Assembly: GCA_028698995.1 (NCBI GenBank)
Contig: JAQVVM010000018.1
Coordinates: 1-64,000 of the forward strand
Reading direction: 5' to 3'
Length of the DNA: 64,000 nt
Source: Bacteroidales bacterium
GTDB taxonomy: Bacteria; Bacteroidota; Bacteroidia; Bacteroidales; PXBB01
Shown here: piece after piece, positions 1 to 64,000 of the stretch
Position numbering within the stretch: position 1 is the stretch's first letter
How the letters are laid out: each line of letters starts with the position of its first letter
Notes under the pieces: generated by a model
Told to the model about the DNA's origin: nothing
Databases searched by the model: none
What the model saw: only the letters and a program-made list of their open reading frames with translations
Program-made: the position numbers and the translations under genes

Positions 1-1438
1 CAACAAATTCTCATGCCAGAGATTGCTTGCAATATCAAGTTGGGTGGTGCTTTTGTCGGCACTGAAAAATCTATGGTTGACATGAATACCTGCTTCAGCA
101 TTTATGTTTTGTTTTAAAGGAAGTTTATAGTCAGTTTTAAATTCCCACTGATTCATATAGTGGTCTTCATAAAAACGGCGGTTGAGCTGAAGGTCATTTT
201 TTTCAAAACTCTCGGTACTGTAATGTTGCAAAATATCCTGATCATTAATGCCTTGCCAGTTGAGGTAATTAGCTGAAAATACGATATTGTGTCCATTTGT
301 ATCTATATCGTGTCTCAAAAGAATATCTCCCTGTAGCTGATTTGCTCCCAGGAAAAAATCGTCAGAAGAAATATAGTAATTGCTTGCCTGATTGATTGTA
401 TGGGTATAGTCGCTGTTAATAAGACTGTGGAACTCAAAACGCATCCATGACAATCCTGTTGAAAGCAGGGTGTTTTCACCAAGTTTTATTTCAATCTGTG
501 GATGGATATCAGCATTAAAACGTTTTCTGATTCTTTCAACATCATTCATCACAGAGCCTTCTGAATCGAAATTTGAAGATATTAATGAATTTGTGCTTGA
601 CGAAAAGTTGTTATGACTAAGAATACTTCCGGAAATCTGATAATTCAGATTTTTGTAACTGTTCGTAAAAATCACATCGCCGTTATACTTATTTCGCAAG
701 CCTACTCTGGCATTAATAAAGCCGTTCATGGGAGTGGTTGAGAGTCTTTTTGTTTTGATATTAATAATACCTGAAGCACCGGCAGCATCGTAGCGTGCTG
801 AGGGGTTTGTTATGATCTCAATAGTCTCAATCTGAGCAGAAGAAATTTGTTTTAAGACATCAGTACGATTACTGACAACAATTTTATCATTAATAAGAAG
901 AAGAAAATCTGTGCTGCCCCTCAGAGAGACATTGTCATCATTATCCACACTTACAGAAGGAGATTGCTTCAATACGTCAATTGCGGATCCATTAGAAGCA
1001 TTAATACCGGATGAAGCATTAATAATCTGTTTATCAATCTTATATTCAACAGTTGAACGTTCTGCCGTAATTTCTACGCCTTGCAATGCCTGTAAGTCAG
1101 GAACCAGAAATAACTCACCTGTTTGAGAACCTTTTCCAACATGAAGATTGTTTATCACAAGAGTCTCATACCCTAAAAACCTGATTTCTATTTTATAAAT
1201 TCCTTCTGAAATTCGTGCCATTCTAAAAATACCATTTTCATCAGTAATACAACCGGCTACTAGACTGGAGTCCGGTATATTATACAATGCTACGGAGGCA
1301 TATTCCACAGGTAATTTTGTCTGAGCATCAGAGACCTTGCCTGTAATGTCGGCTTTGTCTGATTCGGTTTCTGTTTCGGCAAATATTTTATTTATTGCCA
1401 TCATCAATAATAAAAGAAAAAATATTTTTGTCTTCATA
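1..1438 (-). CDS. TonB-dependent outer-membrane receptor / beta-barrel protein (3' part missing)
   Basis: Outer-membrane protein of the TonB-receptor / OMP_b-brl_3 type. The frame opens at an ATG read leftwards from 1438 and stays open to the window edge, so about 479 N-terminal residues are visible and the C-terminus is lost. A signal peptide (MKTKIFFLLLLMMAINKIFA) is followed by a carboxypeptidase-regulatory-like domain at about residues 30-105, with the phrases ITGKVSDAQTKLPVEYASV, DENGIF and LGYETL. A plug-like region follows with VLKQSPSVSVDNDDNVSLRG and IETIEIITNPSARYDAAGAS, then the start of the barrel. The substrate cannot be read from sequence, and no clear SusD partner lies in the window. 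It is divergent from the sensor kinase and LytTR regulator on the + strand, which may control it; that is inference. Confidence 0.88.
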
Positions 1439-1455
1439 AAAATTGGATTTTCAGT

Positions 1456-1487
1456 CAAAATTAATGGCAGACATATCTTTATACAAA
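1456..1487 (-). promoter_or_regulatory. Bacteroidota-type promoter for the outer-membrane receptor
   Basis: On the - strand the -7 element TAATTTTG (1456-1463) lies 20 nt from a TTTG (1484-1487), matching TTTG-N19-21-TAnnTTTG. The predicted RNA start falls about 10 nt before the ATG at 1438, a very short leader. Confidence 0.5.
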
Positions 1488-1658
1488 TCAAATATACGAG
1501 GAGGGTAAATACCTATACAACTGATAATAAATTAATCACAAAGGCGGATATATCCATAAAAAGAAGATTTGCAGATTAAAAAAAGGCGTTTGTATATTTC
1601 AATAAAAAAAATGAACAAATTGCTTTTCAAATGTTTAACTTTACAAAAAAAACAGGCC

Positions 1659-2687
1659 ATGTATCTTTTTAATTACAGAAACAAAGCGCAAAGAATAGTC
1701 ACACATATTATGTTCTGGCTTGCTTACATCTTCTTTTTCAGTGTGATGTCTCTCAATCCCATGATAACATTTAAAGAAACTATTATCAATGGTTTTGTAT
1801 TTGTTTCTGTTGATATATTTGCCACCTATGTCGTTATCTATTTTTTGATACCTTATTTTTTAAAACCAAGGAAATACCTGCAATTTATTTTACTTACCAT
1901 ACTACTGGCTGTTATTACCATTTTGCTGAATAAGCTTATTCAACATTATATATACATTCCTATTTTTCACCCAGAATATCTTGAAAAAAGGGTTTTCTGG
2001 CAGGGCAACTACTGGTATTACTTTGTTTCAACATTTACCGTGGTTATTTTTGGGGCCGGCGTTAAGCTTGTTAAACTATGGGTACAGGAGCAGCAAAACA
2101 AAACAGATTCTGAAAATCAGAAAATCAAAAGTGAGTTACTCCTGCTTAAGTCACAATTAAATCCACATTTTTTATTTAATACACTCAACAACATAGATTC
2201 TCTGATAGTCTCAAACCCACAAAAAGCTTCTGAGAGTATCATTCGCCTTTCAGACATTTTACGTTATGTGACCTACAATACAAAAGATGATTTGGTAACT
2301 ATTGAAAAAGAAGAGGAAAGTCTGCGCAGTTTCATTGAACTTAATATTTTGCGATTCGGAAATAATTTTATCAGTTATGATGCAGACATTTTAAATCCCT
2401 CACGTGTTATAGCTCCTATGCTTCTTATACCACTGGTTGAAAATGCTATTAAGCATGGAGATAAGAAAGCAGGTTTACCTGCTATCCAAATTATTCTTAG
2501 TGTAAATGAAGATATTACATTTACAGTTGTTAATGCAATACCAAAAGATTCAATTCAAAAAGATGCAGTGGGAGGTGTGGGTATTGCCAATCTCAAACGC
2601 CGTCTGGAATTGATTTACCCAAATGCACACCATTTTGAACATAAAGTAGAAGACAACAAATATATTGCAAGCCTATGGATTCGCTGA
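1659..2687 (+). CDS. LytS/YpdA-type sensor histidine kinase (His_kinase family)
   Basis: Membrane sensor kinase of the LytTR-associated His_kinase family (PF06580 type). About four hydrophobic segments occupy the first 140 residues, followed by the phospho-acceptor box LKSQLNPHFLFNTLNNI, with the predicted phosphorylated His at residue 170 from this start. The N-box LIPLVENAIKHGDKKAG and the G-box GVGIANLKRRL follow. I chose the ATG at 1659 because the family usually begins just before the first membrane helix. An in-frame ATG at 1611 and a TTG at 1569 would add 16 or 30 residues. A weak promoter candidate (TTTG at 1568, TATATTTC at 1593, 21 nt apart, one mismatch) would allow the 1611 start. 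The end overlaps the regulator start by 13 nt, implying translational coupling. No extracytoplasmic sensing domain is present beyond the membrane loops. Confidence 0.9.
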   Translation: MYLFNYRNKAQRIVTHIMFWLAYIFFFSVMSLNPMITFKETIINGFVFVSVDIFATYVVIYFLIPYFLKPRKYLQFILLTILLAVITILLNKLIQHYIYIPIFHPEYLEKRVFWQGNYWYYFVSTFTVVIFGAGVKLVKLWVQEQQNKTDSENQKIKSELLLLKSQLNPHFLFNTLNNIDSLIVSNPQKASESIIRLSDILRYVTYNTKDDLVTIEKEEESLRSFIELNILRFGNNFISYDADILNPSRVIAPMLLIPLVENAIKHGDKKAGLPAIQIILSVNEDITFTVVNAIPKDSIQKDAVGGVGIANLKRRLELIYPNAHHFEHKVEDNKYIASLWIR

Positions 2688-3418
2688 CCTACTCTTGTAT
2701 AGCTGTTGACGATGAAGCACCGGCGCTGGAAAAAATAAAAAGGTTCATCGAAAAAGTCCCTTTTCTTCAATTAAAGGCATCTTTCGATAATGCCATCAGT
2801 GCAATGAGTTATTTAAAGAAACACAAAACGGACATCCTGTTTCTCGATATTCAGATGGATGAATTATCTGGAATACAGCTGGTTGAGTTGCTGGATTATA
2901 AACCTGTCATCATTTTTACTACTGCCTATGAACAATATGCCATGAAAGGCTATGAACTTGATGTGAGTGATTATCTGCTTAAACCTTATTCTTTCGAAAG
3001 ATTTTTAAAAGCTGTAAATAAGGCACTTCGGATATATGAAGACAAAAATGCATCTCTTATTAAGGCAGATAAAGAGACAAACAATAGTGCTGATTTCATT
3101 TTTGTAAAAACAGAATACAGAATTCAGAAAATATTTGTTGACAAAATACTTTATATTGAAGGCATGAAGGACTATCTAAAAATTGTTATGCTGGATGATA
3201 GCGTCATGACACTAATGAATTTTGCCACTTTACAGGCTCTGTTACCTGAAACAAATTTTGTCAGGGTTCATAAATCCTACATCGTTGCGTTAAACAAAAT
3301 TGAATGCATTGAAAGGGACCGCATCATTATCAACAAAGAACGTGTTCCTGTTGGTGAAACGTACAGAGGTAAATTTTTCAATATTATCTCAGGATTGGGT
3401 GGAGGGAAAAAGCAATAA
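2675..3418 (+). CDS. LytTR-family response regulator
   Basis: DNA-binding response regulator of 247 residues. The receiver domain (about 7-120) has the acidic pair D12/D13, phospho-acceptor D58 in LFLDIQM, the Thr of FTTAYEQYA and the conserved Lys in YLLKPYSFERF. The LytTR DNA-binding domain (about 140-240) has FVKTEYRIQKI, YIEGMKDYLKI, and FVRVHKSYIVALNKIE. It partners the kinase whose gene it overlaps by 13 nt. LytTR regulators bind direct repeats upstream of envelope or surface genes; its targets here are unknown, though the divergent receptor gene is an obvious candidate. The downstream neighbour rimO is convergent, with 58 nt between the stops and no clear terminator hairpin. Confidence 0.94.
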   Translation: MDSLTYSCIAVDDEAPALEKIKRFIEKVPFLQLKASFDNAISAMSYLKKHKTDILFLDIQMDELSGIQLVELLDYKPVIIFTTAYEQYAMKGYELDVSDYLLKPYSFERFLKAVNKALRIYEDKNASLIKADKETNNSADFIFVKTEYRIQKIFVDKILYIEGMKDYLKIVMLDDSVMTLMNFATLQALLPETNFVRVHKSYIVALNKIECIERDRIIINKERVPVGETYRGKFFNIISGLGGGKKQ

Positions 3419-3476
3419 AATTAGGTTTAAGAGCCTCCCAAATTTCAAAGTATTATTCCTGTACTAGGGTTCCGTA

Positions 3477-4772
3477 TTATTTATTCTCTTCCGCTGTTCC
3501 GTATAATGTGTAGGCATCTGCATCCTCAATAAGAACATTATAGAAATGCCCTGGTTTAAGTTTTCTTTCTGCCTTTATAATAACTTCATTATCTACTTCG
3601 GGAGCGTCAAAAGCAGTACGGCCAGAATAAATACCGTCTTCATTACTATCAATAATGACCTTCAATTTCTTGTTGATTTTTTTAACATTATTCTCCATGG
3701 CAATATTATGCTGAAGAGCCATTAATGTATTATAACGATCTTCTTTGACACTGTTGCTTACATTATCACTAAATTGAAATGCCGGTGTATTTTCCTCGTG
3801 GGAATATTTAAAGACACCCAATCTGTCGAATCTCATCATTTTGATAAATTCTACCAAAGATTCAAAATCTTTCTTAGTTTCTCCGGGAAAACCAACAATA
3901 AAAGAAGTTCTAATGGCCACATCAGGAATAGTATTTCTTATCTTTTGAATAAGTTTAACAGTTGTTTCTTTGTCTATACCTCTTTTCATAGCTTTTAGCA
4001 AACTGTCACTGATATGTTGAAGGGGTATATCAATATATTTACAAATTTTAGGTTCATCAGCTATTATTTTAAGCACATCTTCGGGGAATGCTGCGGGATA
4101 GGTATAATTAAGCCGCACCCATTCAATGCCTTTAATCCTGCATAGTGCCGAAAGTAAATCTGCAAGTCGTTTCTTTTTATAGATATCCATTCCATAATAG
4201 GTTGTATCTTGAGCAACCACATTCAGTTCTTTTACACCTTTGGAGGCCAGATACTCTGCTTCTTCTAGAATTTTTTCTATGGTATAGGATGTATGTCGTC
4301 CCCTGATTGAAGGAATAGCACAGAAAGAACAAGAGCGGTCGCATCCTTCGGCAATTTTAAGGTAGGCATAATGGGATGGGGTGGTTATTACTCGTTCGAA
4401 GCCACTGTAATCATTTTTAACTTTGAGATAATCATGCAGCGCATCGAAATCATTAACCCCAAAAATGGCATCAATTTCAGGAATTTCTTTTATAAGCTCA
4501 TCTTTATATCTTTGCGACAAGCAACCCATGACAATAATATTCTTTATAGCTCCTGCTTTTTTAAGGCTGACATTTAAAAGAATGGCATTTACAGATTCTT
4601 CTTTGGCATCATTGATAAAACCACAGGTGTTTATAACTACTGTGTGAAATTTCCCTGATTGAGCTTCAAATGTTATTTCAAAACCTGCACGTTTAAGGCT
4701 TCCCATGAGCTTCTCACTATCAACAAGATTTTTTGCACAGCCTAATGAGATGAAGTTGATTTTTTTAGACAT
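3477..4772 (-). CDS. rimO: Ribosomal protein uS12 methylthiotransferase RimO
   Basis: Radical-SAM methylthiotransferase that adds a beta-methylthio group to an aspartate of ribosomal protein S12. The 431 residues contain the N-terminal UPF0004/MTTase domain with cluster cysteines C12 (SLGCAKNLVDSE), C50 (NTCGFI) and C84 (VMGCLS). The radical-SAM triad C144/C148/C151 lies in EGCDRSCSFCAIPSIRGRH, and a TRAM-like C-terminus follows. The signature SLGCAKNLVDSE separates RimO from MiaB. The frame stays open further upstream, but the ATG at 4772 gives the normal N-terminus and leaves 10 nt after the ftsY stop; longer starts would overlap ftsY by up to 89 nt. Its substrate S12, with the target Asp89 in KDLPG, is encoded at 55138-55518. 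Probably cotranscribed with ftsY. Confidence 0.96.
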   Translation of the reverse strand: MSKKINFISLGCAKNLVDSEKLMGSLKRAGFEITFEAQSGKFHTVVINTCGFINDAKEESVNAILLNVSLKKAGAIKNIIVMGCLSQRYKDELIKEIPEIDAIFGVNDFDALHDYLKVKNDYSGFERVITTPSHYAYLKIAEGCDRSCSFCAIPSIRGRHTSYTIEKILEEAEYLASKGVKELNVVAQDTTYYGMDIYKKKRLADLLSALCRIKGIEWVRLNYTYPAAFPEDVLKIIADEPKICKYIDIPLQHISDSLLKAMKRGIDKETTVKLIQKIRNTIPDVAIRTSFIVGFPGETKKDFESLVEFIKMMRFDRLGVFKYSHEENTPAFQFSDNVSNSVKEDRYNTLMALQHNIAMENNVKKINKKLKVIIDSNEDGIYSGRTAFDAPEVDNEVIIKAERKLKPGHFYNVLIEDADAYTLYGTAEENK

Positions 4773-4782
4773 AAATGGGACC

Positions 4783-5751
4783 TTATTTTTTGCTGAAATC
4801 ATCACTGAAGAGACTATCAACAAATGCGTCCCTGTTAAAAACCTGAAGGTCTTCAATTTTTTCACCGACACCTATATATTTAACAGGGATATTGAACTGG
4901 TCGGACACACCGATAACCACACCACCCTTGGCAGTGCCATCAAGTTTGGTAAGAGCCAGTGTATTGACGTCTGTAAAAGACACGAATTGTCTGGCTTGTT
5001 CAATGGCATTCTGTCCTGTTGAGGCATCAAGTACAAGTAAAATTTCGTGTGGGGCATCAGGTATTAACTTTTGCATTACCTTTTTAACTTTACCCAATTC
5101 ACCCATCAGGTTTAATTTATTATGAAGTCTCCCTGCTGTATCAATAATAACCACATCCACCTTTTTATTAATGGCTGAAGCAATAGTATCATAAGCAACT
5201 GAAGCAGGATCGGAGCCCATGCTTTGTGCAACAATAGGGACATCCACGCGTTGAGCCCAAATTTTTAGTTGGTCTATAGCAGCAGCTCTGAAAGTATCGG
5301 CAGCACCTAACAAAACACTTTTTCCGGCGTTTTTAAACTGATAGGCAAGTTTTCCAATGGTTGTGGTTTTTCCCACGCCGTTAACACCTACGACCATAAT
5401 AACATAGGGGTAATCTGAAACAGGAATATTAAAATCCTCATAGGTTTCTGAAACATTCTCTTTTAATAAACCAACAATTTCTTCTTTAAGTAAGTTATTC
5501 AACTGATCTGTTCCCAAGTATTTATCTTTAGCTACACGCTTTTCAATGCGTTCGATTATCTTCAGTGTGGTACTAACCCCAACATCCGAAGACACCAAAA
5601 TTTCCTCAAGATTATCAAGAACCTCACTGTCAACAGAAGATTTGCCAATGATGGCTTTAGCAATCTTAGAAAAAACACTTGTTTTGGTTTTTTCAAGACC
5701 TTTATCAAGCTGATCTTTTTTGTTTTTCGAGAAAAAATCAAAAATGCCCAT
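4783..5751 (-). CDS. ftsY: Signal recognition particle receptor FtsY
   Basis: SRP receptor GTPase that docks ribosome-SRP complexes at the SecYEG translocon. The 322 residues form a short N-terminal stretch, an N domain helical bundle, and a G domain with P-loop GVNGVGKTTTIGKL, the RAAAIDQL element, DTAGRLHNK (G3) and TKLDGTAKGG (G4). The long acidic A domain of the E. coli protein is absent, as is usual outside proteobacteria. The order rpmG - DUF4295 - ftsY - rimO is conserved in Bacteroidota. A strong hairpin (5787-5817) separates it from the DUF4295 gene, so it may be expressed at a lower level than the upstream ribosomal genes or from its own promoter. Confidence 0.97.
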   Translation of the reverse strand: MGIFDFFSKNKKDQLDKGLEKTKTSVFSKIAKAIIGKSSVDSEVLDNLEEILVSSDVGVSTTLKIIERIEKRVAKDKYLGTDQLNNLLKEEIVGLLKENVSETYEDFNIPVSDYPYVIMVVGVNGVGKTTTIGKLAYQFKNAGKSVLLGAADTFRAAAIDQLKIWAQRVDVPIVAQSMGSDPASVAYDTIASAINKKVDVVIIDTAGRLHNKLNLMGELGKVKKVMQKLIPDAPHEILLVLDASTGQNAIEQARQFVSFTDVNTLALTKLDGTAKGGVVIGVSDQFNIPVKYIGVGEKIEDLQVFNRDAFVDSLFSDDFSKK

Positions 5752-5786
5752 CTTTAATCTTTTTTAGTTATGTAATCAAAAACAAA

Positions 5787-5817
5787 AATAGGCCGAAATA
5801 ATTAATTTCAGCCTATT
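5787..5817 (-). terminator. Intrinsic terminator/attenuator between the DUF4295 gene and ftsY
   Basis: Read on the - strand, a hairpin forms from the 7-bp stem AATAGGC/GCCTATT, a single mismatch and a further 5-bp stem GAAAT/ATTTC around a 5-nt loop. A run of Ts with one interrupting G follows. It lies downstream of the DUF4295 stop and before the ftsY ATG, so it ends or thins transcription from rpmG. Confidence 0.75.
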
Positions 5818-5839
5818 AATTACCATAAAGTATTAAAAA

Positions 5840-5995
5840 TTAATTTTTTGACAAAAAATCTTTAATAGTATCAGTAGGTACAATATCTTCTTTGAATGTG
5901 TATGCACCGGTTTTTTTTGACCTTACAAATTTAATAACTTTTGTTAAGGATTTACCAGTAGTGGTTTTCAGGGTTGCAACAACTTTCTTTGCCAT
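5840..5995 (-). CDS. DUF4295 family protein (51 aa)
   Basis: Small basic protein of 51 residues beginning MAKKVVATLKTTTGKSLTKV and ending KDFLSKN. It matches the DUF4295 family, a Bacteroidota-specific small protein nearly always encoded directly after rpmG. The lysine-rich composition and the position between a ribosomal protein gene and ftsY suggest a ribosome-associated role. That role is inference; no function is established that I know of. The start ATG lies 5 nt after the rpmG stop, so the two are surely cotranscribed. Confidence 0.9.
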   Translation of the reverse strand: MAKKVVATLKTTTGKSLTKVIKFVRSKKTGAYTFKEDIVPTDTIKDFLSKN

Positions 5996-6000
5996 ATCAA

Positions 6001-6189
6001 TTATTTTATTTCTTTGTGAATAGTAACTTTTTTCAAAATGGGATTATACTTTTTCAATTCCAATCTTTCAGGTGTATTTTTCCTGTTTTTTGTAGAAATA
6101 TATCTGGATGTTCCAGGCATGCCACTGGTCTTATGTTCAGTGCATTCCAATATAATCTGTCCTCTTGCTTCTTTGTGCTTCTTGGCCAT
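6001..6189 (-). CDS. rpmG: 50S ribosomal protein bL33
   Basis: Large-subunit protein bL33, 62 residues, with the family phrases [27 protein letters not shown] and [15 protein letters not shown]. Only one cysteine is present and the CxxC pairs are missing, so this is the zinc-independent C-minus form typical of Bacteroidota. The usual upstream partner rpmB (bL28) is not here; a lipoprotein gene lies upstream instead. Confidence 0.97.
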
Positions 6190-6214
6190 TTTTCCGTATT
6201 TTTAAATTTGACTG

Positions 6215-6242
6215 CAAAATTAATATTTTTTTTTAAAACAAA
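6215..6242 (-). promoter_or_regulatory. Promoter for rpmG - DUF4295
   Basis: On the - strand the -7 element TAATTTTG (6215-6222) is preceded by TTTG at 6239-6242 (spacer 16 nt), with a second TTG a few bases further out that gives a spacer nearer 20. The predicted start is about 20 nt before the rpmG ATG at 6189. Confidence 0.5.
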
Positions 6243-6261
6243 ACAATATTCTTTAAAAATT

Positions 6262-6924
6262 TTAATAATAAATATCCAAATCATTTTCTTGAAATGGTAA
6301 AACAAAGACTGAATCAAACCTTTGAACAGTACTGTTATCCTTGGTTATCATTGACTCAACAACAAAATTTAAACTTCCATAAGTTTTACAGGTAAAAGTA
6401 GTGTCATAATTTTCTCCAAACCCATGTAAATAGGAAGTGGGGCAACAATTACTACAAGAATAAGCCCCTTCAAGAATTTTATAAGTTATTTTATCTTCAG
6501 CATCAAATGGTGTTTGATTATGAACTTTAATATTAATCTGAGCTTCAGAAAAAAGATCAATTGTTTCGTCATGAATATCAACATCGGAAACCTCATCAGC
6601 ATTTATAACAATTATACTCTCAAAATAGTTGTTTTTGAATACATATAAACGGTAAGCTGAAGCAGCAGCCCTGTCAATATTAAAGGAGAATGTTCCCTGA
6701 GCATCTGTCTCCACACTTTCAATATCCTGAAAATTAGCATTATACACCCATGACTGTACTGAAGTTGAAGCAATCGTAACCTTGGCCCCACTTATAGGAA
6801 CTGAAGTGGCTCCGTTTAATACCCTGCCACTGAAAATCACCTGTGTCGCTTTCTTTTTACAGGACAGTGATAACAGAAGGGAACAAATAATGAGAACATG
6901 CAAAAAAGAATATGTTTTTTTCAT
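6262..6924 (-). CDS. Lipoprotein with carboxypeptidase-regulatory-like domain
   Basis: Predicted lipoprotein of 220 residues: signal peptide with lipobox LSLSC and acylated C22 followed by KKK. Residues about 28-105 form a CarboxypepD_reg-like beta-sandwich (FSGRVLNGATSVPISGAKV, ETDAQGTFSF), a fold common in surface lipoproteins of the phylum. A cysteine cluster C157/C160/C161 (YSCSNCCPTS) plus C179 is unusual for an envelope protein and could form disulfides or bind metal. The gene starts 56 nt downstream of the stop of the giant T9SS gene on the same strand, so the two may be cotranscribed and the lipoprotein may help anchor or assemble it. That link is inference. I recognise no specific family beyond the fold. 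Confidence 0.75.
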   Translation of the reverse strand: MKKTYSFLHVLIICSLLLSLSCKKKATQVIFSGRVLNGATSVPISGAKVTIASTSVQSWVYNANFQDIESVETDAQGTFSFNIDRAAASAYRLYVFKNNYFESIIVINADEVSDVDIHDETIDLFSEAQINIKVHNQTPFDAEDKITYKILEGAYSCSNCCPTSYLHGFGENYDTTFTCKTYGSLNFVVESMITKDNSTVQRFDSVFVLPFQENDLDIYY

Positions 6925-6980
6925 CTGAAAATATTTTTTATGTTAATAGGTCAGATACACTGCCCCGCTAAGCCATAGTT

Positions 6981-9900
6981 TTATTGTTTAATAAGTTTGT
7001 AGTAAAAAATATCAGTATCATTAGATAGCCTGACAAAATACAATCCCTTAGACAAATTTCCGGTACTGATTTTAAAATCTGCATTTGCAGCTATTGAAAA
7101 AGTCGAAGAATATAGAAGTTTTCCGGAAACATTGAGTATTTCAAGATTTATCATATCCATATTATTGATCATACATTGTACATAAAATTCATCTGTAAAA
7201 GGATTTGGGTAAATATTAAAATTGTTTTCGGAATCAATAATATGGAAGCCGGTTATGTAGTAATAAACAACATCAGAAGTGTCTGATACACATCCATTTA
7301 TGGTAACAACAACCAAATAAAACCCATCAACCAAGGGTGAGAAATACTGGTCATTTCCAAGAAAATCTCCTTGTGTGTTATACCACTCGTTACCTACACT
7401 TGAACTCGAAACAAGAGTTGACCCATTTAGCAAAATACTTGGTTTAGGGGGAACAGGATTTACATTAATTGGAACAGTAACAATATCGCTGAAACAAAAA
7501 CCCTCTTGCTGAACAGCATAAAAAACAGTATCCCCATTCAAAGGTAGTAAGTTTAAAGAATCACCGGAATAAATGAGCTGTGTTAAGTTGCTATCAGCAT
7601 ACCAAAAGACATTACCTCCTGTAGCTATTAAACTGTTGACAGAATCACCCGCACAATAATCGGGCTGTGCAGGTATTATCGGAGATAAAGGTGTTATACC
7701 GTAGTTAATATGTACCTGAGCAGGTAATCCCGGGCATGCAGGATTCTCGTACTGAAATGCGTAGATAATAGTGTCAGAAAGAAACTGGCTTGTATTGAGA
7801 AAATTTCCAGTATCAATCAAAGAATTGAAAGCAACATCGTAGTACCAGTGAATATTTACGCCTGTAGCTTCAAGCAGATTTAAGGTGTCGGCAGAACAAA
7901 CATTATGAGAAGGAGCCACTAAAGGTGGCTGGAGTGTTGTACCTATCAATACTTCAATAGGTTTGATATCAGAACAACTGCCGAATGAAGTTTCTTTAAG
8001 TATATAATAAATACCAGAATTATGGATATGATGAGGGTCGCTGATTTGTTGGGTAGCCAGGCTGTCATACCAATAGGTTACATATCCTGTTGTGGATGCT
8101 GAATCGGTGAAATAATTGGATATGTCAACAGCATTGGGTTGACAAACAACGGGATTTGTCATTATGTAAAGGTCGGGGTTATAGCAGATAGTGAAAACGG
8201 AATCACTCTGAACACTTAAATTAGGTAATTCAATGTATGTAATTTTTACTAATACTTCGGCAACAACATGTGGTGCAATCCAGAAATAAGAATCGCCATT
8301 GGGCATACCCCATTTACTGCCAATATTCGTCCATGTTGAGCCATTGTCAAAGGAGTAATCAATATAAAGCCCCCCTGTGAGATATATACCTGTCCATTGA
8401 ATTTCTATGGTGTCACCCGCTCTGAAGTCCTCTCCTCCAATTGGCTTAACAAGAGCAATCTGAGGCATAAAATCTATGGTAAAACTAAATCCACTTGTTG
8501 CATAAAGCAAAGGGTTGTCCACATCAATAATGCGAACTTTGCAATTTGTTGAAGGGGTATTGGGTACCGTCCACAAATAATGCCCAAGAGTAGCATCAAC
8601 ACTGTCTTGAATAAGCACCCAATTCACACCATTATCGGTTGAATAGAAAAGTTTGATATAAGTAGAATTGTTTGCGACCCATTGAATATCCATTTGAGTT
8701 GTTGGGTAATGGGTTATGCCTGTATTATTAGGGTACAGTAGTGCAAAAGAAGGATAAGTAATGGAGAATAGGTTATTACTCTCATCACTAAGGTTTGAAA
8801 CACCAAGGAATGTAGCTCTGACTTTAGCCTTAGTAGTTGTGTCATAAGGCACTTGCCAGAAATAAGAACCTCCATTTATCATATAATACTGGTTATCAAT
8901 ATAAAGCCAAGAAGCACCTGCATCTAAAGAATATTCCAGCCTTACAGCACCATTCAGATTTGTACCTGACCATTCAATAAGGTGTGTGTTCCCAGCAAAA
9001 AAAACCTCTCCACCATCAGGATAGGTTAGGTCTATAGTGGGACTTGGGTAAATGGTAAAATAATTGACCGATTGCGAAAAGTTTGAGGAATTATAAGAAT
9101 CAATAATTCTTACTTTGCATTTATTGGAAGGTGTATTAGGAACAATCCAGTTATAAACGCCTACAGCAGCATTGACATTTGTTGCAATATTTTGCCAGGT
9201 AAAACCACCATCAGTAGAATAAGTAATATCTATGTGTGTTGCATTTTGTGCAATCCACTGAATAAAAACTTCATTAGTCGGGAAATACGTTTCTCCACCA
9301 ATTGGACTTACAATTGCAAAAGGAGGATTCTGAATTATAAAAGTACTGTCAGATTCATCTTGTATGATGGGAGCATCATAAAAATAAACTCTCATCCTGG
9401 CATTATTTGAAGGTGTGAAAGGTACGAGCCACAAAAGTGTGTCACCATTAGGTTCACTGTATTTCCATGTCCCCACATGTGACGTTGCCCAGTTGTCGAT
9501 GCTATACTCTACCACAACAGCTCCATTGAGGTCGTGTCCGGTCCATTCAACCTGATAGAGTGAACCGGCAGTTAATATTTCACCACCATTAGGTGTCACA
9601 AGATAAATTTCAGGAAGTGGTAAAATTGAAAAAAGAGTGTCACTAAAATCGTTCAATTGTGGATTAGAAACATCACTGATTCTCACCCTGCATGAATCAG
9701 AAGGTGTATTTGGGATTATCCAGGGATATTCGTTTAATGATGCATCCACATTCTGAGCAATGTTGTGCCAAGTAGTGTCGTCAAAAGTGTATTCAATGTT
9801 AATTAAAGACAAATTTGGAGCTACCCATTTGATACTCTGGGTATTGAAAGGATAATATGTTGCATTTCCATTTGGTGTAATCAGCCCAATATCAGGATAT

Positions 9901-12900
9901 TTGATTGTAAAAGTCGTATTGCTTTGTCCAACAACGCCGGGGGCATAAAATAAAACAGCTTTAACAAGACAGTTTATTGATTGATGATATGGAACAAACC
10001 AATTAAGCGTATCCCCGCTATAGGCATCCCAAATTTCATCAATATACATCCAGCTTTGCCCGTAATCCACAGAATAATAAACTTTCACCGGGCCATCCAA
10101 AGAAGTACCTGTCCAGATAATATTGTGATAGGTCCCTGCTGTAAGAATTTCACCACCTATGGGGCTTTGAAGCTGAATAGTAGGCAACATCTTTATGGTA
10201 AAAATATTATCACTCAGGTCGAACATCGTAGAATCATTCACATCGCTCACCCTTACTTTACAGAACATGGAGGGTGTGTTTGGAACAGTCCAGTCGTAAA
10301 ACCCTGTTGAAGCATTAAGACTTTGTTCAATGTTAATCCAAGAAATACCATTATCAATGGAATAATCGAGTCTTACGAAATCCACACTGGCAGCATACCA
10401 TTTAATCTGCAAACTACTTGTGGGATACAATTGCTCGTTACCGTTTGGAGCAATAAGTGAAAATGGCGGAAATGAGATACTTATTGTGGTATTTGTTTCA
10501 TCTGTTACTGCAGGGGCTTCAAGCATTCTGACTCTAACCTGAGCACTAGATGTTTGAATAAAGGGAACAGTAACAGGGTATGTTGCACCATTACTTTCTC
10601 CCCACACGCCTCCTGCATAATTTGCACTGAGCCAGTTATTGGTGGTAAACTCAATAACCACATTCCCATCCAGATTAGTTCCGGTCCATTCAATATTTCT
10701 TAATTCGCCCGCAATCCATGTTTCGCCTCCAAGGGGATAAACCAATTGAATTGTTGGCATTACTTTGATGGTAAAAACTTCAGCACTTTGGGCAAAGGTT
10801 AAAGTATCAGCTATGTCAGTAATTTTAACAAGGCACTGATTTGATGGTGTATTAGGCACAATCCAGTCAAATGGGCTTAAATGAGCAGGCACATTATCTG
10901 CAATAAGCATCCAAGTTGAACCATTATTAACTGAATATTCAAGTTTGATAAAATTTGTATTGTTGGCAACCCAATTGATAGACACAGTACTGCTCGGATA
11001 ATAGTAATTACCTCCCTGAGGAGAAATCAGAGCAAAAGGAGGCATCTGGATTGTGAAGTTTGCATCCGACATATCATTCACATTTTGAAGAGACCAGAAT
11101 TTCACACGTACTTTAGCATTCTGTGATTCAACAAAAGGTACACTCCAGTCGTAAGTACCTCCATTCTCATTGCCATAGCCCCATCCCATATAAACCCAAG
11201 TATTACCTCCATTTGTTGAGTATTCCAGATAAATAGCATTATTCAGATTTGTTCCTGACCATTCAATGGTGTAAAACTGCCCTGAATTTAATAATTCACC
11301 TCCATTAGGAGTAAGCAGAGATAAAGTAGGGATGGAATAAATAGTGAATGGATTATTGGAAATATCAAAAATTGAATTATTACCCATATCTGTGATTTTC
11401 ACCTTGCATTGTGTTGAAGGAGAATTCGGAATATTCCAAATGTACTGTCCTGCTGCTGCAGCTACACTATCAGCAATAAGTATCCAATTATTGCCATTAT
11501 CAATGGTATAATGAATTGCTATATAACTTGAATTCATAGCAGTCCAAGTAATTGTATAATTGTTGGTTGGGTAAAGATTCTCGTAATTGTTTGGGGCTGT
11601 TAAAGCAAATGATGGCATTTGAACTGAGAACACATTATTACTTTGGTCAATAACATTTGGAGTACTCCAAAATTTTGCACGAATTAAAGCTCCTGAAGTT
11701 GACAGATAAGGAACAGTCCATGAATGGGTTCCTCCATTATCAGCGCTCCATTCCCACCCAACATATTCCCATGTAGCTCCGGCATTTTTTGAAAATTCAA
11801 TATATATATTGCCTTCCAATCCAGTACCTACCCACTCAATATCAACAAGTTGTCCTCCTTCAAAAAGTTCACCTCCATCAGGGTAAACTAAAGTTATGGT
11901 AGGTAAAGGCAAAATTGTGAAAGTAGTGTTGCTGATATCTGTATTTAGCACATCATCAATATCAGTGATTTTCACAAGGCATTGTGTTGAAGGTGTATTG
12001 GGAATAGTCCACGAAAAGATTCCTTGAGATGCACTGACACTATCAGAAATCAATTGCCATGTATTACCATTGTCGATTGAATAATTAATTCTAATAAAAT
12101 TAGAGTTTAAAGCTGACCATTCAATATCTGTTTGCTGCGTAGCATAAAAATAATCACCTCCGTTAGGTTGAATGAGTGCAAAAGAAGGAAGAGCAACAGA
12201 GAAAACAGCATCACTTGCATCAAAAACGGATGGTAAATTCCACATCTTAATTCTAATCAAAACGCTGTTAGAGACTATATATGGCACATTCCAAAAATAG
12301 CTGCCACCATTCTGAGTACCCTGAGCCCAATCAATGTAAAACCAGTCTATGCCATTATTAGTGCTATACTCGATATTGATTCCATCATTGATATATGTTC
12401 CCGACCATGTAATCTCGAAAACTGAGCCTGCTATTAATAGTTCGCCTCCATTTGGTGAAACAATTTCCAAAGTAGGAAGATTCATAATTTCAAAATTTCC
12501 CGATATACAAAAATGCTGCACATCATTGAAATCAGAAATTTTTACCAGACATTGGGTTGAAGGAGTATTTGGAATTTGCCATGAATAGCTGTTCTGAGTG
12601 GCAGGAACATTTTGAGCCACACTATGCCAAGACACACCGGCATCATAGGAGTAGTCAATATTTAAGGAAGAGATATTATTCGCAAACCATTCAATTAAAG
12701 TTGTTTGCCCCGGATAAAATGCATCATTGTTTTCGGGACTGATAAGGGCAAAATCTGGTGGAATAATTGAAAAGATATTATTGCTTGAATCTTTAATAGA
12801 TGGAAGATCCCAAAAAGTAACCTTAATAAGAGCACTATTGGTTAAATTATTAGGCACAACCCACTCAAAATTCCCACCGTTAGGAGTTCCATTTACCCAG

Positions 12901-14864
12901 CCCACATAATTCCAATCAATCCCGGAATTGTAAGAGGCTTCGACATATATGGCACTGTTTAAATTGGTACCGGCCCATTCAATATTTACAGTATCATTTA
13001 CATTAAAAATTTCTCCACCGTTTGGATATATCAATTGAATGGATGGGATGGGATAAATTATGAAAACACTGGAATTTTGGTCTTGGGTTAAGGGGTTGTC
13101 CATATCAGTTATTCTGATAATGCATTCATTTGAAGGATTATTCGGTATAGTCCAAAGATATGCATTCTGTTGTGCAGGGACATTGTCGGCAATTAAAGAC
13201 CATGACAGTCCATTGTTTTGAGAGAATTCCAATTTAATAGCATTTGAATTATCTGCCACCCATTGGATATTTAACGTATTTGTTGGATAAAGCAATTCAT
13301 TACCATTAGGATATATAAGGGAGAAAGACGGCATGATGATGCTGAATGAAGCATCGCTGACATCATTGGCTGCCTGATAATCAAAATATTTAACACGTAC
13401 AATACAGCTTGAAGAAATATTCTGAGGAACAGTCCATGTAAAAGAACCTCCTGTAAGGTTGCTCCATCCCCATCCAACATAATTCCATGATTGTCCGTTG
13501 TTTACAGAATACTCGATATAAATGTTGCCATTGATATGTTGACCTGTCCAAACAATATCGTAATCATTTCCTGCTTCAAGAATCTCTCCTCCATTTGGAC
13601 TAACCAATTGGATTACAGGTAATTCATTAATTGTAAAAGCATTATTGCATGCATCATTTGTGGAAGGGACATCGGCATCAGTAATTTTTACCAAGCAGTC
13701 TGATGAAGGATTATTGGGTACAGTCCATTGGTATGTATTGAGAGAGGCATTGATATTTGAGTCAATATTTGTCCAGGTAGTGCCATTATCTGAAGAAAAA
13801 TCGATATGGATAAAATTAGAATTCAGGGCCGTCCATTCAACATCTATAAGCTCGCCCGGGAAAAATGTTTCTCCCCCATTAGGGTAGATTAGAACAAATG
13901 TTGGCAAATTAACTGTAAAAACATTATCACTGACATCAGAAACAGAAGGGACATTCCAGATTTTTGCTCTTACCAAGGCATTTAAGGAAGGGGAAAAAGG
14001 CACATCCCAATTATAGTTGCCACCGGTTGAAGTGCCATTAGCCCAATCAATAAAGGTCCAAGTGTTGCCATTGTCAGAAGAATATTCCAAATAGATATTA
14101 CCACTAATGCCAGAACCTGACCATTGAATATTAAAAACATCACCGGACTCTATTATTTCACCTCCATTTGGCTCCAACAATGTGATGACAGGCAGGTCGG
14201 TAATTGTAAAAACATTGTTGCTTTGATGAAAGTTAAGTGTATCATCAGTATCAGTAATTTTTATAAGGCAATCATAAGAAGGTATATTGGGGATAACCCA
14301 TGTTAAGGACTGCAGAGATGCATCCACAGCGCTTGCAATAGAAGTCCATGTAAGACCGGAATCAAATGAAAAATCAATATCAATAAAATTCAAATTTTCA
14401 GCTATCCATTGAATATCGAAATTGTTTGTTGGGTAAAGAAATTCACCCCCATTCGGACTTATCAGGGCAAAGTCGGGCATAACAATCTCAAAAACATTAT
14501 CACTGACATCAAGATAGTTCTGGTTGTCCCAATAGGTTGCACGTATCATTACATTTGAAGACTCAACAAAAGGAACCAGCCATGAATAAACGCCCCCTGT
14601 ATCTTCGCTCCATGCCCAATACAGGTAATTCCAGCTTTGTCCGCCATTGACAGAATATTCCAGATATACAGTGCCATTGATATTACTGCCTGTCCATTCA
14701 ATATCTTGTGTCGTATTTGCATACCAGGTTTCGCCACCGTTTGGTGTAACAAGTGTCAGATTTGAAAAGGCATTTATATTAATAACGAAAGAACAAAAGA
14801 TCAACAGAAGTTTAATTTTAAAATTCTGCTTGAATATTTTTAATTTAGTTAATGATATCATCAT
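6981..14864 (-). CDS. Giant T9SS-secreted protein with 23 alternating Ig-like modules
   Basis: Secreted surface protein of about 2,627 residues. A signal peptide (KLLLIFCSFVININAFS) is followed by 23 tandem beta-sandwich modules of about 95 residues, each opening with a version of L-x-x-P-N-G-G-E and a conserved I-x-W. Two module types alternate strictly, A-B through eleven pairs plus a final A. Type A has a W-rich middle and GG-x-Y-x-W-x-V-P; type B has IPNTPS-x-x-C-L-V-K-I. After about residue 2220 come several Ig_7/PKD-like domains (ATGGNVFWYAD) and a C-terminal type A sorting domain (NIYPNPFTDEFYV, NVSGKLLYS, LSKGLYFVRL) that directs export by the type IX system. The modules resemble those matched by the Kre9/Knh1-like Ig family. 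Role probably adhesin or stalk; no catalytic domain is seen. A TTG at 14873 is an alternative start, but the ATG at 14864 leaves 14 nt after the E1 stop. Confidence 0.88.
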   Translation of the reverse strand: MMISLTKLKIFKQNFKIKLLLIFCSFVININAFSNLTLVTPNGGETWYANTTQDIEWTGSNINGTVYLEYSVNGGQSWNYLYWAWSEDTGGVYSWLVPFVESSNVMIRATYWDNQNYLDVSDNVFEIVMPDFALISPNGGEFLYPTNNFDIQWIAENLNFIDIDFSFDSGLTWTSIASAVDASLQSLTWVIPNIPSYDCLIKITDTDDTLNFHQSNNVFTITDLPVITLLEPNGGEIIESGDVFNIQWSGSGISGNIYLEYSSDNGNTWTFIDWANGTSTGGNYNWDVPFSPSLNALVRAKIWNVPSVSDVSDNVFTVNLPTFVLIYPNGGETFFPGELIDVEWTALNSNFIHIDFSSDNGTTWTNIDSNINASLNTYQWTVPNNPSSDCLVKITDADVPSTNDACNNAFTINELPVIQLVSPNGGEILEAGNDYDIVWTGQHINGNIYIEYSVNNGQSWNYVGWGWSNLTGGSFTWTVPQNISSSCIVRVKYFDYQAANDVSDASFSIIMPSFSLIYPNGNELLYPTNTLNIQWVADNSNAIKLEFSQNNGLSWSLIADNVPAQQNAYLWTIPNNPSNECIIRITDMDNPLTQDQNSSVFIIYPIPSIQLIYPNGGEIFNVNDTVNIEWAGTNLNSAIYVEASYNSGIDWNYVGWVNGTPNGGNFEWVVPNNLTNSALIKVTFWDLPSIKDSSNNIFSIIPPDFALISPENNDAFYPGQTTLIEWFANNISSLNIDYSYDAGVSWHSVAQNVPATQNSYSWQIPNTPSTQCLVKISDFNDVQHFCISGNFEIMNLPTLEIVSPNGGELLIAGSVFEITWSGTYINDGINIEYSTNNGIDWFYIDWAQGTQNGGSYFWNVPYIVSNSVLIRIKMWNLPSVFDASDAVFSVALPSFALIQPNGGDYFYATQQTDIEWSALNSNFIRINYSIDNGNTWQLISDSVSASQGIFSWTIPNTPSTQCLVKITDIDDVLNTDISNTTFTILPLPTITLVYPDGGELFEGGQLVDIEWVGTGLEGNIYIEFSKNAGATWEYVGWEWSADNGGTHSWTVPYLSTSGALIRAKFWSTPNVIDQSNNVFSVQMPSFALTAPNNYENLYPTNNYTITWTAMNSSYIAIHYTIDNGNNWILIADSVAAAAGQYIWNIPNSPSTQCKVKITDMGNNSIFDISNNPFTIYSIPTLSLLTPNGGELLNSGQFYTIEWSGTNLNNAIYLEYSTNGGNTWVYMGWGYGNENGGTYDWSVPFVESQNAKVRVKFWSLQNVNDMSDANFTIQMPPFALISPQGGNYYYPSSTVSINWVANNTNFIKLEYSVNNGSTWMLIADNVPAHLSPFDWIVPNTPSNQCLVKITDIADTLTFAQSAEVFTIKVMPTIQLVYPLGGETWIAGELRNIEWTGTNLDGNVVIEFTTNNWLSANYAGGVWGESNGATYPVTVPFIQTSSAQVRVRMLEAPAVTDETNTTISISFPPFSLIAPNGNEQLYPTSSLQIKWYAASVDFVRLDYSIDNGISWINIEQSLNASTGFYDWTVPNTPSMFCKVRVSDVNDSTMFDLSDNIFTIKMLPTIQLQSPIGGEILTAGTYHNIIWTGTSLDGPVKVYYSVDYGQSWMYIDEIWDAYSGDTLNWFVPYHQSINCLVKAVLFYAPGVVGQSNTTFTIKYPDIGLITPNGNATYYPFNTQSIKWVAPNLSLINIEYTFDDTTWHNIAQNVDASLNEYPWIIPNTPSDSCRVRISDVSNPQLNDFSDTLFSILPLPEIYLVTPNGGEILTAGSLYQVEWTGHDLNGAVVVEYSIDNWATSHVGTWKYSEPNGDTLLWLVPFTPSNNARMRVYFYDAPIIQDESDSTFIIQNPPFAIVSPIGGETYFPTNEVFIQWIAQNATHIDITYSTDGGFTWQNIATNVNAAVGVYNWIVPNTPSNKCKVRIIDSYNSSNFSQSVNYFTIYPSPTIDLTYPDGGEVFFAGNTHLIEWSGTNLNGAVRLEYSLDAGASWLYIDNQYYMINGGSYFWQVPYDTTTKAKVRATFLGVSNLSDESNNLFSITYPSFALLYPNNTGITHYPTTQMDIQWVANNSTYIKLFYSTDNGVNWVLIQDSVDATLGHYLWTVPNTPSTNCKVRIIDVDNPLLYATSGFSFTIDFMPQIALVKPIGGEDFRAGDTIEIQWTGIYLTGGLYIDYSFDNGSTWTNIGSKWGMPNGDSYFWIAPHVVAEVLVKITYIELPNLSVQSDSVFTICYNPDLYIMTNPVVCQPNAVDISNYFTDSASTTGYVTYWYDSLATQQISDPHHIHNSGIYYILKETSFGSCSDIKPIEVLIGTTLQPPLVAPSHNVCSADTLNLLEATGVNIHWYYDVAFNSLIDTGNFLNTSQFLSDTIIYAFQYENPACPGLPAQVHINYGITPLSPIIPAQPDYCAGDSVNSLIATGGNVFWYADSNLTQLIYSGDSLNLLPLNGDTVFYAVQQEGFCFSDIVTVPINVNPVPPKPSILLNGSTLVSSSSVGNEWYNTQGDFLGNDQYFSPLVDGFYLVVVTINGCVSDTSDVVYYYITGFHIIDSENNFNIYPNPFTDEFYVQCMINNMDMINLEILNVSGKLLYSSTFSIAANADFKISTGNLSKGLYFVRLSNDTDIFYYKLIKQ
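8190..14770 (-). repeat. Coding tandem repeat: 23 Ig-like modules in A/B alternation
   Basis: About 6.6 kb of diverged in-frame repeats with a unit near 286 bp and a higher-order unit near 570 bp (one A plus one B module). Recurrent DNA phrases such as those encoding PNGGE and IPNTPS recur throughout, but copies differ widely, so amplification is old and the modules are under protein-level constraint. Confidence 0.85.
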
Positions 14865-14878
14865 ATAAGGCAATTATT

Positions 14879-17296
14879 TTAAAAAATTTCAGGGTATTTA
14901 ACGGGATTATACTCATGCATCATTTCATATACTGCTTCGAACAGGTCTTCAGCATTTGGGTTGGAAAAATAGTCACCGTCAGTAGCATAAGCAGGCCTGT
15001 GTTCCTTAGCGGTAACAGTTTTTGGTGATGCATCAAGGAAATTAAACCCGCCCTGTACTTCAAGAATTTCACGCATCATAAAAGCAGTGGCACCACCGGG
15101 GACATCCTCATCAAAAAGAATAAGTTTGTTGGTTTTCTGTAATGACTTCAGAATTGACGCATTTTTATCAAAAGGGAGTAAAGACTGTACATCAATCAGT
15201 TCACAAGAAATATCAAATTCTCTCAATTGACTTACGGCATCCTGAGCAATACGAACACAAGAGCCATAGGTTACAATGGTAACATCAGATCCATTTTCAA
15301 TGATTTCGGGAACACCAACAGGCACTCTAAACTGCCCCACATTTTCGGGTAGTTTTTCTTTGAGGCGGTAAGCATTGAGAGGCTCGACAATCAATGCTGG
15401 CACATCAGCAGCAAGGACAGTATTATAAAAACCTGCAGCCTGTGTCATATTTCTTGGCACTAAAACGAGAATTCCTCTCACTGCATTGATAATCATACTT
15501 AATGGAGAACCGGAATGCCAAACACCTTCAAGCCTATGTCCTCTTGTTGAAATAATCAACGGGGCTTTCTGGCCACCAACAGTTCTGTAGCACAAAGTAG
15601 CAAGGTCATCGCTTACTGTTTGCAATGCATAAAGCAAGTAATCAAAGTACTGAATTTCAGCTATTGGCCTCAGGCCTCTCATAGCTAAGCCTATCCCCTG
15701 CCCTACAATACTTGCTTCCCTTATACCGGTGTCACTGATGCGGACTTCACCGTATTTTTCCTGCATGCCTTCCAATGTTTGGTTTACACCACCAATCCGT
15801 CCAACATCTTCACCAAAAATAAGAACCTCGGGATTGTGTGCAAATATATAGTCATAATTATGCAACAAAATTTCTCTTCCATTTACGAAAGAAGATTTTT
15901 CATTATAAACAGGGGGCACTTCTGATATATCCAAAGCAGACATTATATTTTCACTGTATAAATAGGTATTATATCTCAGGCGACCATTCTCATAGGCAAT
16001 TTTAAGCCAGTCGCGGACAGTATTCTTTAATGATTTATCTGACACACAAGAATGGCAAACCAAACGCAGAATTTTCTTAGCGTTAGAAATAATATCTTTC
16101 CGAACAGGATTGCTTATTTTTCTTAAGTCATTGACTATGGCTTCAATTTTTTCGGACTTACGACAGTTGCAGTTCTTAATATTAATTAATTCAATAAAAT
16201 CATTTTTTTCTTTGATAAGTGGATCCTGATAATTATTCCATGCCTTATTGCGGGCGTCCTTAACTCTCTCAACAGCTTCTGTTTCAATTTTAAGAAGTTC
16301 TTCATCTGTTGCAAGTCCTTTTTCAAGAATCCATTGACGAAATTTCAGATTGCAATCATGTTCTTTTTCCCATTCAAGCAGGTCTTTATCTTTATAACGC
16401 TCATGGGAGCCGGATGTCGAATGGCCTTGAGGTTGCGAAAGTTCATATACATGAAAAAGTACAGGAATGTGCTCTCTGCGGCAAATTTCAATCCCTTTAC
16501 TGTAAGTTTCACAAAGGGCTTCATAGTCCCATCCTTTAACTTTATAAATCAGAAAACCATTTTTACCGGATTCCTTTTCAAATCCTTTTAGGAGTTCAGA
16601 AATGCTGTCTTTGGTAGTTTGAAATCTTCGTGAAACAGAAATACCCCAACCATCGTCCCATACAGACATAGCTAAGGGGACTTGAAGAACTCCTGCAGCA
16701 TTAAGGGTTTCAAAAAAATGTCCTTCCGAAGTGCTTGCATCTCCAATAGTACCAAACGCGACTTCATTGCCATTTATAGAAAAATTTGTGTTGTCTTTTA
16801 AAGCGGGATTTTTTCTGTATATTTTTGAAGCCAAAGCCAGTCCTAGCAATCTGGGCATCTGGCCGGCAGTAGGAGAAATATCGGCAGAACTGTTTTTTAA
16901 TTCAGTATGGTTTTTCCATGTACCATCTGTATTTACAGTTCGTGTTGCAAAATGATTATTCATAAGACGGCCTCCGGTGGATGGGTTGAAATCCAAATCT
17001 GTATCCCCATAAAGTTGCGCAAAAAATTCTTCCAAAGACATCATCCCCGTGGCAAACATTAAGGTTTGATCTCTATAATAACCCGAACGCCAGTCTCCTT
17101 TTCTAAAAACCTTTGCCAAAGCCAGTTGGGGAACTTCTTTCCCGTCACCAAAGATCCCGAATTTTGCTTTTCCTGTAAGTACCTCCTTTCGGCCTAAGAG
17201 ACTTGCCTGTCTGCTTTCACAGGCGATTCTGAAATCATTCAAAACAATTTCGACCTCTTGTGTATTTTTTAACTCATTTAATTTGTTAGCTCTCAT
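14879..17296 (-). CDS. Fused E1 alpha/beta 2-oxoacid dehydrogenase (thiamine diphosphate enzyme)
   Basis: Decarboxylating E1 component of a pyruvate or branched-chain 2-oxoacid dehydrogenase complex with alpha and beta subunits on one 805-residue chain. The alpha part (about 45-340) has the thiamine-diphosphate motif from G185-D186 (TIGDASTSEGHFFETLNAAG) to DDGWGIS. The beta part (about 470-805) has FGEDVGRIGGVNQTLEG, DTGIREASIVGQGIGLAMRG, RPIAEIQYFDYL and a transketolase C-terminal domain (LIDVQSLLPFDK, LFDEDVPGGATAFM). Between them is a linker of about 130 residues with paired cysteines (NCNC and CHSC). E2 and E3 genes are not in the window. Substrate choice between pyruvate and branched-chain acids cannot be settled by eye. 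The giant T9SS gene follows 14 nt downstream, which may be accidental. A TATATTTG element lies upstream. Confidence 0.92.
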   Translation of the reverse strand: MRANKLNELKNTQEVEIVLNDFRIACESRQASLLGRKEVLTGKAKFGIFGDGKEVPQLALAKVFRKGDWRSGYYRDQTLMFATGMMSLEEFFAQLYGDTDLDFNPSTGGRLMNNHFATRTVNTDGTWKNHTELKNSSADISPTAGQMPRLLGLALASKIYRKNPALKDNTNFSINGNEVAFGTIGDASTSEGHFFETLNAAGVLQVPLAMSVWDDGWGISVSRRFQTTKDSISELLKGFEKESGKNGFLIYKVKGWDYEALCETYSKGIEICRREHIPVLFHVYELSQPQGHSTSGSHERYKDKDLLEWEKEHDCNLKFRQWILEKGLATDEELLKIETEAVERVKDARNKAWNNYQDPLIKEKNDFIELINIKNCNCRKSEKIEAIVNDLRKISNPVRKDIISNAKKILRLVCHSCVSDKSLKNTVRDWLKIAYENGRLRYNTYLYSENIMSALDISEVPPVYNEKSSFVNGREILLHNYDYIFAHNPEVLIFGEDVGRIGGVNQTLEGMQEKYGEVRISDTGIREASIVGQGIGLAMRGLRPIAEIQYFDYLLYALQTVSDDLATLCYRTVGGQKAPLIISTRGHRLEGVWHSGSPLSMIINAVRGILVLVPRNMTQAAGFYNTVLAADVPALIVEPLNAYRLKEKLPENVGQFRVPVGVPEIIENGSDVTIVTYGSCVRIAQDAVSQLREFDISCELIDVQSLLPFDKNASILKSLQKTNKLILFDEDVPGGATAFMMREILEVQGGFNFLDASPKTVTAKEHRPAYATDGDYFSNPNAEDLFEAVYEMMHEYNPVKYPEIF

Positions 17297-17367
17297 ACGT
17301 TCTTAGTAGTTTTCCTCATAAAAATTAACAATAGTTACTCATCTTCATTTATTTGAATGCTGTTTCA

Positions 17368-17375
17368 CAAATATA
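17368..17375 (-). promoter_or_regulatory. -7 promoter element before the E1 gene
   Basis: On the - strand TATATTTG is an exact match to TAnnTTTG, about 71 nt before the E1 start codon. No good TTTG is seen at the expected distance upstream, so this rests on the -7 box alone. Confidence 0.4.
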
Positions 17376-17399
17376 CAAATTTTCAATAAGATGTTTTGT

Positions 17400-18866
17400 T
17401 TAAAACTGAAAATAAATAAAGGGTTGCACATCTGCTGATTTGACCTGAATAATAAGCCAGATTAGAATAACCAGCAATAATGATTTTAGAGGTATGGGTA
17501 TCTTTATAATGAATCTTTCAAAAATATTGTCCCATTTTTCAGGTGTGAAATGAAATATAAAACCGGCAAGGATGAGCAGAAATATGAATTTATAAGCTAC
17601 AACAACTTCTAAAACAAGATCCGGTTTAAAAGAAAAAAGTATTCTATTTATAACAGTAAGTGCAGTCGTATAGGAATCAGCCCTAAAAAAAATCCAGCAT
17701 AAACACACGAAATGAAAAGTAAAAATCAGTCCCAACATTCCGGTAAATATATTTTTTTTGAAAGGGAATATACCTTTTATCATTTTTTCAAATGCAAGAG
17801 CAACCCCATGCATGGCGCCCCAAATAACAAATTTCCATGATGCTCCGTGCCACAAACCGCCCAGCAGCATTGTTATAAGCAGATTAATATAGGTACGGAT
17901 CTTACCCTTTCGGCTCCCTCCCATTGATATATACAAATAGTCCTTGAGCCACGAGGATAGAGAAATATGCCAGCGCCGCCAGAACTCAGTGATACTTTTT
18001 GCCTTATAGGGTGCATTAAAATTCACGGATAATCTAAATCCCAGTAATAAGGCCAAACCAATAGCCATATCTGAATAGCCCGAAAAATCACAGTAAATCT
18101 GAATTGCGTATCCATAAACAGCCATTAGGTTCTCAAACCCTGTATATAATAATGGTTCATCGAAAATTCTATCAACAAAATTCACACTTATATAATCGGA
18201 AATTACGGCTTTTTTGAACAAACCGGCCATGATTAGAAAAACACCTTTCCCAATGGCCTCGTTATCAATAATAATTGGTTTTTTTATTTGAGGTAAAAAA
18301 TCGGAAGCCCTTACAATTGGGCCAGCAACCAGTTGAGGAAAGAATGACACAAAGAAGGCAAAATCCATGAAATTGTCTGCCGGTTCTAACTTTTTTCTGT
18401 AGATATCAATAGTATAACTTAAAGTCTGGAATGTATAAAATGAAATACCTATGGGCAGAAAAATATCCATATTGGTTAATCTGAAATAGCCGCAGCTGTT
18501 TAGTGTATTAATAAAAAAATTTGTATATTTGAAATAGAACAATATACCTAGATTTAATACAAGACTCAGAATGAGTAAGAGGATGCGGTAGGGTTTTCCA
18601 GATGTACGATGAAGCCATTTCCCAATAAGAAAATCAATTAAAGTGGAAATAAACAGCAAATAGAAATAAATACCTCCGGATTTGTAATAGAAGTAATAAG
18701 ATACTAAAACGAGATATGCTACCCTTAGGGTTTTATTTTCATTTATAAAAATATAAATTAGAAGAACAATCATAAACCACCACAGAAAAAAACCACTACT
18801 GAATAAAAGCGGATTATCCGGGTTATAGCGAAGTAAATCAATTATATTAACGAAAATTCTTTCCAA
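17400..18866 (-). CDS. MBOAT family membrane-bound O-acyltransferase
   Basis: Polytopic inner-membrane acyltransferase of the AlgI/DltB/PatA type, 488 residues, with about ten or more hydrophobic segments. Family marks are PIGISFYTFQTLSYTIDIYR, FPQLVAGPIVRASDFLPQI, YCDFSGYSDMAIGLALLLG, FWRRWHISLSSWLKDYLYI (H300) and LLGGLWHGASWKFVIWG with the catalytic H340. Such proteins pass acyl (usually acetyl) groups across the membrane to a partner that O-acetylates a glycan. The SGNH protein encoded 10 nt upstream is the evident partner, and the surrounding peptidoglycan enzymes suggest peptidoglycan or another envelope glycan as acceptor. The acceptor is inference. Confidence 0.95.
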   Translation of the reverse strand: MERIFVNIIDLLRYNPDNPLLFSSGFFLWWFMIVLLIYIFINENKTLRVAYLVLVSYYFYYKSGGIYFYLLFISTLIDFLIGKWLHRTSGKPYRILLLILSLVLNLGILFYFKYTNFFINTLNSCGYFRLTNMDIFLPIGISFYTFQTLSYTIDIYRKKLEPADNFMDFAFFVSFFPQLVAGPIVRASDFLPQIKKPIIIDNEAIGKGVFLIMAGLFKKAVISDYISVNFVDRIFDEPLLYTGFENLMAVYGYAIQIYCDFSGYSDMAIGLALLLGFRLSVNFNAPYKAKSITEFWRRWHISLSSWLKDYLYISMGGSRKGKIRTYINLLITMLLGGLWHGASWKFVIWGAMHGVALAFEKMIKGIFPFKKNIFTGMLGLIFTFHFVCLCWIFFRADSYTTALTVINRILFSFKPDLVLEVVVAYKFIFLLILAGFIFHFTPEKWDNIFERFIIKIPIPLKSLLLVILIWLIIQVKSADVQPFIYFQF

Positions 18867-18876
18867 AGTAATTTTA

Positions 18877-21396
18877 CTAATTGTTCAAATTCGGGTTATT
18901 AATTATTTCAAGAGCTTTATCGGTTGATATGCGTTTATTTTTATATAATGCAGTAATGAATGCATCATGATGATTCGATATGAGTTTTGTCAACACTTCC
19001 TGAGCTTCAGAATATGTAGAAAAATTGCCTAACATATACCTAATATATCCGTCATCATCATGACTGATAATCACCATGCTTTCAGGGAATAAATCAAGAA
19101 TATACCCGTAATGTTCCTTTCCGAGCAACCTTCTTGAGGCCATGAACTGCACCCTGAACACAGGGCCATTTTCCTCAGTAAGATTTACAAATTCAATGAC
19201 AGTATCGTTATGCAGCACTGTTACATAATCTAATGTATCTTTAATTCCACTTGCCTTCTTATGTATCTCATTAAAAGTCAAAGGCCTTAATTTGTGACGG
19301 TTTGGCAAATCTATAAAAACCATTGGAGTATCAACAAAATCATTGATTTGTTGAATTTGCTGAACATCAATTTCTTGTGCTTCCATTCTTCTTGTTTTAC
19401 TTATGGAAGATTTTCTGCCATTCACCAGTCCCACGATAAAACCGTCATGCCCATTGTTGTTTAGCTTCTGCAATGCCATAACAACGTCATCATAGATATA
19501 GAAACTTCCAATAAAATAACGGTACATTCTGTCCTGTCCGATTTCTTCAAAAATTTCCTTATCCCTAAAAAGAGCAATAATGTTATTTCTTTCAACTGTA
19601 TCAATCTTTTTGTTTGAAGCGGCTATTTGAATCCTATATTCATAAGATTTCTGAGGTGATATTTCATGCTCAGCGACAGAATCAACAGCCCCAAAATCAG
19701 ACAGAACAACTTCATTTTCATGCACTTCTATAGTTGTTAAAGTGTCAATAATTATCTTATTTTCTTCAACATCTAAATCTGAATAAGTTGCTGAAAAATA
19801 ATCCTGATATGAGAGGAAAGGGGGTATTATGCTTTCGTTATGAGAGAAAAGTGAATTATGCAGATTTTCAAAGTTCATAAAACTGTTTAAGCTAGCTGAC
19901 TTTAATGATGCCACCAGTCTATCTTTTTCACTTCCTTTCATCTGATTATATTCATATAAGCGAAATTCATTGATAATATTACGTGTAAGCATATTACTTA
20001 TTTTTTCTGCACCCTTAAAGTTAATATGTGCATAATCCTTTGCAGCAAGAGGCACTTTTGCTTCAACCCATGAAACCATAGCATTGTATCCGCCCATGTT
20101 CTGAAAAAGATTCCAAAAATTGCCTGAAGTTCGTCTGGCAATATTTCGCTGAGCTTCAACCAATAAGGGTAAAGTTGGTTGGGTTACATATTGCATATCC
20201 TGTTTGATACTCTTGTCTCCAATACTTATTATCAAAACATCTGTGTTGGGAATGTACTTTTTGTAATGTTCCACAACTTTAACCATAGCATTTTCATACC
20301 ATGTAAAGCTTCTGGTTTCCGGTGCTGCCACATTCAATCCAAATTGAAATACCAATAGCGAATAATCCATATAATTGCTGAATGCACTTAGAATATAACC
20401 CGGAATTTTCTCAAGAGCCAGACCTAAGTTTCCCCTGACTGCATAATTATCAACAAAAACGCCCTGATTACTTTCAAACGAAACCCCATACACATCCAAA
20501 ATGGTATCGGTAAAAAATTCTATAAACAATTCATTATAGGCTTTTGAGCTATTCAACACTAATGAATTTACCGTTTCCTGACCAGTGAGATAAGCTTTGA
20601 ATTTTTGGCCATCAATAAAATAATTAATATAGGTTCCTGGAGAGGCTTTTCCGTAAAAAAGTTTTGTATTATAAAACCTCGACAAAGACACATATGAATC
20701 GTAAGGTGCATAATAGCTTACAAAGCTGACTTTATGTCTGGTTAGGGTATCCATGAGTTCTGCATGTGTCAAAATTCGTGGATTATAAACAAAGCCGGCC
20801 GGACTGAAATTTTTGCCTTTGGGACTTCTCAGAATTGAATATTCAGTCCAGTCATCAGAAAATTCATGTCTTATACTTCTCCTAAATTTTGAAACTATAG
20901 ATGTAATTGGTACAAAACCAACGCCTTTGCCTCCAAATTTACTTTGTAAATCATTTCTTAAAGATTGAGAAATCAGGTCTCCTTCAATCATAGAATCTCC
21001 GAAATAGGCAATTCTTGTTTTCTGAGAAGAATCTCTCACACTTTTGAGTGCAGGAAAAAAATATGTAAATAAAGTACTCTCATTATGATAGGCTGAGATT
21101 CTTAAATCATTTTTATCCTGTTCCAAAAGTGAGTCCATGTCAATTTTGAACAACATGGCAGAAAGAGAATCGAGATGAATGACAGGAACTTCGGAAGTAT
21201 CTTTTTGTATCAAATACATAAGGGAAGCATCTGGAACATCGTAAAACACTTTTTTAAAATCAGAGATGATATTTATATCCCTCAGTTTGAAACCCATTAT
21301 TGTGAATTCCACATTAAATAATGAAGCAGCAACCAACATCAGGGTTGTCATAAAAATGACAAGAAAGGGTTTGGCTTTATCAATCAAATGCTTCAT
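18877..21396 (-). CDS. SGNH/GDSL hydrolase-like protein with two C-terminal SPOR domains
   Basis: Envelope protein of 839 residues. An N-terminal membrane anchor (about 11-30) precedes an SGNH hydrolase-like domain (about 125-475) with block I IAYFGDSMIEGD (nucleophile S135) and block V DYAHINFKG (D454 and H457), so the catalytic triad looks intact. The C-terminal half holds two SPOR-like domains: about 586-662 (YRIQIAAS to GFIVGLVNGRK) and 747-823 (FRVQFMASRR to AFITALYKNKR). SPOR domains bind glycan strands lacking stem peptides, so this enzyme is probably held on septal or denuded peptidoglycan. With the MBOAT gene 10 nt downstream it forms a two-gene acyl-transfer unit comparable to AlgI/AlgJ or PatA/PatB. 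Whether it transfers acetate or removes it is unknown. Confidence 0.88.
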   Translation of the reverse strand: MKHLIDKAKPFLVIFMTTLMLVAASLFNVEFTIMGFKLRDINIISDFKKVFYDVPDASLMYLIQKDTSEVPVIHLDSLSAMLFKIDMDSLLEQDKNDLRISAYHNESTLFTYFFPALKSVRDSSQKTRIAYFGDSMIEGDLISQSLRNDLQSKFGGKGVGFVPITSIVSKFRRSIRHEFSDDWTEYSILRSPKGKNFSPAGFVYNPRILTHAELMDTLTRHKVSFVSYYAPYDSYVSLSRFYNTKLFYGKASPGTYINYFIDGQKFKAYLTGQETVNSLVLNSSKAYNELFIEFFTDTILDVYGVSFESNQGVFVDNYAVRGNLGLALEKIPGYILSAFSNYMDYSLLVFQFGLNVAAPETRSFTWYENAMVKVVEHYKKYIPNTDVLIISIGDKSIKQDMQYVTQPTLPLLVEAQRNIARRTSGNFWNLFQNMGGYNAMVSWVEAKVPLAAKDYAHINFKGAEKISNMLTRNIINEFRLYEYNQMKGSEKDRLVASLKSASLNSFMNFENLHNSLFSHNESIIPPFLSYQDYFSATYSDLDVEENKIIIDTLTTIEVHENEVVLSDFGAVDSVAEHEISPQKSYEYRIQIAASNKKIDTVERNNIIALFRDKEIFEEIGQDRMYRYFIGSFYIYDDVVMALQKLNNNGHDGFIVGLVNGRKSSISKTRRMEAQEIDVQQIQQINDFVDTPMVFIDLPNRHKLRPLTFNEIHKKASGIKDTLDYVTVLHNDTVIEFVNLTEENGPVFRVQFMASRRLLGKEHYGYILDLFPESMVIISHDDDGYIRYMLGNFSTYSEAQEVLTKLISNHHDAFITALYKNKRISTDKALEIINNPNLNN

Positions 21397-21522
21397 TTAT
21401 TATTCAGCGTTTTAACAGCATAAAGCGTTTTACGTAAAAAAATCAATTTGGTTATGAGAAAGAATTGAAGTCAGAAAAACTGAATTTCCTCAGTGTCCGA
21501 AATAGCTTTAACTTTAAAAAAT

Positions 21523-22539
21523 CTATTTCCCAACCTGACTTGACAATTCAACAGAGTATAACAAGGCTTCACATTGTAATATGTAGTCCCTTTTGTTGTA
21601 GCGGGGAGCATAAACAAAAGCATCAAGGGTTATTACTCTGTTTCTTTCTTCATCAACAAAAGTATAATTAATGAATGGGCCACCCATAAAATCTCCTTCA
21701 ACATCCCATAAGCCACGTGTTTCTACAGCGTAAGAATCTTTAAAGTTAATTTCTTTATGGATAGGAAGAATAAGTTTCTGAGATACTTGCATATAAGATC
21801 CATCACTGGGTCCGGGCACATGAAGCTGAGTCATGGAATCTCTAAGAGCGATAATATTTTCAGGTTGAAAAACTGCTGTGTCCAGATATGGTTGAGTATA
21901 TATCAATACCCCCATACTTGTTTCTTCAGTTTCGCGTCTAATCCAGCAGAAATTATCAACGGATTTTGCAATAAAATAACCATTGGGGATTGTTAAAGAA
22001 AGCCCGTATTTATCGCGGAGTTGTTTACCGATTGTAACATCTTCATCATGCTTGAAAGCCTTCAACATCCTTTCTCTTTCATTTTCAAAAAAGAGTCTGA
22101 CAATTTGTTCCTTTTGCAAGCTCAGCTTGGCAATAAAATCTTCCGCTGATTTTGCTGAAATACGTACAACTAGCTGGGGTTGTGCCCAAACATTCTTTCT
22201 GACTTCAAATTTTGTTGATTCAAACTCAGGTTTAATTTCGACTATAAAGATATTGCGGTGAGACTCAAAAATTTTGGTAAAACTTTTTTCTTCAATATTG
22301 GCAAGATTAAACATGGGCTCTGGTTGATTCAGCACCCTATATTCACTTCTAAAAACAGCTTTAATGCTATCCCCAGCTATACCATCCCACTGGTATTTAT
22401 CTATAATGAAAAGAATTTCAGCAGTTTTTCCCGAAGAAGAGGGCAAATACCCATTTTCATTAATACATGAAGAGATAAAAGCAATTGTCAGAAGTAAAAG
22501 GTTTTTAACAAAACCCGACAATGAATATTTTTTTATCAT
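21523..22539 (-). CDS. DUF4837 family lipoprotein
   Basis: Predicted lipoprotein of 338 residues with lipobox ISSC in the signal peptide (acylated Cys about residue 25). The body matches DUF4837, a family found in Bacteroidota: AEILFIIDKYQWDG near the start, FNLANIEEKSFTKIFESHRN, the segment KYGLSLTIPNGYFIAKS, and GPFINYTFVDEERNRV with DAFVYAPRYNKRDY near the end. Function is not established as far as I know. It lies 16 nt downstream of the MltD-like transglycosylase, so the two are cotranscribed, which places it in cell-wall biology by association. The next gene (SGNH-SPOR) starts 126 nt further on; in that gap I see no clear promoter or terminator. Confidence 0.88.
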   Translation of the reverse strand: MIKKYSLSGFVKNLLLLTIAFISSCINENGYLPSSSGKTAEILFIIDKYQWDGIAGDSIKAVFRSEYRVLNQPEPMFNLANIEEKSFTKIFESHRNIFIVEIKPEFESTKFEVRKNVWAQPQLVVRISAKSAEDFIAKLSLQKEQIVRLFFENERERMLKAFKHDEDVTIGKQLRDKYGLSLTIPNGYFIAKSVDNFCWIRRETEETSMGVLIYTQPYLDTAVFQPENIIALRDSMTQLHVPGPSDGSYMQVSQKLILPIHKEINFKDSYAVETRGLWDVEGDFMGGPFINYTFVDEERNRVITLDAFVYAPRYNKRDYILQCEALLYSVELSSQVGK

Positions 22540-22555
22540 GATTTTAGTAAATTAG

Positions 22556-24328
22556 TTATCCTTTTTGTTGCAGGGGTAATTTTAATTGTTGTCCGGGCAA
22601 GATAGAGGAATTTTCGAGATTATTAATCTGTTTGATATCATCTATACTTACACCCTCATAATTTTGAGCAATGCTCCACAAGGTATCTCCTTCTTTAACA
22701 ATATATAATTCAAAATTATTTTGGGTTAATGAATTTATGGTAGTTTCATCGGAATTAACATTATTGTCGAGTTCATTTATAAAATTCAGTCCGGAAGTTT
22801 CAGAAGTGTTTGTTTGAGGTATCAATTCCCCTTCAGTGGAATCAGCAGGGGCAAGTTCATCCGGAATGGGGATATGAATAGTAAGTATCTGACCTTGCTC
22901 AACGGATAAATTGCGAAGGTTATTCCATAATCTAAGGTTATCAACACTACATTCAAATCTTTGGGCAATAGTGCGCAAATTATCTTCTCTTTTCACAACA
23001 TACTGTTCAATTCTTGTATTTCTAGGTGGTTCGGGCACAACAGGTCTGGGAGCTTCAACACTGACTATTAATCTTTGCCCGGGGTGAATGGTCGTGCCCC
23101 TTATACTGTTCCATTTCTGAATATTGCTGACAGTGATTCCATACCTTCGGGCAATAGTGTTTAATGTTTCTCCTGATCTTACAGTATGCGTCTTGGTTGG
23201 TTCAATAAGACTGGAAGGATTTCTAGCAGCCAAATCTTCTCTCACAAGCTGTTCGTAGGTTTTAAATGAATAAATTTCAACATCATTTGCAAGAAACTCC
23301 CCAACTTTATTTAGTGGCATATTGATAACATACTTGATACTATCACATGATGGAATGACATTCATCTTAAAAGTCGGGTTCAATGCTACCAGCTCATCCA
23401 CGGGAATACTCAAAGCTTCAGAAAGTTGCTCAAAACTCAGCCTTTGTTCAATTGTTACCGTATCAGTTTCATTAAAGAGATAACCTGGATATACAGGATA
23501 TAGATTGTGTTCTGTAGCATAATTGAGGACATAAGAAGCAGCAATAAAAATCGGAACATAGCCCTGTGTTTCACGGGGAAGGAATCTTCTTATTTTCCAA
23601 TAATCTAATTCTCCATTTGCACGTCTGATGGCTCTGTTGACATTACCACTACCCGCATTATAAGCTGCTAAAACCAAGCTCCAGTCTTTGTAAATTCGGT
23701 ATAAATCTTCAAAGTGCTCGCAGGCAGCAACAGTTGCTTTGTAGGGATCAAATCGGTCATCAACGAAAGAGGTGACCTCAAGTCCGTACATTTTACCTGT
23801 TCTGTACATGAACTGCCACAAACCGGCAGCACCGACTCTTGAAATAGCTTTTGAATTTAAAGCAGATTCAATTACAGCAAGATATTTTAGTTCCAGAGGT
23901 AAATTATGTCTGGCTAACTGTTCCTCGAAAAGCGGGAAATAATAGGCGGCTAATCCTAATAATCGAGAAGTCATCGGTCTACGTCTTTGTGCATACAAAT
24001 CAATATATGTGCGAACATCCTCATTATATACATAATGAAAGGGAGAGCGAATATCCATATTTCTCAAACGACTTTTGTAAACAGAATCGGGAAACTGAGG
24101 AATCTCGTCAGCTCTGTATCTGTGCACATTTAAGGCCGAAGAGTCAGCATAAATATTCCTGCCTTTAAACATCACAGAAGTAGCAAGGCTATCAAGGAAT
24201 GCGGCCATTGGAACGTCTGAAAAATAATTACTTTGGATTAAATTTGATTGGGATGAATCTCTGTTTTGAGAAAATAAAAAAGAATTTATGGTGAGTGTTA
24301 TTATTAAACTAAGAATTCGGATTTTCAT
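22556..24328 (-). CDS. MltD-like membrane-bound lytic murein transglycosylase with three LysM domains
   Basis: Periplasmic enzyme that cuts the MurNAc-GlcNAc bond to give anhydromuropeptides. A signal peptide ending near FLFSQ is followed by the SLT catalytic domain (about 120-260) with LKYLAVIESALNSKAISRVG (catalytic E154), GLWQFMYRTGKMYGL and LVLAAYNAGSGNVNRAI, the classic MltD phrases. Three LysM domains follow: one opening THTVRSGETLNTIARRYG, one opening YVVKREDNLRTIAQRF and one at the C-terminus opening YIVKEGDTLWSIAQNY. These bind GlcNAc-containing glycan. The 590-residue length and architecture are normal for Bacteroidota MltD. A TAGGTTTG element sits 37 nt before the start. Confidence 0.95.
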   Translation of the reverse strand: MKIRILSLIITLTINSFLFSQNRDSSQSNLIQSNYFSDVPMAAFLDSLATSVMFKGRNIYADSSALNVHRYRADEIPQFPDSVYKSRLRNMDIRSPFHYVYNEDVRTYIDLYAQRRRPMTSRLLGLAAYYFPLFEEQLARHNLPLELKYLAVIESALNSKAISRVGAAGLWQFMYRTGKMYGLEVTSFVDDRFDPYKATVAACEHFEDLYRIYKDWSLVLAAYNAGSGNVNRAIRRANGELDYWKIRRFLPRETQGYVPIFIAASYVLNYATEHNLYPVYPGYLFNETDTVTIEQRLSFEQLSEALSIPVDELVALNPTFKMNVIPSCDSIKYVINMPLNKVGEFLANDVEIYSFKTYEQLVREDLAARNPSSLIEPTKTHTVRSGETLNTIARRYGITVSNIQKWNSIRGTTIHPGQRLIVSVEAPRPVVPEPPRNTRIEQYVVKREDNLRTIAQRFECSVDNLRLWNNLRNLSVEQGQILTIHIPIPDELAPADSTEGELIPQTNTSETSGLNFINELDNNVNSDETTINSLTQNNFELYIVKEGDTLWSIAQNYEGVSIDDIKQINNLENSSILPGQQLKLPLQQKG

Positions 24329-24364
24329 TTTAATATTTTAATGAACAATGAGTTTTTCAGCTTA

Positions 24365-24372
24365 CAAACCTA
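24365..24372 (-). promoter_or_regulatory. -7 promoter element before the MltD-like gene
   Basis: TAGGTTTG on the - strand is an exact TAnnTTTG match 36 nt before the start codon, in the 97-nt gap after the NlpC/P60 gene. No TTTG is at the standard distance. Confidence 0.4.
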
Positions 24373-24425
24373 TAATTTTTTTTTGAATAAAAAAAATTTG
24401 CTTTAATTAATTCAAAGGAAAAATA

Positions 24426-25283
24426 TTATGTATTTTTAATTATTAACCTTTGACCCGGAAAAATTTTATCACTTCTTAAATTGTTATCAGATTTAATTTT
24501 TTCAACGCTGGTTCTATTCTGACGCGCAATAGCATATAGTGTGTCACCTCTTTTCACGATATATGTTCTAATTTCACCATCTGAAATACTATTATCAGTA
24601 TCTATATCAATATCTTCAATTCCATCTTCTTCCACAAGTTCAGTTGTATCCCTGACAGTATCACTTAATTCAGTGATAATTTCATCAAAATTGACAGGTG
24701 TTGTAAAAGAAATATTTAGGGAGTCAATATAATTTTTATCAAAAATTCTGCGGGCGCCAATAAATCTACGGCTGTAATAATCGGAATCAGAGAAATCATA
24801 TGTAATGCCTTTATGACGAGATGCATGAATAAACCTGATGCGGTTACCTGAAGTATCCACAACCAATGCAACATGTCCTACAGTTGAAGAGTTTGTATTG
24901 CGTCCTTTGTAAAACAAAAGGTCTCCCGGACGCACAGATTCTCTTCTAAGTTTAACCCCGAGCAAGGCCTGATCTTTCGAGCTGCGAGGTAATTCATAAC
25001 CATATTTTGTAAAAATATAAGACACAAATCCGGAGCAGTCGAAACCGGCTGGAGTATTGCCGCCATAACGATAACGAATACCAATATATCTGTTTGCAGT
25101 GTATAATAAACGATTAATCAAACTGTCCAAGTCAGGGGGTAAAGTGTCATTAATGTTATAAACTTCTATCTCAACAACATTTGAATCGTTGACCATTGAA
25201 AGGCTATCAGGAGAAACATATTCCTGTGATAAAGCAACACTTGATATTAAAATTATAAAAATTAATTGAAGGCTTTTGAGCAT
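24426..25283 (-). CDS. NlpC/P60 (C40) cell-wall peptidase with LysM domain
   Basis: Secreted peptidoglycan endopeptidase of 285 residues, expected to cleave the gamma-D-Glu to diamino acid bond in stem peptides. A signal peptide (to about residue 20) is followed by the NlpC/P60 domain at about 55-180, with nucleophile C83 in PAGFDCSGFVSYIF, catalytic H137 in VGHVALVVD and the third polar residue H153 in RFIHASRHKG. A long acidic linker (about 200-238) leads to one C-terminal LysM domain (YIVKRGDTLYAIARQN to FPGQRLIIKNT). The start codon lies 9 nt after the stop of the M23 peptidase gene, so the two hydrolases are cotranscribed. Confidence 0.95.
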   Translation of the reverse strand: MLKSLQLIFIILISSVALSQEYVSPDSLSMVNDSNVVEIEVYNINDTLPPDLDSLINRLLYTANRYIGIRYRYGGNTPAGFDCSGFVSYIFTKYGYELPRSSKDQALLGVKLRRESVRPGDLLFYKGRNTNSSTVGHVALVVDTSGNRIRFIHASRHKGITYDFSDSDYYSRRFIGARRIFDKNYIDSLNISFTTPVNFDEIITELSDTVRDTTELVEEDGIEDIDIDTDNSISDGEIRTYIVKRGDTLYAIARQNRTSVEKIKSDNNLRSDKIFPGQRLIIKNT

Positions 25284-25292
25284 GGAATCAAA

Positions 25293-26264
25293 CTAAGATA
25301 GTGCCTGATTAATTTCTGAAGCCTTTTCGATAATTATTTCATATTCTTCAGGAGTAAGGTCGTTATAAAAGAAGTTTATGGGATTAACGGGGTTACCGTT
25401 TTTAAGAACTTCATAATGTAAATGAGGACCAACAGAAAGACCAGAACTGCCCACATATCCAATAACTTCACCTCTTACTACTTTCTGACCCGGTCTGACA
25501 TTTAAGCGACTAAGATGCCCATAGAGAGTCTCATAACCATAGCCATGGTCAATAACGCACAAAATACCATAGCCACTGAAATGCCTACGGTTTATATTTT
25601 TCACAGTACCATTTCCTGAAGCATATACAGGAGTTCCCCTTGGGGCAGTGAAATCAACGCCTGTATGCATACGTAATGTTTTATAAATAGGATGCACTCT
25701 GTATCCAAAACCTGAAACGAGGCGTGATGTAGCATTTGAGAGTGGAACTATAGACGGAATAGAAGCCAGCATTTCACTTTTATTTCTGGCCATTTCCAAT
25801 ACTTCATCAAAAGATTTGGATTGCACATAAAGCTGACGAGAAATTTTATCCAATTTTGTTGCAACGTTAGTCATCAATACGGAGTTGTCATAATTTTCGA
25901 GTTCCGCATATCTGTTTACACCGCCAATCCCGGCATTTCTCTCAGCCTCAGATACAGGCTCAGCCTCAAGAATAACACGGTATATATTGTCATCACGTTG
26001 CTGAATATCCTGTAAGACAGCTGTTATTATATCTAAACGTTCGTTGATTATTTCATGTTGGGTTTTAAATCTCTCAATTTCCCGTCTTAAAGCTTTCTCT
26101 TTAGGAGAATCAACAAAATAAAAGGCAAGAATTACTGCTACAGTAGAAAAAACAACAAATCCCGAGAATAAAAAAACAGCTTTCTTAAAAATGTCCTTAA
26201 AGTTACGCTGTACTTTTTTAAATGTCAGGGACTTGTGATCAAAATGGTATTTTGTTTTAGCCAT
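25293..26264 (-). CDS. M23 family metallopeptidase (membrane-anchored, coiled coil)
   Basis: Peptidoglycan peptidase or amidase activator of 323 residues. One membrane helix (about 29-51) precedes a coiled-coil region (about 54-95). The LytM/M23 domain (about 180-295) has the zinc ligands H200 and D204 in MHTGVDFTAPRG, then H250 in LYGHLSRL and the HxH motif H281/H283 in VGPHLHYEVLKNG. All four metal and catalytic positions are intact, so it should be active rather than an EnvC-like degenerate form. It is the first gene of a pair with the NlpC/P60 peptidase. Confidence 0.95.
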   Translation of the reverse strand: MAKTKYHFDHKSLTFKKVQRNFKDIFKKAVFLFSGFVVFSTVAVILAFYFVDSPKEKALRREIERFKTQHEIINERLDIITAVLQDIQQRDDNIYRVILEAEPVSEAERNAGIGGVNRYAELENYDNSVLMTNVATKLDKISRQLYVQSKSFDEVLEMARNKSEMLASIPSIVPLSNATSRLVSGFGYRVHPIYKTLRMHTGVDFTAPRGTPVYASGNGTVKNINRRHFSGYGILCVIDHGYGYETLYGHLSRLNVRPGQKVVRGEVIGYVGSSGLSVGPHLHYEVLKNGNPVNPINFFYNDLTPEEYEIIIEKASEINQALS

Positions 26265-26304
26265 ATACTTACTTCAATTACCGACTATTGAAAAAAAATG
26301 TCGG

Positions 26305-26312
26305 CAAATTTA
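26305..26312 (-). promoter_or_regulatory. -7 promoter element before the M23 gene
   Basis: TAAATTTG on the - strand, an exact TAnnTTTG match 40 nt before the M23 start codon, in the divergent gap shared with alaS. The upstream TTTG is not at the standard spacing. Confidence 0.4.
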
Positions 26313-26342
26313 CTTATGCTTCGCAAAAATAATAAAATAAAC

Positions 26343-26373
26343 TAATTTTGCAAAACCCATAAACATATATTTG
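26343..26373 (+). promoter_or_regulatory. Candidate promoter elements for alaS
   Basis: Two exact TAnnTTTG boxes occur on the + strand, TAATTTTG at 26343-26350 and TATATTTG at 26366-26373. The TTTG of the first lies 15 nt before the second, shorter than the usual 19-21. The second box would start RNA about 50 nt before the alaS ATG. Confidence 0.35.
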
Positions 26374-26429
26374 TATTAAAATATGTTAACAATGGTAATA
26401 CAGATTATTTTCAAAAAGCAATAAATAAA

Positions 26430-29054
26430 ATGAAATCCAACGAAATAAGAAATTTATTCACTGATTTTTTTCAAAAGAAACAACATCATATTGTATCTTC
26501 AGCGCCAATGGTTATAAAAAATGACCCTACCCTGATGTTTACAAATGCGGGTATGAACCAGTTTAAGGATTTTTTTCTTGGCAACCGTGTTTCTACGCAT
26601 CCTCGCATAGCCAATACACAGAAATGCCTGCGAGTGTCAGGGAAACACAACGATCTTGAAGAAGTGGGGCATGATACCTATCATCATACCATGTTCGAAA
26701 TGCTTGGTAACTGGTCTTTTGGAGACTACTTCAAAAAAGAAGCTATTGCATGGGCATGGGAATTTCTTACCGAAGCATGTAAAATTGACAAATCACGACT
26801 TTATGTAACAGTTTTCGGGGGGGATAATATTGAAATGCTTGAGAAAGACAACGAAGCATATACACTATGGAAAGATATTGTTCCTGAAAATCAGATCATA
26901 TATGGTTCTAAAAAAGACAATTTCTGGGAAATGGGTGATACCGGTCCTTGTGGTCCATGTTCAGAATTACATGTTGATTTAAGAGATGATGCAGACCGTA
27001 AAGTTATACAGGGACGAGATTTGGTAAATACTGACAATCCTTTGGTTATTGAAGTCTGGAATCTTGTATTTATTGAATTTAACCGAAAATCAGACGGAAA
27101 ACTTGAACAGCTTAAAGCCAAACATGTTGACACCGGAATGGGATTCGAAAGACTCTGCATGGTTCTGCAAGGAAAGAAATCCAATTACGATACAGATGTG
27201 TTTACACCGCTCATTCAAAAAATTGCAGAACTTTCCAAAATCAAATATGGTGTTCACAATAAGAAGGATATTGCGATGCGTGTCATTGCCGATCATTTGC
27301 GTGCAGTTTCATTTGCCATTGCTGATGGTCAACTGCCTTCAAATATTAAAGCAGGTTATGTCATCAGACGCATTTTAAGAAGAGCTATCCGCTATAACTA
27401 TGTTTTTCTGAACATCAGGGAGCCATTTATCTTTAGATTGGTTGACACATTGTCTGAACAATTAAGCGATGCTTTTCCAGAACTTAAAGCACAGAGAGAA
27501 TTTATTAAATCAATAATCCAGCAAGAAGAACTATCTTTTCTGAAAACTCTTTCTTCTGGTTTGATAAAATTCGACAACTACTTAGAACAGCAAACAGATA
27601 AGAGCATCCCTATTGCAGGAAATTTTGCTTTTGAACTTTACGACACATTCGGTTTTCCAATCGACCTTACTGTGTTAATGGCTAAAGAAACAGGCAAAGA
27701 AGTTGACCTTGATGGTTTTGAAAAATGCATGGCAGAACAGAAAGCACGCTCAAAAAAGGCAACTCAGCAGGAAGTAAGCGACTGGTTTGAAGTTAATCTG
27801 CCTGTTGATACAAAATTTCTTGGATATGAATCAAACAAAGCTGAAATAAAGATTATTAAGTTTAGAAAAGTATCTGAAAAGAATGAGGAGAGTTATCATC
27901 TTGTATTTGATAGGACTCCCTTTTATGCTGAATCAGGAGGTCAGGTAGGAGACAAAGGTTACATTCGTAATAAGGAAGAACAGATACCTATTGAAAATAC
28001 TTTTAAAGAAAATGACCTTATCATCCATAAAAGCAATCAACTACCAAAAAAAATAGCAGAATCTTTTACAGCTGTTATCGATACAGAGCGTCGTTTCAAA
28101 ATTCAATCAAATCACACAGCGACTCATCTCATGCATGCAGCACTAAAAAAAGTGCTGGGCCATCATGTTGAACAGAAAGGCTCATTAGTTGACGACACTT
28201 TATTACGTTTTGATTTTTCACATTACAGCAAAGTGAGCGATGAAGAGATAAAGCAAGTAGAAAATCTTGTCAATGCGAAAATTTTGGAAAATGTAGCATT
28301 AGAAACTTTTCTGGATGTGCCTTATGAAGAAGCTGTGAAAATGGGAGCCATTGCACTTTTTGGTGAAAAATATGCTGAAAATGTAAGGGTTGTATCTTTT
28401 GACAAATCATTTTCAATAGAGTTATGCGGAGGGACACACTGCAAAAGCACCGGCCAGATAGGTTTGTTTAAAATCGTTTCAGAATCTGCCATAGCAGCAG
28501 GGACAAGACGTATTGTTGCAGTTACTGGAAGTGCAGCCTTAAGTTTTCTTGAAAATTATCAGGACATGCACAAACAACTGATTGAGATTCTTAAGAAACC
28601 CGGAGATCCGATTAAATCTGTTATTTCATTAATTGAAGAAAACAATTTACTCAAAAAAGAGATTGAAGTTTATAAAAATGATAAAGTTCAAGAGCTCAAA
28701 AATGGTCTTATTGCTGAAATCAAAAATGTCAATGGTATAAACTTCATTAGTAAGCAAGTCGATATGGATATGGCCAGCATTAGAAACCTTGCTTTGGCCT
28801 TAAAAAATGAAAGCCCTGATCTGTTTGTCCTATTGGCATCCACATCAAACAACAAAGCCAATCTAAGTCTTCTAATAAGTGAAGATTTGGTAAAACAGAA
28901 GAATCTTGATGCCGGCAAAATCATTCGAGAAATTGCAAAAGAAATTAATGGCAGTGGTGGAGGTCAGGCCTTTTTTGCTACTGCAGGTGGCACCAATATT
29001 AACGGGATAGAGAAGTCTTTTCAAAAAGCAAAAGAGTATTTGGAAAAGCTTTAA
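26430..29054 (+). CDS. alaS: Alanyl-tRNA synthetase
   Basis: Class II synthetase charging tRNA-Ala, 874 residues, full length. The catalytic core begins at the N-terminus (IRNLFTDFFQKKQHHIV, TLMFTNAGMNQFKDFFLG, WEMGDTGPCGPCSELH). The editing domain carries the zinc ligands H562 and H566 (NHTATHLMHAAL) and C666 and H670 (CGGTHCKSTGQIG), almost the same numbering as E. coli AlaRS. The C-Ala domain ends with GSGGGQAFFATAGGTN. It is monocistronic between divergent M23 and convergent LysM genes; only 26 nt separate its stop from the stop of the LysM-binding-protein gene. Confidence 0.98.
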   Translation: MKSNEIRNLFTDFFQKKQHHIVSSAPMVIKNDPTLMFTNAGMNQFKDFFLGNRVSTHPRIANTQKCLRVSGKHNDLEEVGHDTYHHTMFEMLGNWSFGDYFKKEAIAWAWEFLTEACKIDKSRLYVTVFGGDNIEMLEKDNEAYTLWKDIVPENQIIYGSKKDNFWEMGDTGPCGPCSELHVDLRDDADRKVIQGRDLVNTDNPLVIEVWNLVFIEFNRKSDGKLEQLKAKHVDTGMGFERLCMVLQGKKSNYDTDVFTPLIQKIAELSKIKYGVHNKKDIAMRVIADHLRAVSFAIADGQLPSNIKAGYVIRRILRRAIRYNYVFLNIREPFIFRLVDTLSEQLSDAFPELKAQREFIKSIIQQEELSFLKTLSSGLIKFDNYLEQQTDKSIPIAGNFAFELYDTFGFPIDLTVLMAKETGKEVDLDGFEKCMAEQKARSKKATQQEVSDWFEVNLPVDTKFLGYESNKAEIKIIKFRKVSEKNEESYHLVFDRTPFYAESGGQVGDKGYIRNKEEQIPIENTFKENDLIIHKSNQLPKKIAESFTAVIDTERRFKIQSNHTATHLMHAALKKVLGHHVEQKGSLVDDTLLRFDFSHYSKVSDEEIKQVENLVNAKILENVALETFLDVPYEEAVKMGAIALFGEKYAENVRVVSFDKSFSIELCGGTHCKSTGQIGLFKIVSESAIAAGTRRIVAVTGSAALSFLENYQDMHKQLIEILKKPGDPIKSVISLIEENNLLKKEIEVYKNDKVQELKNGLIAEIKNVNGINFISKQVDMDMASIRNLALALKNESPDLFVLLASTSNNKANLSLLISEDLVKQKNLDAGKIIREIAKEINGSGGGQAFFATAGGTNINGIEKSFQKAKEYLEKL

Positions 29055-29080
29055 AAAAATCAATAAACAAGGAGTTCAAA

Positions 29081-30970
29081 TTAATATTCTTCTCTTTTAA
29101 TAGTGAAGTAATCGTACTTGAGAATATTCAAATGAATGTTATTGTAAGATGCATTGGTAGCATTATAAATGAACTTGAATCTGCTGTCCATAAGATCTAC
29201 AGGAATATAATTTATACATTCCGAAAAAGCAGGACCATACTCATTAAGGGCGAATAAGAAAAACATGGCCATATCATATCCTTTAAATGCATGAGCATCA
29301 GGTTCAATAGCATACTTTTCCCTGAACTTAATGATAAAGTCAAGTACATTGGTATCTGTATAATTGATATAAACAGGTGTAAAATAGTGGTATTGAAGTT
29401 TTTGTAAATATTCCAAATCTAAAGTTGTGAAGCTTTGCCAGTTTGGTAGTCCAAATAACACAATGCGGTTATTTTCATCCTGAACATCACTTAATTTTCT
29501 GATAAAATTTGAAATGGAAGCTTCATTACTACTGAGGCAGAAAACAACATTTGTTTTATCATTAACAATATTATTCAGAATCCCTGTTTGCCCGGTTTGG
29601 TTATACAAGACTTCCTTAAAACCCAAAGTACTATCTCCGGAAGAAGCTATCCATGAAGATTTAATAATATCAAGAATTCTCCTTTCCTGTTGGGTATTGT
29701 AATGAACAATTATAACATTATTATCTTTGTGTGCTGTTTTCAGATATTTTACAAATTCCTCAAGTTGAAGCTTAGGAGTTGGTGAAATATTAAAAAGATT
29801 TCCATTGGAAGGAAAATCATTTCTTGAAGTAATTAAAGGGTTAATAAGTTTAATGTTGTTATTTTTCGCAAAATCTGCAACAACGGCAAATGATGTAGCA
29901 TGAAAGGGGCCAAATATCATGTCTAAATTCTTCATTTGGGGATTGTTGACAAATTCATTGGCTTGAGAGACATCTTCTCCCACATCAAAAACATGCAGGT
30001 TTAGGGATATTCCAGTTAGTTTTAGAGAATCAAGAGCCAAAGAAAAACCCTGATAGAACTGAATAAATTCTAAAGTGTGGGCATTCTGATTGCGATCTCT
30101 TTGATAAGAAGACCCTGAAAAATTTGTATTAATGCCATAAACTTCGTCAAGGCGTAAAGGCATAAGAAGGGCAATATTCAGAGTCTTTTTTCTTTCAATA
30201 GGGGCACACGAAATACTATCTCTTATCTCAAGATATTGGGTAGTATCCTTAGATAAATCCACCTCCACAAATATGCTCTCCCCTTCAAAAGTTGTGGCTT
30301 TTGGAATAATAAGAACCTGTCTGTATCTGATACCTTCTTCAGCTTCGGGATTATAATTTAGAATATCACTGATGGTAACTGCATAAAGATTTGAAATACT
30401 GAATAATGTTTCACGCCTTTGCACAACGTGTATAATAAACTTTGAAGTGTCAATTCCAATCAAACTATCCGGATTTGGAGCAGTTACAGTTTCACTATGT
30501 TGAGTTTCATTTTTGGGGATTCTTAAAGTTTCTCCAACTCTTAAACCATTGCTTGCTTCAGGATTAAGTCTGATTATTTCATTCATATCAACACCATATT
30601 GCCTTGATAAACCATACAATGTTTCTCCCCTGCTAACCGTGTGCATAATAAAATCTGAAGAATCTCTGGATGGGAGAGGTTCAGATTGTACTGTTGAGGA
30701 CACAAAAGGAATTCTCAGTTCTTCGCCAACGCCAATCAGATTATTAACTATGGCATTTTCCCTTGCAATTTCCTCAAGGGGAACATTATAAGCAACGGAA
30801 ATGGAATACAAAGTCTGTCCCTGTTCTACAGTGTGGAGATAATATTTTTTTCCACCAATAATTTCTGTTTTTGTTGAAATAAAAACCCTGATAATTCTAT
30901 TTTCTTGTGCAATCAGGGACAAAGAGAAATATAAAAAACAAAAAAATAATATAAGTTTTAATGATTTCAT
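29081..30970 (-). CDS. Triple-LysM protein fused to a periplasmic-binding-protein-like domain
   Basis: Exported protein of about 629 residues. A signal peptide is followed by three LysM domains in the first 220 residues: YLHTVEQGQTLYSISVAYN, FIMHTVSRGETLYGLSRQYG and FIIHVVQRRETLFSISNLYA. A type I periplasmic-binding-protein (Peripla_BP_6 / leucine-binding-like) domain (about 260-620) carries TLNIALLMPLRLDEVY, MIFGPFHATSFAVVADFA, INPLITSRNDFPSNG and DAHAFKGYDMAMFFLFAL. No ABC transporter genes are nearby, so this is probably a wall-bound ligand-binding or scaffold protein rather than a transport receptor. The ATG at 30970 is preferred over 30994, because it puts the signal peptide at the N-terminus and leaves 14 nt after the guaA stop instead of overlapping it. 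Confidence 0.9.
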   Translation of the reverse strand: MKSLKLILFFCFLYFSLSLIAQENRIIRVFISTKTEIIGGKKYYLHTVEQGQTLYSISVAYNVPLEEIARENAIVNNLIGVGEELRIPFVSSTVQSEPLPSRDSSDFIMHTVSRGETLYGLSRQYGVDMNEIIRLNPEASNGLRVGETLRIPKNETQHSETVTAPNPDSLIGIDTSKFIIHVVQRRETLFSISNLYAVTISDILNYNPEAEEGIRYRQVLIIPKATTFEGESIFVEVDLSKDTTQYLEIRDSISCAPIERKKTLNIALLMPLRLDEVYGINTNFSGSSYQRDRNQNAHTLEFIQFYQGFSLALDSLKLTGISLNLHVFDVGEDVSQANEFVNNPQMKNLDMIFGPFHATSFAVVADFAKNNNIKLINPLITSRNDFPSNGNLFNISPTPKLQLEEFVKYLKTAHKDNNVIIVHYNTQQERRILDIIKSSWIASSGDSTLGFKEVLYNQTGQTGILNNIVNDKTNVVFCLSSNEASISNFIRKLSDVQDENNRIVLFGLPNWQSFTTLDLEYLQKLQYHYFTPVYINYTDTNVLDFIIKFREKYAIEPDAHAFKGYDMAMFFLFALNEYGPAFSECINYIPVDLMDSRFKFIYNATNASYNNIHLNILKYDYFTIKREEY

Positions 30971-30984
30971 TTGTAATAAATACG

Positions 30985-32511
30985 TTATTCCCATTCAATT
31001 GTTGCAGGAGGCTTAGAACTTATATCATAAACAACCCTGTTAATACCTTTTACTCTGTTGATAATACGGTTAGAGATTTCAGCAAGGAAATTATAAGGTA
31101 AATGTGCCCAGTCTGCAGTCATGCCATCAGTTGATGTGACTGCTCTGAGACATATAGTATGTTCATAAGTACGTTCATCGCCCATGACACCTACAGATTT
31201 TACAGGCAATAAAATGGTAGCTGCCTGCCAAACTTCGTGATATAGGTTAAATTCCTTTAGTCCTGAAATAAATATATCATCAGCATCCTGAAGGATTTGA
31301 ACTTTGCCGGGGGTGACATCACCCAATATTCTGATACCTAAACCCGGTCCAGGGAAAGGATGTCTGTTAAGGTGCGAATCTGAAATATTTAAAGTTAAAC
31401 CAACTTTTCTTACCTCATCCTTAAATAAAAACTTCAGGGGCTCTACTACTTTAAGTTTCATTTTCTCGGGTAAACCACCTACATTGTGGTGGGATTTTAT
31501 AGTAGCTGAAGGACCTTTAACAGAGACAGATTCAATAACGTCAGGATAAATTGTACCTTGAGCAAGCCATTGGGCATTGTCAATTTTATGAGCTTCTCTA
31601 TCAAAAACATCTATAAAAGTTTTACCAATGGCTTTCCTTTTAGCTTCAGGGTCGCTTATACCCTCAAGGGCCTTGTAGAAATCATTTTTAGCATCAACAC
31701 CAATAATATTTAAGCCATATTGAGCAAAGCTATCAAGAACTGATTGAAATTCATTTTTTCTTAATAAACCATTATCAACAAAGATACAGTGCAGATTAAC
31801 GCCAATGGCTTTATGCAAAAGCATGGCTGCAACAGAAGAGTCCACACCGCCAGACAGGCCAAGAATAACCTTGTCGGTGCCAATTTGAGCCTTAAGTTCT
31901 GCTACCGTTGTTTCAACAAAAGACATAGGTGTCCAGCATTGACTGAATTCACAGATATTTACAATAAAATTTTTCAATAACTCAGAACCCTGAGTAGAGT
32001 GGTAAACTTCGGGATGGAACTGCAAACCATAAGTAGATTCACCATTTATTTTAAACCCGGCAATAGGCACATCAGCAGTACTGGCAATTTTAACAGTATT
32101 TTCAGGAAGTTTACAAATGGTGTCTCCATGGGACATCCAAACCTGAGAATTTAAATCAATGCCTTTAAACAGAAGATTGTCATCAATAAATGATAAATTA
32201 GCTCTTCCATATTCCCTAATCTGAGAGCGCATAACCTCACCTCCGAAATCATAGGCTAATAATTGTGCTCCATAACAAACTGCAAGAACAGGTATTTTCC
32301 CTTTAAATTTACTAAAATCAAATACAGGTGCTTCCTTATCAAAAACCGAAAATGGGCTACCGGAAAGGATAATACCCTTAACATGGTTTAAATCTGATGG
32401 AATTTTGTTATAGGGGTGTATTTCACAAAATACATTATGCTCTCGGACACGCCTTGCGATAAGCTGTGTATATTGAGAACCGAAGTCAAAAATTAAAAGG
32501 GTCTCTTGCAT
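30985..32511 (-). CDS. guaA: GMP synthase (glutamine-hydrolysing)
   Basis: Amidates XMP to GMP in purine synthesis. The 508 residues contain a class I glutamine amidotransferase domain with nucleophile C79 ([15 protein letters not shown]) and H166/E168 ([10 protein letters not shown]). The ATP pyrophosphatase domain has P-loop [10 protein letters not shown] (about 218-226), and the GMP synthase C-terminal dimerisation domain ends with the typical [10 protein letters not shown] promoter box ends only 4 nt before the ATG (see the adjoining promoter entry), so the mRNA may be leaderless. It is followed by the LysM-binding-protein gene and probably cotranscribed with it. Confidence 0.98.
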
Positions 32512-32515
32512 GGCA

Positions 32516-32548
32516 CAAAATTACAATAATATTTTATTTGAGCTCAAA
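32516..32548 (-). promoter_or_regulatory. guaA: guaA promoter overlapping the translation start region
   Basis: On the - strand TTTG (32545-32548), a 21-nt spacer and TAATTTTG (32516-32523) match the Bacteroidota consensus exactly. Only 4 nt separate the -7 box from the guaA ATG, so the RNA start would lie at or almost at the start codon. Confidence 0.6.
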
Positions 32549-32568
32549 AAAACGGCACGAGTCCATAA

Positions 32569-32599
32569 AAAAAACCGAAGGGGAAATCTTCGGTTTTTT
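32569..32599 (-). terminator. Intrinsic terminator of ilvE
   Basis: A perfect 12-bp hairpin (AAAAAACCGAAG paired with CTTCGGTTTTTT, 7-nt loop) with a T-run following on the - strand. It lies 16 nt past the ilvE stop and just before the guaA promoter. Confidence 0.9.
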
Positions 32600-32614
32600 A
32601 AAAAATATAAAATA

Positions 32615-33634
32615 TTATTCGATGACCTCTGTCCAATTGAAAATATCCGGTTCATCACCATATTGAATGGCCTGCAATTTTTTGTAAAGCATTGTAGAAA
32701 CAGGACCGGCCTGACCATTTTTGCAATATTCGAACACTTTTCCTGTTTCTCTGTCAACGATTTTCTTAATTGGAGAAATCACAGCAGCTGTGCCACAGGC
32801 ACCAACTTCTTCGAAGCCGGCAATTTCTTCCAATGTAACCTGTCTTCTTTCTACATTCAGTCCGGCATGTTTTGCCAGTTCGATCAAGCTCATATTTGTA
32901 ATAGAGGGCAGAATTGAATTCGACTTAGGAGTAATATACGTATTGTCTTTAATACCAAAGAAATTTGCAGGACCACATTCGTCAATATATTTTTTCTCTT
33001 TAGCATCGAGGAAAATGGCTGAAGCAAAACCTTCTTCATGTGCACGAACAAGTGCACGAAGACTTCCTGCATAATTTCCTCCAACCTTAATATTGCCGGT
33101 GCCTAAAGTTGCAGCTCTGTCAACGTCTTTAACAACCTGCATACTTACGGGGTTAAAACCTTCTTTAAAATAAGGGCCAACAGGTCCGACAAACACCATA
33201 AACATATACTCAATTGCAGGCTTAACACCAACCTGAACACCCGTTCCAATGAGCAAAGGGCGAATATACAGAGATGCTCCTGTTCCATAAGGTGGGACAA
33301 AGCGCTCATTTAACTTAACTACTTTAAATACTGCTGCTTTAAAAATTTCTGATGGTACTTCTGCCATCAAAACGCCTCTTGCCGAACTTTGCATACGTTT
33401 GGCATTTTCTTCCCAGCGAAATAATCTGATTTTGTTATCTGCACCTCGATAGGCTTTCATGCCTTCAAAAGCCTCCTGTCCGTAATGCAGGCAAGTTGCA
33501 GCCATGTGCATGTGTATAAATTCAGAGTCTGAAACTTCCAACTCTCCCCAAGCACCGTTTTTGTAGTAACAGCGCACATTGTAATCGGTCTTAAAGTAAC
33601 CGAAAGGTAATTCTGACCATTTAATATTTTCCAT
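32615..33634 (-). CDS. ilvE: Branched-chain-amino-acid aminotransferase
   Basis: Fold-type IV PLP aminotransferase interconverting Leu, Ile and Val with their 2-oxoacids. The 339 residues include HYGQEAFEGMKAYRG, RLFRWEENAKRM, YIRPLLIGTG and GTGNIKVGGNYAGSL with the PLP lysine at K183. Later come DECGPANFFGI and EVGACGTAAVISPI. The length and motifs match the larger (type II) IlvE form. It has its own terminator (32569-32599) and a likely promoter (33673-33705), so it is monocistronic. The fused E1 enzyme at 14.9-17.3 kb could act on its 2-oxoacid products if that enzyme is a branched-chain type; this is speculative. Confidence 0.97.
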   Translation of the reverse strand: MENIKWSELPFGYFKTDYNVRCYYKNGAWGELEVSDSEFIHMHMAATCLHYGQEAFEGMKAYRGADNKIRLFRWEENAKRMQSSARGVLMAEVPSEIFKAAVFKVVKLNERFVPPYGTGASLYIRPLLIGTGVQVGVKPAIEYMFMVFVGPVGPYFKEGFNPVSMQVVKDVDRAATLGTGNIKVGGNYAGSLRALVRAHEEGFASAIFLDAKEKKYIDECGPANFFGIKDNTYITPKSNSILPSITNMSLIELAKHAGLNVERRQVTLEEIAGFEEVGACGTAAVISPIKKIVDRETGKVFEYCKNGQAGPVSTMLYKKLQAIQYGDEPDIFNWTEVIE

Positions 33635-33672
33635 AATACGTGATTTAAAATATGTGTAACAATTTCACTTGG

Positions 33673-33705
33673 CAAGTATAAAAAAAATAAATTAATAAAT
33701 TCAAA
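33673..33705 (-). promoter_or_regulatory. ilvE: Candidate ilvE promoter
   Basis: On the - strand TTTG (33702-33705), a 21-nt spacer and TATACTTG (33673-33680, one mismatch to TAnnTTTG) lie about 38 nt before the ilvE ATG. Confidence 0.45.
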
Positions 33706-33822
33706 AAAAATAAAAAATGTTTTTATTCTATTCCAGCATCTCAAAAATGAGAATGTTCTATTATTCTAAAAACAATAAACATATTTTATATTGTCCGATT
33801 AAACATATTCATAAATAAACAC

Positions 33823-33830
33823 TAAATTTG
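33823..33830 (+). promoter_or_regulatory. -7 promoter element before the FG-GAP protein gene
   Basis: TAAATTTG, an exact TAnnTTTG match, ends 26 nt before the ATG at 33857. The nearest TTG upstream is 29 nt away, too far for the usual spacing. Confidence 0.4.
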
Positions 33831-33856
33831 TGTTATCATAACAATAATTTTAAAAA

Positions 33857-36103
33857 ATGTTCAAAATAGTTTTCACCTTTATATTTCTTTCTTTTTCATT
33901 ATTCAGCTATTCTCAATTTCATGATTACGGATTTGAAAAAACATCAGACATAGTAGTTAAAGACAGCACAGGGGTTTCTTTACAGATGCCATGGGTAGGT
34001 GGTTTAAGCTCTTGTCAGTTTGGGCAGATTGACTTAGATTTTGATGGTGTTAAGGACCTTGTTGTTTTTGAAAGAGTTGGCAATCGTTTAATGACATTTA
34101 TAAACAACGGAACTTCAGGAGTTGTTGATTATGGTTACAATTATGAATATGAGAAGTTTTTCCCAACAGTTCATGATTGGCTTTTTCTCGTGGATTACAA
34201 CGGAGACGGAAAAGAAGATATTTTCACCTATTATGTAGGAGGCATGTCTGTTTACAGAAACGATTCAGACCCTGTCAATGGCATTCAGTTTACAAAGATG
34301 ACAAATATGCTTAATTCATTACAATACGGAAGCCTTCTTAATTTATATGTTTCAGAGGTTGAATTACCCGGTATCGGAGATGTTAACGGGGACGGATGTC
34401 CGGATATCCTTGTTTTCCATATACTTGGTTCATATTTAAACCTACATACCAACCAATCAATGGTTAAATACGGACATTGCGACAGCCTTGATTTTGTGCG
34501 CACCCACCATTGTTGGGGTAATTTTTATGAAAGTGAAACCAGTAACGAACTCACATTAAACATAACATGCCCCTACACCAAAGAATCATCAGACGAAAAA
34601 TCCATTCTTCATGTGGGCTCAACAATTTTACCTGTTGATCTTACAGGAAACGGACTTAAAGATGTTTTAATTGGAGATACAGACTTCCCTCTTATAATTG
34701 CAGCTTATAACAGTGGTACAAATCAGGAAGCTCAAATGACTTCTCAGAACATCAGTTTTCCTGCCAATGATGTACCGGTTAATATTTTCACCATGCCCCT
34801 ACCCTCTTTATTGGATTTGACCAATGATGGTAAAGCAGATTTAATCTTTTCTCCGGCTGATGCTAACCCACTACTGACTCAAAGTCATAACAGTGTATGG
34901 TTCTACAAAAATACGAGCAATAACAATGTTCCTGACTTTAAATTACAGACTCAGTCACTTTTTCAGGAAGACATGATAGAAACAGGGACCGGTGCCTATC
35001 CGGTTTTATTTGATATAGACAACGATGGTATGATGGATTTATTTGTCTCTAACTTTGGATTTCATGATTCTTCATATTATCAGGGAGGTTTTTTATATTC
35101 TGATTTCATTTCAAAAATTTCTTTTTTCAAAAACACAGGTACGGTATCTGAAGCCGAGTTCAAATTAATCACTGATGATTTTGGAGGTCTGTCTGATTTA
35201 CAGACATTGGCTCTTTATCCTGCATTTGGTGATATTGACGGCGATGGCGATTATGACATGCTTGTAGGTGAAGATGACGGTTCTCTAAGGTACTATGAAA
35301 ACATAGCAGGCACAGGGAATTCCCCTGTATTTGCACAAGCTATCAGCAATTATCAGGGTATTGATGTTGGCCGTTTTAGCACTCCTCAGATTATAGATTT
35401 GAACAGAAACGGGATCCTTGATCTTGTAATTGGAAACCGAACCGGTCGTTTAAGCTATTATGAAAATACAGGCACAGCATCAAACCCTACTTTTGTCTTG
35501 GTTACTGATTCACTTGGCGGGGTCAATGTTAGGGATTATAATATGTCCAACTGGGGTTATAGCGTACCTTGTTTTTTTAAGGATACTTTGGGAGAATTCG
35601 GTTTATTTGTTGGTTCCGAATCTGGTAAAATTCATTACTATAAAAGCATTGACAATAATCTGAATGGCACATTCGACCTTATAGAAGAGCACCTTCTTTA
35701 TATTTATGATGGTATTAAAACAGGCTTATCCGTACACGACCTTAATAATGATGGTTATAAAGACATGATTTTGGGTAACTTCTCAGGTGGACTTACATAT
35801 TATAAAGGGAAAGAACCTGAACCCATTGGTATTGAAAGCAACATTAATCTTTCAGATTCGATAACTATTTACCCCAACCCTGCTAATAACTTCATCAGGA
35901 TAGAATCTTATTTTCATTTCAATCAGGATGATTTTATTATAGAGATATTTAATATTACCGGCCAATTGGTTTTAAAGATGAAGTTCAGACAGGAAATAAA
36001 TACAGAATCGTTGCAAAACGGTATTTACATCCTAAAAATAACAGATATTAAGAGAAACAGTCAGATACTTTCCAACAAAAAGTTGGTTATCAACAGATGG
36101 TAA
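33857..36103 (+). CDS. FG-GAP/VCBS-repeat protein with T9SS sorting domain
   Basis: Secreted protein of 748 residues. A signal peptide (FTFIFLSFSLFSYSQ) is followed by about nine FG-GAP-like repeats, each with a calcium-binding loop of the D-x-D/N-x-D-G type. Examples are DLDFDGVKDLVVF, VDYNGDGKEDIFTYY, DVNGDGCPDILVF, DIDNDGMMDLFVS, DIDGDGDYDMLVGEDDG and DLNNDGYKDMILGNF. These repeats build a beta-propeller like integrin alpha chains. The C-terminal domain (about 670-748: ITIYPNPANNFIRIE, NITGQLVLKM, LQNGIYILKI) is a type A T9SS sorting signal, so it is exported by the same route as the giant protein at 7-15 kb. The role is unknown; adhesion or ligand binding is plausible. It converges on eno with an 11-nt gap. 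Confidence 0.92.
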   Translation: MFKIVFTFIFLSFSLFSYSQFHDYGFEKTSDIVVKDSTGVSLQMPWVGGLSSCQFGQIDLDFDGVKDLVVFERVGNRLMTFINNGTSGVVDYGYNYEYEKFFPTVHDWLFLVDYNGDGKEDIFTYYVGGMSVYRNDSDPVNGIQFTKMTNMLNSLQYGSLLNLYVSEVELPGIGDVNGDGCPDILVFHILGSYLNLHTNQSMVKYGHCDSLDFVRTHHCWGNFYESETSNELTLNITCPYTKESSDEKSILHVGSTILPVDLTGNGLKDVLIGDTDFPLIIAAYNSGTNQEAQMTSQNISFPANDVPVNIFTMPLPSLLDLTNDGKADLIFSPADANPLLTQSHNSVWFYKNTSNNNVPDFKLQTQSLFQEDMIETGTGAYPVLFDIDNDGMMDLFVSNFGFHDSSYYQGGFLYSDFISKISFFKNTGTVSEAEFKLITDDFGGLSDLQTLALYPAFGDIDGDGDYDMLVGEDDGSLRYYENIAGTGNSPVFAQAISNYQGIDVGRFSTPQIIDLNRNGILDLVIGNRTGRLSYYENTGTASNPTFVLVTDSLGGVNVRDYNMSNWGYSVPCFFKDTLGEFGLFVGSESGKIHYYKSIDNNLNGTFDLIEEHLLYIYDGIKTGLSVHDLNNDGYKDMILGNFSGGLTYYKGKEPEPIGIESNINLSDSITIYPNPANNFIRIESYFHFNQDDFIIEIFNITGQLVLKMKFRQEINTESLQNGIYILKITDIKRNSQILSNKKLVINRW

Positions 36104-36114
36104 TGAGTCTGAAT

Positions 36115-37410
<1,296 letters not shown>

Positions 37411-37437
37411 TTATGTTTTAAATGATTAAAAAAATAA

Positions 37438-37469
37438 AAAAGGATAAAGCAAAAATACCTTATCCTTTT
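37438..37469 (-). terminator. Intrinsic terminator at the end of the ribosomal block (after rplQ)
   Basis: On the - strand, a 10-bp stem AAAAGGATAA / TTATCCTTTT with a 12-nt loop is followed by a long T-rich tract (TTTTTTATTTTTTT). It lies 22 nt past the rplQ stop and 31 nt before the eno ATG. Confidence 0.85.
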
Positions 37470-37480
37470 ATATTTTGCAA
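37450..37480 (-). promoter_or_regulatory. eno: Candidate eno promoter nested in the terminator
   Basis: On the - strand TTG (37478-37480), a 20-nt spacer and TATTTTTG (37450-37457) fit the consensus. The -7 box sits in the loop of the rplQ terminator hairpin. Confidence 0.4.
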
Positions 37481-37490
37481 TAAAATTAAA

Positions 37491-38087
37491 TTATTTATTT
37501 TCTTCTTCTGTATCAGCTTTTGATGATTCATTTTCTTCAGATTCATTTGAATCTTCCACCTTCTCATCCAATTGCTCTTTTTCAGGTTCAGCTTTCTCAG
37601 TTACAACTTCTTCAGCTTTTTTCTTTTCGACTTTTACTTTTGAGGGTGTTTCAACTTCGTCAGATTTTTTTCTTTTACTTCTTCTAGTGGTTTTAGCTTT
37701 CTTAGTATCCTTGTCTTTAAGAAGCGCTTCGTTGAAGTCAACCAACTCAATAATACACATTTCTGCACTGTCGCCTAAACGGGTGCCTGTTTTCAATATT
37801 CTGGTATATCCACCTGGTCTTTCAGCCACTTTTTGTGCAATTTCCCTGAATAATACAGTTACGGCTTCTTTATTTTGCAAGAAACTAAAAACAGTACGGC
37901 GGGAATTGGTTGAATCGTCTTTTGATTTTGTGATTAAAGGCTCAACATACATTCTTAAAGCTTTGGCTTTAGCCAGAGTCGTAACGATACGTTTATGCAT
38001 AATAAGAGAAGCTGCCATATTTGATAACATAGCTTTTCTATGAGCCGATTTTCTTCCTAAATGATTGATTTTTTTGTTATGTCTCAT
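37491..38087 (-). CDS. rplQ: 50S ribosomal protein bL17 with acidic C-terminal tail
   Basis: Large-subunit protein bL17. The core (about 1-120) has [40 protein letters not shown] and [20 protein letters not shown]. It is extended by about 75 residues of low-complexity Lys/Glu/Ser/Val sequence, giving 198 residues against about 120-130 in most bacteria. Tails of this kind are common in Bacteroidota bL17, with no known role. It is the last gene of the alpha operon, 11 nt after rpoA. Confidence 0.97.
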
Positions 38088-38098
38088 CTCAGTTTACC

Positions 38099-39085
38099 TT
38101 AGTCTAGTTTATATTTTATAATGTTCATTCCGAAAGTTAAATTCTTGTTTTTTACTAACTTATCGAGTTCATCGAGAGATTTTTTACCAAAATTTCTGAA
38201 TTTCAATAAGTCATTTCTGTTATATTGTACCAATTCACCCAATGTTTCAACTTCAGCAGCTTTAAGACAATTGAGTGCTCTGACAGAAAGGTCTAAATCA
38301 ACAAGTTTAGTTTGCAATAATTGACGCATGTGGAGATATCCTTCATCAAACTCTTCACTGCTTGATTTCTCCTGAATATCAATAGTTATTCTTTCGTCAG
38401 AAAAAAGCATAAAATGTGTAATAAGAATTTTTGCTGCTTCTTGTAATGCATCCTTAGGCATAATAGAGCCATCGGTAGTAACTTCCATTATCAGTTTTTC
38501 ATAGTCAGTTTTTTGCTCAACCCTATAATTTTCAACAAAATATTTTACATTTTTAATTGGCGTAAAGATAGAATCAATAGCAATTGTACCAATTAAGCTT
38601 CCTGTTACTTTATTTTCTTCAGCAGGAACATATCCTCTGCCTTTATTTATTTGTAACTCAATACTGAAGCTGGCAGAGGGGTCCATATTACAGATAACAA
38701 GGTCAGAGTTTATAACTTTGAAACCCATCAACGCATTACTGATATCTTGTCCTGTAAAAGTTGTTTTGTTGCTTATATTTACTGTAACTTTCTCACTGTC
38801 ATTATCTTCAAGAGTTCTGATAAGACGCACTTTCTTTAAATTTAAAATAATCTCGGTAACATCTTCAACAACACCTTTAATAGATGTGAACTCATGGTCA
38901 GCTTTGTCAATTTTTACGGATGTAATGGCATAGCCCTCCAAAGAGGAGAGAAGTATGCGTCTGAGAGCATTTCCAATTGTTACACCATATCCAGGTTCTA
39001 AAGGTCTGAATTCGAATTTTCCAAAAAAGTTATCAGAGTGTATCATGACAACTTTATCCGGTTTTTGAAAAGCTAATATGGCCAT
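38099..39085 (-). CDS. rpoA: RNA polymerase alpha subunit
   Basis: Alpha subunit of 328 residues that scaffolds RNA polymerase assembly. The N-terminal dimerisation domain has [20 protein letters not shown] and [15 protein letters not shown]. The C-terminal domain (about 255-328) has [40 protein letters not shown] and [12 protein letters not shown], and it binds regulators and UP-element DNA. Both domains are complete. Confidence 0.98.
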
Positions 39086-39117
39086 TTATTTATATTTTAT
39101 TTGGTTTACACTAAATT

Positions 39118-39723
39118 TTACTTAGAATACAATTCGACGATTAATTGTTCCTTAATATTCTCTGGAATCTGATCTCTTTCAGGATAGTTAAGGAATTTCC
39201 CCATAAACATTGTTTCGTCCCATTCGAGCCATGGATATTTTGATACCCTACCAGCCAATGATTCCTTTATAAAAAGAAGTGATTTTGACTTTTCTCGAAC
39301 GCCCAATAAATCTCCTTGTTTCAATGAAAAAGATGGTATATTAACAACATCTCCATTTACAATAATATGTCTGTGTAATACAAGTTGCCTAGCAGCTCTA
39401 CGTGTAGGAGCAATTCCTAAACGATAAACAACATTATCTAATCTTGCTTCAAGTAATTGAAGTAAAATCTCACCCGTTTTGCCTTTACGGCGTGATGCTT
39501 TCACAAAAGTATTAGAGAATTGACGTTCCAAAAGCCCGTATGTATATTTTGCTTTTTGTTTCTCGAGCAATTGTGTGCCGTATTCTGATGTTTTACTTCT
39601 TCTTTTATTTGGTCCGTGTTGTCCGGGAGGATAATTTTTTCTCTCCAAATATTTATCGGGTCCGAAAATAGCTTCCTTAAACTTTCTTGCTATTCTGCTT
39701 TGTGGTCCTCTGTATCTTGCCAT
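39118..39723 (-). CDS. rpsD: 30S ribosomal protein uS4
   Basis: Primary 16S rRNA-binding protein of 201 residues. [20 protein letters not shown] opens the protein, and the S4 RNA-binding domain is [20 protein letters not shown] then [18 protein letters not shown]. There is no N-terminal zinc-binding cysteine cluster, so this is the C-minus form. Elsewhere uS4 represses the alpha operon by binding its leader; no such leader structure is evident here. Confidence 0.98.
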
Positions 39724-39768
39724 GCTAAAAAATAATTTATATTTATGTTTTTTTTATTCTAATAAAAT

Positions 39769-40158
39769 CTATACTCTTCTTCTTTTGGGAGGTCTGCATC
39801 CGTTGTGTGGAAGAGGTGTTACATCCTTTATTTCAGAGACTTCAATACCATTTGTAAAGATGCTTCGGATAGCGGATTCACGACCTGCACCCGGGCCTTT
39901 AACAAATACCTTTACTTTACGAAGGCCTAAATCGTAAGCCACTTTCGAACAATCGTTAGCAGCCATCTGAGCAGCATAGGGTGTATTTTTTTTGGAGCCT
40001 CTGAAGCCCATTTTCCCCGCACTTGACCAGGAAATAACCTGACCAACTGAATTGGTAAGAGTAATGATAATGTTGTTAAATGATGCATTAATGTGCGCCT
40101 GACCTATCGCGTCAATCTTTACGACTCTTTTTTTAGTAGGTTTTGTGTTCTTTGCCAT
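39769..40158 (-). CDS. rpsK: 30S ribosomal protein uS11
   Basis: Platform protein of 129 residues with [54 protein letters not shown] and the C-terminal [18 protein letters not shown]. Standard position between rpsM and rpsD. Confidence 0.98.
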
Positions 40159-40196
40159 AAACTTTTGTATATATTAAGTTCTATTTAATTCAATTA

Positions 40197-40574
40197 TTAT
40201 CTTGGTGCCTTTTTCTTTCCGGCAACTGTTTTTCTCTTTCCTTTTCTGGTTCTGGAGTTATTCTTTGTACTCTGCCCCCTGGTTGGAAGACCAATACGGT
40301 GTCTAATACCACGATAACAACCAATATCCATAAGTCGCTTTATGTTTAGCTGAACTTCAGATCTTAATTGTCCTTCTACACGATATTTGTCACTGATAAT
40401 TTTTCTGATGATAGCTTGTTCATCATCATTCCAATCCTGAACTTTTTTATTTACGTCAATATTCGCTTCATTTAATATTTTTTGTGCGGTACTTTTACTT
40501 ATACCGTAAATATAAGTCAACGAAATTTCTCCTCTTTTGTTTTTGGGTATATCTATACCAGCTATTCTTGCCAT
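40197..40574 (-). CDS. rpsM: 30S ribosomal protein uS13
   Basis: Head protein of 125 residues near the P site and subunit bridges. It has [73 protein letters not shown] and a basic C-terminal tail. Normal length. Confidence 0.98.
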
Positions 40575-40612
40575 AAATACTATATTATTTATTAATTTTT
40601 ATCTTCTTAACT

Positions 40613-40729
40613 TTAACCTTGACGTTGTTTAAACTTTGGGTTCTTTTTATTAATGACGTATATTACTCCCTTTCTTCTTACAATAATACATTCGGGGGAT
40701 CTTTTTTTAACTGAAGCTCTTACTTTCAT
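40613..40729 (-). CDS. rpmJ: 50S ribosomal protein bL36
   Basis: Small 38-residue protein beginning [20 protein letters not shown] and ending NPKFKQRQG. It has one cysteine only, so this is the zinc-free C-minus form. It lies between infA and rpsM, the usual place, and the family ending KQRQG confirms the identity. Confidence 0.95.
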
Positions 40730-40750
40730 TTCAATTATTTTTATTATTTG

Positions 40751-40969
40751 TTATTTATATCTATATGTTATTCTTCCTTTTGATAAATCATAGGGAGACA
40801 TTTCTAATTTAACCTTATCTCCCGGTAATATTTTAATATAATGCATTCGCATCTTACCAGAAATATGAGCCAGAATGACATGACCATTTTCGAGCTCAAC
40901 CCTAAAAGTTGCATTGCCTAATGATTCTACAACAGTACCATCTTGTTCTATAGAAATTTGTTTTGACAT
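40751..40969 (-). CDS. infA: Translation initiation factor IF-1
   Basis: S1-fold initiation factor of 72 residues that binds the 30S A site: [60 protein letters not shown]. Full length and in the usual map-infA-rpmJ order. Confidence 0.98.
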
Positions 40970-40978
40970 TTATATAAT

Positions 40979-41761
40979 TTAATTATTTTTCAAATTTAAT
41001 ACATCTTCAATAAATTTAAAAGAACTTAAAATATCCGCATTGTTCCGGCCTACAGCTATTGTATGTTCAAAATGTGCTGAAGGTTTATTATCCATTGTTT
41101 TTATTGTCCACTTGTCTCTTTGTTCTACTATTTTATAAGTTCCCAAATTTATCATTGGTTCAATGGCAATTACCAGACCTTCCTTAAGCAGCATGCCATT
41201 GCCTCTTTGCCCATAATTCAAAACATTCGGTTTTTCATGTAGATTTTTGCCTATTCCATGTCCAACTAAATCCCTAACTACAGAAAAGCCGTGCTTTTCC
41301 ACATGAGTTTGAACTTCAAAACCTATATCACCCAGTCTTTTCCCATGAACAGCAACGTCAATAGCTTTATATAACGATTCCTTAGTAATCTCTAGTAACT
41401 TCTGTACTTCAGGATTTACGTTACCTAAAGAAAATGTATAAGCAGAATCTCCATAATAACCTTCTTTCAAAACGCCACAATCAACAGAAACAATATCACC
41501 GTTCTCAATCACTCTATTCCCTGGAATCCCATGAACAACTTCTTCATTAATTGAGACACATAATGTGGCTGGGAAACCCCTGTAACCTTTAAAAGCGGGA
41601 ACAGCCCCATTATCAAGAATAAATTCTTCTGCTATCTTATCAAGATATTTAGTTGAAACACCTATCTTGATAACTTTTGCAACCTCTGCCAGTGCTTTTG
41701 CAACAATCAAAGAACTATTTCTTATCTTTTCAATTTCCTCTTGAGACTTATAAAAAACCAT
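40979..41761 (-). CDS. map: Methionine aminopeptidase type I
   Basis: Removes the initiator methionine from new proteins. The 260 residues carry the metal-binding residues in VSVDCGVLKEGYYGDSAYTF (two Asp), VGHGIGKNLHEKPNVLNYG (His), IAIEPMINLG (Glu) and HFEHTIAV (near the second Glu/His region). Located between secY (12-nt gap) and infA, as is usual. Confidence 0.97.
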   Translation of the reverse strand: MVFYKSQEEIEKIRNSSLIVAKALAEVAKVIKIGVSTKYLDKIAEEFILDNGAVPAFKGYRGFPATLCVSINEEVVHGIPGNRVIENGDIVSVDCGVLKEGYYGDSAYTFSLGNVNPEVQKLLEITKESLYKAIDVAVHGKRLGDIGFEVQTHVEKHGFSVVRDLVGHGIGKNLHEKPNVLNYGQRGNGMLLKEGLVIAIEPMINLGTYKIVEQRDKWTIKTMDNKPSAHFEHTIAVGRNNADILSSFKFIEDVLNLKNN

Positions 41762-41773
41762 TTCTCAAGTATT

Positions 41774-43171
41774 TTAACCGGCCATGTTCATACTTGAACG
41801 GCCTTTAATTCTTCCAGATTTCATCAAACCATCATAATGACGCATCAACAAATGACTTTCAATTTGCTGAAGTGTATCAAGTACTACACCAACTAAAATA
41901 AGTAATGAAGTACCACCATAAAATTGTGCAAACTGACTGTTTACACCTGTTAAAATAACAAGTGCAGGTAGAATTGCAACTATAGAAAGAAATATAGAAC
42001 CAGGAAGAACTATCTTAGACATGACACCATCAATAAATTCTGCTGTTTTCTTGCCCGGCTTAACACCCGGAATAAAACCGCCATTCTTTTTCATATCATC
42101 AGCCATTTGAGTTGGATTAACAGTAATAGCTGTATAGAAATAAGTGAATAAAATGATCAATGTAGCAAAAACAAAATTGTACCAGAAACCAGTAAAATCG
42201 CCAAATGCAGCAGCAAATCCAGACATTGTATCAGAGCTTGAAAAGCCTGCCAATGTTAATGGGATAAACATAATAGCCTGAGCAAATATAATCGGCATTA
42301 CACCTGCAGCATTCACTTTCAATGGTATATATTGTCTAACACCTCCGTATTGTTTATTTCCTACAATCCTTTTAGCAAACTGAACAGGAATACGACGGGT
42401 TCCTTGAACCAAAAGTATGGTTAGAAGGATAATAAAGATAAGTACGACAATTTCAATGAGGAATAAAACCAATCCCCCACCCTGTCCTTCCATTCTAGAG
42501 GCGAATTCAGCTATAAGAGCAAAAGGTAATTTTGCAATTATACCAATCATAATCAGTAAAGAAATACCATTTCCAATGCCTTTTTCTGTAATTCTTTCAC
42601 CAAGCCACATAATAAACATTGTACCGGACATAATCGTAATTACTGACATCAACCAAAAAATTGTTGCCTGATTTACTGCCGGATCAAGAAGAGGTATTGA
42701 TGACAAGGTTTCTCCAGTTACATTATGTGTGTATGTAGGTCCTAATGTGGCAATAAGATTTCTAATATATGCGGGGGCCTGTCCTAAAGTAATAAGTACA
42801 GTCAAATAACGGGTAATCTGATTGATTTTTTTTCTTCCACTTTCACCTTCTTTTTGTAATTTCTGGAAGTAGGGTATCGCCATTCCTAAAAGCTGTACAA
42901 CAATAGAGGCTGAAATGTAAGGCATAATTCCCAACGCAAAAATGGATGCATTTGAGAAAGCTCCACCTGAAAACATATCCAATAAACCTAATAGACCTTC
43001 TGTACTTTGTGCAGTGTTTGCATTATGATATATAGCACCAGGGTCAACACCTGGTAACACTACATAAGAACCGAATCTGTAGATCAATATCAGGCCTAAA
43101 GTTGTGAGAATTCTTTGGCGGAGTTCATCAATTTTCCAGATGTTTTTGATTGTCTGTATAAATTTTTTCAT
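41774..43171 (-). CDS. secY: Protein translocase subunit SecY
   Basis: Channel subunit of the SecYEG translocon. The 465 residues form ten predicted membrane helices, with the plug-region signature LLGLLDMFSGGAFSNASIFA followed by LGIMPYISASIVVQLL, the RIPVQFAKRIVG cytoplasmic loop, KVNAAGVMPIIFAQ and the C-terminal LLMRHYDGLMKSGRIKGR. FtsY, which delivers substrates to it, is encoded at 4.8-5.8 kb. It follows rplO with 5 nt between them. Confidence 0.98.
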   Translation of the reverse strand: MKKFIQTIKNIWKIDELRQRILTTLGLILIYRFGSYVVLPGVDPGAIYHNANTAQSTEGLLGLLDMFSGGAFSNASIFALGIMPYISASIVVQLLGMAIPYFQKLQKEGESGRKKINQITRYLTVLITLGQAPAYIRNLIATLGPTYTHNVTGETLSSIPLLDPAVNQATIFWLMSVITIMSGTMFIMWLGERITEKGIGNGISLLIMIGIIAKLPFALIAEFASRMEGQGGGLVLFLIEIVVLIFIILLTILLVQGTRRIPVQFAKRIVGNKQYGGVRQYIPLKVNAAGVMPIIFAQAIMFIPLTLAGFSSSDTMSGFAAAFGDFTGFWYNFVFATLIILFTYFYTAITVNPTQMADDMKKNGGFIPGVKPGKKTAEFIDGVMSKIVLPGSIFLSIVAILPALVILTGVNSQFAQFYGGTSLLILVGVVLDTLQQIESHLLMRHYDGLMKSGRIKGRSSMNMAG

Positions 43172-43176
43172 TTAAG

Positions 43177-43623
43177 CTAAATTTTTGTTGCTGTTCCACC
43201 TTGAGCTTCAATTGCGATAATGGCTGTTTTGCTGAAAGCATGTGCCTGAACGTCAATTTTTACTTTAAGTTCTCCTCTACCTAAAATTTTTATACTGTTA
43301 TTCTTACTAACCATACCATTTTCAATAAAAGTATCAAAAGTAAAATTAGAAATTCCTTTTTCTTCAGTTAGTTTTTGCAATACATCAAGGTTAATTCCTT
43401 TATATTCAACCTTGTTAAGGCTTTTAAAACCAATTTTTGGCAGCCTTCTGTACAAAGGCATCTGACCGCCTTCAAAACCTTTTTTCTTTTTGTGACCGGA
43501 TCTGGATTGTGCACCTTTATGACCTCTTGTAGAAGTTCCGCCATGTCCTGAGCCTTCACCGCGTCCAATACGTTTTCTTTTTTTTGTTGATCCTTTTGCC
43601 GGCTTTAAATTGCTTAATTCCAT
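43177..43623 (-). CDS. rplO: 50S ribosomal protein uL15
   Basis: Large-subunit protein of 148 residues. The glycine/basic N-terminal arm ([19 protein letters not shown]), [18 protein letters not shown] and the C-terminal globular part with [15 protein letters not shown] are all present. It sits between rpmD and secY. Confidence 0.97.
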
Positions 43624-43647
43624 AGTAACAATATGTGTTATTTATTA

Positions 43648-43824
43648 TTATTCAATAATAGTAATTAAATGACTTACTTTTTTTATCATACCTTCAATCT
43701 GAGGAGTAGGTTCAACCTCAATTTCCTGATTTAATCTTTTAAAACCAAGAGCTTGAAGAGTTCTCTTCTGACGTAATGGTTTACCAATTCCGCTTTTAGT
43801 TTGTTTAATCTTAATCTTTTCCAT
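43648..43824 (-). CDS. rpmD: 50S ribosomal protein uL30
   Basis: Small 58-residue protein beginning MEKIKIKQTKSGIGKPLRQK, with TLQALGFKRLNQEIEVEPTP and ending KKVSHLITIIE. The core IKQTKSGIGKP...LGFKRLN is diagnostic of uL30, and it lies in the standard rpsE-rpmD-rplO order. Confidence 0.95.
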   Translation of the reverse strand: MEKIKIKQTKSGIGKPLRQKRTLQALGFKRLNQEIEVEPTPQIEGMIKKVSHLITIIE

Positions 43825-43843
43825 TTTTCGCTGGTATTTTATA

Positions 43844-44362
43844 TTATCCGTTGAATACTTTATTTAATGTTACGTTTCTTAACTGTGCAACAGTATAAGG
43901 ATCTTTAAGTCTTACCAAAGCATCAATAGTAGCTTTAACAACGCTATGAGGATTGGAAGAACCTTTAGATTTTGCTAGCACATCATGAATCCCAACACTT
44001 TCAAGTACAGCTCTCATAGCTCCACCAGCAATAACTCCGGTACCAGGGGCAGCCGGCTTTATAAGAACGCGGGCACCACTATATTTTCCTTCTTGTTCAT
44101 GGGGAATAGTTTTTTTCAGCACAGGAACTTTAACTAAATTTTTCTTAGCGTCATCCACGCCTTTGGCAATGGCTGTAGTTACTTCCTTAGCTTTTCCTAA
44201 ACCATAACCTACAACACCATCTTCATTTCCAACCACTACAATTGCTGAAAAGCTGAAAGTTCTTCCGCCTTTTGTAACCTTAGTTACTCTGTTGATAGCA
44301 ACAAGTCTGTCCTTGAATTCTATCTCGCTTGATTTTACTCTTTTGATATTTACGTTTGACAT
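43844..44362 (-). CDS. rpsE: 30S ribosomal protein uS5
   Basis: Decoding-fidelity protein of 172 residues with the double-stranded RNA-binding N-terminal domain ([40 protein letters not shown]) and the C-terminal domain ([38 protein letters not shown]). Standard length and place. Confidence 0.98.
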
Positions 44363-44368
44363 ATTTAA

Positions 44369-44719
44369 TTAAAATTTTAATCCGGCTTCTCTTGCGGAAT
44401 CAGCCAAAATTTTTACTCTACCATGATACAAATAACCATTACGGTCAAAAACTACAGAACTAATACCTTTTTCCAGTGCCATTTCAGCGATTGTTTTTCC
44501 AACAACTGCTGATTTGTCCTTTTTCGACAAATTCTGCGTGGCAATCTCCTTTTTTAAAGAAGATACAGTCATTAATGTATTATGAGCAATATCATCAATG
44601 AGTTGGGCATAAATCTCGTTATTACTTCTAAAAACAGTTAACCGAGGTCTTTCTACAGTACCATTAATGGTTTTTCTGATTTTATTTTTAATCCTGATTC
44701 TTCTAAAATTCTTATTCAT
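44369..44719 (-). CDS. rplR: 50S ribosomal protein uL18
   Basis: 5S rRNA-binding protein of 116 residues: RIRIKNKIRKTINGTVERPR, LTVFRSNNEIYAQLIDD, GKTIAEMALEKGISSVVFDR, and C-terminal YHGRVKILADSAREAGL. Lies 6 nt upstream of rpsE. Confidence 0.97.
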   Translation of the reverse strand: MNKNFRRIRIKNKIRKTINGTVERPRLTVFRSNNEIYAQLIDDIAHNTLMTVSSLKKEIATQNLSKKDKSAVVGKTIAEMALEKGISSVVFDRNGYLYHGRVKILADSAREAGLKF

Positions 44720-44745
44720 TTTATTTTTCGCTATATGTTGATTTA

Positions 44746-45303
44746 TTATTTAGCTGCTGCTGATTTACCCGCTTTACGCCTTAAAACTTCATTCTGGAAT
44801 TTAATACCCTTGCCCTTGTATGGTTCAGGTTTACGTAATGAACGAATTTTTGAAGCAACCATCCCTATGAGCTGTTTGTCATGGGATTTAAGAATAATAC
44901 GCGGTGGTTTACTTCTCTCTGTTACTGTTTCAATTTTAATTTCAGTAGGCAAATCAATCACAATACTATGTGAATAGCCCAATGAAAGTTCTAATTGTTG
45001 TCCTACTGCATTGGCTTTATATCCAACTCCAATAAGTTCTTGAACAATTGTAAAACCTTCAGAAACGCCTTTAACCATATTATTAATTAAAGACCTGTAT
45101 AAACCGTGAAGGGCTTTATGCGCTTTCTGATCGGTATGCCTTTTAACATGTACTTGATTATCAACAATTTCTACAGAGATTGCAGGGTTGATAGTCTGTT
45201 TTAATTCTCCTAAGGGGCCTTTTATTGTGATGACATTCTTATCTGAGATATTAATATCTATGCCTTTTGGTATCACAACAGGAAGTATTCCAATTCTTGA
45301 CAT
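44746..45303 (-). CDS. rplF: 50S ribosomal protein uL6
   Basis: Two-domain rRNA-binding protein of 185 residues near the sarcin-ricin loop: MSRIGILPVVIPKGIDINIS, VITIKGPLGELKQTI, VSEGFTIVQELIGVGYKA and the signature KPEPYKGKGIKF near the C-terminus. Confidence 0.98.
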   Translation of the reverse strand: MSRIGILPVVIPKGIDINISDKNVITIKGPLGELKQTINPAISVEIVDNQVHVKRHTDQKAHKALHGLYRSLINNMVKGVSEGFTIVQELIGVGYKANAVGQQLELSLGYSHSIVIDLPTEIKIETVTERSKPPRIILKSHDKQLIGMVASKIRSLRKPEPYKGKGIKFQNEVLRRKAGKSAAAK

Positions 45304-45319
45304 TTATTTTTCCTCCTAA

Positions 45320-45718
45320 TTAACTAATGAAACAAAGTATTTCGCCACCCACATTTTGTAGTCTTGCTTCTTTATCAGTCATTAAACCCATTGAAGTAGA
45401 TACTATTGCTATTCCCATTCCATTGAGAACGCGTGGCATTTCTAATGCTGAAGCATATTTTCTTAATCCTGGCTTACTAATTCTTTTCAGACTTGTAATA
45501 GTTGACATTTTAGTAACGGGATGGTATTTTAAAGCAATTTTAATAGTTCCTTGAACGCCTTCTTCAACAAATTTAAAATTCGTAATGTATCCTTTTTCGA
45601 AAAGAATTTTAGTCATTTCTTTTTTAATATTGGATGAAGGAATTTCAACTATCCTATGTTTAGCCATGATGGCATTTCTTATTCTGGTTAGATAATCTGC
45701 GATTGGATCTGTATTCAT
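45320..45718 (-). CDS. rpsH: 30S ribosomal protein uS8
   Basis: 16S rRNA-binding protein of 132 residues: [60 protein letters not shown] and [19 protein letters not shown]. Elsewhere uS8 is the repressor of the spc operon; no regulatory leader is recognised here. Confidence 0.98.
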
Positions 45719-45752
45719 TTTTATCTTATTTTAATTTTTAATAACCTCTTAA

Positions 45753-46022
45753 TTACCAGCTTGCTTTTCTAACTCCGGGAATTAAACCTGCTAAAGCCAT
45801 TTCCCTGAAATTAATTCTCGAGATTCCAAAAATCCTCATATATCCTTTTGGTCTGCCTGTTAATTTACATCTGTTGTGTAATCTTACCGGTGATGAGTTC
45901 TTAGGAAGTTTCTGAATTGCAATCCAATCGCCTTGCTTTTTTAATTCTTCGCGCTTGGCTGCATATTTATTAACCATTTTTAATCTTTTGACTTCTCTAG
46001 CCTTGATTGATTCTTTTGCCAT
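45753..46022 (-). CDS. rpsN: 30S ribosomal protein uS14
   Basis: Small-subunit protein of 89 residues: [40 protein letters not shown] and [17 protein letters not shown]. The zinc-finger cysteines of the short form are replaced, with a single Cys in HNRCKL, so this is the long zinc-independent form. Confidence 0.98.
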
Positions 46023-46033
46023 ATAAATGTATA

Positions 46034-46588
46034 TTATTTAGATTTTTTAAATGGGAACCCGAATTCTTTTAATAAAGCATATGCTTCTTTATCTTTTTTT
46101 GTATTCATCACCAAAGTAATGTCCATACCGGTAATTCTGCTGATTTTATCAATATCAATTTCCGGAAAAATGATTTGTTCTTTAACCCCTAATGTAAAGT
46201 TACCTCTACCATCAAATCCTTTATCGTTAATACCGTTAAAGTCTCTAACGCGTGGCAAAGCAACAGAAATCAGCCTGTCAAGAAATTCGTACATGATATC
46301 ACCTCTTAAAGTTACTCTTACACCAATTGGCATACCTTTACGAACTTTAAAGTTTGAAATATCTTTCTTTGATTTTGTTATGACTGCTTTTTGACCTGTA
46401 ATGGTTGTCATTTCATTAACAGCATTTTCAATAAGTTTTTTATCTGTAATAGCATCACCGATTCCTTGATTTATACAGATTTTTTGAATTTTTGGCACCT
46501 GCATAACAGATTTAAGACCTAAGCTTTCTTTGAGCTTGGGAACAATTTCATTATTGTATTTTTCTTTGAGTCTAGATTTGTATTCCAT
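46034..46588 (-). CDS. rplE: 50S ribosomal protein uL5
   Basis: 5S rRNA-binding protein of 184 residues: [60 protein letters not shown] and [19 protein letters not shown]. Its ATG overlaps the rplX stop in a TAATG junction, so the two are translationally coupled. Confidence 0.98.
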
Positions 46589-46908
46589 TAGTCAATAACC
46601 TCCCCTGATTTTTTTGAGTAACGTACTAATTTATCATTTTCTATTTTTCTTCCAACTCTGGTAGGATTTTTTTGTTTATCAATAAACATAAGGTTGGAGA
46701 TGTGAATAGGGGCTTCCTTTTTTACAATTCCACCCTGTGGACTTGCTGTATTTGGCTTGGTATGCTTTGATATAAGGTTTACACCTTCAACAATAGCTTT
46801 ATTCTCTTCTGCCAGTACCTTTAACACCTTGCCTTGATTTCCTTTATTTTCGCCTGAGAGCACAATAACGGAATCTCCTTTTTTGATTTTCAACTTCATT
46901 TTTTTCAT
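46588..46908 (-). CDS. rplX: 50S ribosomal protein uL24
   Basis: Assembly-initiating KOW-domain protein of 106 residues: [40 protein letters not shown] and [18 protein letters not shown]. The start may be the ATG at 46908 or the internal ATG at 46899. The stop overlaps the rplE start by one base. Confidence 0.97.
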
Positions 46909-46922
46909 ATTAAATATTCAAT

Positions 46923-47291
46923 TTAAAGCACTTCCGGTGCTAATGAAACAATTTTCATGAATTGTTTTTCACGTAATTCACGTGCAACCGGCCCGAAAAT
47001 ACGGGTACCTCTTAATTCTTCGGTGGCAGTTAAAAGAACAACTGCATTATCATCGAAACGAATATAAGAGCCATCAGCACGACGCACTTCTTTTTTAGTT
47101 CTAACAATAACAGCTTTGGAAACAGTTCCTTTTTTAATATTGCCTGATGGAATAGCATGTTTCACTGAAACAATAATTTTATCACCCAAGCTGGCATATT
47201 TTCTTTTGGTACCGCCCAATACTCTGATACAGAGAACTTCTTTTGCACCACTGTTATCGGCAACCGATAATCTTGATTCTTGTTGTATCAT
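46923..47291 (-). CDS. rplN: 50S ribosomal protein uL14
   Basis: Subunit-interface protein of 122 residues: [57 protein letters not shown] and [20 protein letters not shown]. It starts 3 nt after the rpsQ stop. Confidence 0.98.
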
Positions 47292-47294
47292 AAT

Positions 47295-47555
47295 TTATTT
47301 AGCCCTTTCAATAATTTCTACTAGTCTCCAACATTTATTTTTACTTAAAGGTCTTGTTTCCATGATGCGTACTTTGTCGCCAATGTTACAATCCTTTTTT
47401 TCGTCATGAGCCATGAATTTAGAAGTCTTAATTACGAACTTACCGTATTTTGGATGCTTCATTTTACGTAAAACAGACACTACAATAGTTTTGTCCATTT
47501 TGTTGCTCACAACGTAGCCAATTCTTTCTTTTCTAAGATTCCTTGTGATTTCCAT
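47295..47555 (-). CDS. rpsQ: 30S ribosomal protein uS17
   Basis: OB-fold 16S rRNA-binding protein of 86 residues: [60 protein letters not shown] and [19 protein letters not shown]. Confidence 0.98.
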
Positions 47556-47565
47556 TTATATACAC

Positions 47566-47772
47566 TTATTTATTTTGTTCTGATTCGAGCACTCTGCGAC
47601 GTAATTCTGTTTTAAGTCTAGCAATTGTTTTTCGGTAAAATCCAATTTTCATAGGATTTTCAAGTGGTGAAACTGCATGATTGAGTTTCATCTTAAGAAG
47701 TTGCTTCTCTTCTTCTTCAATTTTTTCTTTAAGTTCCGGAGTTGATAACTCCCTAATGACTGATTGTTTCAT
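47566..47772 (-). CDS. rpmC: 50S ribosomal protein uL29
   Basis: Small helical-hairpin protein of 68 residues near the peptide exit: IRELSTPELKEKIEEEEKQL, LKMKLNHAVSPLENPMKIGF, RKTIARLKTELRRR. In other bacteria uL29 contributes, with uL23, to the SRP and trigger-factor docking area. Confidence 0.97.
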   Translation of the reverse strand: MKQSVIRELSTPELKEKIEEEEKQLLKMKLNHAVSPLENPMKIGFYRKTIARLKTELRRRVLESEQNK

Positions 47773-47781
47773 TTACTTTGT

Positions 47782-48210
47782 TTATATTGATTCTTCAATG
47801 TAATCTCTTCTTATAACAAATTTTGTTTTTATGGGTAATTTCTGTGCAGCTAACCTGAGAGCTTCTTTAGCAATTTCCAATGGAACACCGTCTGCTTCGA
47901 ATAATAGTCTGCCCGGAGATACTCTTGCTACGAACATTTCTGGAGCACCTTTACCCTTACCCATACGTACTTCGGCGGGTTTTTTGGTTATAGGTTTATC
48001 AGGGAAAATTTTAATCCAAATCTGACCTTCTCTTTTCATGTAACGTGTAAGTGCCTGACGTGCTGCTTCAATTTGTCTTCCGGTAATCCATGTTTCTTCA
48101 AGAGCTTTGATTCCAAATGAGCCGAAAGCTATTTCAGCACCTCTTTTGGTGTTACCCTTCATCTTACCTTTTTGTTGCTTGCGAAATTTTGTTTTTTTAG
48201 GCTGTAACAT
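47782..48210 (-). CDS. rplP: 50S ribosomal protein uL16
   Basis: A-site-facing protein of 142 residues: [60 protein letters not shown] and [20 protein letters not shown]. The Arg in RMGKGKG corresponds to the position hydroxylated by RoxA in E. coli. Confidence 0.98.
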
Positions 48211-48239
48211 TTCTAAATCCTTTATATATTAAATTATAG

Positions 48240-48959
48240 CTATGCGTTTTTTCTTTTGTTAGGTCTGAATTTAGGAGCTGGTTTTGCAGTTGCTGACGTA
48301 ACACCCAAATTTGGTGATAAATCACGTTTGCCATAAACTTCTCCTTTACAAATCCATACTTTAACTCCAATGATTCCATAGGTTGTATTGGCTTCTGCTA
48401 ATGCATAATCAATATCTGCTCTTAGGGTATGGAGGGGAATTCTTCCATCTTTATATTGTTCACTTCTTGCCATTTCAGCACCACCTATACGGCCTGATAC
48501 TAATATTTTAATACCTTCAGCACCCATTCTCATGGTTGAAGCAATGGCTGTTTTAATAGCTCTTCTGTATGAAATACGTCCTTCGATTTGCTTGGCGACT
48601 GCTGCTGCTACAAGAATAGCATCTAATTCAGGACGCTTAATTTCAGCGATATTTATCTGTACTTCTTTTCCTGTAATTTTTTTAAGCTTTTCTTTTAAGG
48701 TATCTACCTCTTCTCCACCTTTCCCAATAATAATTCCAGGTCTTGCTGTATTGATGGTAATGGTGATAAGTTTCAAAGTTCTTTCAATGATGATTCTTGA
48801 AATGCCTGATTTAACTATTCTTGGATCTGCATTGATAAACTTTCTTATTTTATCATCTTCGACAATCTTACTGTCGTATTTATTACCTCCAAACCAGTTT
48901 GAATCCCAGCCTCTGATAATGCCTATTCTGTTACCTATTGCGTTTGTTTTTTGTCCCAT
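48240..48959 (-). CDS. rpsC: 30S ribosomal protein uS3
   Basis: mRNA-entry protein of 239 residues. The N-terminal KH domain includes [19 protein letters not shown] and [20 protein letters not shown]. The C-terminal domain has [40 protein letters not shown] and [14 protein letters not shown]. Full length. Confidence 0.98.
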
Positions 48960-48974
48960 TACAAGTAAATTATG

Positions 48975-49376
48975 TTATTCTTTTACTAAATTATCAATTA
49001 CTAAAGTTACATGGTTTGATCTTTTTCTAATTCTATATCCTCTTCCCTGTGGTGCTGTCCTTAATCTTTTAAGCTGTCGACCACTATCTACTTTTATTTC
49101 TTTAACAAATAAAGGATTGTCTTCAATTCTTTCTCCTTCATTTTTATGCTGCCAATTTGAAATTGCAGATAATAAAAGTTTTTCAAGTCTTATAGACGCT
49201 TCTTTGGGGCTTGTTTTAAGTATATGTAGCGCTCTTTCTACATTTTGCCCTTTGATAAGATCTGTCAACAATCTCATTTTTCGTGGAGAAGTTGGACAGT
49301 CACGTAATATTGCAAAATATTTCGTTTTATTATCTTCTTTCCTTTGTGTTGCTTTTTCGCGTTTTCTTGCACCCAT
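48975..49376 (-). CDS. rplV: 50S ribosomal protein uL22
   Basis: Exit-tunnel protein of 133 residues: [40 protein letters not shown] and [20 protein letters not shown] (the tunnel loop). Normal length, in rpsS-rplV-rpsC order. Confidence 0.97.
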
Positions 49377-49401
49377 GATTTATATTGTTATTTATAAAAT
49401 T

Positions 49402-49668
49402 CTATTTTTTACTGCCAGCGTGTCCTCTAAAAATGCGGGTAGGTGAAAATTCGCCTAATTTATGACCTACCATATTTTCAGTTACATAAACCGGAATAAA
49501 CTTGTTCCCATTATGAACGGCTATGGTATGTCCTACAAAATCAGGAGATATTACAGAGCTTCTCGACCATGTTTTAACAACTGTTTTTTTATTGATATTG
49601 TTAAGTTCCAATACCTTTTTTTCCAGTTTATAATGTATATAAGGACCTTTCTTTAATGAACGACTCAT
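49402..49668 (-). CDS. rpsS: 30S ribosomal protein uS19
   Basis: Head protein of 88 residues: [60 protein letters not shown] and [19 protein letters not shown]. Confidence 0.98.
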
Positions 49669-49687
49669 ACTCTTAAATGATTAAATA

Positions 49688-50518
49688 TTATTTTTTAGAT
49701 TTTCTTCTTTCAATTATTACCCTGTTTGATGGATTCTTCTTAGCTCTTGTTCTGAATCCTTTTGCTGGAAGTCCTTTACGACTTCTTGGGTGACCACCTG
49801 ATGCCCTGCCTTCGCCTCCACCCATTGGATGATCAACAGGATTCATTACAACAGGTCTTGTACGCGGTCTTCTGCCAAGCCATCTGCTTCGACCAGCTTT
49901 TCCTGAAACTTCAAGATTATGCTCAATGTTTGAAACAATACCAATTGTTGCTTTACAGGTTAACAGAATCATCCTTGTTTCACTTGAGGGCATTTTTACG
50001 ATGGCATATTTACCATCTCTTGACATCAACTGAGCTGAAGAGCCGGCACTTCTTGCTATTTCAGCACCTTTTCCGGGTTTCAGCTCAATATTATGAATGT
50101 TACTTCCCAGAGGTACTTCACTTAAAAATAATGTATTTCCAATATCGGGTGTAGCACCTAAACCGGAATTGATGGTCTGTCCAACTTTAATTCCATTAGG
50201 AGCAATGATATATCTCTTTTCACCATCAGAATAAACTACCAACGCAATTCGTGCACTTCTGTTAGGATCATATTCAATTGTTTTAACCAATCCTGGGATA
50301 CCATCTTTATCTCTCTTGAAATCAATAATTCTATATTTTCTTTTGTGTCCGCCACCAGTGTACCTCATGGTCATTTTACCTGTATTGTTACGACCTCCCG
50401 ATTTTTTAATCGGAGCCAATAATGACTTCTCAGGAGTTGAGGTTGTAATTTCATCAAAGGAACTTATAACTTTGAATCGCTGACTAGACGTTGTTGGTTT
50501 GAATTTTTTTAATGCCAT
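49688..50518 (-). CDS. rplB: 50S ribosomal protein uL2
   Basis: Peptidyl-transferase-region protein of 276 residues: [59 protein letters not shown], and the C-terminal signature [20 protein letters not shown] with the conserved His. Confidence 0.98.
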
Positions 50519-50550
50519 TTTATTTCTTTACTTTAAATCAAAATCATAAA

Positions 50551-50841
50551 TTAAATACTGCTGTAAAAATCAATAGTTTCGCCTTCTTTTAAAGTTACTA
50601 TTGCTTTTTTGAAAGCATTTGTACGGCCTTGAACAACTCCTGTTTTAGTATTTCTGGATTTCAATTTTCCATTATAAACCATGGTGTTGATTTCTTTTAT
50701 ACTTACTCCGTACAAATCTTCAATAGCCTTTTTTATCTGTAATTTGTTTGCCCTTTTGTCAACAATAAAACCAAAACGGTTGAATTTTTCACTAACCGTT
50801 GTCATTTTCTCAGTTATAAGGGGTTTTATCAAAACATTCAT
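50551..50841 (-). CDS. rplW: 50S ribosomal protein uL23
   Basis: Exit-site protein of 96 residues forming part of the docking area for SRP and trigger factor: IKPLITEKMTTVSEKFNRFG, FIVDKRANKLQIKKAIEDLY, GVSIKEINTMVYNGKLKSRN. Confidence 0.97.
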   Translation of the reverse strand: MNVLIKPLITEKMTTVSEKFNRFGFIVDKRANKLQIKKAIEDLYGVSIKEINTMVYNGKLKSRNTKTGVVQGRTNAFKKAIVTLKEGETIDFYSSI

Positions 50842-50867
50842 TTTTTTGTATTTTTATCGTTTTATAA

Positions 50868-51503
50868 CTACTTGATTTCCTGCAAATTGCTATTAAGAAA
50901 TTCTAATGAGCTTTCTGTCAGTATCAAATTTTGAGCGTTTAAAATATCGTATGTACTTAACAATGAATGATTTACAACTTTTACTTTGCTCAAATTTCGA
51001 GAGGACAAATATACGTTTTTATTTAATTCACCAAGCACTAATAGTGATTTTTTTTCAAAAATGTTTAAACTTTTCATTAAATCAATATAAAGCTTGGTTT
51101 TTGGGTTCTCAAAATTAAAATTTTCGACCACCAAAATATTTCCTTCTTTAGCTTTTTGAGTCAAAACAGAAAGTTTTGCAAGTCTTTTTAACTTTTTATT
51201 GAGTTTAAATCTATAGTCACGTGGTTCTGGACCAAAAACATTGCCACCACCTCTGAATAAAGGAGATTTCAAACTGCCTGCACGAGCTGAACCTGTACCT
51301 TTTTGTCTTTTAATCTTTCGGGTACTGGCCATAATTTCGCCTTTACATTTAGTCTTAGATGTACCTTGTCGTTGATTTGCCAAATATTGTTTAACATCAA
51401 GATATATAGCATGTTCATTCGGTTCAATAGAGAACACGGACTCGTTTAAGGTAACTTTTTTACCTGTTTTGCTACCGTCTGTTTTTAATACTTCTAATTC
51501 CAT
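50868..51503 (-). CDS. rplD: 50S ribosomal protein uL4
   Basis: Exit-tunnel protein of 211 residues: [60 protein letters not shown], and a C-terminal domain ending with [14 protein letters not shown]. In E. coli uL4 represses the S10 operon; no leader structure is identified here. Its start overlaps the rplC stop by 10 nt. Confidence 0.97.
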
Positions 51504-52117
51504 CTTTCTAAAATTAAATATGAACCACTTGGACCAGGAACAGATCCTTTAACTATAATGAGATTTTTTTCAGGGATAATTTTCAAAATCTGAGAGTTGA
51601 TAATTTTAACTTTATTACCACCCATTCGACCAGCCATCCTCATACCCTTAAAAACTCTTGATGGCCATGAAGATGCACCTACTGAACCCGGAGCTCTGAG
51701 ACGATCGTGCTGACCATGAGTGCTACCACCAACACCTGAAAATCCATGTCTTTTTACAACACCTTGAAAACCTTTTCCTTTTGAAGTGCCTGAAACATCA
51801 ATAAATTCACCTTCGATAAAGATGTCTGCTTTCAGAACATCACCAAATTTTTTTCGCTCTTCAAAACGTGAAAATTCCTTAAGGATTCTTTTCGGTGTGG
51901 TGTTGGCTTTGGTGAAATGCCCTATAAGAGCTTTGGGAGTATTTTTCTCCTTCTTGTCATCAAAAGCCAACTGGATTGCTTCATAACCGTCATTCTCAAG
52001 TGTTCTCACCTGAGTAATAACGCAGGGACCAGCCTCAATTACCGTGCATGGTATATTTTTACCAGAGGCATCATAAATACTGGTCATTCCAATTTTTTTT
52101 CCAATTAAACCTGACAT
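51494..52117 (-). CDS. rplC: 50S ribosomal protein uL3
   Basis: Early-assembly protein of 207 residues: [59 protein letters not shown] and [20 protein letters not shown]. Overlaps the rplD start by 10 nt. Confidence 0.98.
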
Positions 52118-52160
52118 TTTTTCTTTTTTATCAATTTATAAATACTAAACCTTTTATTAA

Positions 52161-52466
52161 TTATACTTTTATTTCAACTTCAACACCACTGGGAAGCTCT
52201 AATTTCATGAGAGCATCAATGGTTTTTGATGTTGTACTGTAAATGTCAATCAAACGTTTGTAGGAACTTAGCTGAAATTGCTCCCTTGACTTTTTGTTGA
52301 CAAATGTTGAGCGTAAAACAGTAAAAATCTTTTTATTGGTTGGTAATGGAATTGGACCACTAACAATTGCTCCTGTACTCTTTACTGTTTTTACAATTTT
52401 TTCGGCTGATTTATCAACCAAATTGTAATCGTACGATTTTAATTTTATTCTAATCTTCTGGCTCAC
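52161..52466 (-). CDS. rpsJ: 30S ribosomal protein uS10
   Basis: Head protein of 101 residues, elsewhere also NusE in antitermination: [73 protein letters not shown]. First gene of the S10 group, following fusA directly; no tuf gene lies between. Confidence 0.98.
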
Positions 52467-52505
52467 TTTTTATGATTTTATGTTAACAATATTAATTTTA
52501 TATTA

Positions 52506-54614
52506 TCAGAAATATGAATGATAATACCCTCTTAATCGGGTAATAATTTCTTCAGTTAAACTTTGCGATACAACTTCAAAATGTGAAAATTCAAGACTTG
52601 ATGTAGCCCTGCCGGATGTCATTGAACGCAAATCTGTTACATAACCAAACATCTCGGATAGTGGCACTTTTGCTTTAACAATATGATAACCGGATTTAAT
52701 TTCAAGACCATCAACCTGTCCTCTTCTTCTGTTTACGTCTGCAGAAATGTCACCGGCAAATCCATCGGGAGTAACAACCTCCAATTTCATTACAGGTTCC
52801 ATCAAACCAACTTTTGCCTTTTTTAATGCTTCTTTAAAAGCTAAACGTGCAGCAATTTCGAAAGATAAAGAATCAGAGTCAACGTTATGATAGGAACCAT
52901 CAAGCAAAGTAACTTTAAGGCTTTGCATTGGGTATCCTGCAAGAACGCCGTTGTGCATCGCAAATTTAAATCCCTTTTCGACTGATGGAATAAATTCTTT
53001 AGGAATGTTTCCACTTTTCACCTCATTAATAAACTGAAGACCAGTAAAGTCTTTATCGGCAGGTGATAAAATAACATCAATATCAGCAAATTTACCCTTG
53101 CCACCACTTTGTTTTTTATAAACCTCCCTATGTCTAACCTCACTTAGAATAGCCTCTTTGTAAGCGACCTGAGGCGTACCTCTATTTACTTCTAAGTTAA
53201 ATTCGCGTTTCAGTCTGTCAAGAATGATGTCAATATGAAGTTCTCCCATCCCTTGGACAATAGTCTGACCGGTTTCCTCATTGTAATTAACACAAAATGT
53301 AGGATCTTCCTCTGTAATTTTAACCAAAGTCAGTGTCAATTTATCAACATCTACCTGAAACTTAGGTTCTATAGCAATACCAAGAACCGGTTCGGGGAAA
53401 TGGATGGTTTCAAAATAAATAGGATGTTTTTCATCACATAGGGTGTCTCCTGTTCTAATTTCCTTAAATCCAACAGCAGCGCCAATATCACCGGGAAATA
53501 TTTTTTCAATAGGATTGAATTTATTGGCATGCACTTGTAATATTCTGGATATTCTTTCTCTTTTACCAGTTCTGCAATTCAAAACATTAGAACCAGCATC
53601 CAATATACCTGAATAGACCCTGAAAAAAGCAATACGACCAACGTAAGGATCCGTGGTTATTTTAAAAGCATAAGCAGCAAAAGGTTCATCTTCTGAAGCT
53701 GTGCGAACTTCCTCTTTTTCTGTTTTAGGATTAATCCCTTTAACAGAAGGAAGTTCAGAAGGACAAGGTAAAAACCGAACAACAGCATCCAATAACTTCT
53801 GAACGCCCTTGTTTTTAAAAGAAGAGCCACATAAAACAGGAACTATTTTCAATTCGAGTGTAGCTTTTCTTATGGCAGATATGATATCTTCCTCTGTTAT
53901 GGAATCTGGGGAACTAAGAAACCGCTCTAAAAGCTCTTCACTTTCTTCAGCAGTACCTTCAATAATTTTAAAACGGTATTCGTTTACTGTTTCCTTAAGA
54001 CTTTCCGGTATATCAACTTCAACAAAATTGAATCCGTAGTTATCTTCTTCCCAAATATATGCTTTGTTTTCAATGAGGTCGACAACGCCCTGAAAATTAT
54101 CTTCATCGCCTATAGGAATCTGAACAGGAACAGGTTTAACTTTAAGTTTATCAGTCATTTCACTGAGTACATTAAAGAAATTTGCTCCCGCCCTGTCCAT
54201 TTTATTGATATAGGCAATTCTTGGAACTTTGTATTTATCGGCCTGCCTCCACACAGTTTCAGACTGTGCTTCTACGCCACCGACAGCACAAAAAAGGGCA
54301 ATAGCACCATCCAGAACTCTCAGTGAACGTTCAACTTCAACAGTAAAGTCCACATGTCCGGGGGTGTCAATAATATTTATCTTATAATCACTGTTTTGAT
54401 ATTTCCAAAAAGCAGTTGTAGCTGCAGCAGTAATGGTAATGCCTCTTTCCTGTTCCTGAACCATCCAGTCCATTGTTGCAGCACCATCATGAACCTCACC
54501 AATTCTATGGTTTATACCGGTATAATATAATATACGCTCAGTAGTTGTGGTTTTACCCGCATCTATATGAGCCATAATGCCAATGTTTCTTATTTTAGTC
54601 AGATCCCTTTGCAT
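52506..54614 (-). CDS. fusA: Elongation factor G
   Basis: Translocation GTPase of 702 residues. The G domain has P-loop [19 protein letters not shown], switch II region [20 protein letters not shown] and [10 protein letters not shown]. Domains II-V follow, with [18 protein letters not shown] in domain IV and [19 protein letters not shown] near the end. It lies in the standard rpsL-rpsG-fusA order. As the protein is full length with canonical motifs, it is the translational EF-G rather than a paralogue. Confidence 0.98.
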
Positions 54615-54646
54615 ATATATTATATTATACAGATGTTCAATTTCTG

Positions 54647-55114
54647 TTAGAATCTGAAATGTGAAAATGCTTTGTTTGCTTCAGCCATTCTGTGCATGTC
54701 TTCTTTTTTCTTAAAAGCTGCACCTTCTTCTTTGTAGCCTGAAAGAATTTCACCTGCCAGTTTATTGGCCATGGTTTTTTCGTTTCTTTTTCTGGCATAC
54801 AAAATCATATATTTTATAGCTAGCGAAATTTTTCTTGAAGGTCTGATCTCAGATGGAATCTGAAAAGTAGCTCCTCCAATTCTACGGCTTCTTACTTCTA
54901 CCTGAGGAGTAATATTCTCAATAGATTTTTTAAATACATCTATTGCATTCTCTTCAGTTTTTTGCGCAACAACATCCATGGCATCATAAAATATTTTTAA
55001 TGCCACATTTTTCTTGCCACTATACATCATATTATTGATAAACATTGATACCAAAGTATCATTGTATTTAGGATCGGGCAAAAGAATTCTCTTTTTTGGT
55101 TTACTTTTCCTCAT
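54647..55114 (-). CDS. rpsG: 30S ribosomal protein uS7
   Basis: Head-assembly protein of 155 residues: [60 protein letters not shown] and [20 protein letters not shown]. Confidence 0.98.
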
Positions 55115-55137
55115 TTTTTAGAAAATATAATAATTGT

Positions 55138-55518
55138 TTATGACTTTACTTTAGGTCTTTTGGTTCCGTATTTTGAACGTCTCTGTGTGCGGCCGTCAAC
55201 ACCTGAAGTGTCAAGTGCACCTCTAACAACATGGTATCTTACACCTGGAAGGTCCTTTACACGACCACCTCTAATAAGTACAATAGAGTGCTCCTGAAGG
55301 TTATGGCCTTCACCTGGAATATAGGTGTTGACTTCTTTTCCATTGGTTAATCTTACCCTGGCAACTTTTCTCATCGCTGAATTAGGTTTCTTTGGTGTAG
55401 TGGTGTAAACTCTCACACATACTCCCCTGCGCTGCGGACATGAATCCAAAGCAGGAGATTTACTTTTGTAAGTTAATTTCTTGCGTCCTTTTCGAACCAA
55501 TTGTTGTATTGTTGGCAT
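55138..55518 (-). CDS. rpsL: 30S ribosomal protein uS12
   Basis: Decoding-centre protein of 126 residues: [60 protein letters not shown] and [18 protein letters not shown]. The streptomycin-relevant lysines in TPKKPN and RVKDLPG are the sensitive wild-type residues. D89 in KDLPG corresponds to the aspartate modified by RimO, whose gene is also in this window. First gene of the ribosomal block, 49-56 nt after its promoter. Confidence 0.98.
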
Positions 55519-55573
55519 ATAAACAGTTTTTGTTTAATTTTTTTTTATTAAAAATCCCATAATTTTGGGAGTG

Positions 55574-55603
55574 CAAAGGTAAAAGTTTATTTCATATATT
55601 CAA
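55574..55603 (-). promoter_or_regulatory. Promoter of the rpsL-to-rplQ ribosomal block
   Basis: On the - strand TTG (55601-55603), a 19-nt spacer and TACCTTTG (55574-55581) match the Bacteroidota consensus at the ideal spacing. The RNA would start about 50 nt before the rpsL ATG. No other equally good box was seen upstream of this block. Confidence 0.75.
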
Positions 55604-55734
55604 CAACATAATAAAAAAAAATTTTATTATTTTTTAACATAATATTATATATTTTGTGTAAGATTTGCACAACTCACTGTATTTATGATAGTTACATTAT
55701 TTTTCAAAAATACTGATTAAAACACAAAAATTTA

Positions 55735-55742
55735 TAATTTTG
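55735..55742 (+). promoter_or_regulatory. -7 promoter element before the PcrA/UvrD gene
   Basis: TAATTTTG on the + strand, exact TAnnTTTG match, 23 nt before the GTG at 55766. No TTTG occurs at the standard upstream distance. Confidence 0.4.
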
Positions 55743-55765
55743 AAAAATATTAATATTTATCCGAA

Positions 55766-58063
55766 GTGCAAGCATATATTTCAGAACTAAATGACGCTCA
55801 ACGAGTAGCAGTGGTAAACACCGAAGGTCCTATACTTGTTCTCGCAGGGGCGGGTTCAGGCAAAACCAAAACTCTAACCTACAAAATTGCTTACCTGATT
55901 TCTAAAGGTATTGACCCATTCAACATACTGGCTTTAACCTTTACAAATAAGGCTGCACGTGAAATGAAAGAGCGCGTTGAACTTTTGCTCGGAACAAGCA
56001 ATGCAAAGAATGTTTGGCTGGGTACATTTCATGCCACTTTTGCAAGAATACTCCGCTCAGAAGCTGAGAAATTAGGTTATTCCCGACACTTCACAATCTA
56101 TGATACCGAAGACTCCAAAAGAGTTATTAAGGGTATTGTTAAAAATTTGAATCTCGACGACAAAATATATAAGGCATCTACTGTTCTCGGTCGCATTTCA
56201 TCAGCCAAATCAAGTTTAATTGATGCAGATGATTACATCTCTAATGCAGAGCTTATTGAAAATGATAAAATCATGCGACGCCCTGAAATGGGTAAAATTT
56301 TCAAAACGTATTCAGAGAAATGTTTTGTAGCTTCAGCAATGGACTTTGATGATTTATTGCTCAACATGAATATCTTACTGCGCGACTTTCCTGAGGTACT
56401 CAATAAATACCAACGCTTGTTCAAATATATTTTAGTTGACGAGTACCAGGATACAAATTATGCTCAATACATGATTGTAAAAAAACTCGCTGCAAATAAT
56501 GAAAATATTACTGTTGTTGGGGATGATGCTCAGAGTATTTACAGCTTCAGAGGCGCTAATATCGAAAACATCCTAAATCTTAAGAAAGACTATCCTGATA
56601 TTAAAATATTCAAGTTGGAACAGAATTACCGCTCCACTCAGAACATTGTCAATGCAGCCAATAGTGTAATCAAGAAAAACAAAAATCAATTTTATAAAGA
56701 AATCTGGACTGAAAATCAATCAGGTGATCAAATAGATGTTGTTGCTTCGTCAAGCGACGGAGAAGAAGCCAGAAAAATTGCCTCTAAAATTTCTTCCCTT
56801 ATTGAAGAAGAGCAAATGGTTTATAAAAACTTTGCCATTCTGTACCGCACTAATGCACAATCGCGTTCACTTGAAGAAGCCCTTCGAGCTGAAAATATTC
56901 CCTATCGTATTTATGGCAGTATTTCATTTTACCAGAGAAAAGAAATAAAAGACCTTATTGCATATTTCAGACTTGTTCTGAACAGCAACGATGACGATGC
57001 CTTGTTAAGGGTTATTAATTACCCTGCAAGAGGCATAGGCAAAACAACATTAGACAGACTAATTGTTTTGGCGGATATGCATAAAGTTACTTTATGGGAT
57101 GTCATCACCAACAGTAAAAATTACAATTTGGAATCCAACAGTGGTGTTTTGAAAAAAATTGAGGATTTTGTCCTGATGATACAAAGCATGAAAGTGCTTA
57201 ACAATACAAAAAACGCCTTTGAATCGGCAAGTCAGATAGCAAAGGACAGTGGCATTTTGAGAGATCTTTTTGAGGACAAATCAACTGAAGGTGTTGGTCG
57301 TTTAGAAAACCTTGAAGAACTGCTTAATGGTATCAGAGAGTTTGTGGAAAACAAAGAAGAGGATGAGGATGCACAAATAAAGACATTAGGGGACTATATT
57401 CAGAATATCTCTCTACTGACAGATGCAGATACTGATGTAACAAATACCGAAGTTGTTTCACTAATGACAATTCATGCAGCCAAAGGCCTTGAATTTCCCT
57501 GCGTTTTTCTTTCCGGCGTTGAAGAAAACTTATTCCCCTCATTAATGGCATTAAATACACGCTCTGAACTTGAAGAAGAACGCAGACTTTTCTATGTTGC
57601 AATAACCAGAGCTATGAAGAAACTCTTCATCCATTATGCCGAAAGTCGTTTTAAATGGGGCAATCTGAATTTCTGTGAACCCAGTCGTTTTATTGATGAA
57701 ATAGATCCACGCTATCTAAATTTTGTTGATAACTTCTCTTTCAGTAAACCAAAAACTGAAAGTTATATTCCAAAACAAGAAAAACAAGAGAAACCCTATA
57801 AACAAAAAGGCGAATGCATTAAAAAAGTTGAAAAAACGCCCCCTCCGGGATTCAAGAAAGTCTATAAATCCTCCTCCCCACCTCAAACTCAAAACGAAAA
57901 ACAAGACTTTGAAGTAGGAATGTTTGTGATGCATGAGAAATTCGGAAAAGGGCAACTCATCAGCCTCGAAGGTTCTGGAGACAGCCATAAGGCCATTGTG
58001 CTCTTCGAAAAACAGGGACAAAAACAACTGCTCTTGAAATATGCCCGATTAAAAATTATTTAG
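55766..58063 (+). CDS. PcrA/UvrD-type superfamily 1 DNA helicase
   Basis: ATP-dependent 3'-5' helicase for repair and for removing stalled complexes, 765 residues. It has the Q motif ELNDAQRVAV, Walker A GAGSGKT (28-34), motif Ia LTFTNKAAREMKERV, Walker B DEYQDTN (225-231) and motif III GDDAQSIYSFRGA. Motif IV is LEQNYRSTQNIVNAAN, V is SLMTIHAAKGLEFPCVFLSG, and VI is EEERRLFYVAITRA. A charged linker leads to a C-terminal Tudor-like domain (about 715-765, VGMFVMHEKFGKGQLISLEG) of the sort by which PcrA contacts RNA polymerase. It starts with GTG at 55766; no ATG is suitably placed. Divergent from rpsL with a 247-nt gap. Confidence 0.95.
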   Translation: MQAYISELNDAQRVAVVNTEGPILVLAGAGSGKTKTLTYKIAYLISKGIDPFNILALTFTNKAAREMKERVELLLGTSNAKNVWLGTFHATFARILRSEAEKLGYSRHFTIYDTEDSKRVIKGIVKNLNLDDKIYKASTVLGRISSAKSSLIDADDYISNAELIENDKIMRRPEMGKIFKTYSEKCFVASAMDFDDLLLNMNILLRDFPEVLNKYQRLFKYILVDEYQDTNYAQYMIVKKLAANNENITVVGDDAQSIYSFRGANIENILNLKKDYPDIKIFKLEQNYRSTQNIVNAANSVIKKNKNQFYKEIWTENQSGDQIDVVASSSDGEEARKIASKISSLIEEEQMVYKNFAILYRTNAQSRSLEEALRAENIPYRIYGSISFYQRKEIKDLIAYFRLVLNSNDDDALLRVINYPARGIGKTTLDRLIVLADMHKVTLWDVITNSKNYNLESNSGVLKKIEDFVLMIQSMKVLNNTKNAFESASQIAKDSGILRDLFEDKSTEGVGRLENLEELLNGIREFVENKEEDEDAQIKTLGDYIQNISLLTDADTDVTNTEVVSLMTIHAAKGLEFPCVFLSGVEENLFPSLMALNTRSELEEERRLFYVAITRAMKKLFIHYAESRFKWGNLNFCEPSRFIDEIDPRYLNFVDNFSFSKPKTESYIPKQEKQEKPYKQKGECIKKVEKTPPPGFKKVYKSSSPPQTQNEKQDFEVGMFVMHEKFGKGQLISLEGSGDSHKAIVLFEKQGQKQLLLKYARLKII

Positions 58064-58079
58064 ATTTAAAAATTATTAT

Positions 58080-58133
58080 TACTTTTGCATCATCCTGTAT
58101 TTGAATTTTCACCTGAAATTTTCCGTTTTCAGG
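58080..58133 (+). promoter_or_regulatory. Promoter box and hairpin in the leader before the DUF4290 gene
   Basis: TACTTTTG (58080-58087) is an exact TAnnTTTG match, giving an RNA start near 58093. A 7-bp hairpin CCTGAAA/TTTCAGG with an 8-nt loop (58112-58133) lies within the resulting 150-nt leader. It lacks a T-run, so it is not a typical terminator. The rest of 58064-58245 has no reading frame worth calling. Confidence 0.4.
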
Positions 58134-58245
58134 AATACCATAAGGATAAGTTTTGTCATCAAATTATATCAGAATCCCAACGGAATAATACCTGATAAAA
58201 TGAAATTTTCAACTGATGCAGGTTAAATTAAAAAATTATTATTAA

Positions 58246-58905
58246 ATGAAAATAGAGTATAACACCACCCGTCCATTGCTGCCAATTTTAGAATACGGCA
58301 GGAACATTAAAAAACTTATTGATTGTGCTGTTCAAATTGAAGATAAGGAAAAAAGAACACAAGCTGCCCAAAGCATAGTCAGAGCAATGGCTCAGGTAAC
58401 ATCTCACCCCAAAGATTCAGGTGATTTCTGGCAAAAAATCTGGGATCACCTCTTTATCCTTGCCGATTTTCAATTGGATGTTGATTCCCCTTATCCAAAA
58501 CCCGATTCAGATACAGTGCATGTAAAACCCGCTGAAATTTTCTATCCTAAAAAAACAGTGAAATACCGCTATTACGGACAAAATATCCAAAACATCATTA
58601 AAAAAATTGCCGTTATTGATGAAAGCGATAGAAAAAGTAACCTTGTAAAACAAGTGGCCAACCACATGAAAAAATCATACCTGACATGGAACAGGGACAA
58701 TGTATCAGACGAGGTTATTTTAAACCACCTTGCTGATTTATCGGGCAGCAGACTGAAACTCGATGAAGCCGACAGGCTTAATAGAACCAGCGACATTTTG
58801 GCTGCTACCAAAAAACCCAAATTCGTCAGCAATAACAATAAACCGGGAAAGTTTCAAAGAAACAAAAAAAACAATAACCAAAGCAATTACAAAAAACCCA
58901 TCTGA
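58246..58905 (+). CDS. DUF4290 domain-containing protein
   Basis: Predicted cytoplasmic protein of 219 residues. The DUF4290 domain (about 1-180) begins MKIEYNTTRPLLPILEYGRN and includes QAAQSIVRAMAQVTSHPKDS, DFWQKIWDHLFILADFQLDV, and NQVANHMKKSYLTWN-type sequence. The last 30 residues are a basic Lys/Asn/Gln-rich tail, which might bind nucleic acid or membrane. The family is Bacteroidota-specific and of unknown function; in many relatives it lies beside murA, but here the downstream neighbour is an EamA transporter. There is no signal peptide. Confidence 0.9.
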   Translation: MKIEYNTTRPLLPILEYGRNIKKLIDCAVQIEDKEKRTQAAQSIVRAMAQVTSHPKDSGDFWQKIWDHLFILADFQLDVDSPYPKPDSDTVHVKPAEIFYPKKTVKYRYYGQNIQNIIKKIAVIDESDRKSNLVKQVANHMKKSYLTWNRDNVSDEVILNHLADLSGSRLKLDEADRLNRTSDILAATKKPKFVSNNNKPGKFQRNKKNNNQSNYKKPI

Positions 58906-58946
58906 CATATTACGAAATTTCTTCATTTCATTAACCAGGGTTACTC

Positions 58947-59843
58947 ATGTTGAATTCGCATCAGGGAGAGTTTGCAGCACTTTTTACAGCCTTTTGCTGG
59001 ACAATTTCAGCTTTAGTATTTGAATCAGCAAGTAAAAAAATTGGATCTATTGCTGTCAATTTTATCCGTTTGTTTCTTGCTCTTATAATAATTAGTATAT
59101 ATACCTATTTTTCGAGGGGTTTGTTGCTCCCAACAGATGCATCATTTCAGGCTTGGTTCTGGTTAATTTTGTCGGGGCTTATAGGTTTGGTTCTTGGCGA
59201 TTATTTCCTTTTCGAATCCTATACCATTATTGGCTCGAGAATAGCTATGCTCATAATGACATTGGTACCCCCACTTACAGCATTCTTAAGCTGGCTTTTT
59301 CTAGATGAAATTCTCACCTTGATGAATTTTTTGGGGATGGGATTAACCTTAACCGGAATAGCTTTAGTTATCATCAATAAAGGCAATGGCCAAAGGTTCT
59401 TTAAAATTAACTTCTCTCCCAAAGGCTTACTTTTCGCCTTTTTTGGAGCTGTTGGTCAAGCTTTGGGATTGATTTTAAGCAAAGTGGGGATGGGTAATTA
59501 CGATGCCTTTGCTGCATCACAAATTCGAATAATAACAGGTGTTATTGGCTTTGGTTTGCTAATTAGCTTTTGGAAAAAATGGACTCCTGTATCCTCAGCA
59601 TTAAAAAATAATACAGGCATGCTTCTGGTAGGATTAGGTTCTGTCTTTGGTCCGTTTTTGGGTATTTCCTTTTCCTTATATGCCGTTCAACATACACATG
59701 CAGGAATTGCCTCCACTATTATGGCCATAGTACCTGTTTTATTAATTCCTGTTGCAGTAATTTTCCTAAAACAAAAAGTAACCCTTAAAGAAGTGCTTGG
59801 TGCTGTTATCAGTGTACTGGGTGTGGCGTTGTTTTTTGCTTAA
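58947..59843 (+). CDS. EamA/DMT family transporter
   Basis: Inner-membrane transporter of 298 residues with ten predicted helices in two EamA repeats: first repeat FAALFTAFCWTISALVFESA to LTLTGIALVIINKG, second PKGLLFAFFGAVGQALGLIL to GAVISVLGVALFFA. DMT proteins of this type export small metabolites such as amino acids or take up nucleotide-related compounds; the substrate is not readable. The gene starts 41 nt after the DUF4290 stop and is probably cotranscribed. A hairpin downstream (59888-59912) could end transcription from this side too. Confidence 0.93.
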   Translation: MLNSHQGEFAALFTAFCWTISALVFESASKKIGSIAVNFIRLFLALIIISIYTYFSRGLLLPTDASFQAWFWLILSGLIGLVLGDYFLFESYTIIGSRIAMLIMTLVPPLTAFLSWLFLDEILTLMNFLGMGLTLTGIALVIINKGNGQRFFKINFSPKGLLFAFFGAVGQALGLILSKVGMGNYDAFAASQIRIITGVIGFGLLISFWKKWTPVSSALKNNTGMLLVGLGSVFGPFLGISFSLYAVQHTHAGIASTIMAIVPVLLIPVAVIFLKQKVTLKEVLGAVISVLGVALFFA

Positions 59844-59887
59844 GAATTGTAAATATTGAACCATTCCCTTCTTTAAAAAACAAAAAA

Positions 59888-59912
59888 CCGCTCTAAATCA
59901 TACTTAAAGCGG
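59888..59912 (-). terminator. Terminator of the tRNA-Lys gene (possibly bidirectional)
   Basis: A stem CCGCTTTAA / TTAGAGCGG (one mismatch, 7-nt loop) on the - strand is followed by a T-rich run (TTTTTTGTTTTTT). It lies 10 nt past the tRNA 3' end. On the + strand the same hairpin is followed by CTTTTATT and may serve the EamA gene. Confidence 0.75.
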
Positions 59913-59921
59913 CTTTTATTG

Positions 59922-59994
59922 TGATCCAGCTGGGATTCGAACCCAGGACCCCATCCTTAAAAGGGATGTGCTCTACCTGCTGAGCTACTGAATC
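59922..59994 (-). tRNA. tRNA-Lys (anticodon TTT)
   Basis: A 73-nt cloverleaf on the - strand. The acceptor arm GATTCAG pairs with CTGGATC (one G-U), and the D-arm is GCTCAGCAGGTAGAGC. The anticodon stem CATCC/GGATG encloses loop CTTTTAA with anticodon TTT, and the T-arm is CTGGG-TTCGAAT-CCCAG. Discriminator base A. The 3' CCA is not encoded. The downstream T-run hairpin and upstream TACTTTTG box support an independent transcript. Confidence 0.95.
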
Positions 59995-60008
59995 ATCAAT
60001 TGCGGGTG

Positions 60009-60016
60009 CAAAAGTA
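60009..60016 (-). promoter_or_regulatory. -7 promoter element of tRNA-Lys
   Basis: TACTTTTG on the - strand, exact TAnnTTTG match, 14 nt upstream of the mature tRNA 5' end, placing the RNA start only a few bases before it. The spaced TTTG is not seen. Confidence 0.5.
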
Positions 60017-60119
60017 ATATTTTATTTTATATAAAAAAATAAAACTTTGAAATAATCATAAAAAAAAATTCAATCATTTGAAAATGAATTAAATAATTTT
60101 ATTTTTTTTCAGAAATCTA

Positions 60120-61379
60120 TTAGGGTTTTACATATTGACCTATGAAAAGAGGTGTATTATTAGAATTTTCCTTAAGAATAAAAATAAATGGGTGGTTGGC
60201 TATGAACTGTTTGTACTCTGTTCTGTCGTCAGAAACGTATGCTGTTCTTGTCATCACAATGGCAGTGGCAGCAGCAGCTTCAGTGCCTTCTTCATCCACT
60301 TCGAAGAAAACTTTCTGAAGTATGGCGCTGATAAACAAATCCCTTCTACCCGAAATACCTGAAAAATCTGCACCGGCAAAAGCGCTCCTCATACCCATTT
60401 CTTTTAAAATATCAACCAACGAAAAGGAAGATTCGATTTTAAATTTTGGAATCTCCATATAAACCTTCTGGGGCTGAAGAGATTCTAAAATAGTCAAATA
60501 CTCTGTACTGTTTGGTACCAATGAATGGATATTTTCCGAAGTACTTTCTTTTGGCAACATAATTAAAAGGGATAGTTTGTCAGTAGTATAGTCAAGTTCT
60601 ATGGCATCTGCATTTTCAAGGTGTGCATATTTAATGTTTGGTTGACGTTGTGTCATAAATTTCGTTGAGATTTGTTCTGTTTGGTTCACTTGAAAAGGTT
60701 TCTCTCTTGTATTTTCATTTTTAAAAGGTAATTTCCACTTGGCTTTAATATAAAGTGCATTCACAAGCACCATACTTGTTGCGGCATTCAAAGTGCCCCT
60801 TGGAATAAGATTCAATATTCTATCCTTGGTCATGAGTTTTACCCAGTTATTAATATATGTTTCAACCATATCAGCTTCTTGAACAAAATCAACTTCCTCG
60901 AAGGCACCGTCGAAATATGTGTTCATATCACTGCGGTATTGCTCTAACACATCATAAGTTTTCTCGATAAATATTCTGTTAGCAAGATTAAAGTCAACGA
61001 GCTCATCATTTCCTATAAACTTCAGACTGTTTAAATAGTTTCTGAATTCTGAACGGAAAGCATTCAGGTCCGGGTTAAATTTTAAAACAGCACTCATTTC
61101 CTGCGCGGTTATTGTTCGTGCACCACTGTAAACCATACCGATAGCCAAATTTAATGATACCGGTGAAAGGCATACATTTCTACCTTTAAAAAGATTGCTT
61201 ATTTCCTTATATAAGTTCATCGAAAATAAAGACATCCCCATAGGTAAGGGCATTACTTCTTGAGTTTGAACTATAGTTGTATTACGAGATAAATCATTGT
61301 CAGCAACTTTTGCCGGTGTATTGCAATAAATACTAAGAATAAGTACTGATGCTAAAAAAAGGAAAAATAAGTTTTTCAT
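60120..61379 (-). CDS. Serpin family protease inhibitor
   Basis: Exported serpin of 419 residues. A signal peptide at 1-19 is followed by C20-region sequence that is only a poor lipobox (SIYC). The serpin fold is recognised by NVCLSPVSLNLAIGMVYSGA, NRIFIEKTYDVLEQY, MVLVNALYIKAKWKLPF, LLIMLPKE, and the signature NHPFIFILKE near the end. The reactive-loop hinge EEGTEAAAATA (363-373) is the inhibitory type with small residues. By hinge register the scissile bond would be T379-A380, with R378 next to it; the loop is longer than in alpha-1-antitrypsin, so R386 is another candidate. It probably protects the cell surface against host or community serine proteases. Monocistronic. Confidence 0.96.
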   Translation of the reverse strand: MKNLFFLFLASVLILSIYCNTPAKVADNDLSRNTTIVQTQEVMPLPMGMSLFSMNLYKEISNLFKGRNVCLSPVSLNLAIGMVYSGARTITAQEMSAVLKFNPDLNAFRSEFRNYLNSLKFIGNDELVDFNLANRIFIEKTYDVLEQYRSDMNTYFDGAFEEVDFVQEADMVETYINNWVKLMTKDRILNLIPRGTLNAATSMVLVNALYIKAKWKLPFKNENTREKPFQVNQTEQISTKFMTQRQPNIKYAHLENADAIELDYTTDKLSLLIMLPKESTSENIHSLVPNSTEYLTILESLQPQKVYMEIPKFKIESSFSLVDILKEMGMRSAFAGADFSGISGRRDLFISAILQKVFFEVDEEGTEAAAATAIVMTRTAYVSDDRTEYKQFIANHPFIFILKENSNNTPLFIGQYVKP

Positions 61380-61410
61380 AAATAGTATTTTTTAATTAAG
61401 AATTCTAAAG

Positions 61411-61418
61411 CAAAGTTA
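61411..61418 (-). promoter_or_regulatory. -7 promoter element before the serpin gene
   Basis: TAACTTTG on the - strand, exact TAnnTTTG match 31 nt before the serpin ATG. The nearest TTG lies 14 nt upstream, short of the ideal spacing. The rest of 61419-61558 shows no other feature. Confidence 0.45.
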
Positions 61419-61558
61419 ATTAATCATTATAACAATAAGGTAGTATCGAAAAAATAATCACATGTAAATAATTCAATTCTAATAAAATATCAATTAATTA
61501 AAAAATAAAAAGGGGACACAATTATGTTACCCCAAACACCTTTCTCTAAAATCATTTT

Positions 61559-61592
61559 TTTGGGAATACAACTGATATTTTTATTAATTTTG
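61559..61592 (+). promoter_or_regulatory. fabD: fabD promoter
   Basis: TTTG (61559-61562), a 22-nt spacer and TAATTTTG (61585-61592) on the + strand. The predicted RNA start is about 14 nt before the fabD ATG. Confidence 0.55.
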
Positions 61593-61611
61593 CATTCTTA
61601 AAAAATTAGAA

Positions 61612-62487
61612 ATGAAAGCATACGTATTTCCAGGGCAAGGGGCCCAATATATAGGGATGGGCAAGGATCTTTATGAAACTATTCCTATGGCAAGAGACAT
61701 GTTTGAAAAAGCCAATGACATATTGGGTTTTCGCATCACAGATCTGATGTTCAACGGAACTGAAGAAGACCTGCGTCAGACCAAAGTAACCCAACCTGCC
61801 ATATTCTTACATTCCGTTATTCTGGCTGCATCTCTCGGTGATAAATTCAAACCCGATATGGTGGCAGGTCATTCGCTGGGTGAATTTTCAGCATTGGTTG
61901 CAAATAAATCGTTGACATTTGAAGCCGGACTGAAATTGGTATCGAAAAGGGCCTTAGCCATGCAGAAAGCATGCGAAGCTGAGCCATCAACAATGGCTGC
62001 GATCATTGGTCTTGACGATGTAAAAGTTGAGCAAATCTGCAATCAGATAAAAGAAATTGTTGTTCCTGCCAACTACAACAGCCCTGGCCAATTGGTTATT
62101 TCAGGAAGTATAAAAGGCGTAGAAACCGCATGTGAGTTAATAAAGGCTGCAGGAGCCCGAAGGGCTTTGCCTCTTAAAGTAGGAGGTGCATTTCACTCCC
62201 CATTGATGGAACCTGCCCGCATTGAATTGGCTGATGCCATTAACAGCACCATTTTCAACATCCCGATTTGTCCTGTTTACCAAAATGTAAACGGGCAATC
62301 TGTTACAAATCCTGATGTTATCAAGCAGAATCTTATCAGACAACTTACTTCTCCGGTACGCTGGACTCAGATCATGCAAAATATGATTTCAGATGGTGCT
62401 TCTGTTTTTATTGAAGTTGGCCCCGGAACAGTACTTCAGGGATTGGTTAAAAAAGTAAAATCTGATATTGAAGCCTACAGTGCTTAA
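61612..62487 (+). CDS. fabD: Malonyl-CoA:ACP transacylase
   Basis: Loads malonyl groups on acyl carrier protein for fatty-acid synthesis. The 291 residues include MKAYVFPGQGAQYIGMGKDL, the Gln of TQPAIFLHSV, the nucleophile S88 in AGHSLGEFSALV, PANYNSPGQLVISG and the catalytic H195 in GGAFHSPLM. It ends with IEVGPGTVLQGLVKK. No other fab genes are adjacent, so it is probably monocistronic with its own promoter. Confidence 0.97.
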   Translation: MKAYVFPGQGAQYIGMGKDLYETIPMARDMFEKANDILGFRITDLMFNGTEEDLRQTKVTQPAIFLHSVILAASLGDKFKPDMVAGHSLGEFSALVANKSLTFEAGLKLVSKRALAMQKACEAEPSTMAAIIGLDDVKVEQICNQIKEIVVPANYNSPGQLVISGSIKGVETACELIKAAGARRALPLKVGGAFHSPLMEPARIELADAINSTIFNIPICPVYQNVNGQSVTNPDVIKQNLIRQLTSPVRWTQIMQNMISDGASVFIEVGPGTVLQGLVKKVKSDIEAYSA

Positions 62488-62504
62488 TTTTTTACAGAAA
62501 ACTA

Positions 62505-63188
62505 TTACAACTCCTCTTTTCTTCGTTCTAATTCCTTAATTTCATTCTTCTGATCTTCAATGGTCTTTCCTAAATCCCTTAATGTTGAAGTGTTTGTTTC
62601 TATTTCACTGTTATTGCTTTCAATCCTTCTTTGTCGTTGTTGTATGGTTTTATTATCCTGAGCTATCTGCCGTTCTAAATTCCGGTTTCTTTTCCTGAGT
62701 TTAGCCTCTTGTTTTGTCTGTTTTTTCAATGCTTTTTCCCTTTCTTTTATCACCTGATTTAGTTTTTCTTTACAGTAATTTTTTACAAAATTCTCAGCAA
62801 GCGTAGAAAAGGTTTGAAATTCCTGTGTATAATTTGTTTGTGAAATGAAATTACCTTCACTCATTTCCAATGCAAGAATCATTTCACTGCCGTCCCTGTG
62901 ATTGCTAAAGAAGGCATACACATTTACAGGATTAACACTAATTGAGGGGATGATAATACCTGTAGAAGTGACAGTATTTCGTTTACTCTTAGATTTATTG
63001 TTAAATTCTTTTTTAAGATAGGAAGCCCATGATTTTTGCAATAATTTATACTCAGCTTCTGAGACAATAGAGATGGCAGGTCGAACAGTCCTTTGAATGT
63101 CAACACTTGTGACGGTACTTCTATAAGTTTGCGAGAATAAAACTGTCAAACAAAAAACACCGGATAAAAGCAAAAATAATTTTTTCAT
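62505..63188 (-). CDS. Exported coiled-coil protein of unknown function
   Basis: Hypothetical periplasmic protein of 227 residues. A signal peptide (MKKLFLLLSGVFCLTVLFSQ) is followed by a globular part (about 25-135) with VNVYAFFSNHRDGSEMILAL and FSTLAENFVKNYCKEKLNQ. A highly charged coiled coil fills about 140-227 (KEREKALKKQTKQEAKLRKR, RRIESNNSEIETNTSTLRDL), running to the C-terminus. I recognise no named family. It stands alone, convergent with fabD by a 17-nt gap; the upstream 94-nt gap shows no clear promoter. Confidence 0.7.
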   Translation of the reverse strand: MKKLFLLLSGVFCLTVLFSQTYRSTVTSVDIQRTVRPAISIVSEAEYKLLQKSWASYLKKEFNNKSKSKRNTVTSTGIIIPSISVNPVNVYAFFSNHRDGSEMILALEMSEGNFISQTNYTQEFQTFSTLAENFVKNYCKEKLNQVIKEREKALKKQTKQEAKLRKRNRNLERQIAQDNKTIQQRQRRIESNNSEIETNTSTLRDLGKTIEDQKNEIKELERRKEEL

Positions 63189-63282
63189 GAGATTAATTTT
63201 TTAATATTACTATATCAGAATATATTTTTTTCGGTATTATTCTTTAAAATCACTTAAATAAAAATTGCAATCAAAGATGAGA

Positions 63283-64000
63283 CTATAAAAGATGATTCTT
63301 CAGTTTACCACTTTCTGCAAGTTTTAAAAAGTGCTTACTGTATAAGGCTTTTTTAAAATTCATAAAATAAACATCATTATGAAGGTCTGTGCCGGCAAAG
63401 TCATACAATTCCATATCAATAAGAGACTCAGCAACTTTTTTCACCTTTTCTGAATAATAACCGGAGAGGGAAATTGTATTAAGTTGAAAGTACAATCCAC
63501 GAGATTTTATTTCCTGATAGGTTTCCATATTATTGTGTAAATAGGCATATCTTTCCGGATGGGCAAGAATCACTTTGTAGCCATCAACATTGAGTTCAAA
63601 AAGCAATTGAAAAAAGTTTTTATACATATTATAATAGGACATTTCCACCAAAAGGTATTTATCTCCGAAAGTCAACAGTTGATTCTTATTGAAATGGTTG
63701 ATAAATCCATCATCAATAAGATATTCAGCAGCAGCTTCAATTTGAATGCTAATATTTTCTTTGCTTAAAACTTCTTTTAATTTGTTTAGTCCATCTGTAA
63801 TGATTTCAGGGGTGTTCTTATAAAAATCACTCATGATATGAGGCGTGGTTATTACTTTTGTATAACCCAATTCCTGTAATTTGCGAATTAATGATACCGA
63901 CTCTTCAATAGTCTTAACACCATCATCAATACCAGGTATTAGATGTGAATGCATGTCCGATTTAAGGAAGGACACATCAACAGGTGATTTAAGTGTGTTT
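63283..64000 (-). CDS. CpsB/YwqE-type tyrosine-protein phosphatase (PHP fold), 5' end outside window
   Basis: Metal-dependent phosphatase of the PHP family that dephosphorylates tyrosine kinases controlling capsule or exopolysaccharide synthesis. Metal ligands are visible in KSDMHSHLIPGIDDG, ITTPHIMSDFY, E in IEAAAEYLID, ILAHPERYAYL and FAGTDLHND. A GTG at 63975 could start translation, but the frame stays open to the window edge with coding-like residues (LKSPVDVSFLKSDMH), and family members usually have extra residues before DMHSH. The true start is therefore probably beyond 64000. Exopolysaccharide genes would be expected to the right; none is visible here. Confidence 0.88.
   Translation of the reverse strand, partial: NTLKSPVDVSFLKSDMHSHLIPGIDDGVKTIEESVSLIRKLQELGYTKVITTPHIMSDFYKNTPEIITDGLNKLKEVLSKENISIQIEAAAEYLIDDGFINHFNKNQLLTFGDKYLLVEMSYYNMYKNFFQLLFELNVDGYKVILAHPERYAYLHNNMETYQEIKSRGLYFQLNTISLSGYYSEKVKKVAESLIDMELYDFAGTDLHNDVYFMNFKKALYSKHFLKLAESGKLKNHLL

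Follow-up and report, generated by a model that had tools for sequence, protein, structure and literature searches.

Introduction

Gene clusters of the patA-ape1b-ape1c type were published in 2005 for Bacteroides and Porphyromonas, together with measurements of O-acetylation in Bacteroides, whose peptidoglycan is 27-69% O-acetylated where this gene set is present (PMC1199599). The acetyl-tyrosine hexapeptide FxYxxF of PatA is the donor used by PatB, and PatB is defined by the replacement of the block-II Gly by Ser or Asn (PMC12148441). The place and timing of peptidoglycan O-acetyl groups is an open question on which the SPOR fusion described here bears. To our knowledge, published models have Ape or PatB positioned by division or elongation complexes, with no known tether. 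Amidases make peptide-free glycan strands at the division septum, and in other bacteria it is such naked strands at the division site that SPOR domains bind. Lytic transglycosylases are unable to cleave at MurNAc that is O-acetylated.

The window, the whole stretch of 64,000 nucleotides analysed here, comes from a bacterium related to the gut Bacteroides. The gene pair under study is a known two-protein machine that adds (or removes) acetyl groups on the cell wall, whose wall-facing enzyme has here acquired two SPOR domains. The core system was already known, while the SPOR tether appears to be new.

Gene pair and neighbourhood

In the following, SGNH-A denotes the catalytic relatives of the window SGNH-SPOR protein, and SGNH-B the second, Ape1-like SGNH protein of the same loci. 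The genes of the cluster are:

17400..18866, minus strand: PatA-like MBOAT O-acyltransferase, 488 aa, TTG start (Pfam MBOAT 2.3e-33; DltB structures by sequence; FWRRWH and LWHG motifs)
17403..17420, minus strand: C-terminal FIYFQF acyl-tyrosine relay motif of the MBOAT (fits FxYxxF of PatA, PMC12148441)
18877..21396, minus strand: SGNH(Ape1-fold)-SPOR-SPOR protein, 839 aa, ATG start (open reading frame; Pfam SPOR; PDB sequence and fold match to Ape1)
21523..22539, minus strand: DUF4837 protein, probable lipoprotein, probably of the same operon (Pfam 2.7e-97; MltD-DUF4837-SGNH-A order kept in locus L037)
22556..24328, minus strand: MltD-type lytic transglycosylase with three LysM, likely functional counterpart (Pfam SLT 1.2e-26, LysM x3)
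24426..25283, minus strand: NlpC/P60-LysM protein (Pfam)
25293..26264, minus strand: M23 peptidase-domain protein, first gene of the directional cluster (Pfam)

The SGNH-SPOR and MBOAT genes both lie on the minus strand with the MBOAT downstream, and the open reading frames agree with the 10 nt gap given by the sequence-only reading. The MBOAT is of the PatA type, with an MBOAT domain, the conserved His (LWHG) and a C-terminal FxYxxF; in the loci of relatives, a Y..[FY] C-terminal end is present in 97/97 complete MBOAT proteins. An AT3 (Acyl_transf_3) domain, as in OatA, gave no Pfam match, and the membrane partner here is the MBOAT.

Four cell-wall genes had been claimed directly upstream. 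MltD-LysM3, NlpC-LysM, M23 and DUF4837 are all present by Pfam, but DUF4837 has no known function and its cell-wall label was therefore that reading's own inference. MltD stands ahead of SGNH-A in many genomes of the same order, whereas the second SPOR-bearing genome has not retained the MltD-DUF4837 neighbourhood. Across 27 loci, 98 flanking genes were compared and none of their families occurred more than three times, and recurrent polysaccharide-export neighbours were absent; the placing of the pair in polysaccharide export clusters of relatives, named beforehand as an outcome that would count against a peptidoglycan role, did not occur.

Fold and residues of the catalytic domain

19945..21105, minus strand: catalytic SGNH domain with inserted beta-sandwich, aa 98-484, sandwich about 190-300 (VIA-align to NmApe1; pLDDT mostly >90)
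20026..20037, minus strand: catalytic Asp454..His457 (DYAH, block V), invariant in 107/107 relatives
20992..20994, minus strand: catalytic Ser135 codon (GDSM, block I), invariant in 107/107 relatives
21319..21387, minus strand: N-terminal membrane anchor helix, aa 4-26 (AlphaFold2 helix 4-26)

Pfam GDSL matched the SGNH-SPOR protein at a sub-threshold level only (0.011), and the SGNH assignment is based on its PDB relatives and predicted fold. The PDB sequence search returned Ape1 (1.3e-11). In structural comparison, the AlphaFold2 model aligned with NmApe1 (4k3u) at a VIA-align Z of 39.5 over 344 residues with an rmsd of 2.8, and with Cj Ape1 (8gkd) at Z 34.6, Foldseek giving E 8.5e-23 to the Ape1 fold. 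The modelled match spans both domains, including the beta-sandwich that Ape1 carries inserted after block I. Other SGNH enzymes reached Z 18.6 or less; the PatB structures (CjPatB, Z 16.2, with 8tlb Z 16.2 and 7trr Z 15.4) were level with generic SGNH esterases, so the PatB catalytic fold is no nearer than that of other SGNH enzymes.

The full GDS...DxxH catalytic set attributed to the protein was borne out, S135, D454, H457 and N355 being invariant in 107/107 relatives and the block-II G325 present in 106/107. G322 was also considered as the block-II Gly and rejected, since the profile alignment to Ape1 fits G325 better. The two-domain fold and the Ser/Gly/Asn/Asp-His catalytic and oxyanion set of the Ape1 family are thus both found, but the Ape1 signature (GDSH, NG, GTN, DxVH) is kept in SGNH-B and not in SGNH-A, which instead has GDS[MFQI], SG, G[LV]N and DYTH (GDSM, LG, GLN and DYAH in the window protein). 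Regarding PatB, its Ser or Asn in block II does not appear, G325 being retained, and its hydrophobic residue before the block-V His is absent (A456 in the window, T in 91/107 relatives), whereas genetic coupling to a PatA-type MBOAT is present. A signal-peptidase-like AxA site was detected heuristically in 22/108 SGNH-A versus 47/76 SGNH-B. From its sequence and model, the window enzyme seems to be held in the membrane and not released into the periplasm.

The tandem SPOR domains

19417..19650, minus strand: SPOR domain 1, aa about 583-660, Gln590 at the glycan-binding position (Pfam best stretch 586-655; homologous to SPOR2)
18925..19158, minus strand: SPOR domain 2, aa about 747-824, Gln750 at the glycan-binding position (AlphaFold2 and Foldseek; 51% identity to homologue)

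The two tandem SPOR domains proposed earlier were confirmed. Pfam SPOR matched the protein in two stretches (2.8e-6, 28 bits against a cut-off of 21), so that the absence of a SPOR match to the C-terminal repeats, which would have spoken against the proposal, was not encountered. By hhalign, SPOR1 and SPOR2 are homologous repeats (probability 98%, 26% identity, 87 columns). SPOR2, folded alone with repeat 1 as the second row, gave a pLDDT of 91, with the CwlC SPOR (1x60) as best Foldseek match in the PDB and the RlpA SPOR sixth; in the full-length model the SPOR parts have low confidence for lack of related rows. An RNP-like beta-alpha-beta-beta-alpha-beta fold is thereby combined with a Pfam score above the curated cut-off. 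A PDB search with the two-repeat profile gave nothing meaningful while the fold search was positive, and the window protein was absent from the hits of a curated SPOR family search (E <= 0.001) while Pfam on the protein itself was positive.

Both repeats keep the glycan-binding Gln (RIQIAAS and RVQFMAS), the counterpart of Q270 of RlpA (PMC6895207), whereas Ser replaces the Phe with which RlpA stacks on MurNAc. A homologue in another genus shares 49% identity from end to end, including the SPOR part; its SPOR2 is 51% identical and the linkers 16-17%, which argues that the fusion is not due to chance. In simulations, C6-O-acetyl groups left SPOR binding to denuded glycan undisturbed (PMC6895207), and tethering by SPOR fits this tolerance and the key Gln in both repeats. 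By analogy, the SPOR domains may aim the modification at the division septum or denuded glycan.

Distribution and the partner of the MBOAT

The co-occurrence survey that the sequence-only reading had proposed was carried out. Loci with SGNH-A and MBOAT, usually with SGNH-B, occur across Bacteroidota, Ignavibacteria and Cloacimonadota. SPOR on SGNH-A is rare: of roughly 1,000 sampled genomes just 2 have it, and these belong to one small family, while in some relatives SGNH-B carries LysM. The SPOR fusion appears new and is confined to that family; the "little-described" label does not hold for the system without SPOR, described in 2005 (PMC1199599).

The MBOAT lies directly downstream of SGNH-A in 66/67 loci, 13 of them without SGNH-B in the locus. 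Moreover, 13 sampled genomes, each at least 91% complete, have SGNH-A and MBOAT but SGNH-B nowhere, and in at least 10 genomes of another family (f112) the two are encoded as a single continuous polypeptide of about 1,000 aa, SGNH-A::MBOAT. These arrangements suggest, from gene content, that SGNH-A, filed as an esterase, would be the real transferase partner of the MBOAT. The position preceding the block-III Asn points the same way, occupied by L, V, I or M in 76/107 SGNH-A versus T or A in 69/69 SGNH-B, where V or I is a mark of OatA transferases (PMC6174289). MBOAT adjacency alone was rejected as proof, since in two sampled genomes (G017 and G020) the sole MBOAT stands beside SGNH-B with SGNH-A elsewhere. 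The window cluster has no SGNH-B, a divergent LysM-bearing one lying elsewhere in the genome.

Proposed mechanism and alternatives

On balance, we lean towards reading the pair as a machine of the Bacteroidota patA-ape1b type that O-acetylates peptidoglycan, its periplasmic enzyme being held on naked glycan by a tether. The MBOAT, in the role of PatA, would load the tyrosine of FIYFQF with acetyl taken from cytoplasmic acetyl-CoA, by analogy with the chemistry of CjPatA; such a relay is proposed because the motif matches the hexapeptide donor of PatB (PMC12148441). The membrane-anchored SGNH enzyme would accept the acetyl on Ser135 and hand it on to the MurNAc C6-OH; despite its Ape1 fold it would thus work as a transferase. 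The two modelled SPOR domains would hold it on peptide-free glycan from septal amidases, and the O-acetylated septal or denuded strands would be shielded from the MltD of the cluster until de-acetylated. Peptidoglycan is favoured as the substrate because the nearest structures are the peptidoglycan O-acetylesterases Nm and Cj Ape1, because of the two SPOR domains, the LysM on SGNH-B of relatives and the lytic enzymes nearby, and because of the O-acetylation measured in Bacteroides with the same gene set (PMC1199599). The peptidoglycan O-acetylation (or de-acetylation) unit of the sequence-only reading is likewise supported by SPOR, the Ape1 fold, the PatA C-terminal motif and the flanking genes.

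Some observations speak against the tethered O-acetylation machine: the esterase-like fold and sandwich, the retained block-II Gly and missing PatB hydrophobic residue, the MBOAT beside SGNH-B in two genomes, by which adjacency alone does not pick the partner, and the Ser in place of the stacking Phe together with the unkept MltD-DUF4837 neighbourhood. A possible though rather doubtful alternative is that the SGNH-SPOR protein is an O-acetylesterase (Ape1b by its 2005 name) clearing denuded septal glycan for MltD-type lytic transglycosylases, with the MBOAT served by another SGNH protein. The fold, the inserted sandwich and the block-II Gly suit such an enzyme, as does a lytic transglycosylase in the cluster, with which Neisseria Ape1 works (PMC7083599), and a DHHW/AlgX-like protein is available at C111 of the window genome. 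That gene, however, has its own adjacent MBOAT; in the fusions and in the genomes lacking SGNH-B the MBOAT would have no obvious acceptor; the Ape1 signature belongs to SGNH-B; and the enzyme appears anchored in the membrane. That some other envelope polysaccharide or an exported one is the substrate, as for AlgI/AlgJ or WssH/WssI, with SPOR only as a wall anchor, is very improbable. In its favour, FxYxxF and MBOAT-SGNH pairing are common to alginate, cellulose and secondary-wall systems (PMC12148441), but the nearest structures are peptidoglycan-specific, the 27 loci lack recurrent polysaccharide-cluster neighbours, SPOR and LysM were recruited within the same gene set, and Bacteroides with the same cluster has O-acetyl-peptidoglycan (PMC1199599).

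The broader claim is, in our estimate, evenly poised: that the O-acetyltransferase partner of the Bacteroidota MBOAT is an Ape1-fold enzyme (Ape1b) and not PatB, targetable by recruited peptidoglycan-binding modules, here tandem SPOR restricting O-acetylation to denuded septal glycan, and in a sister lineage joined with the MBOAT into a single-chain transferase. The gene-content argument predicts that the "esterase" Ape1b of Bacteroides is a transferase, which would explain O-acetylation of up to 69% despite both SGNH proteins being filed as Ape1. If true, the built-in SPOR would be a direct, mutable tether linking an O-acetylation enzyme with a single defined peptidoglycan form, and would locate lytic transglycosylase control at the septum.

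Comparison with known systems

The closest systems are the patA-ape1b-ape1c (OAP) clusters of Bacteroides fragilis, B. thetaiotaomicron and Porphyromonas gingivalis (Weadge and Clarke 2005, PMC1199599), of the same phylum. They share the MBOAT, an SGNH protein with a segment inserted after block I, and the usual order SGNH-A, SGNH-B, MBOAT, whereas the window SGNH protein has two SPOR domains and its cluster no SGNH-B. SGNH-A is provisionally equated with Ape1b from gene order and architecture. The PatA/PatB/Ape1 systems of Neisseria and Campylobacter likewise have a PatA-like MBOAT with FxYxxF, a membrane-anchored SGNH partner and the Ape1 fold, but in the window the partner itself folds like Ape1 and not like PatB; for the Neisseria and Campylobacter systems the literature examined describes no SPOR domains. 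OatA, a single AT3-SGNH chain, also relays acyl-Tyr to an extracytoplasmic SGNH domain, and the SGNH-A::MBOAT fusion is its single-chain analogue; the window differs in having an MBOAT instead of AT3, two genes and SPOR modules. The literature search found nothing joining SPOR with peptidoglycan O-acetylation enzymes, O-acetyl-glycan being only modelled as a SPOR ligand (PMC6895207). Finally, the window protein has in common with RlpA, CwlC, DamX and FtsN the SPOR fold, the conserved Gln and predicted binding of denuded glycan, but its SPOR domains are joined to an O-acetyl-handling enzyme rather than to a lytic enzyme, an amidase or a division protein.

Gene Cluster and Domain Architecture

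Six co-directional genes lie on the minus strand of the window, encoding M23, NlpC-LysM, MltD-LysM3, DUF4837, an SGNH protein and a PatA-like membrane O-acyltransferase (MBOAT), so that the pair and its four cell-wall neighbors described in the sequence-only reading are all present in the same direction:

18877-21396, minus strand, ORF of the SGNH protein (839 aa)
17400-18866, minus strand, ORF of the MBOAT (488 aa), 10 nt beyond the SGNH gene

Elsewhere on this strand, 6981-14873 encodes a 2630-aa secreted protein that has “PNGGE” repeats and a type IX secretion tail (Por_Secre_tail) and is matched in Pfam by Reelin subrepeat B and bacterial Ig, while 29081-30994, adjoining alaS, combines three LysM with a periplasmic amino-acid-binding-protein-like domain (Peripla_BP_6).

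In the SGNH protein a helix (residues 4-26) is followed by the catalytic region and two mutually homologous C-terminal repeats. The reading of these as tandem SPOR domains is borne out by Pfam (28 bits, cut-off 21) and by the structure of repeat 2, predicted in isolation with repeat 1 supplied as second row (pLDDT 91), for which Foldseek gave the CwlC SPOR domain as top PDB match and RlpA SPOR with denuded glycan as sixth, with modest E-values (0.018 and 0.066). The glutamine by which RlpA binds denuded glycan (PMC6895207) has an equivalent in both repeats, and similar binding may be expected here.

The closest solved relative of the catalytic part by sequence is N. meningitidis Ape1, a peptidoglycan O-acetylesterase (1.3e-11; 1.4e-34 with a profile). 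The predicted structure matches it (Z 39.5, 344 residues) and Campylobacter Ape1 (Z 34.6), including the inserted beta-sandwich; the match to the O-acetyltransferase PatB (Z 15.4-16.2) is not above generic SGNH esterases. Among relatives of this part (SGNH-A), Ser135, Asn355, Asp454 and His457 are conserved in 107/107 and block-II Gly325 in 106/107.

In the MBOAT, FWRRWH and LWHG are both present and the C-terminus is FIYFQF, the same FxYxxF motif as in Campylobacter PatA, in which the tyrosine is acetylated and the acetylated peptide is PatB's donor for acetylating a glycan (PMC12148441). C-terminal Y..[FY] is present in all 97 complete MBOATs of the loci. Since FxYxxF is common to alginate and cellulose systems too, it backs the relay and not the substrate.

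Distribution of the Loci

Of 344 genomes sampled from the order, 186 have an SGNH-A homologue; such homologues also occur in Bacteroidota, Ignavibacteria, Cloacimonadota and, by name, one Aminicenantes record. The commonest unit runs in the order SGNH-A, a second, Ape1-like SGNH (SGNH-B), and MBOAT, occurring in 50 of 67 complete loci (MBOAT in 66). In two Ignavibacteria-type loci (L115:7274-10239 and L116:8462-11427), SGNH-A precedes two tandem MBOAT genes, without SGNH-B. MltD directly upstream is frequent within the order and rare among the named loci, indicating a lineage-specific neighbor. Had relatives lain in polysaccharide export clusters, this would have counted against the sequence-only reading. 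They do not: across 27 loci, whose flanks supplied 98 genes, every Pfam family appeared at most three times.

In partly overlapping samples of 344 order, 395 phylum and 395 class genomes, a match through the SPOR region occurred only in the window's genome and G001, a different genus of the same family. Identity between the two is 69% in the catalytic region, 51% in SPOR2, 27% in SPOR1 and 16-17% in the linkers; SPOR2 is thus conserved well above the linkers, SPOR1 less so. LysM is found on SGNH-B in other genomes, and is also appended to it in a second locus of the window's own genome:

L041:7262-8683, LysM inserted in SGNH-B
L179:4685-6145, LysM inserted in SGNH-B
L211:3464-4813, LysM inserted in SGNH-B
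L050:8123-9889, LysM appended to SGNH-B

One gene set has therefore gained different peptidoglycan-binding modules, which supports peptidoglycan as the substrate.

Long C-terminal extensions also occur on SGNH-A proteins at L175:5821-8085 (low complexity; Pfam matches the GDSL domain only) and L176:7601-9586. The LysM-bearing second locus of the window's genome, an acyltransferase locus on host contig C111 (L170:3384-10234), comprises a PAS histidine kinase, MBOAT, DHHW (AlgX-like) and an SGNH-B-like protein with C-terminal LysM and block I altered to GASH.

Transferase or Esterase

SGNH-A is probably a transferase; that it is instead an esterase is the less likely reading, though a substantial one. 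Its fold is an esterase fold, its block II retains the Gly that PatB lost, and in two genomes (G017 and G020) the sole MBOAT adjoins SGNH-B. However, the Ape1-type residues GDSH, NG, GTN and D-x-[IVL]-H are retained in SGNH-B and substituted in SGNH-A. The position preceding the block-III Asn is L/V/I/M in 76/107 SGNH-A and T or A in 69/69 SGNH-B; Val/Ile here is diagnostic of OatA transferases, in which substituting that residue raised esterase activity (PMC6174289). SGNH-A also appears membrane-anchored and SGNH-B mostly secreted, an AxA-like site being present in 22/108 versus 47/76 (Fisher p 1.4e-8; the site is a heuristic, and the rows are related). Moreover, 13 sampled genomes, each at least 91% complete, hold SGNH-A and MBOAT without SGNH-B, the SGNH-B profile matching only SGNH-A itself. 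In at least 10 genomes of another family (f112), SGNH-A and MBOAT form one open frame of ~1,000 aa immediately after MltD, an architecture like that of single-chain OatA, but with MBOAT replacing AT3:

L174:4378-7362 (G293), SGNH-A::MBOAT fusion
L213:5778-8765, SGNH-A::MBOAT fusion
L214:5224-8208, SGNH-A::MBOAT fusion
L215:5020-8043, SGNH-A::MBOAT fusion
L216:5677-8871, SGNH-A::MBOAT fusion

Proposed Mechanism and Comparison with Known Systems

The feature is real and coherent, and its assignment as a peptidoglycan O-acetylation unit is well supported. With SGNH-A as transferase, the MBOAT would place acetyl onto its own C-terminal Tyr, and the anchored SGNH domain would pass it via Ser135 to MurNAc C6, while the SPOR domains would retain the enzyme on strands devoid of peptides, a form enriched at the septum. 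Lytic transglycosylases are blocked where C6 is O-acetylated (PMC6174289), and SPOR binding is undisturbed by this modification in simulation (PMC6895207), so the enzyme could remain on its own product. The analysis demonstrates the domains, folds, motifs and gene content, from which activity, its direction, glycan binding and a septal location are inferred.

The suggestion of a little-described system holds for the SPOR tether; neither this nor evidence that “Ape1b” is a transferase was found in the literature searched, and both are apparently new. The MBOAT-SGNH core was already known: patA-ape1b-ape1c clusters were described in 2005 in B. fragilis, B. thetaiotaomicron and P. gingivalis, with O-acetylation of 69% and 27% in the two Bacteroides (PMC1199599). 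Their gene set is the same as that of the SGNH-A/SGNH-B/MBOAT loci, and SGNH-A is equated here with Ape1b, matched on gene order and the inserted segment rather than on accession sequences.
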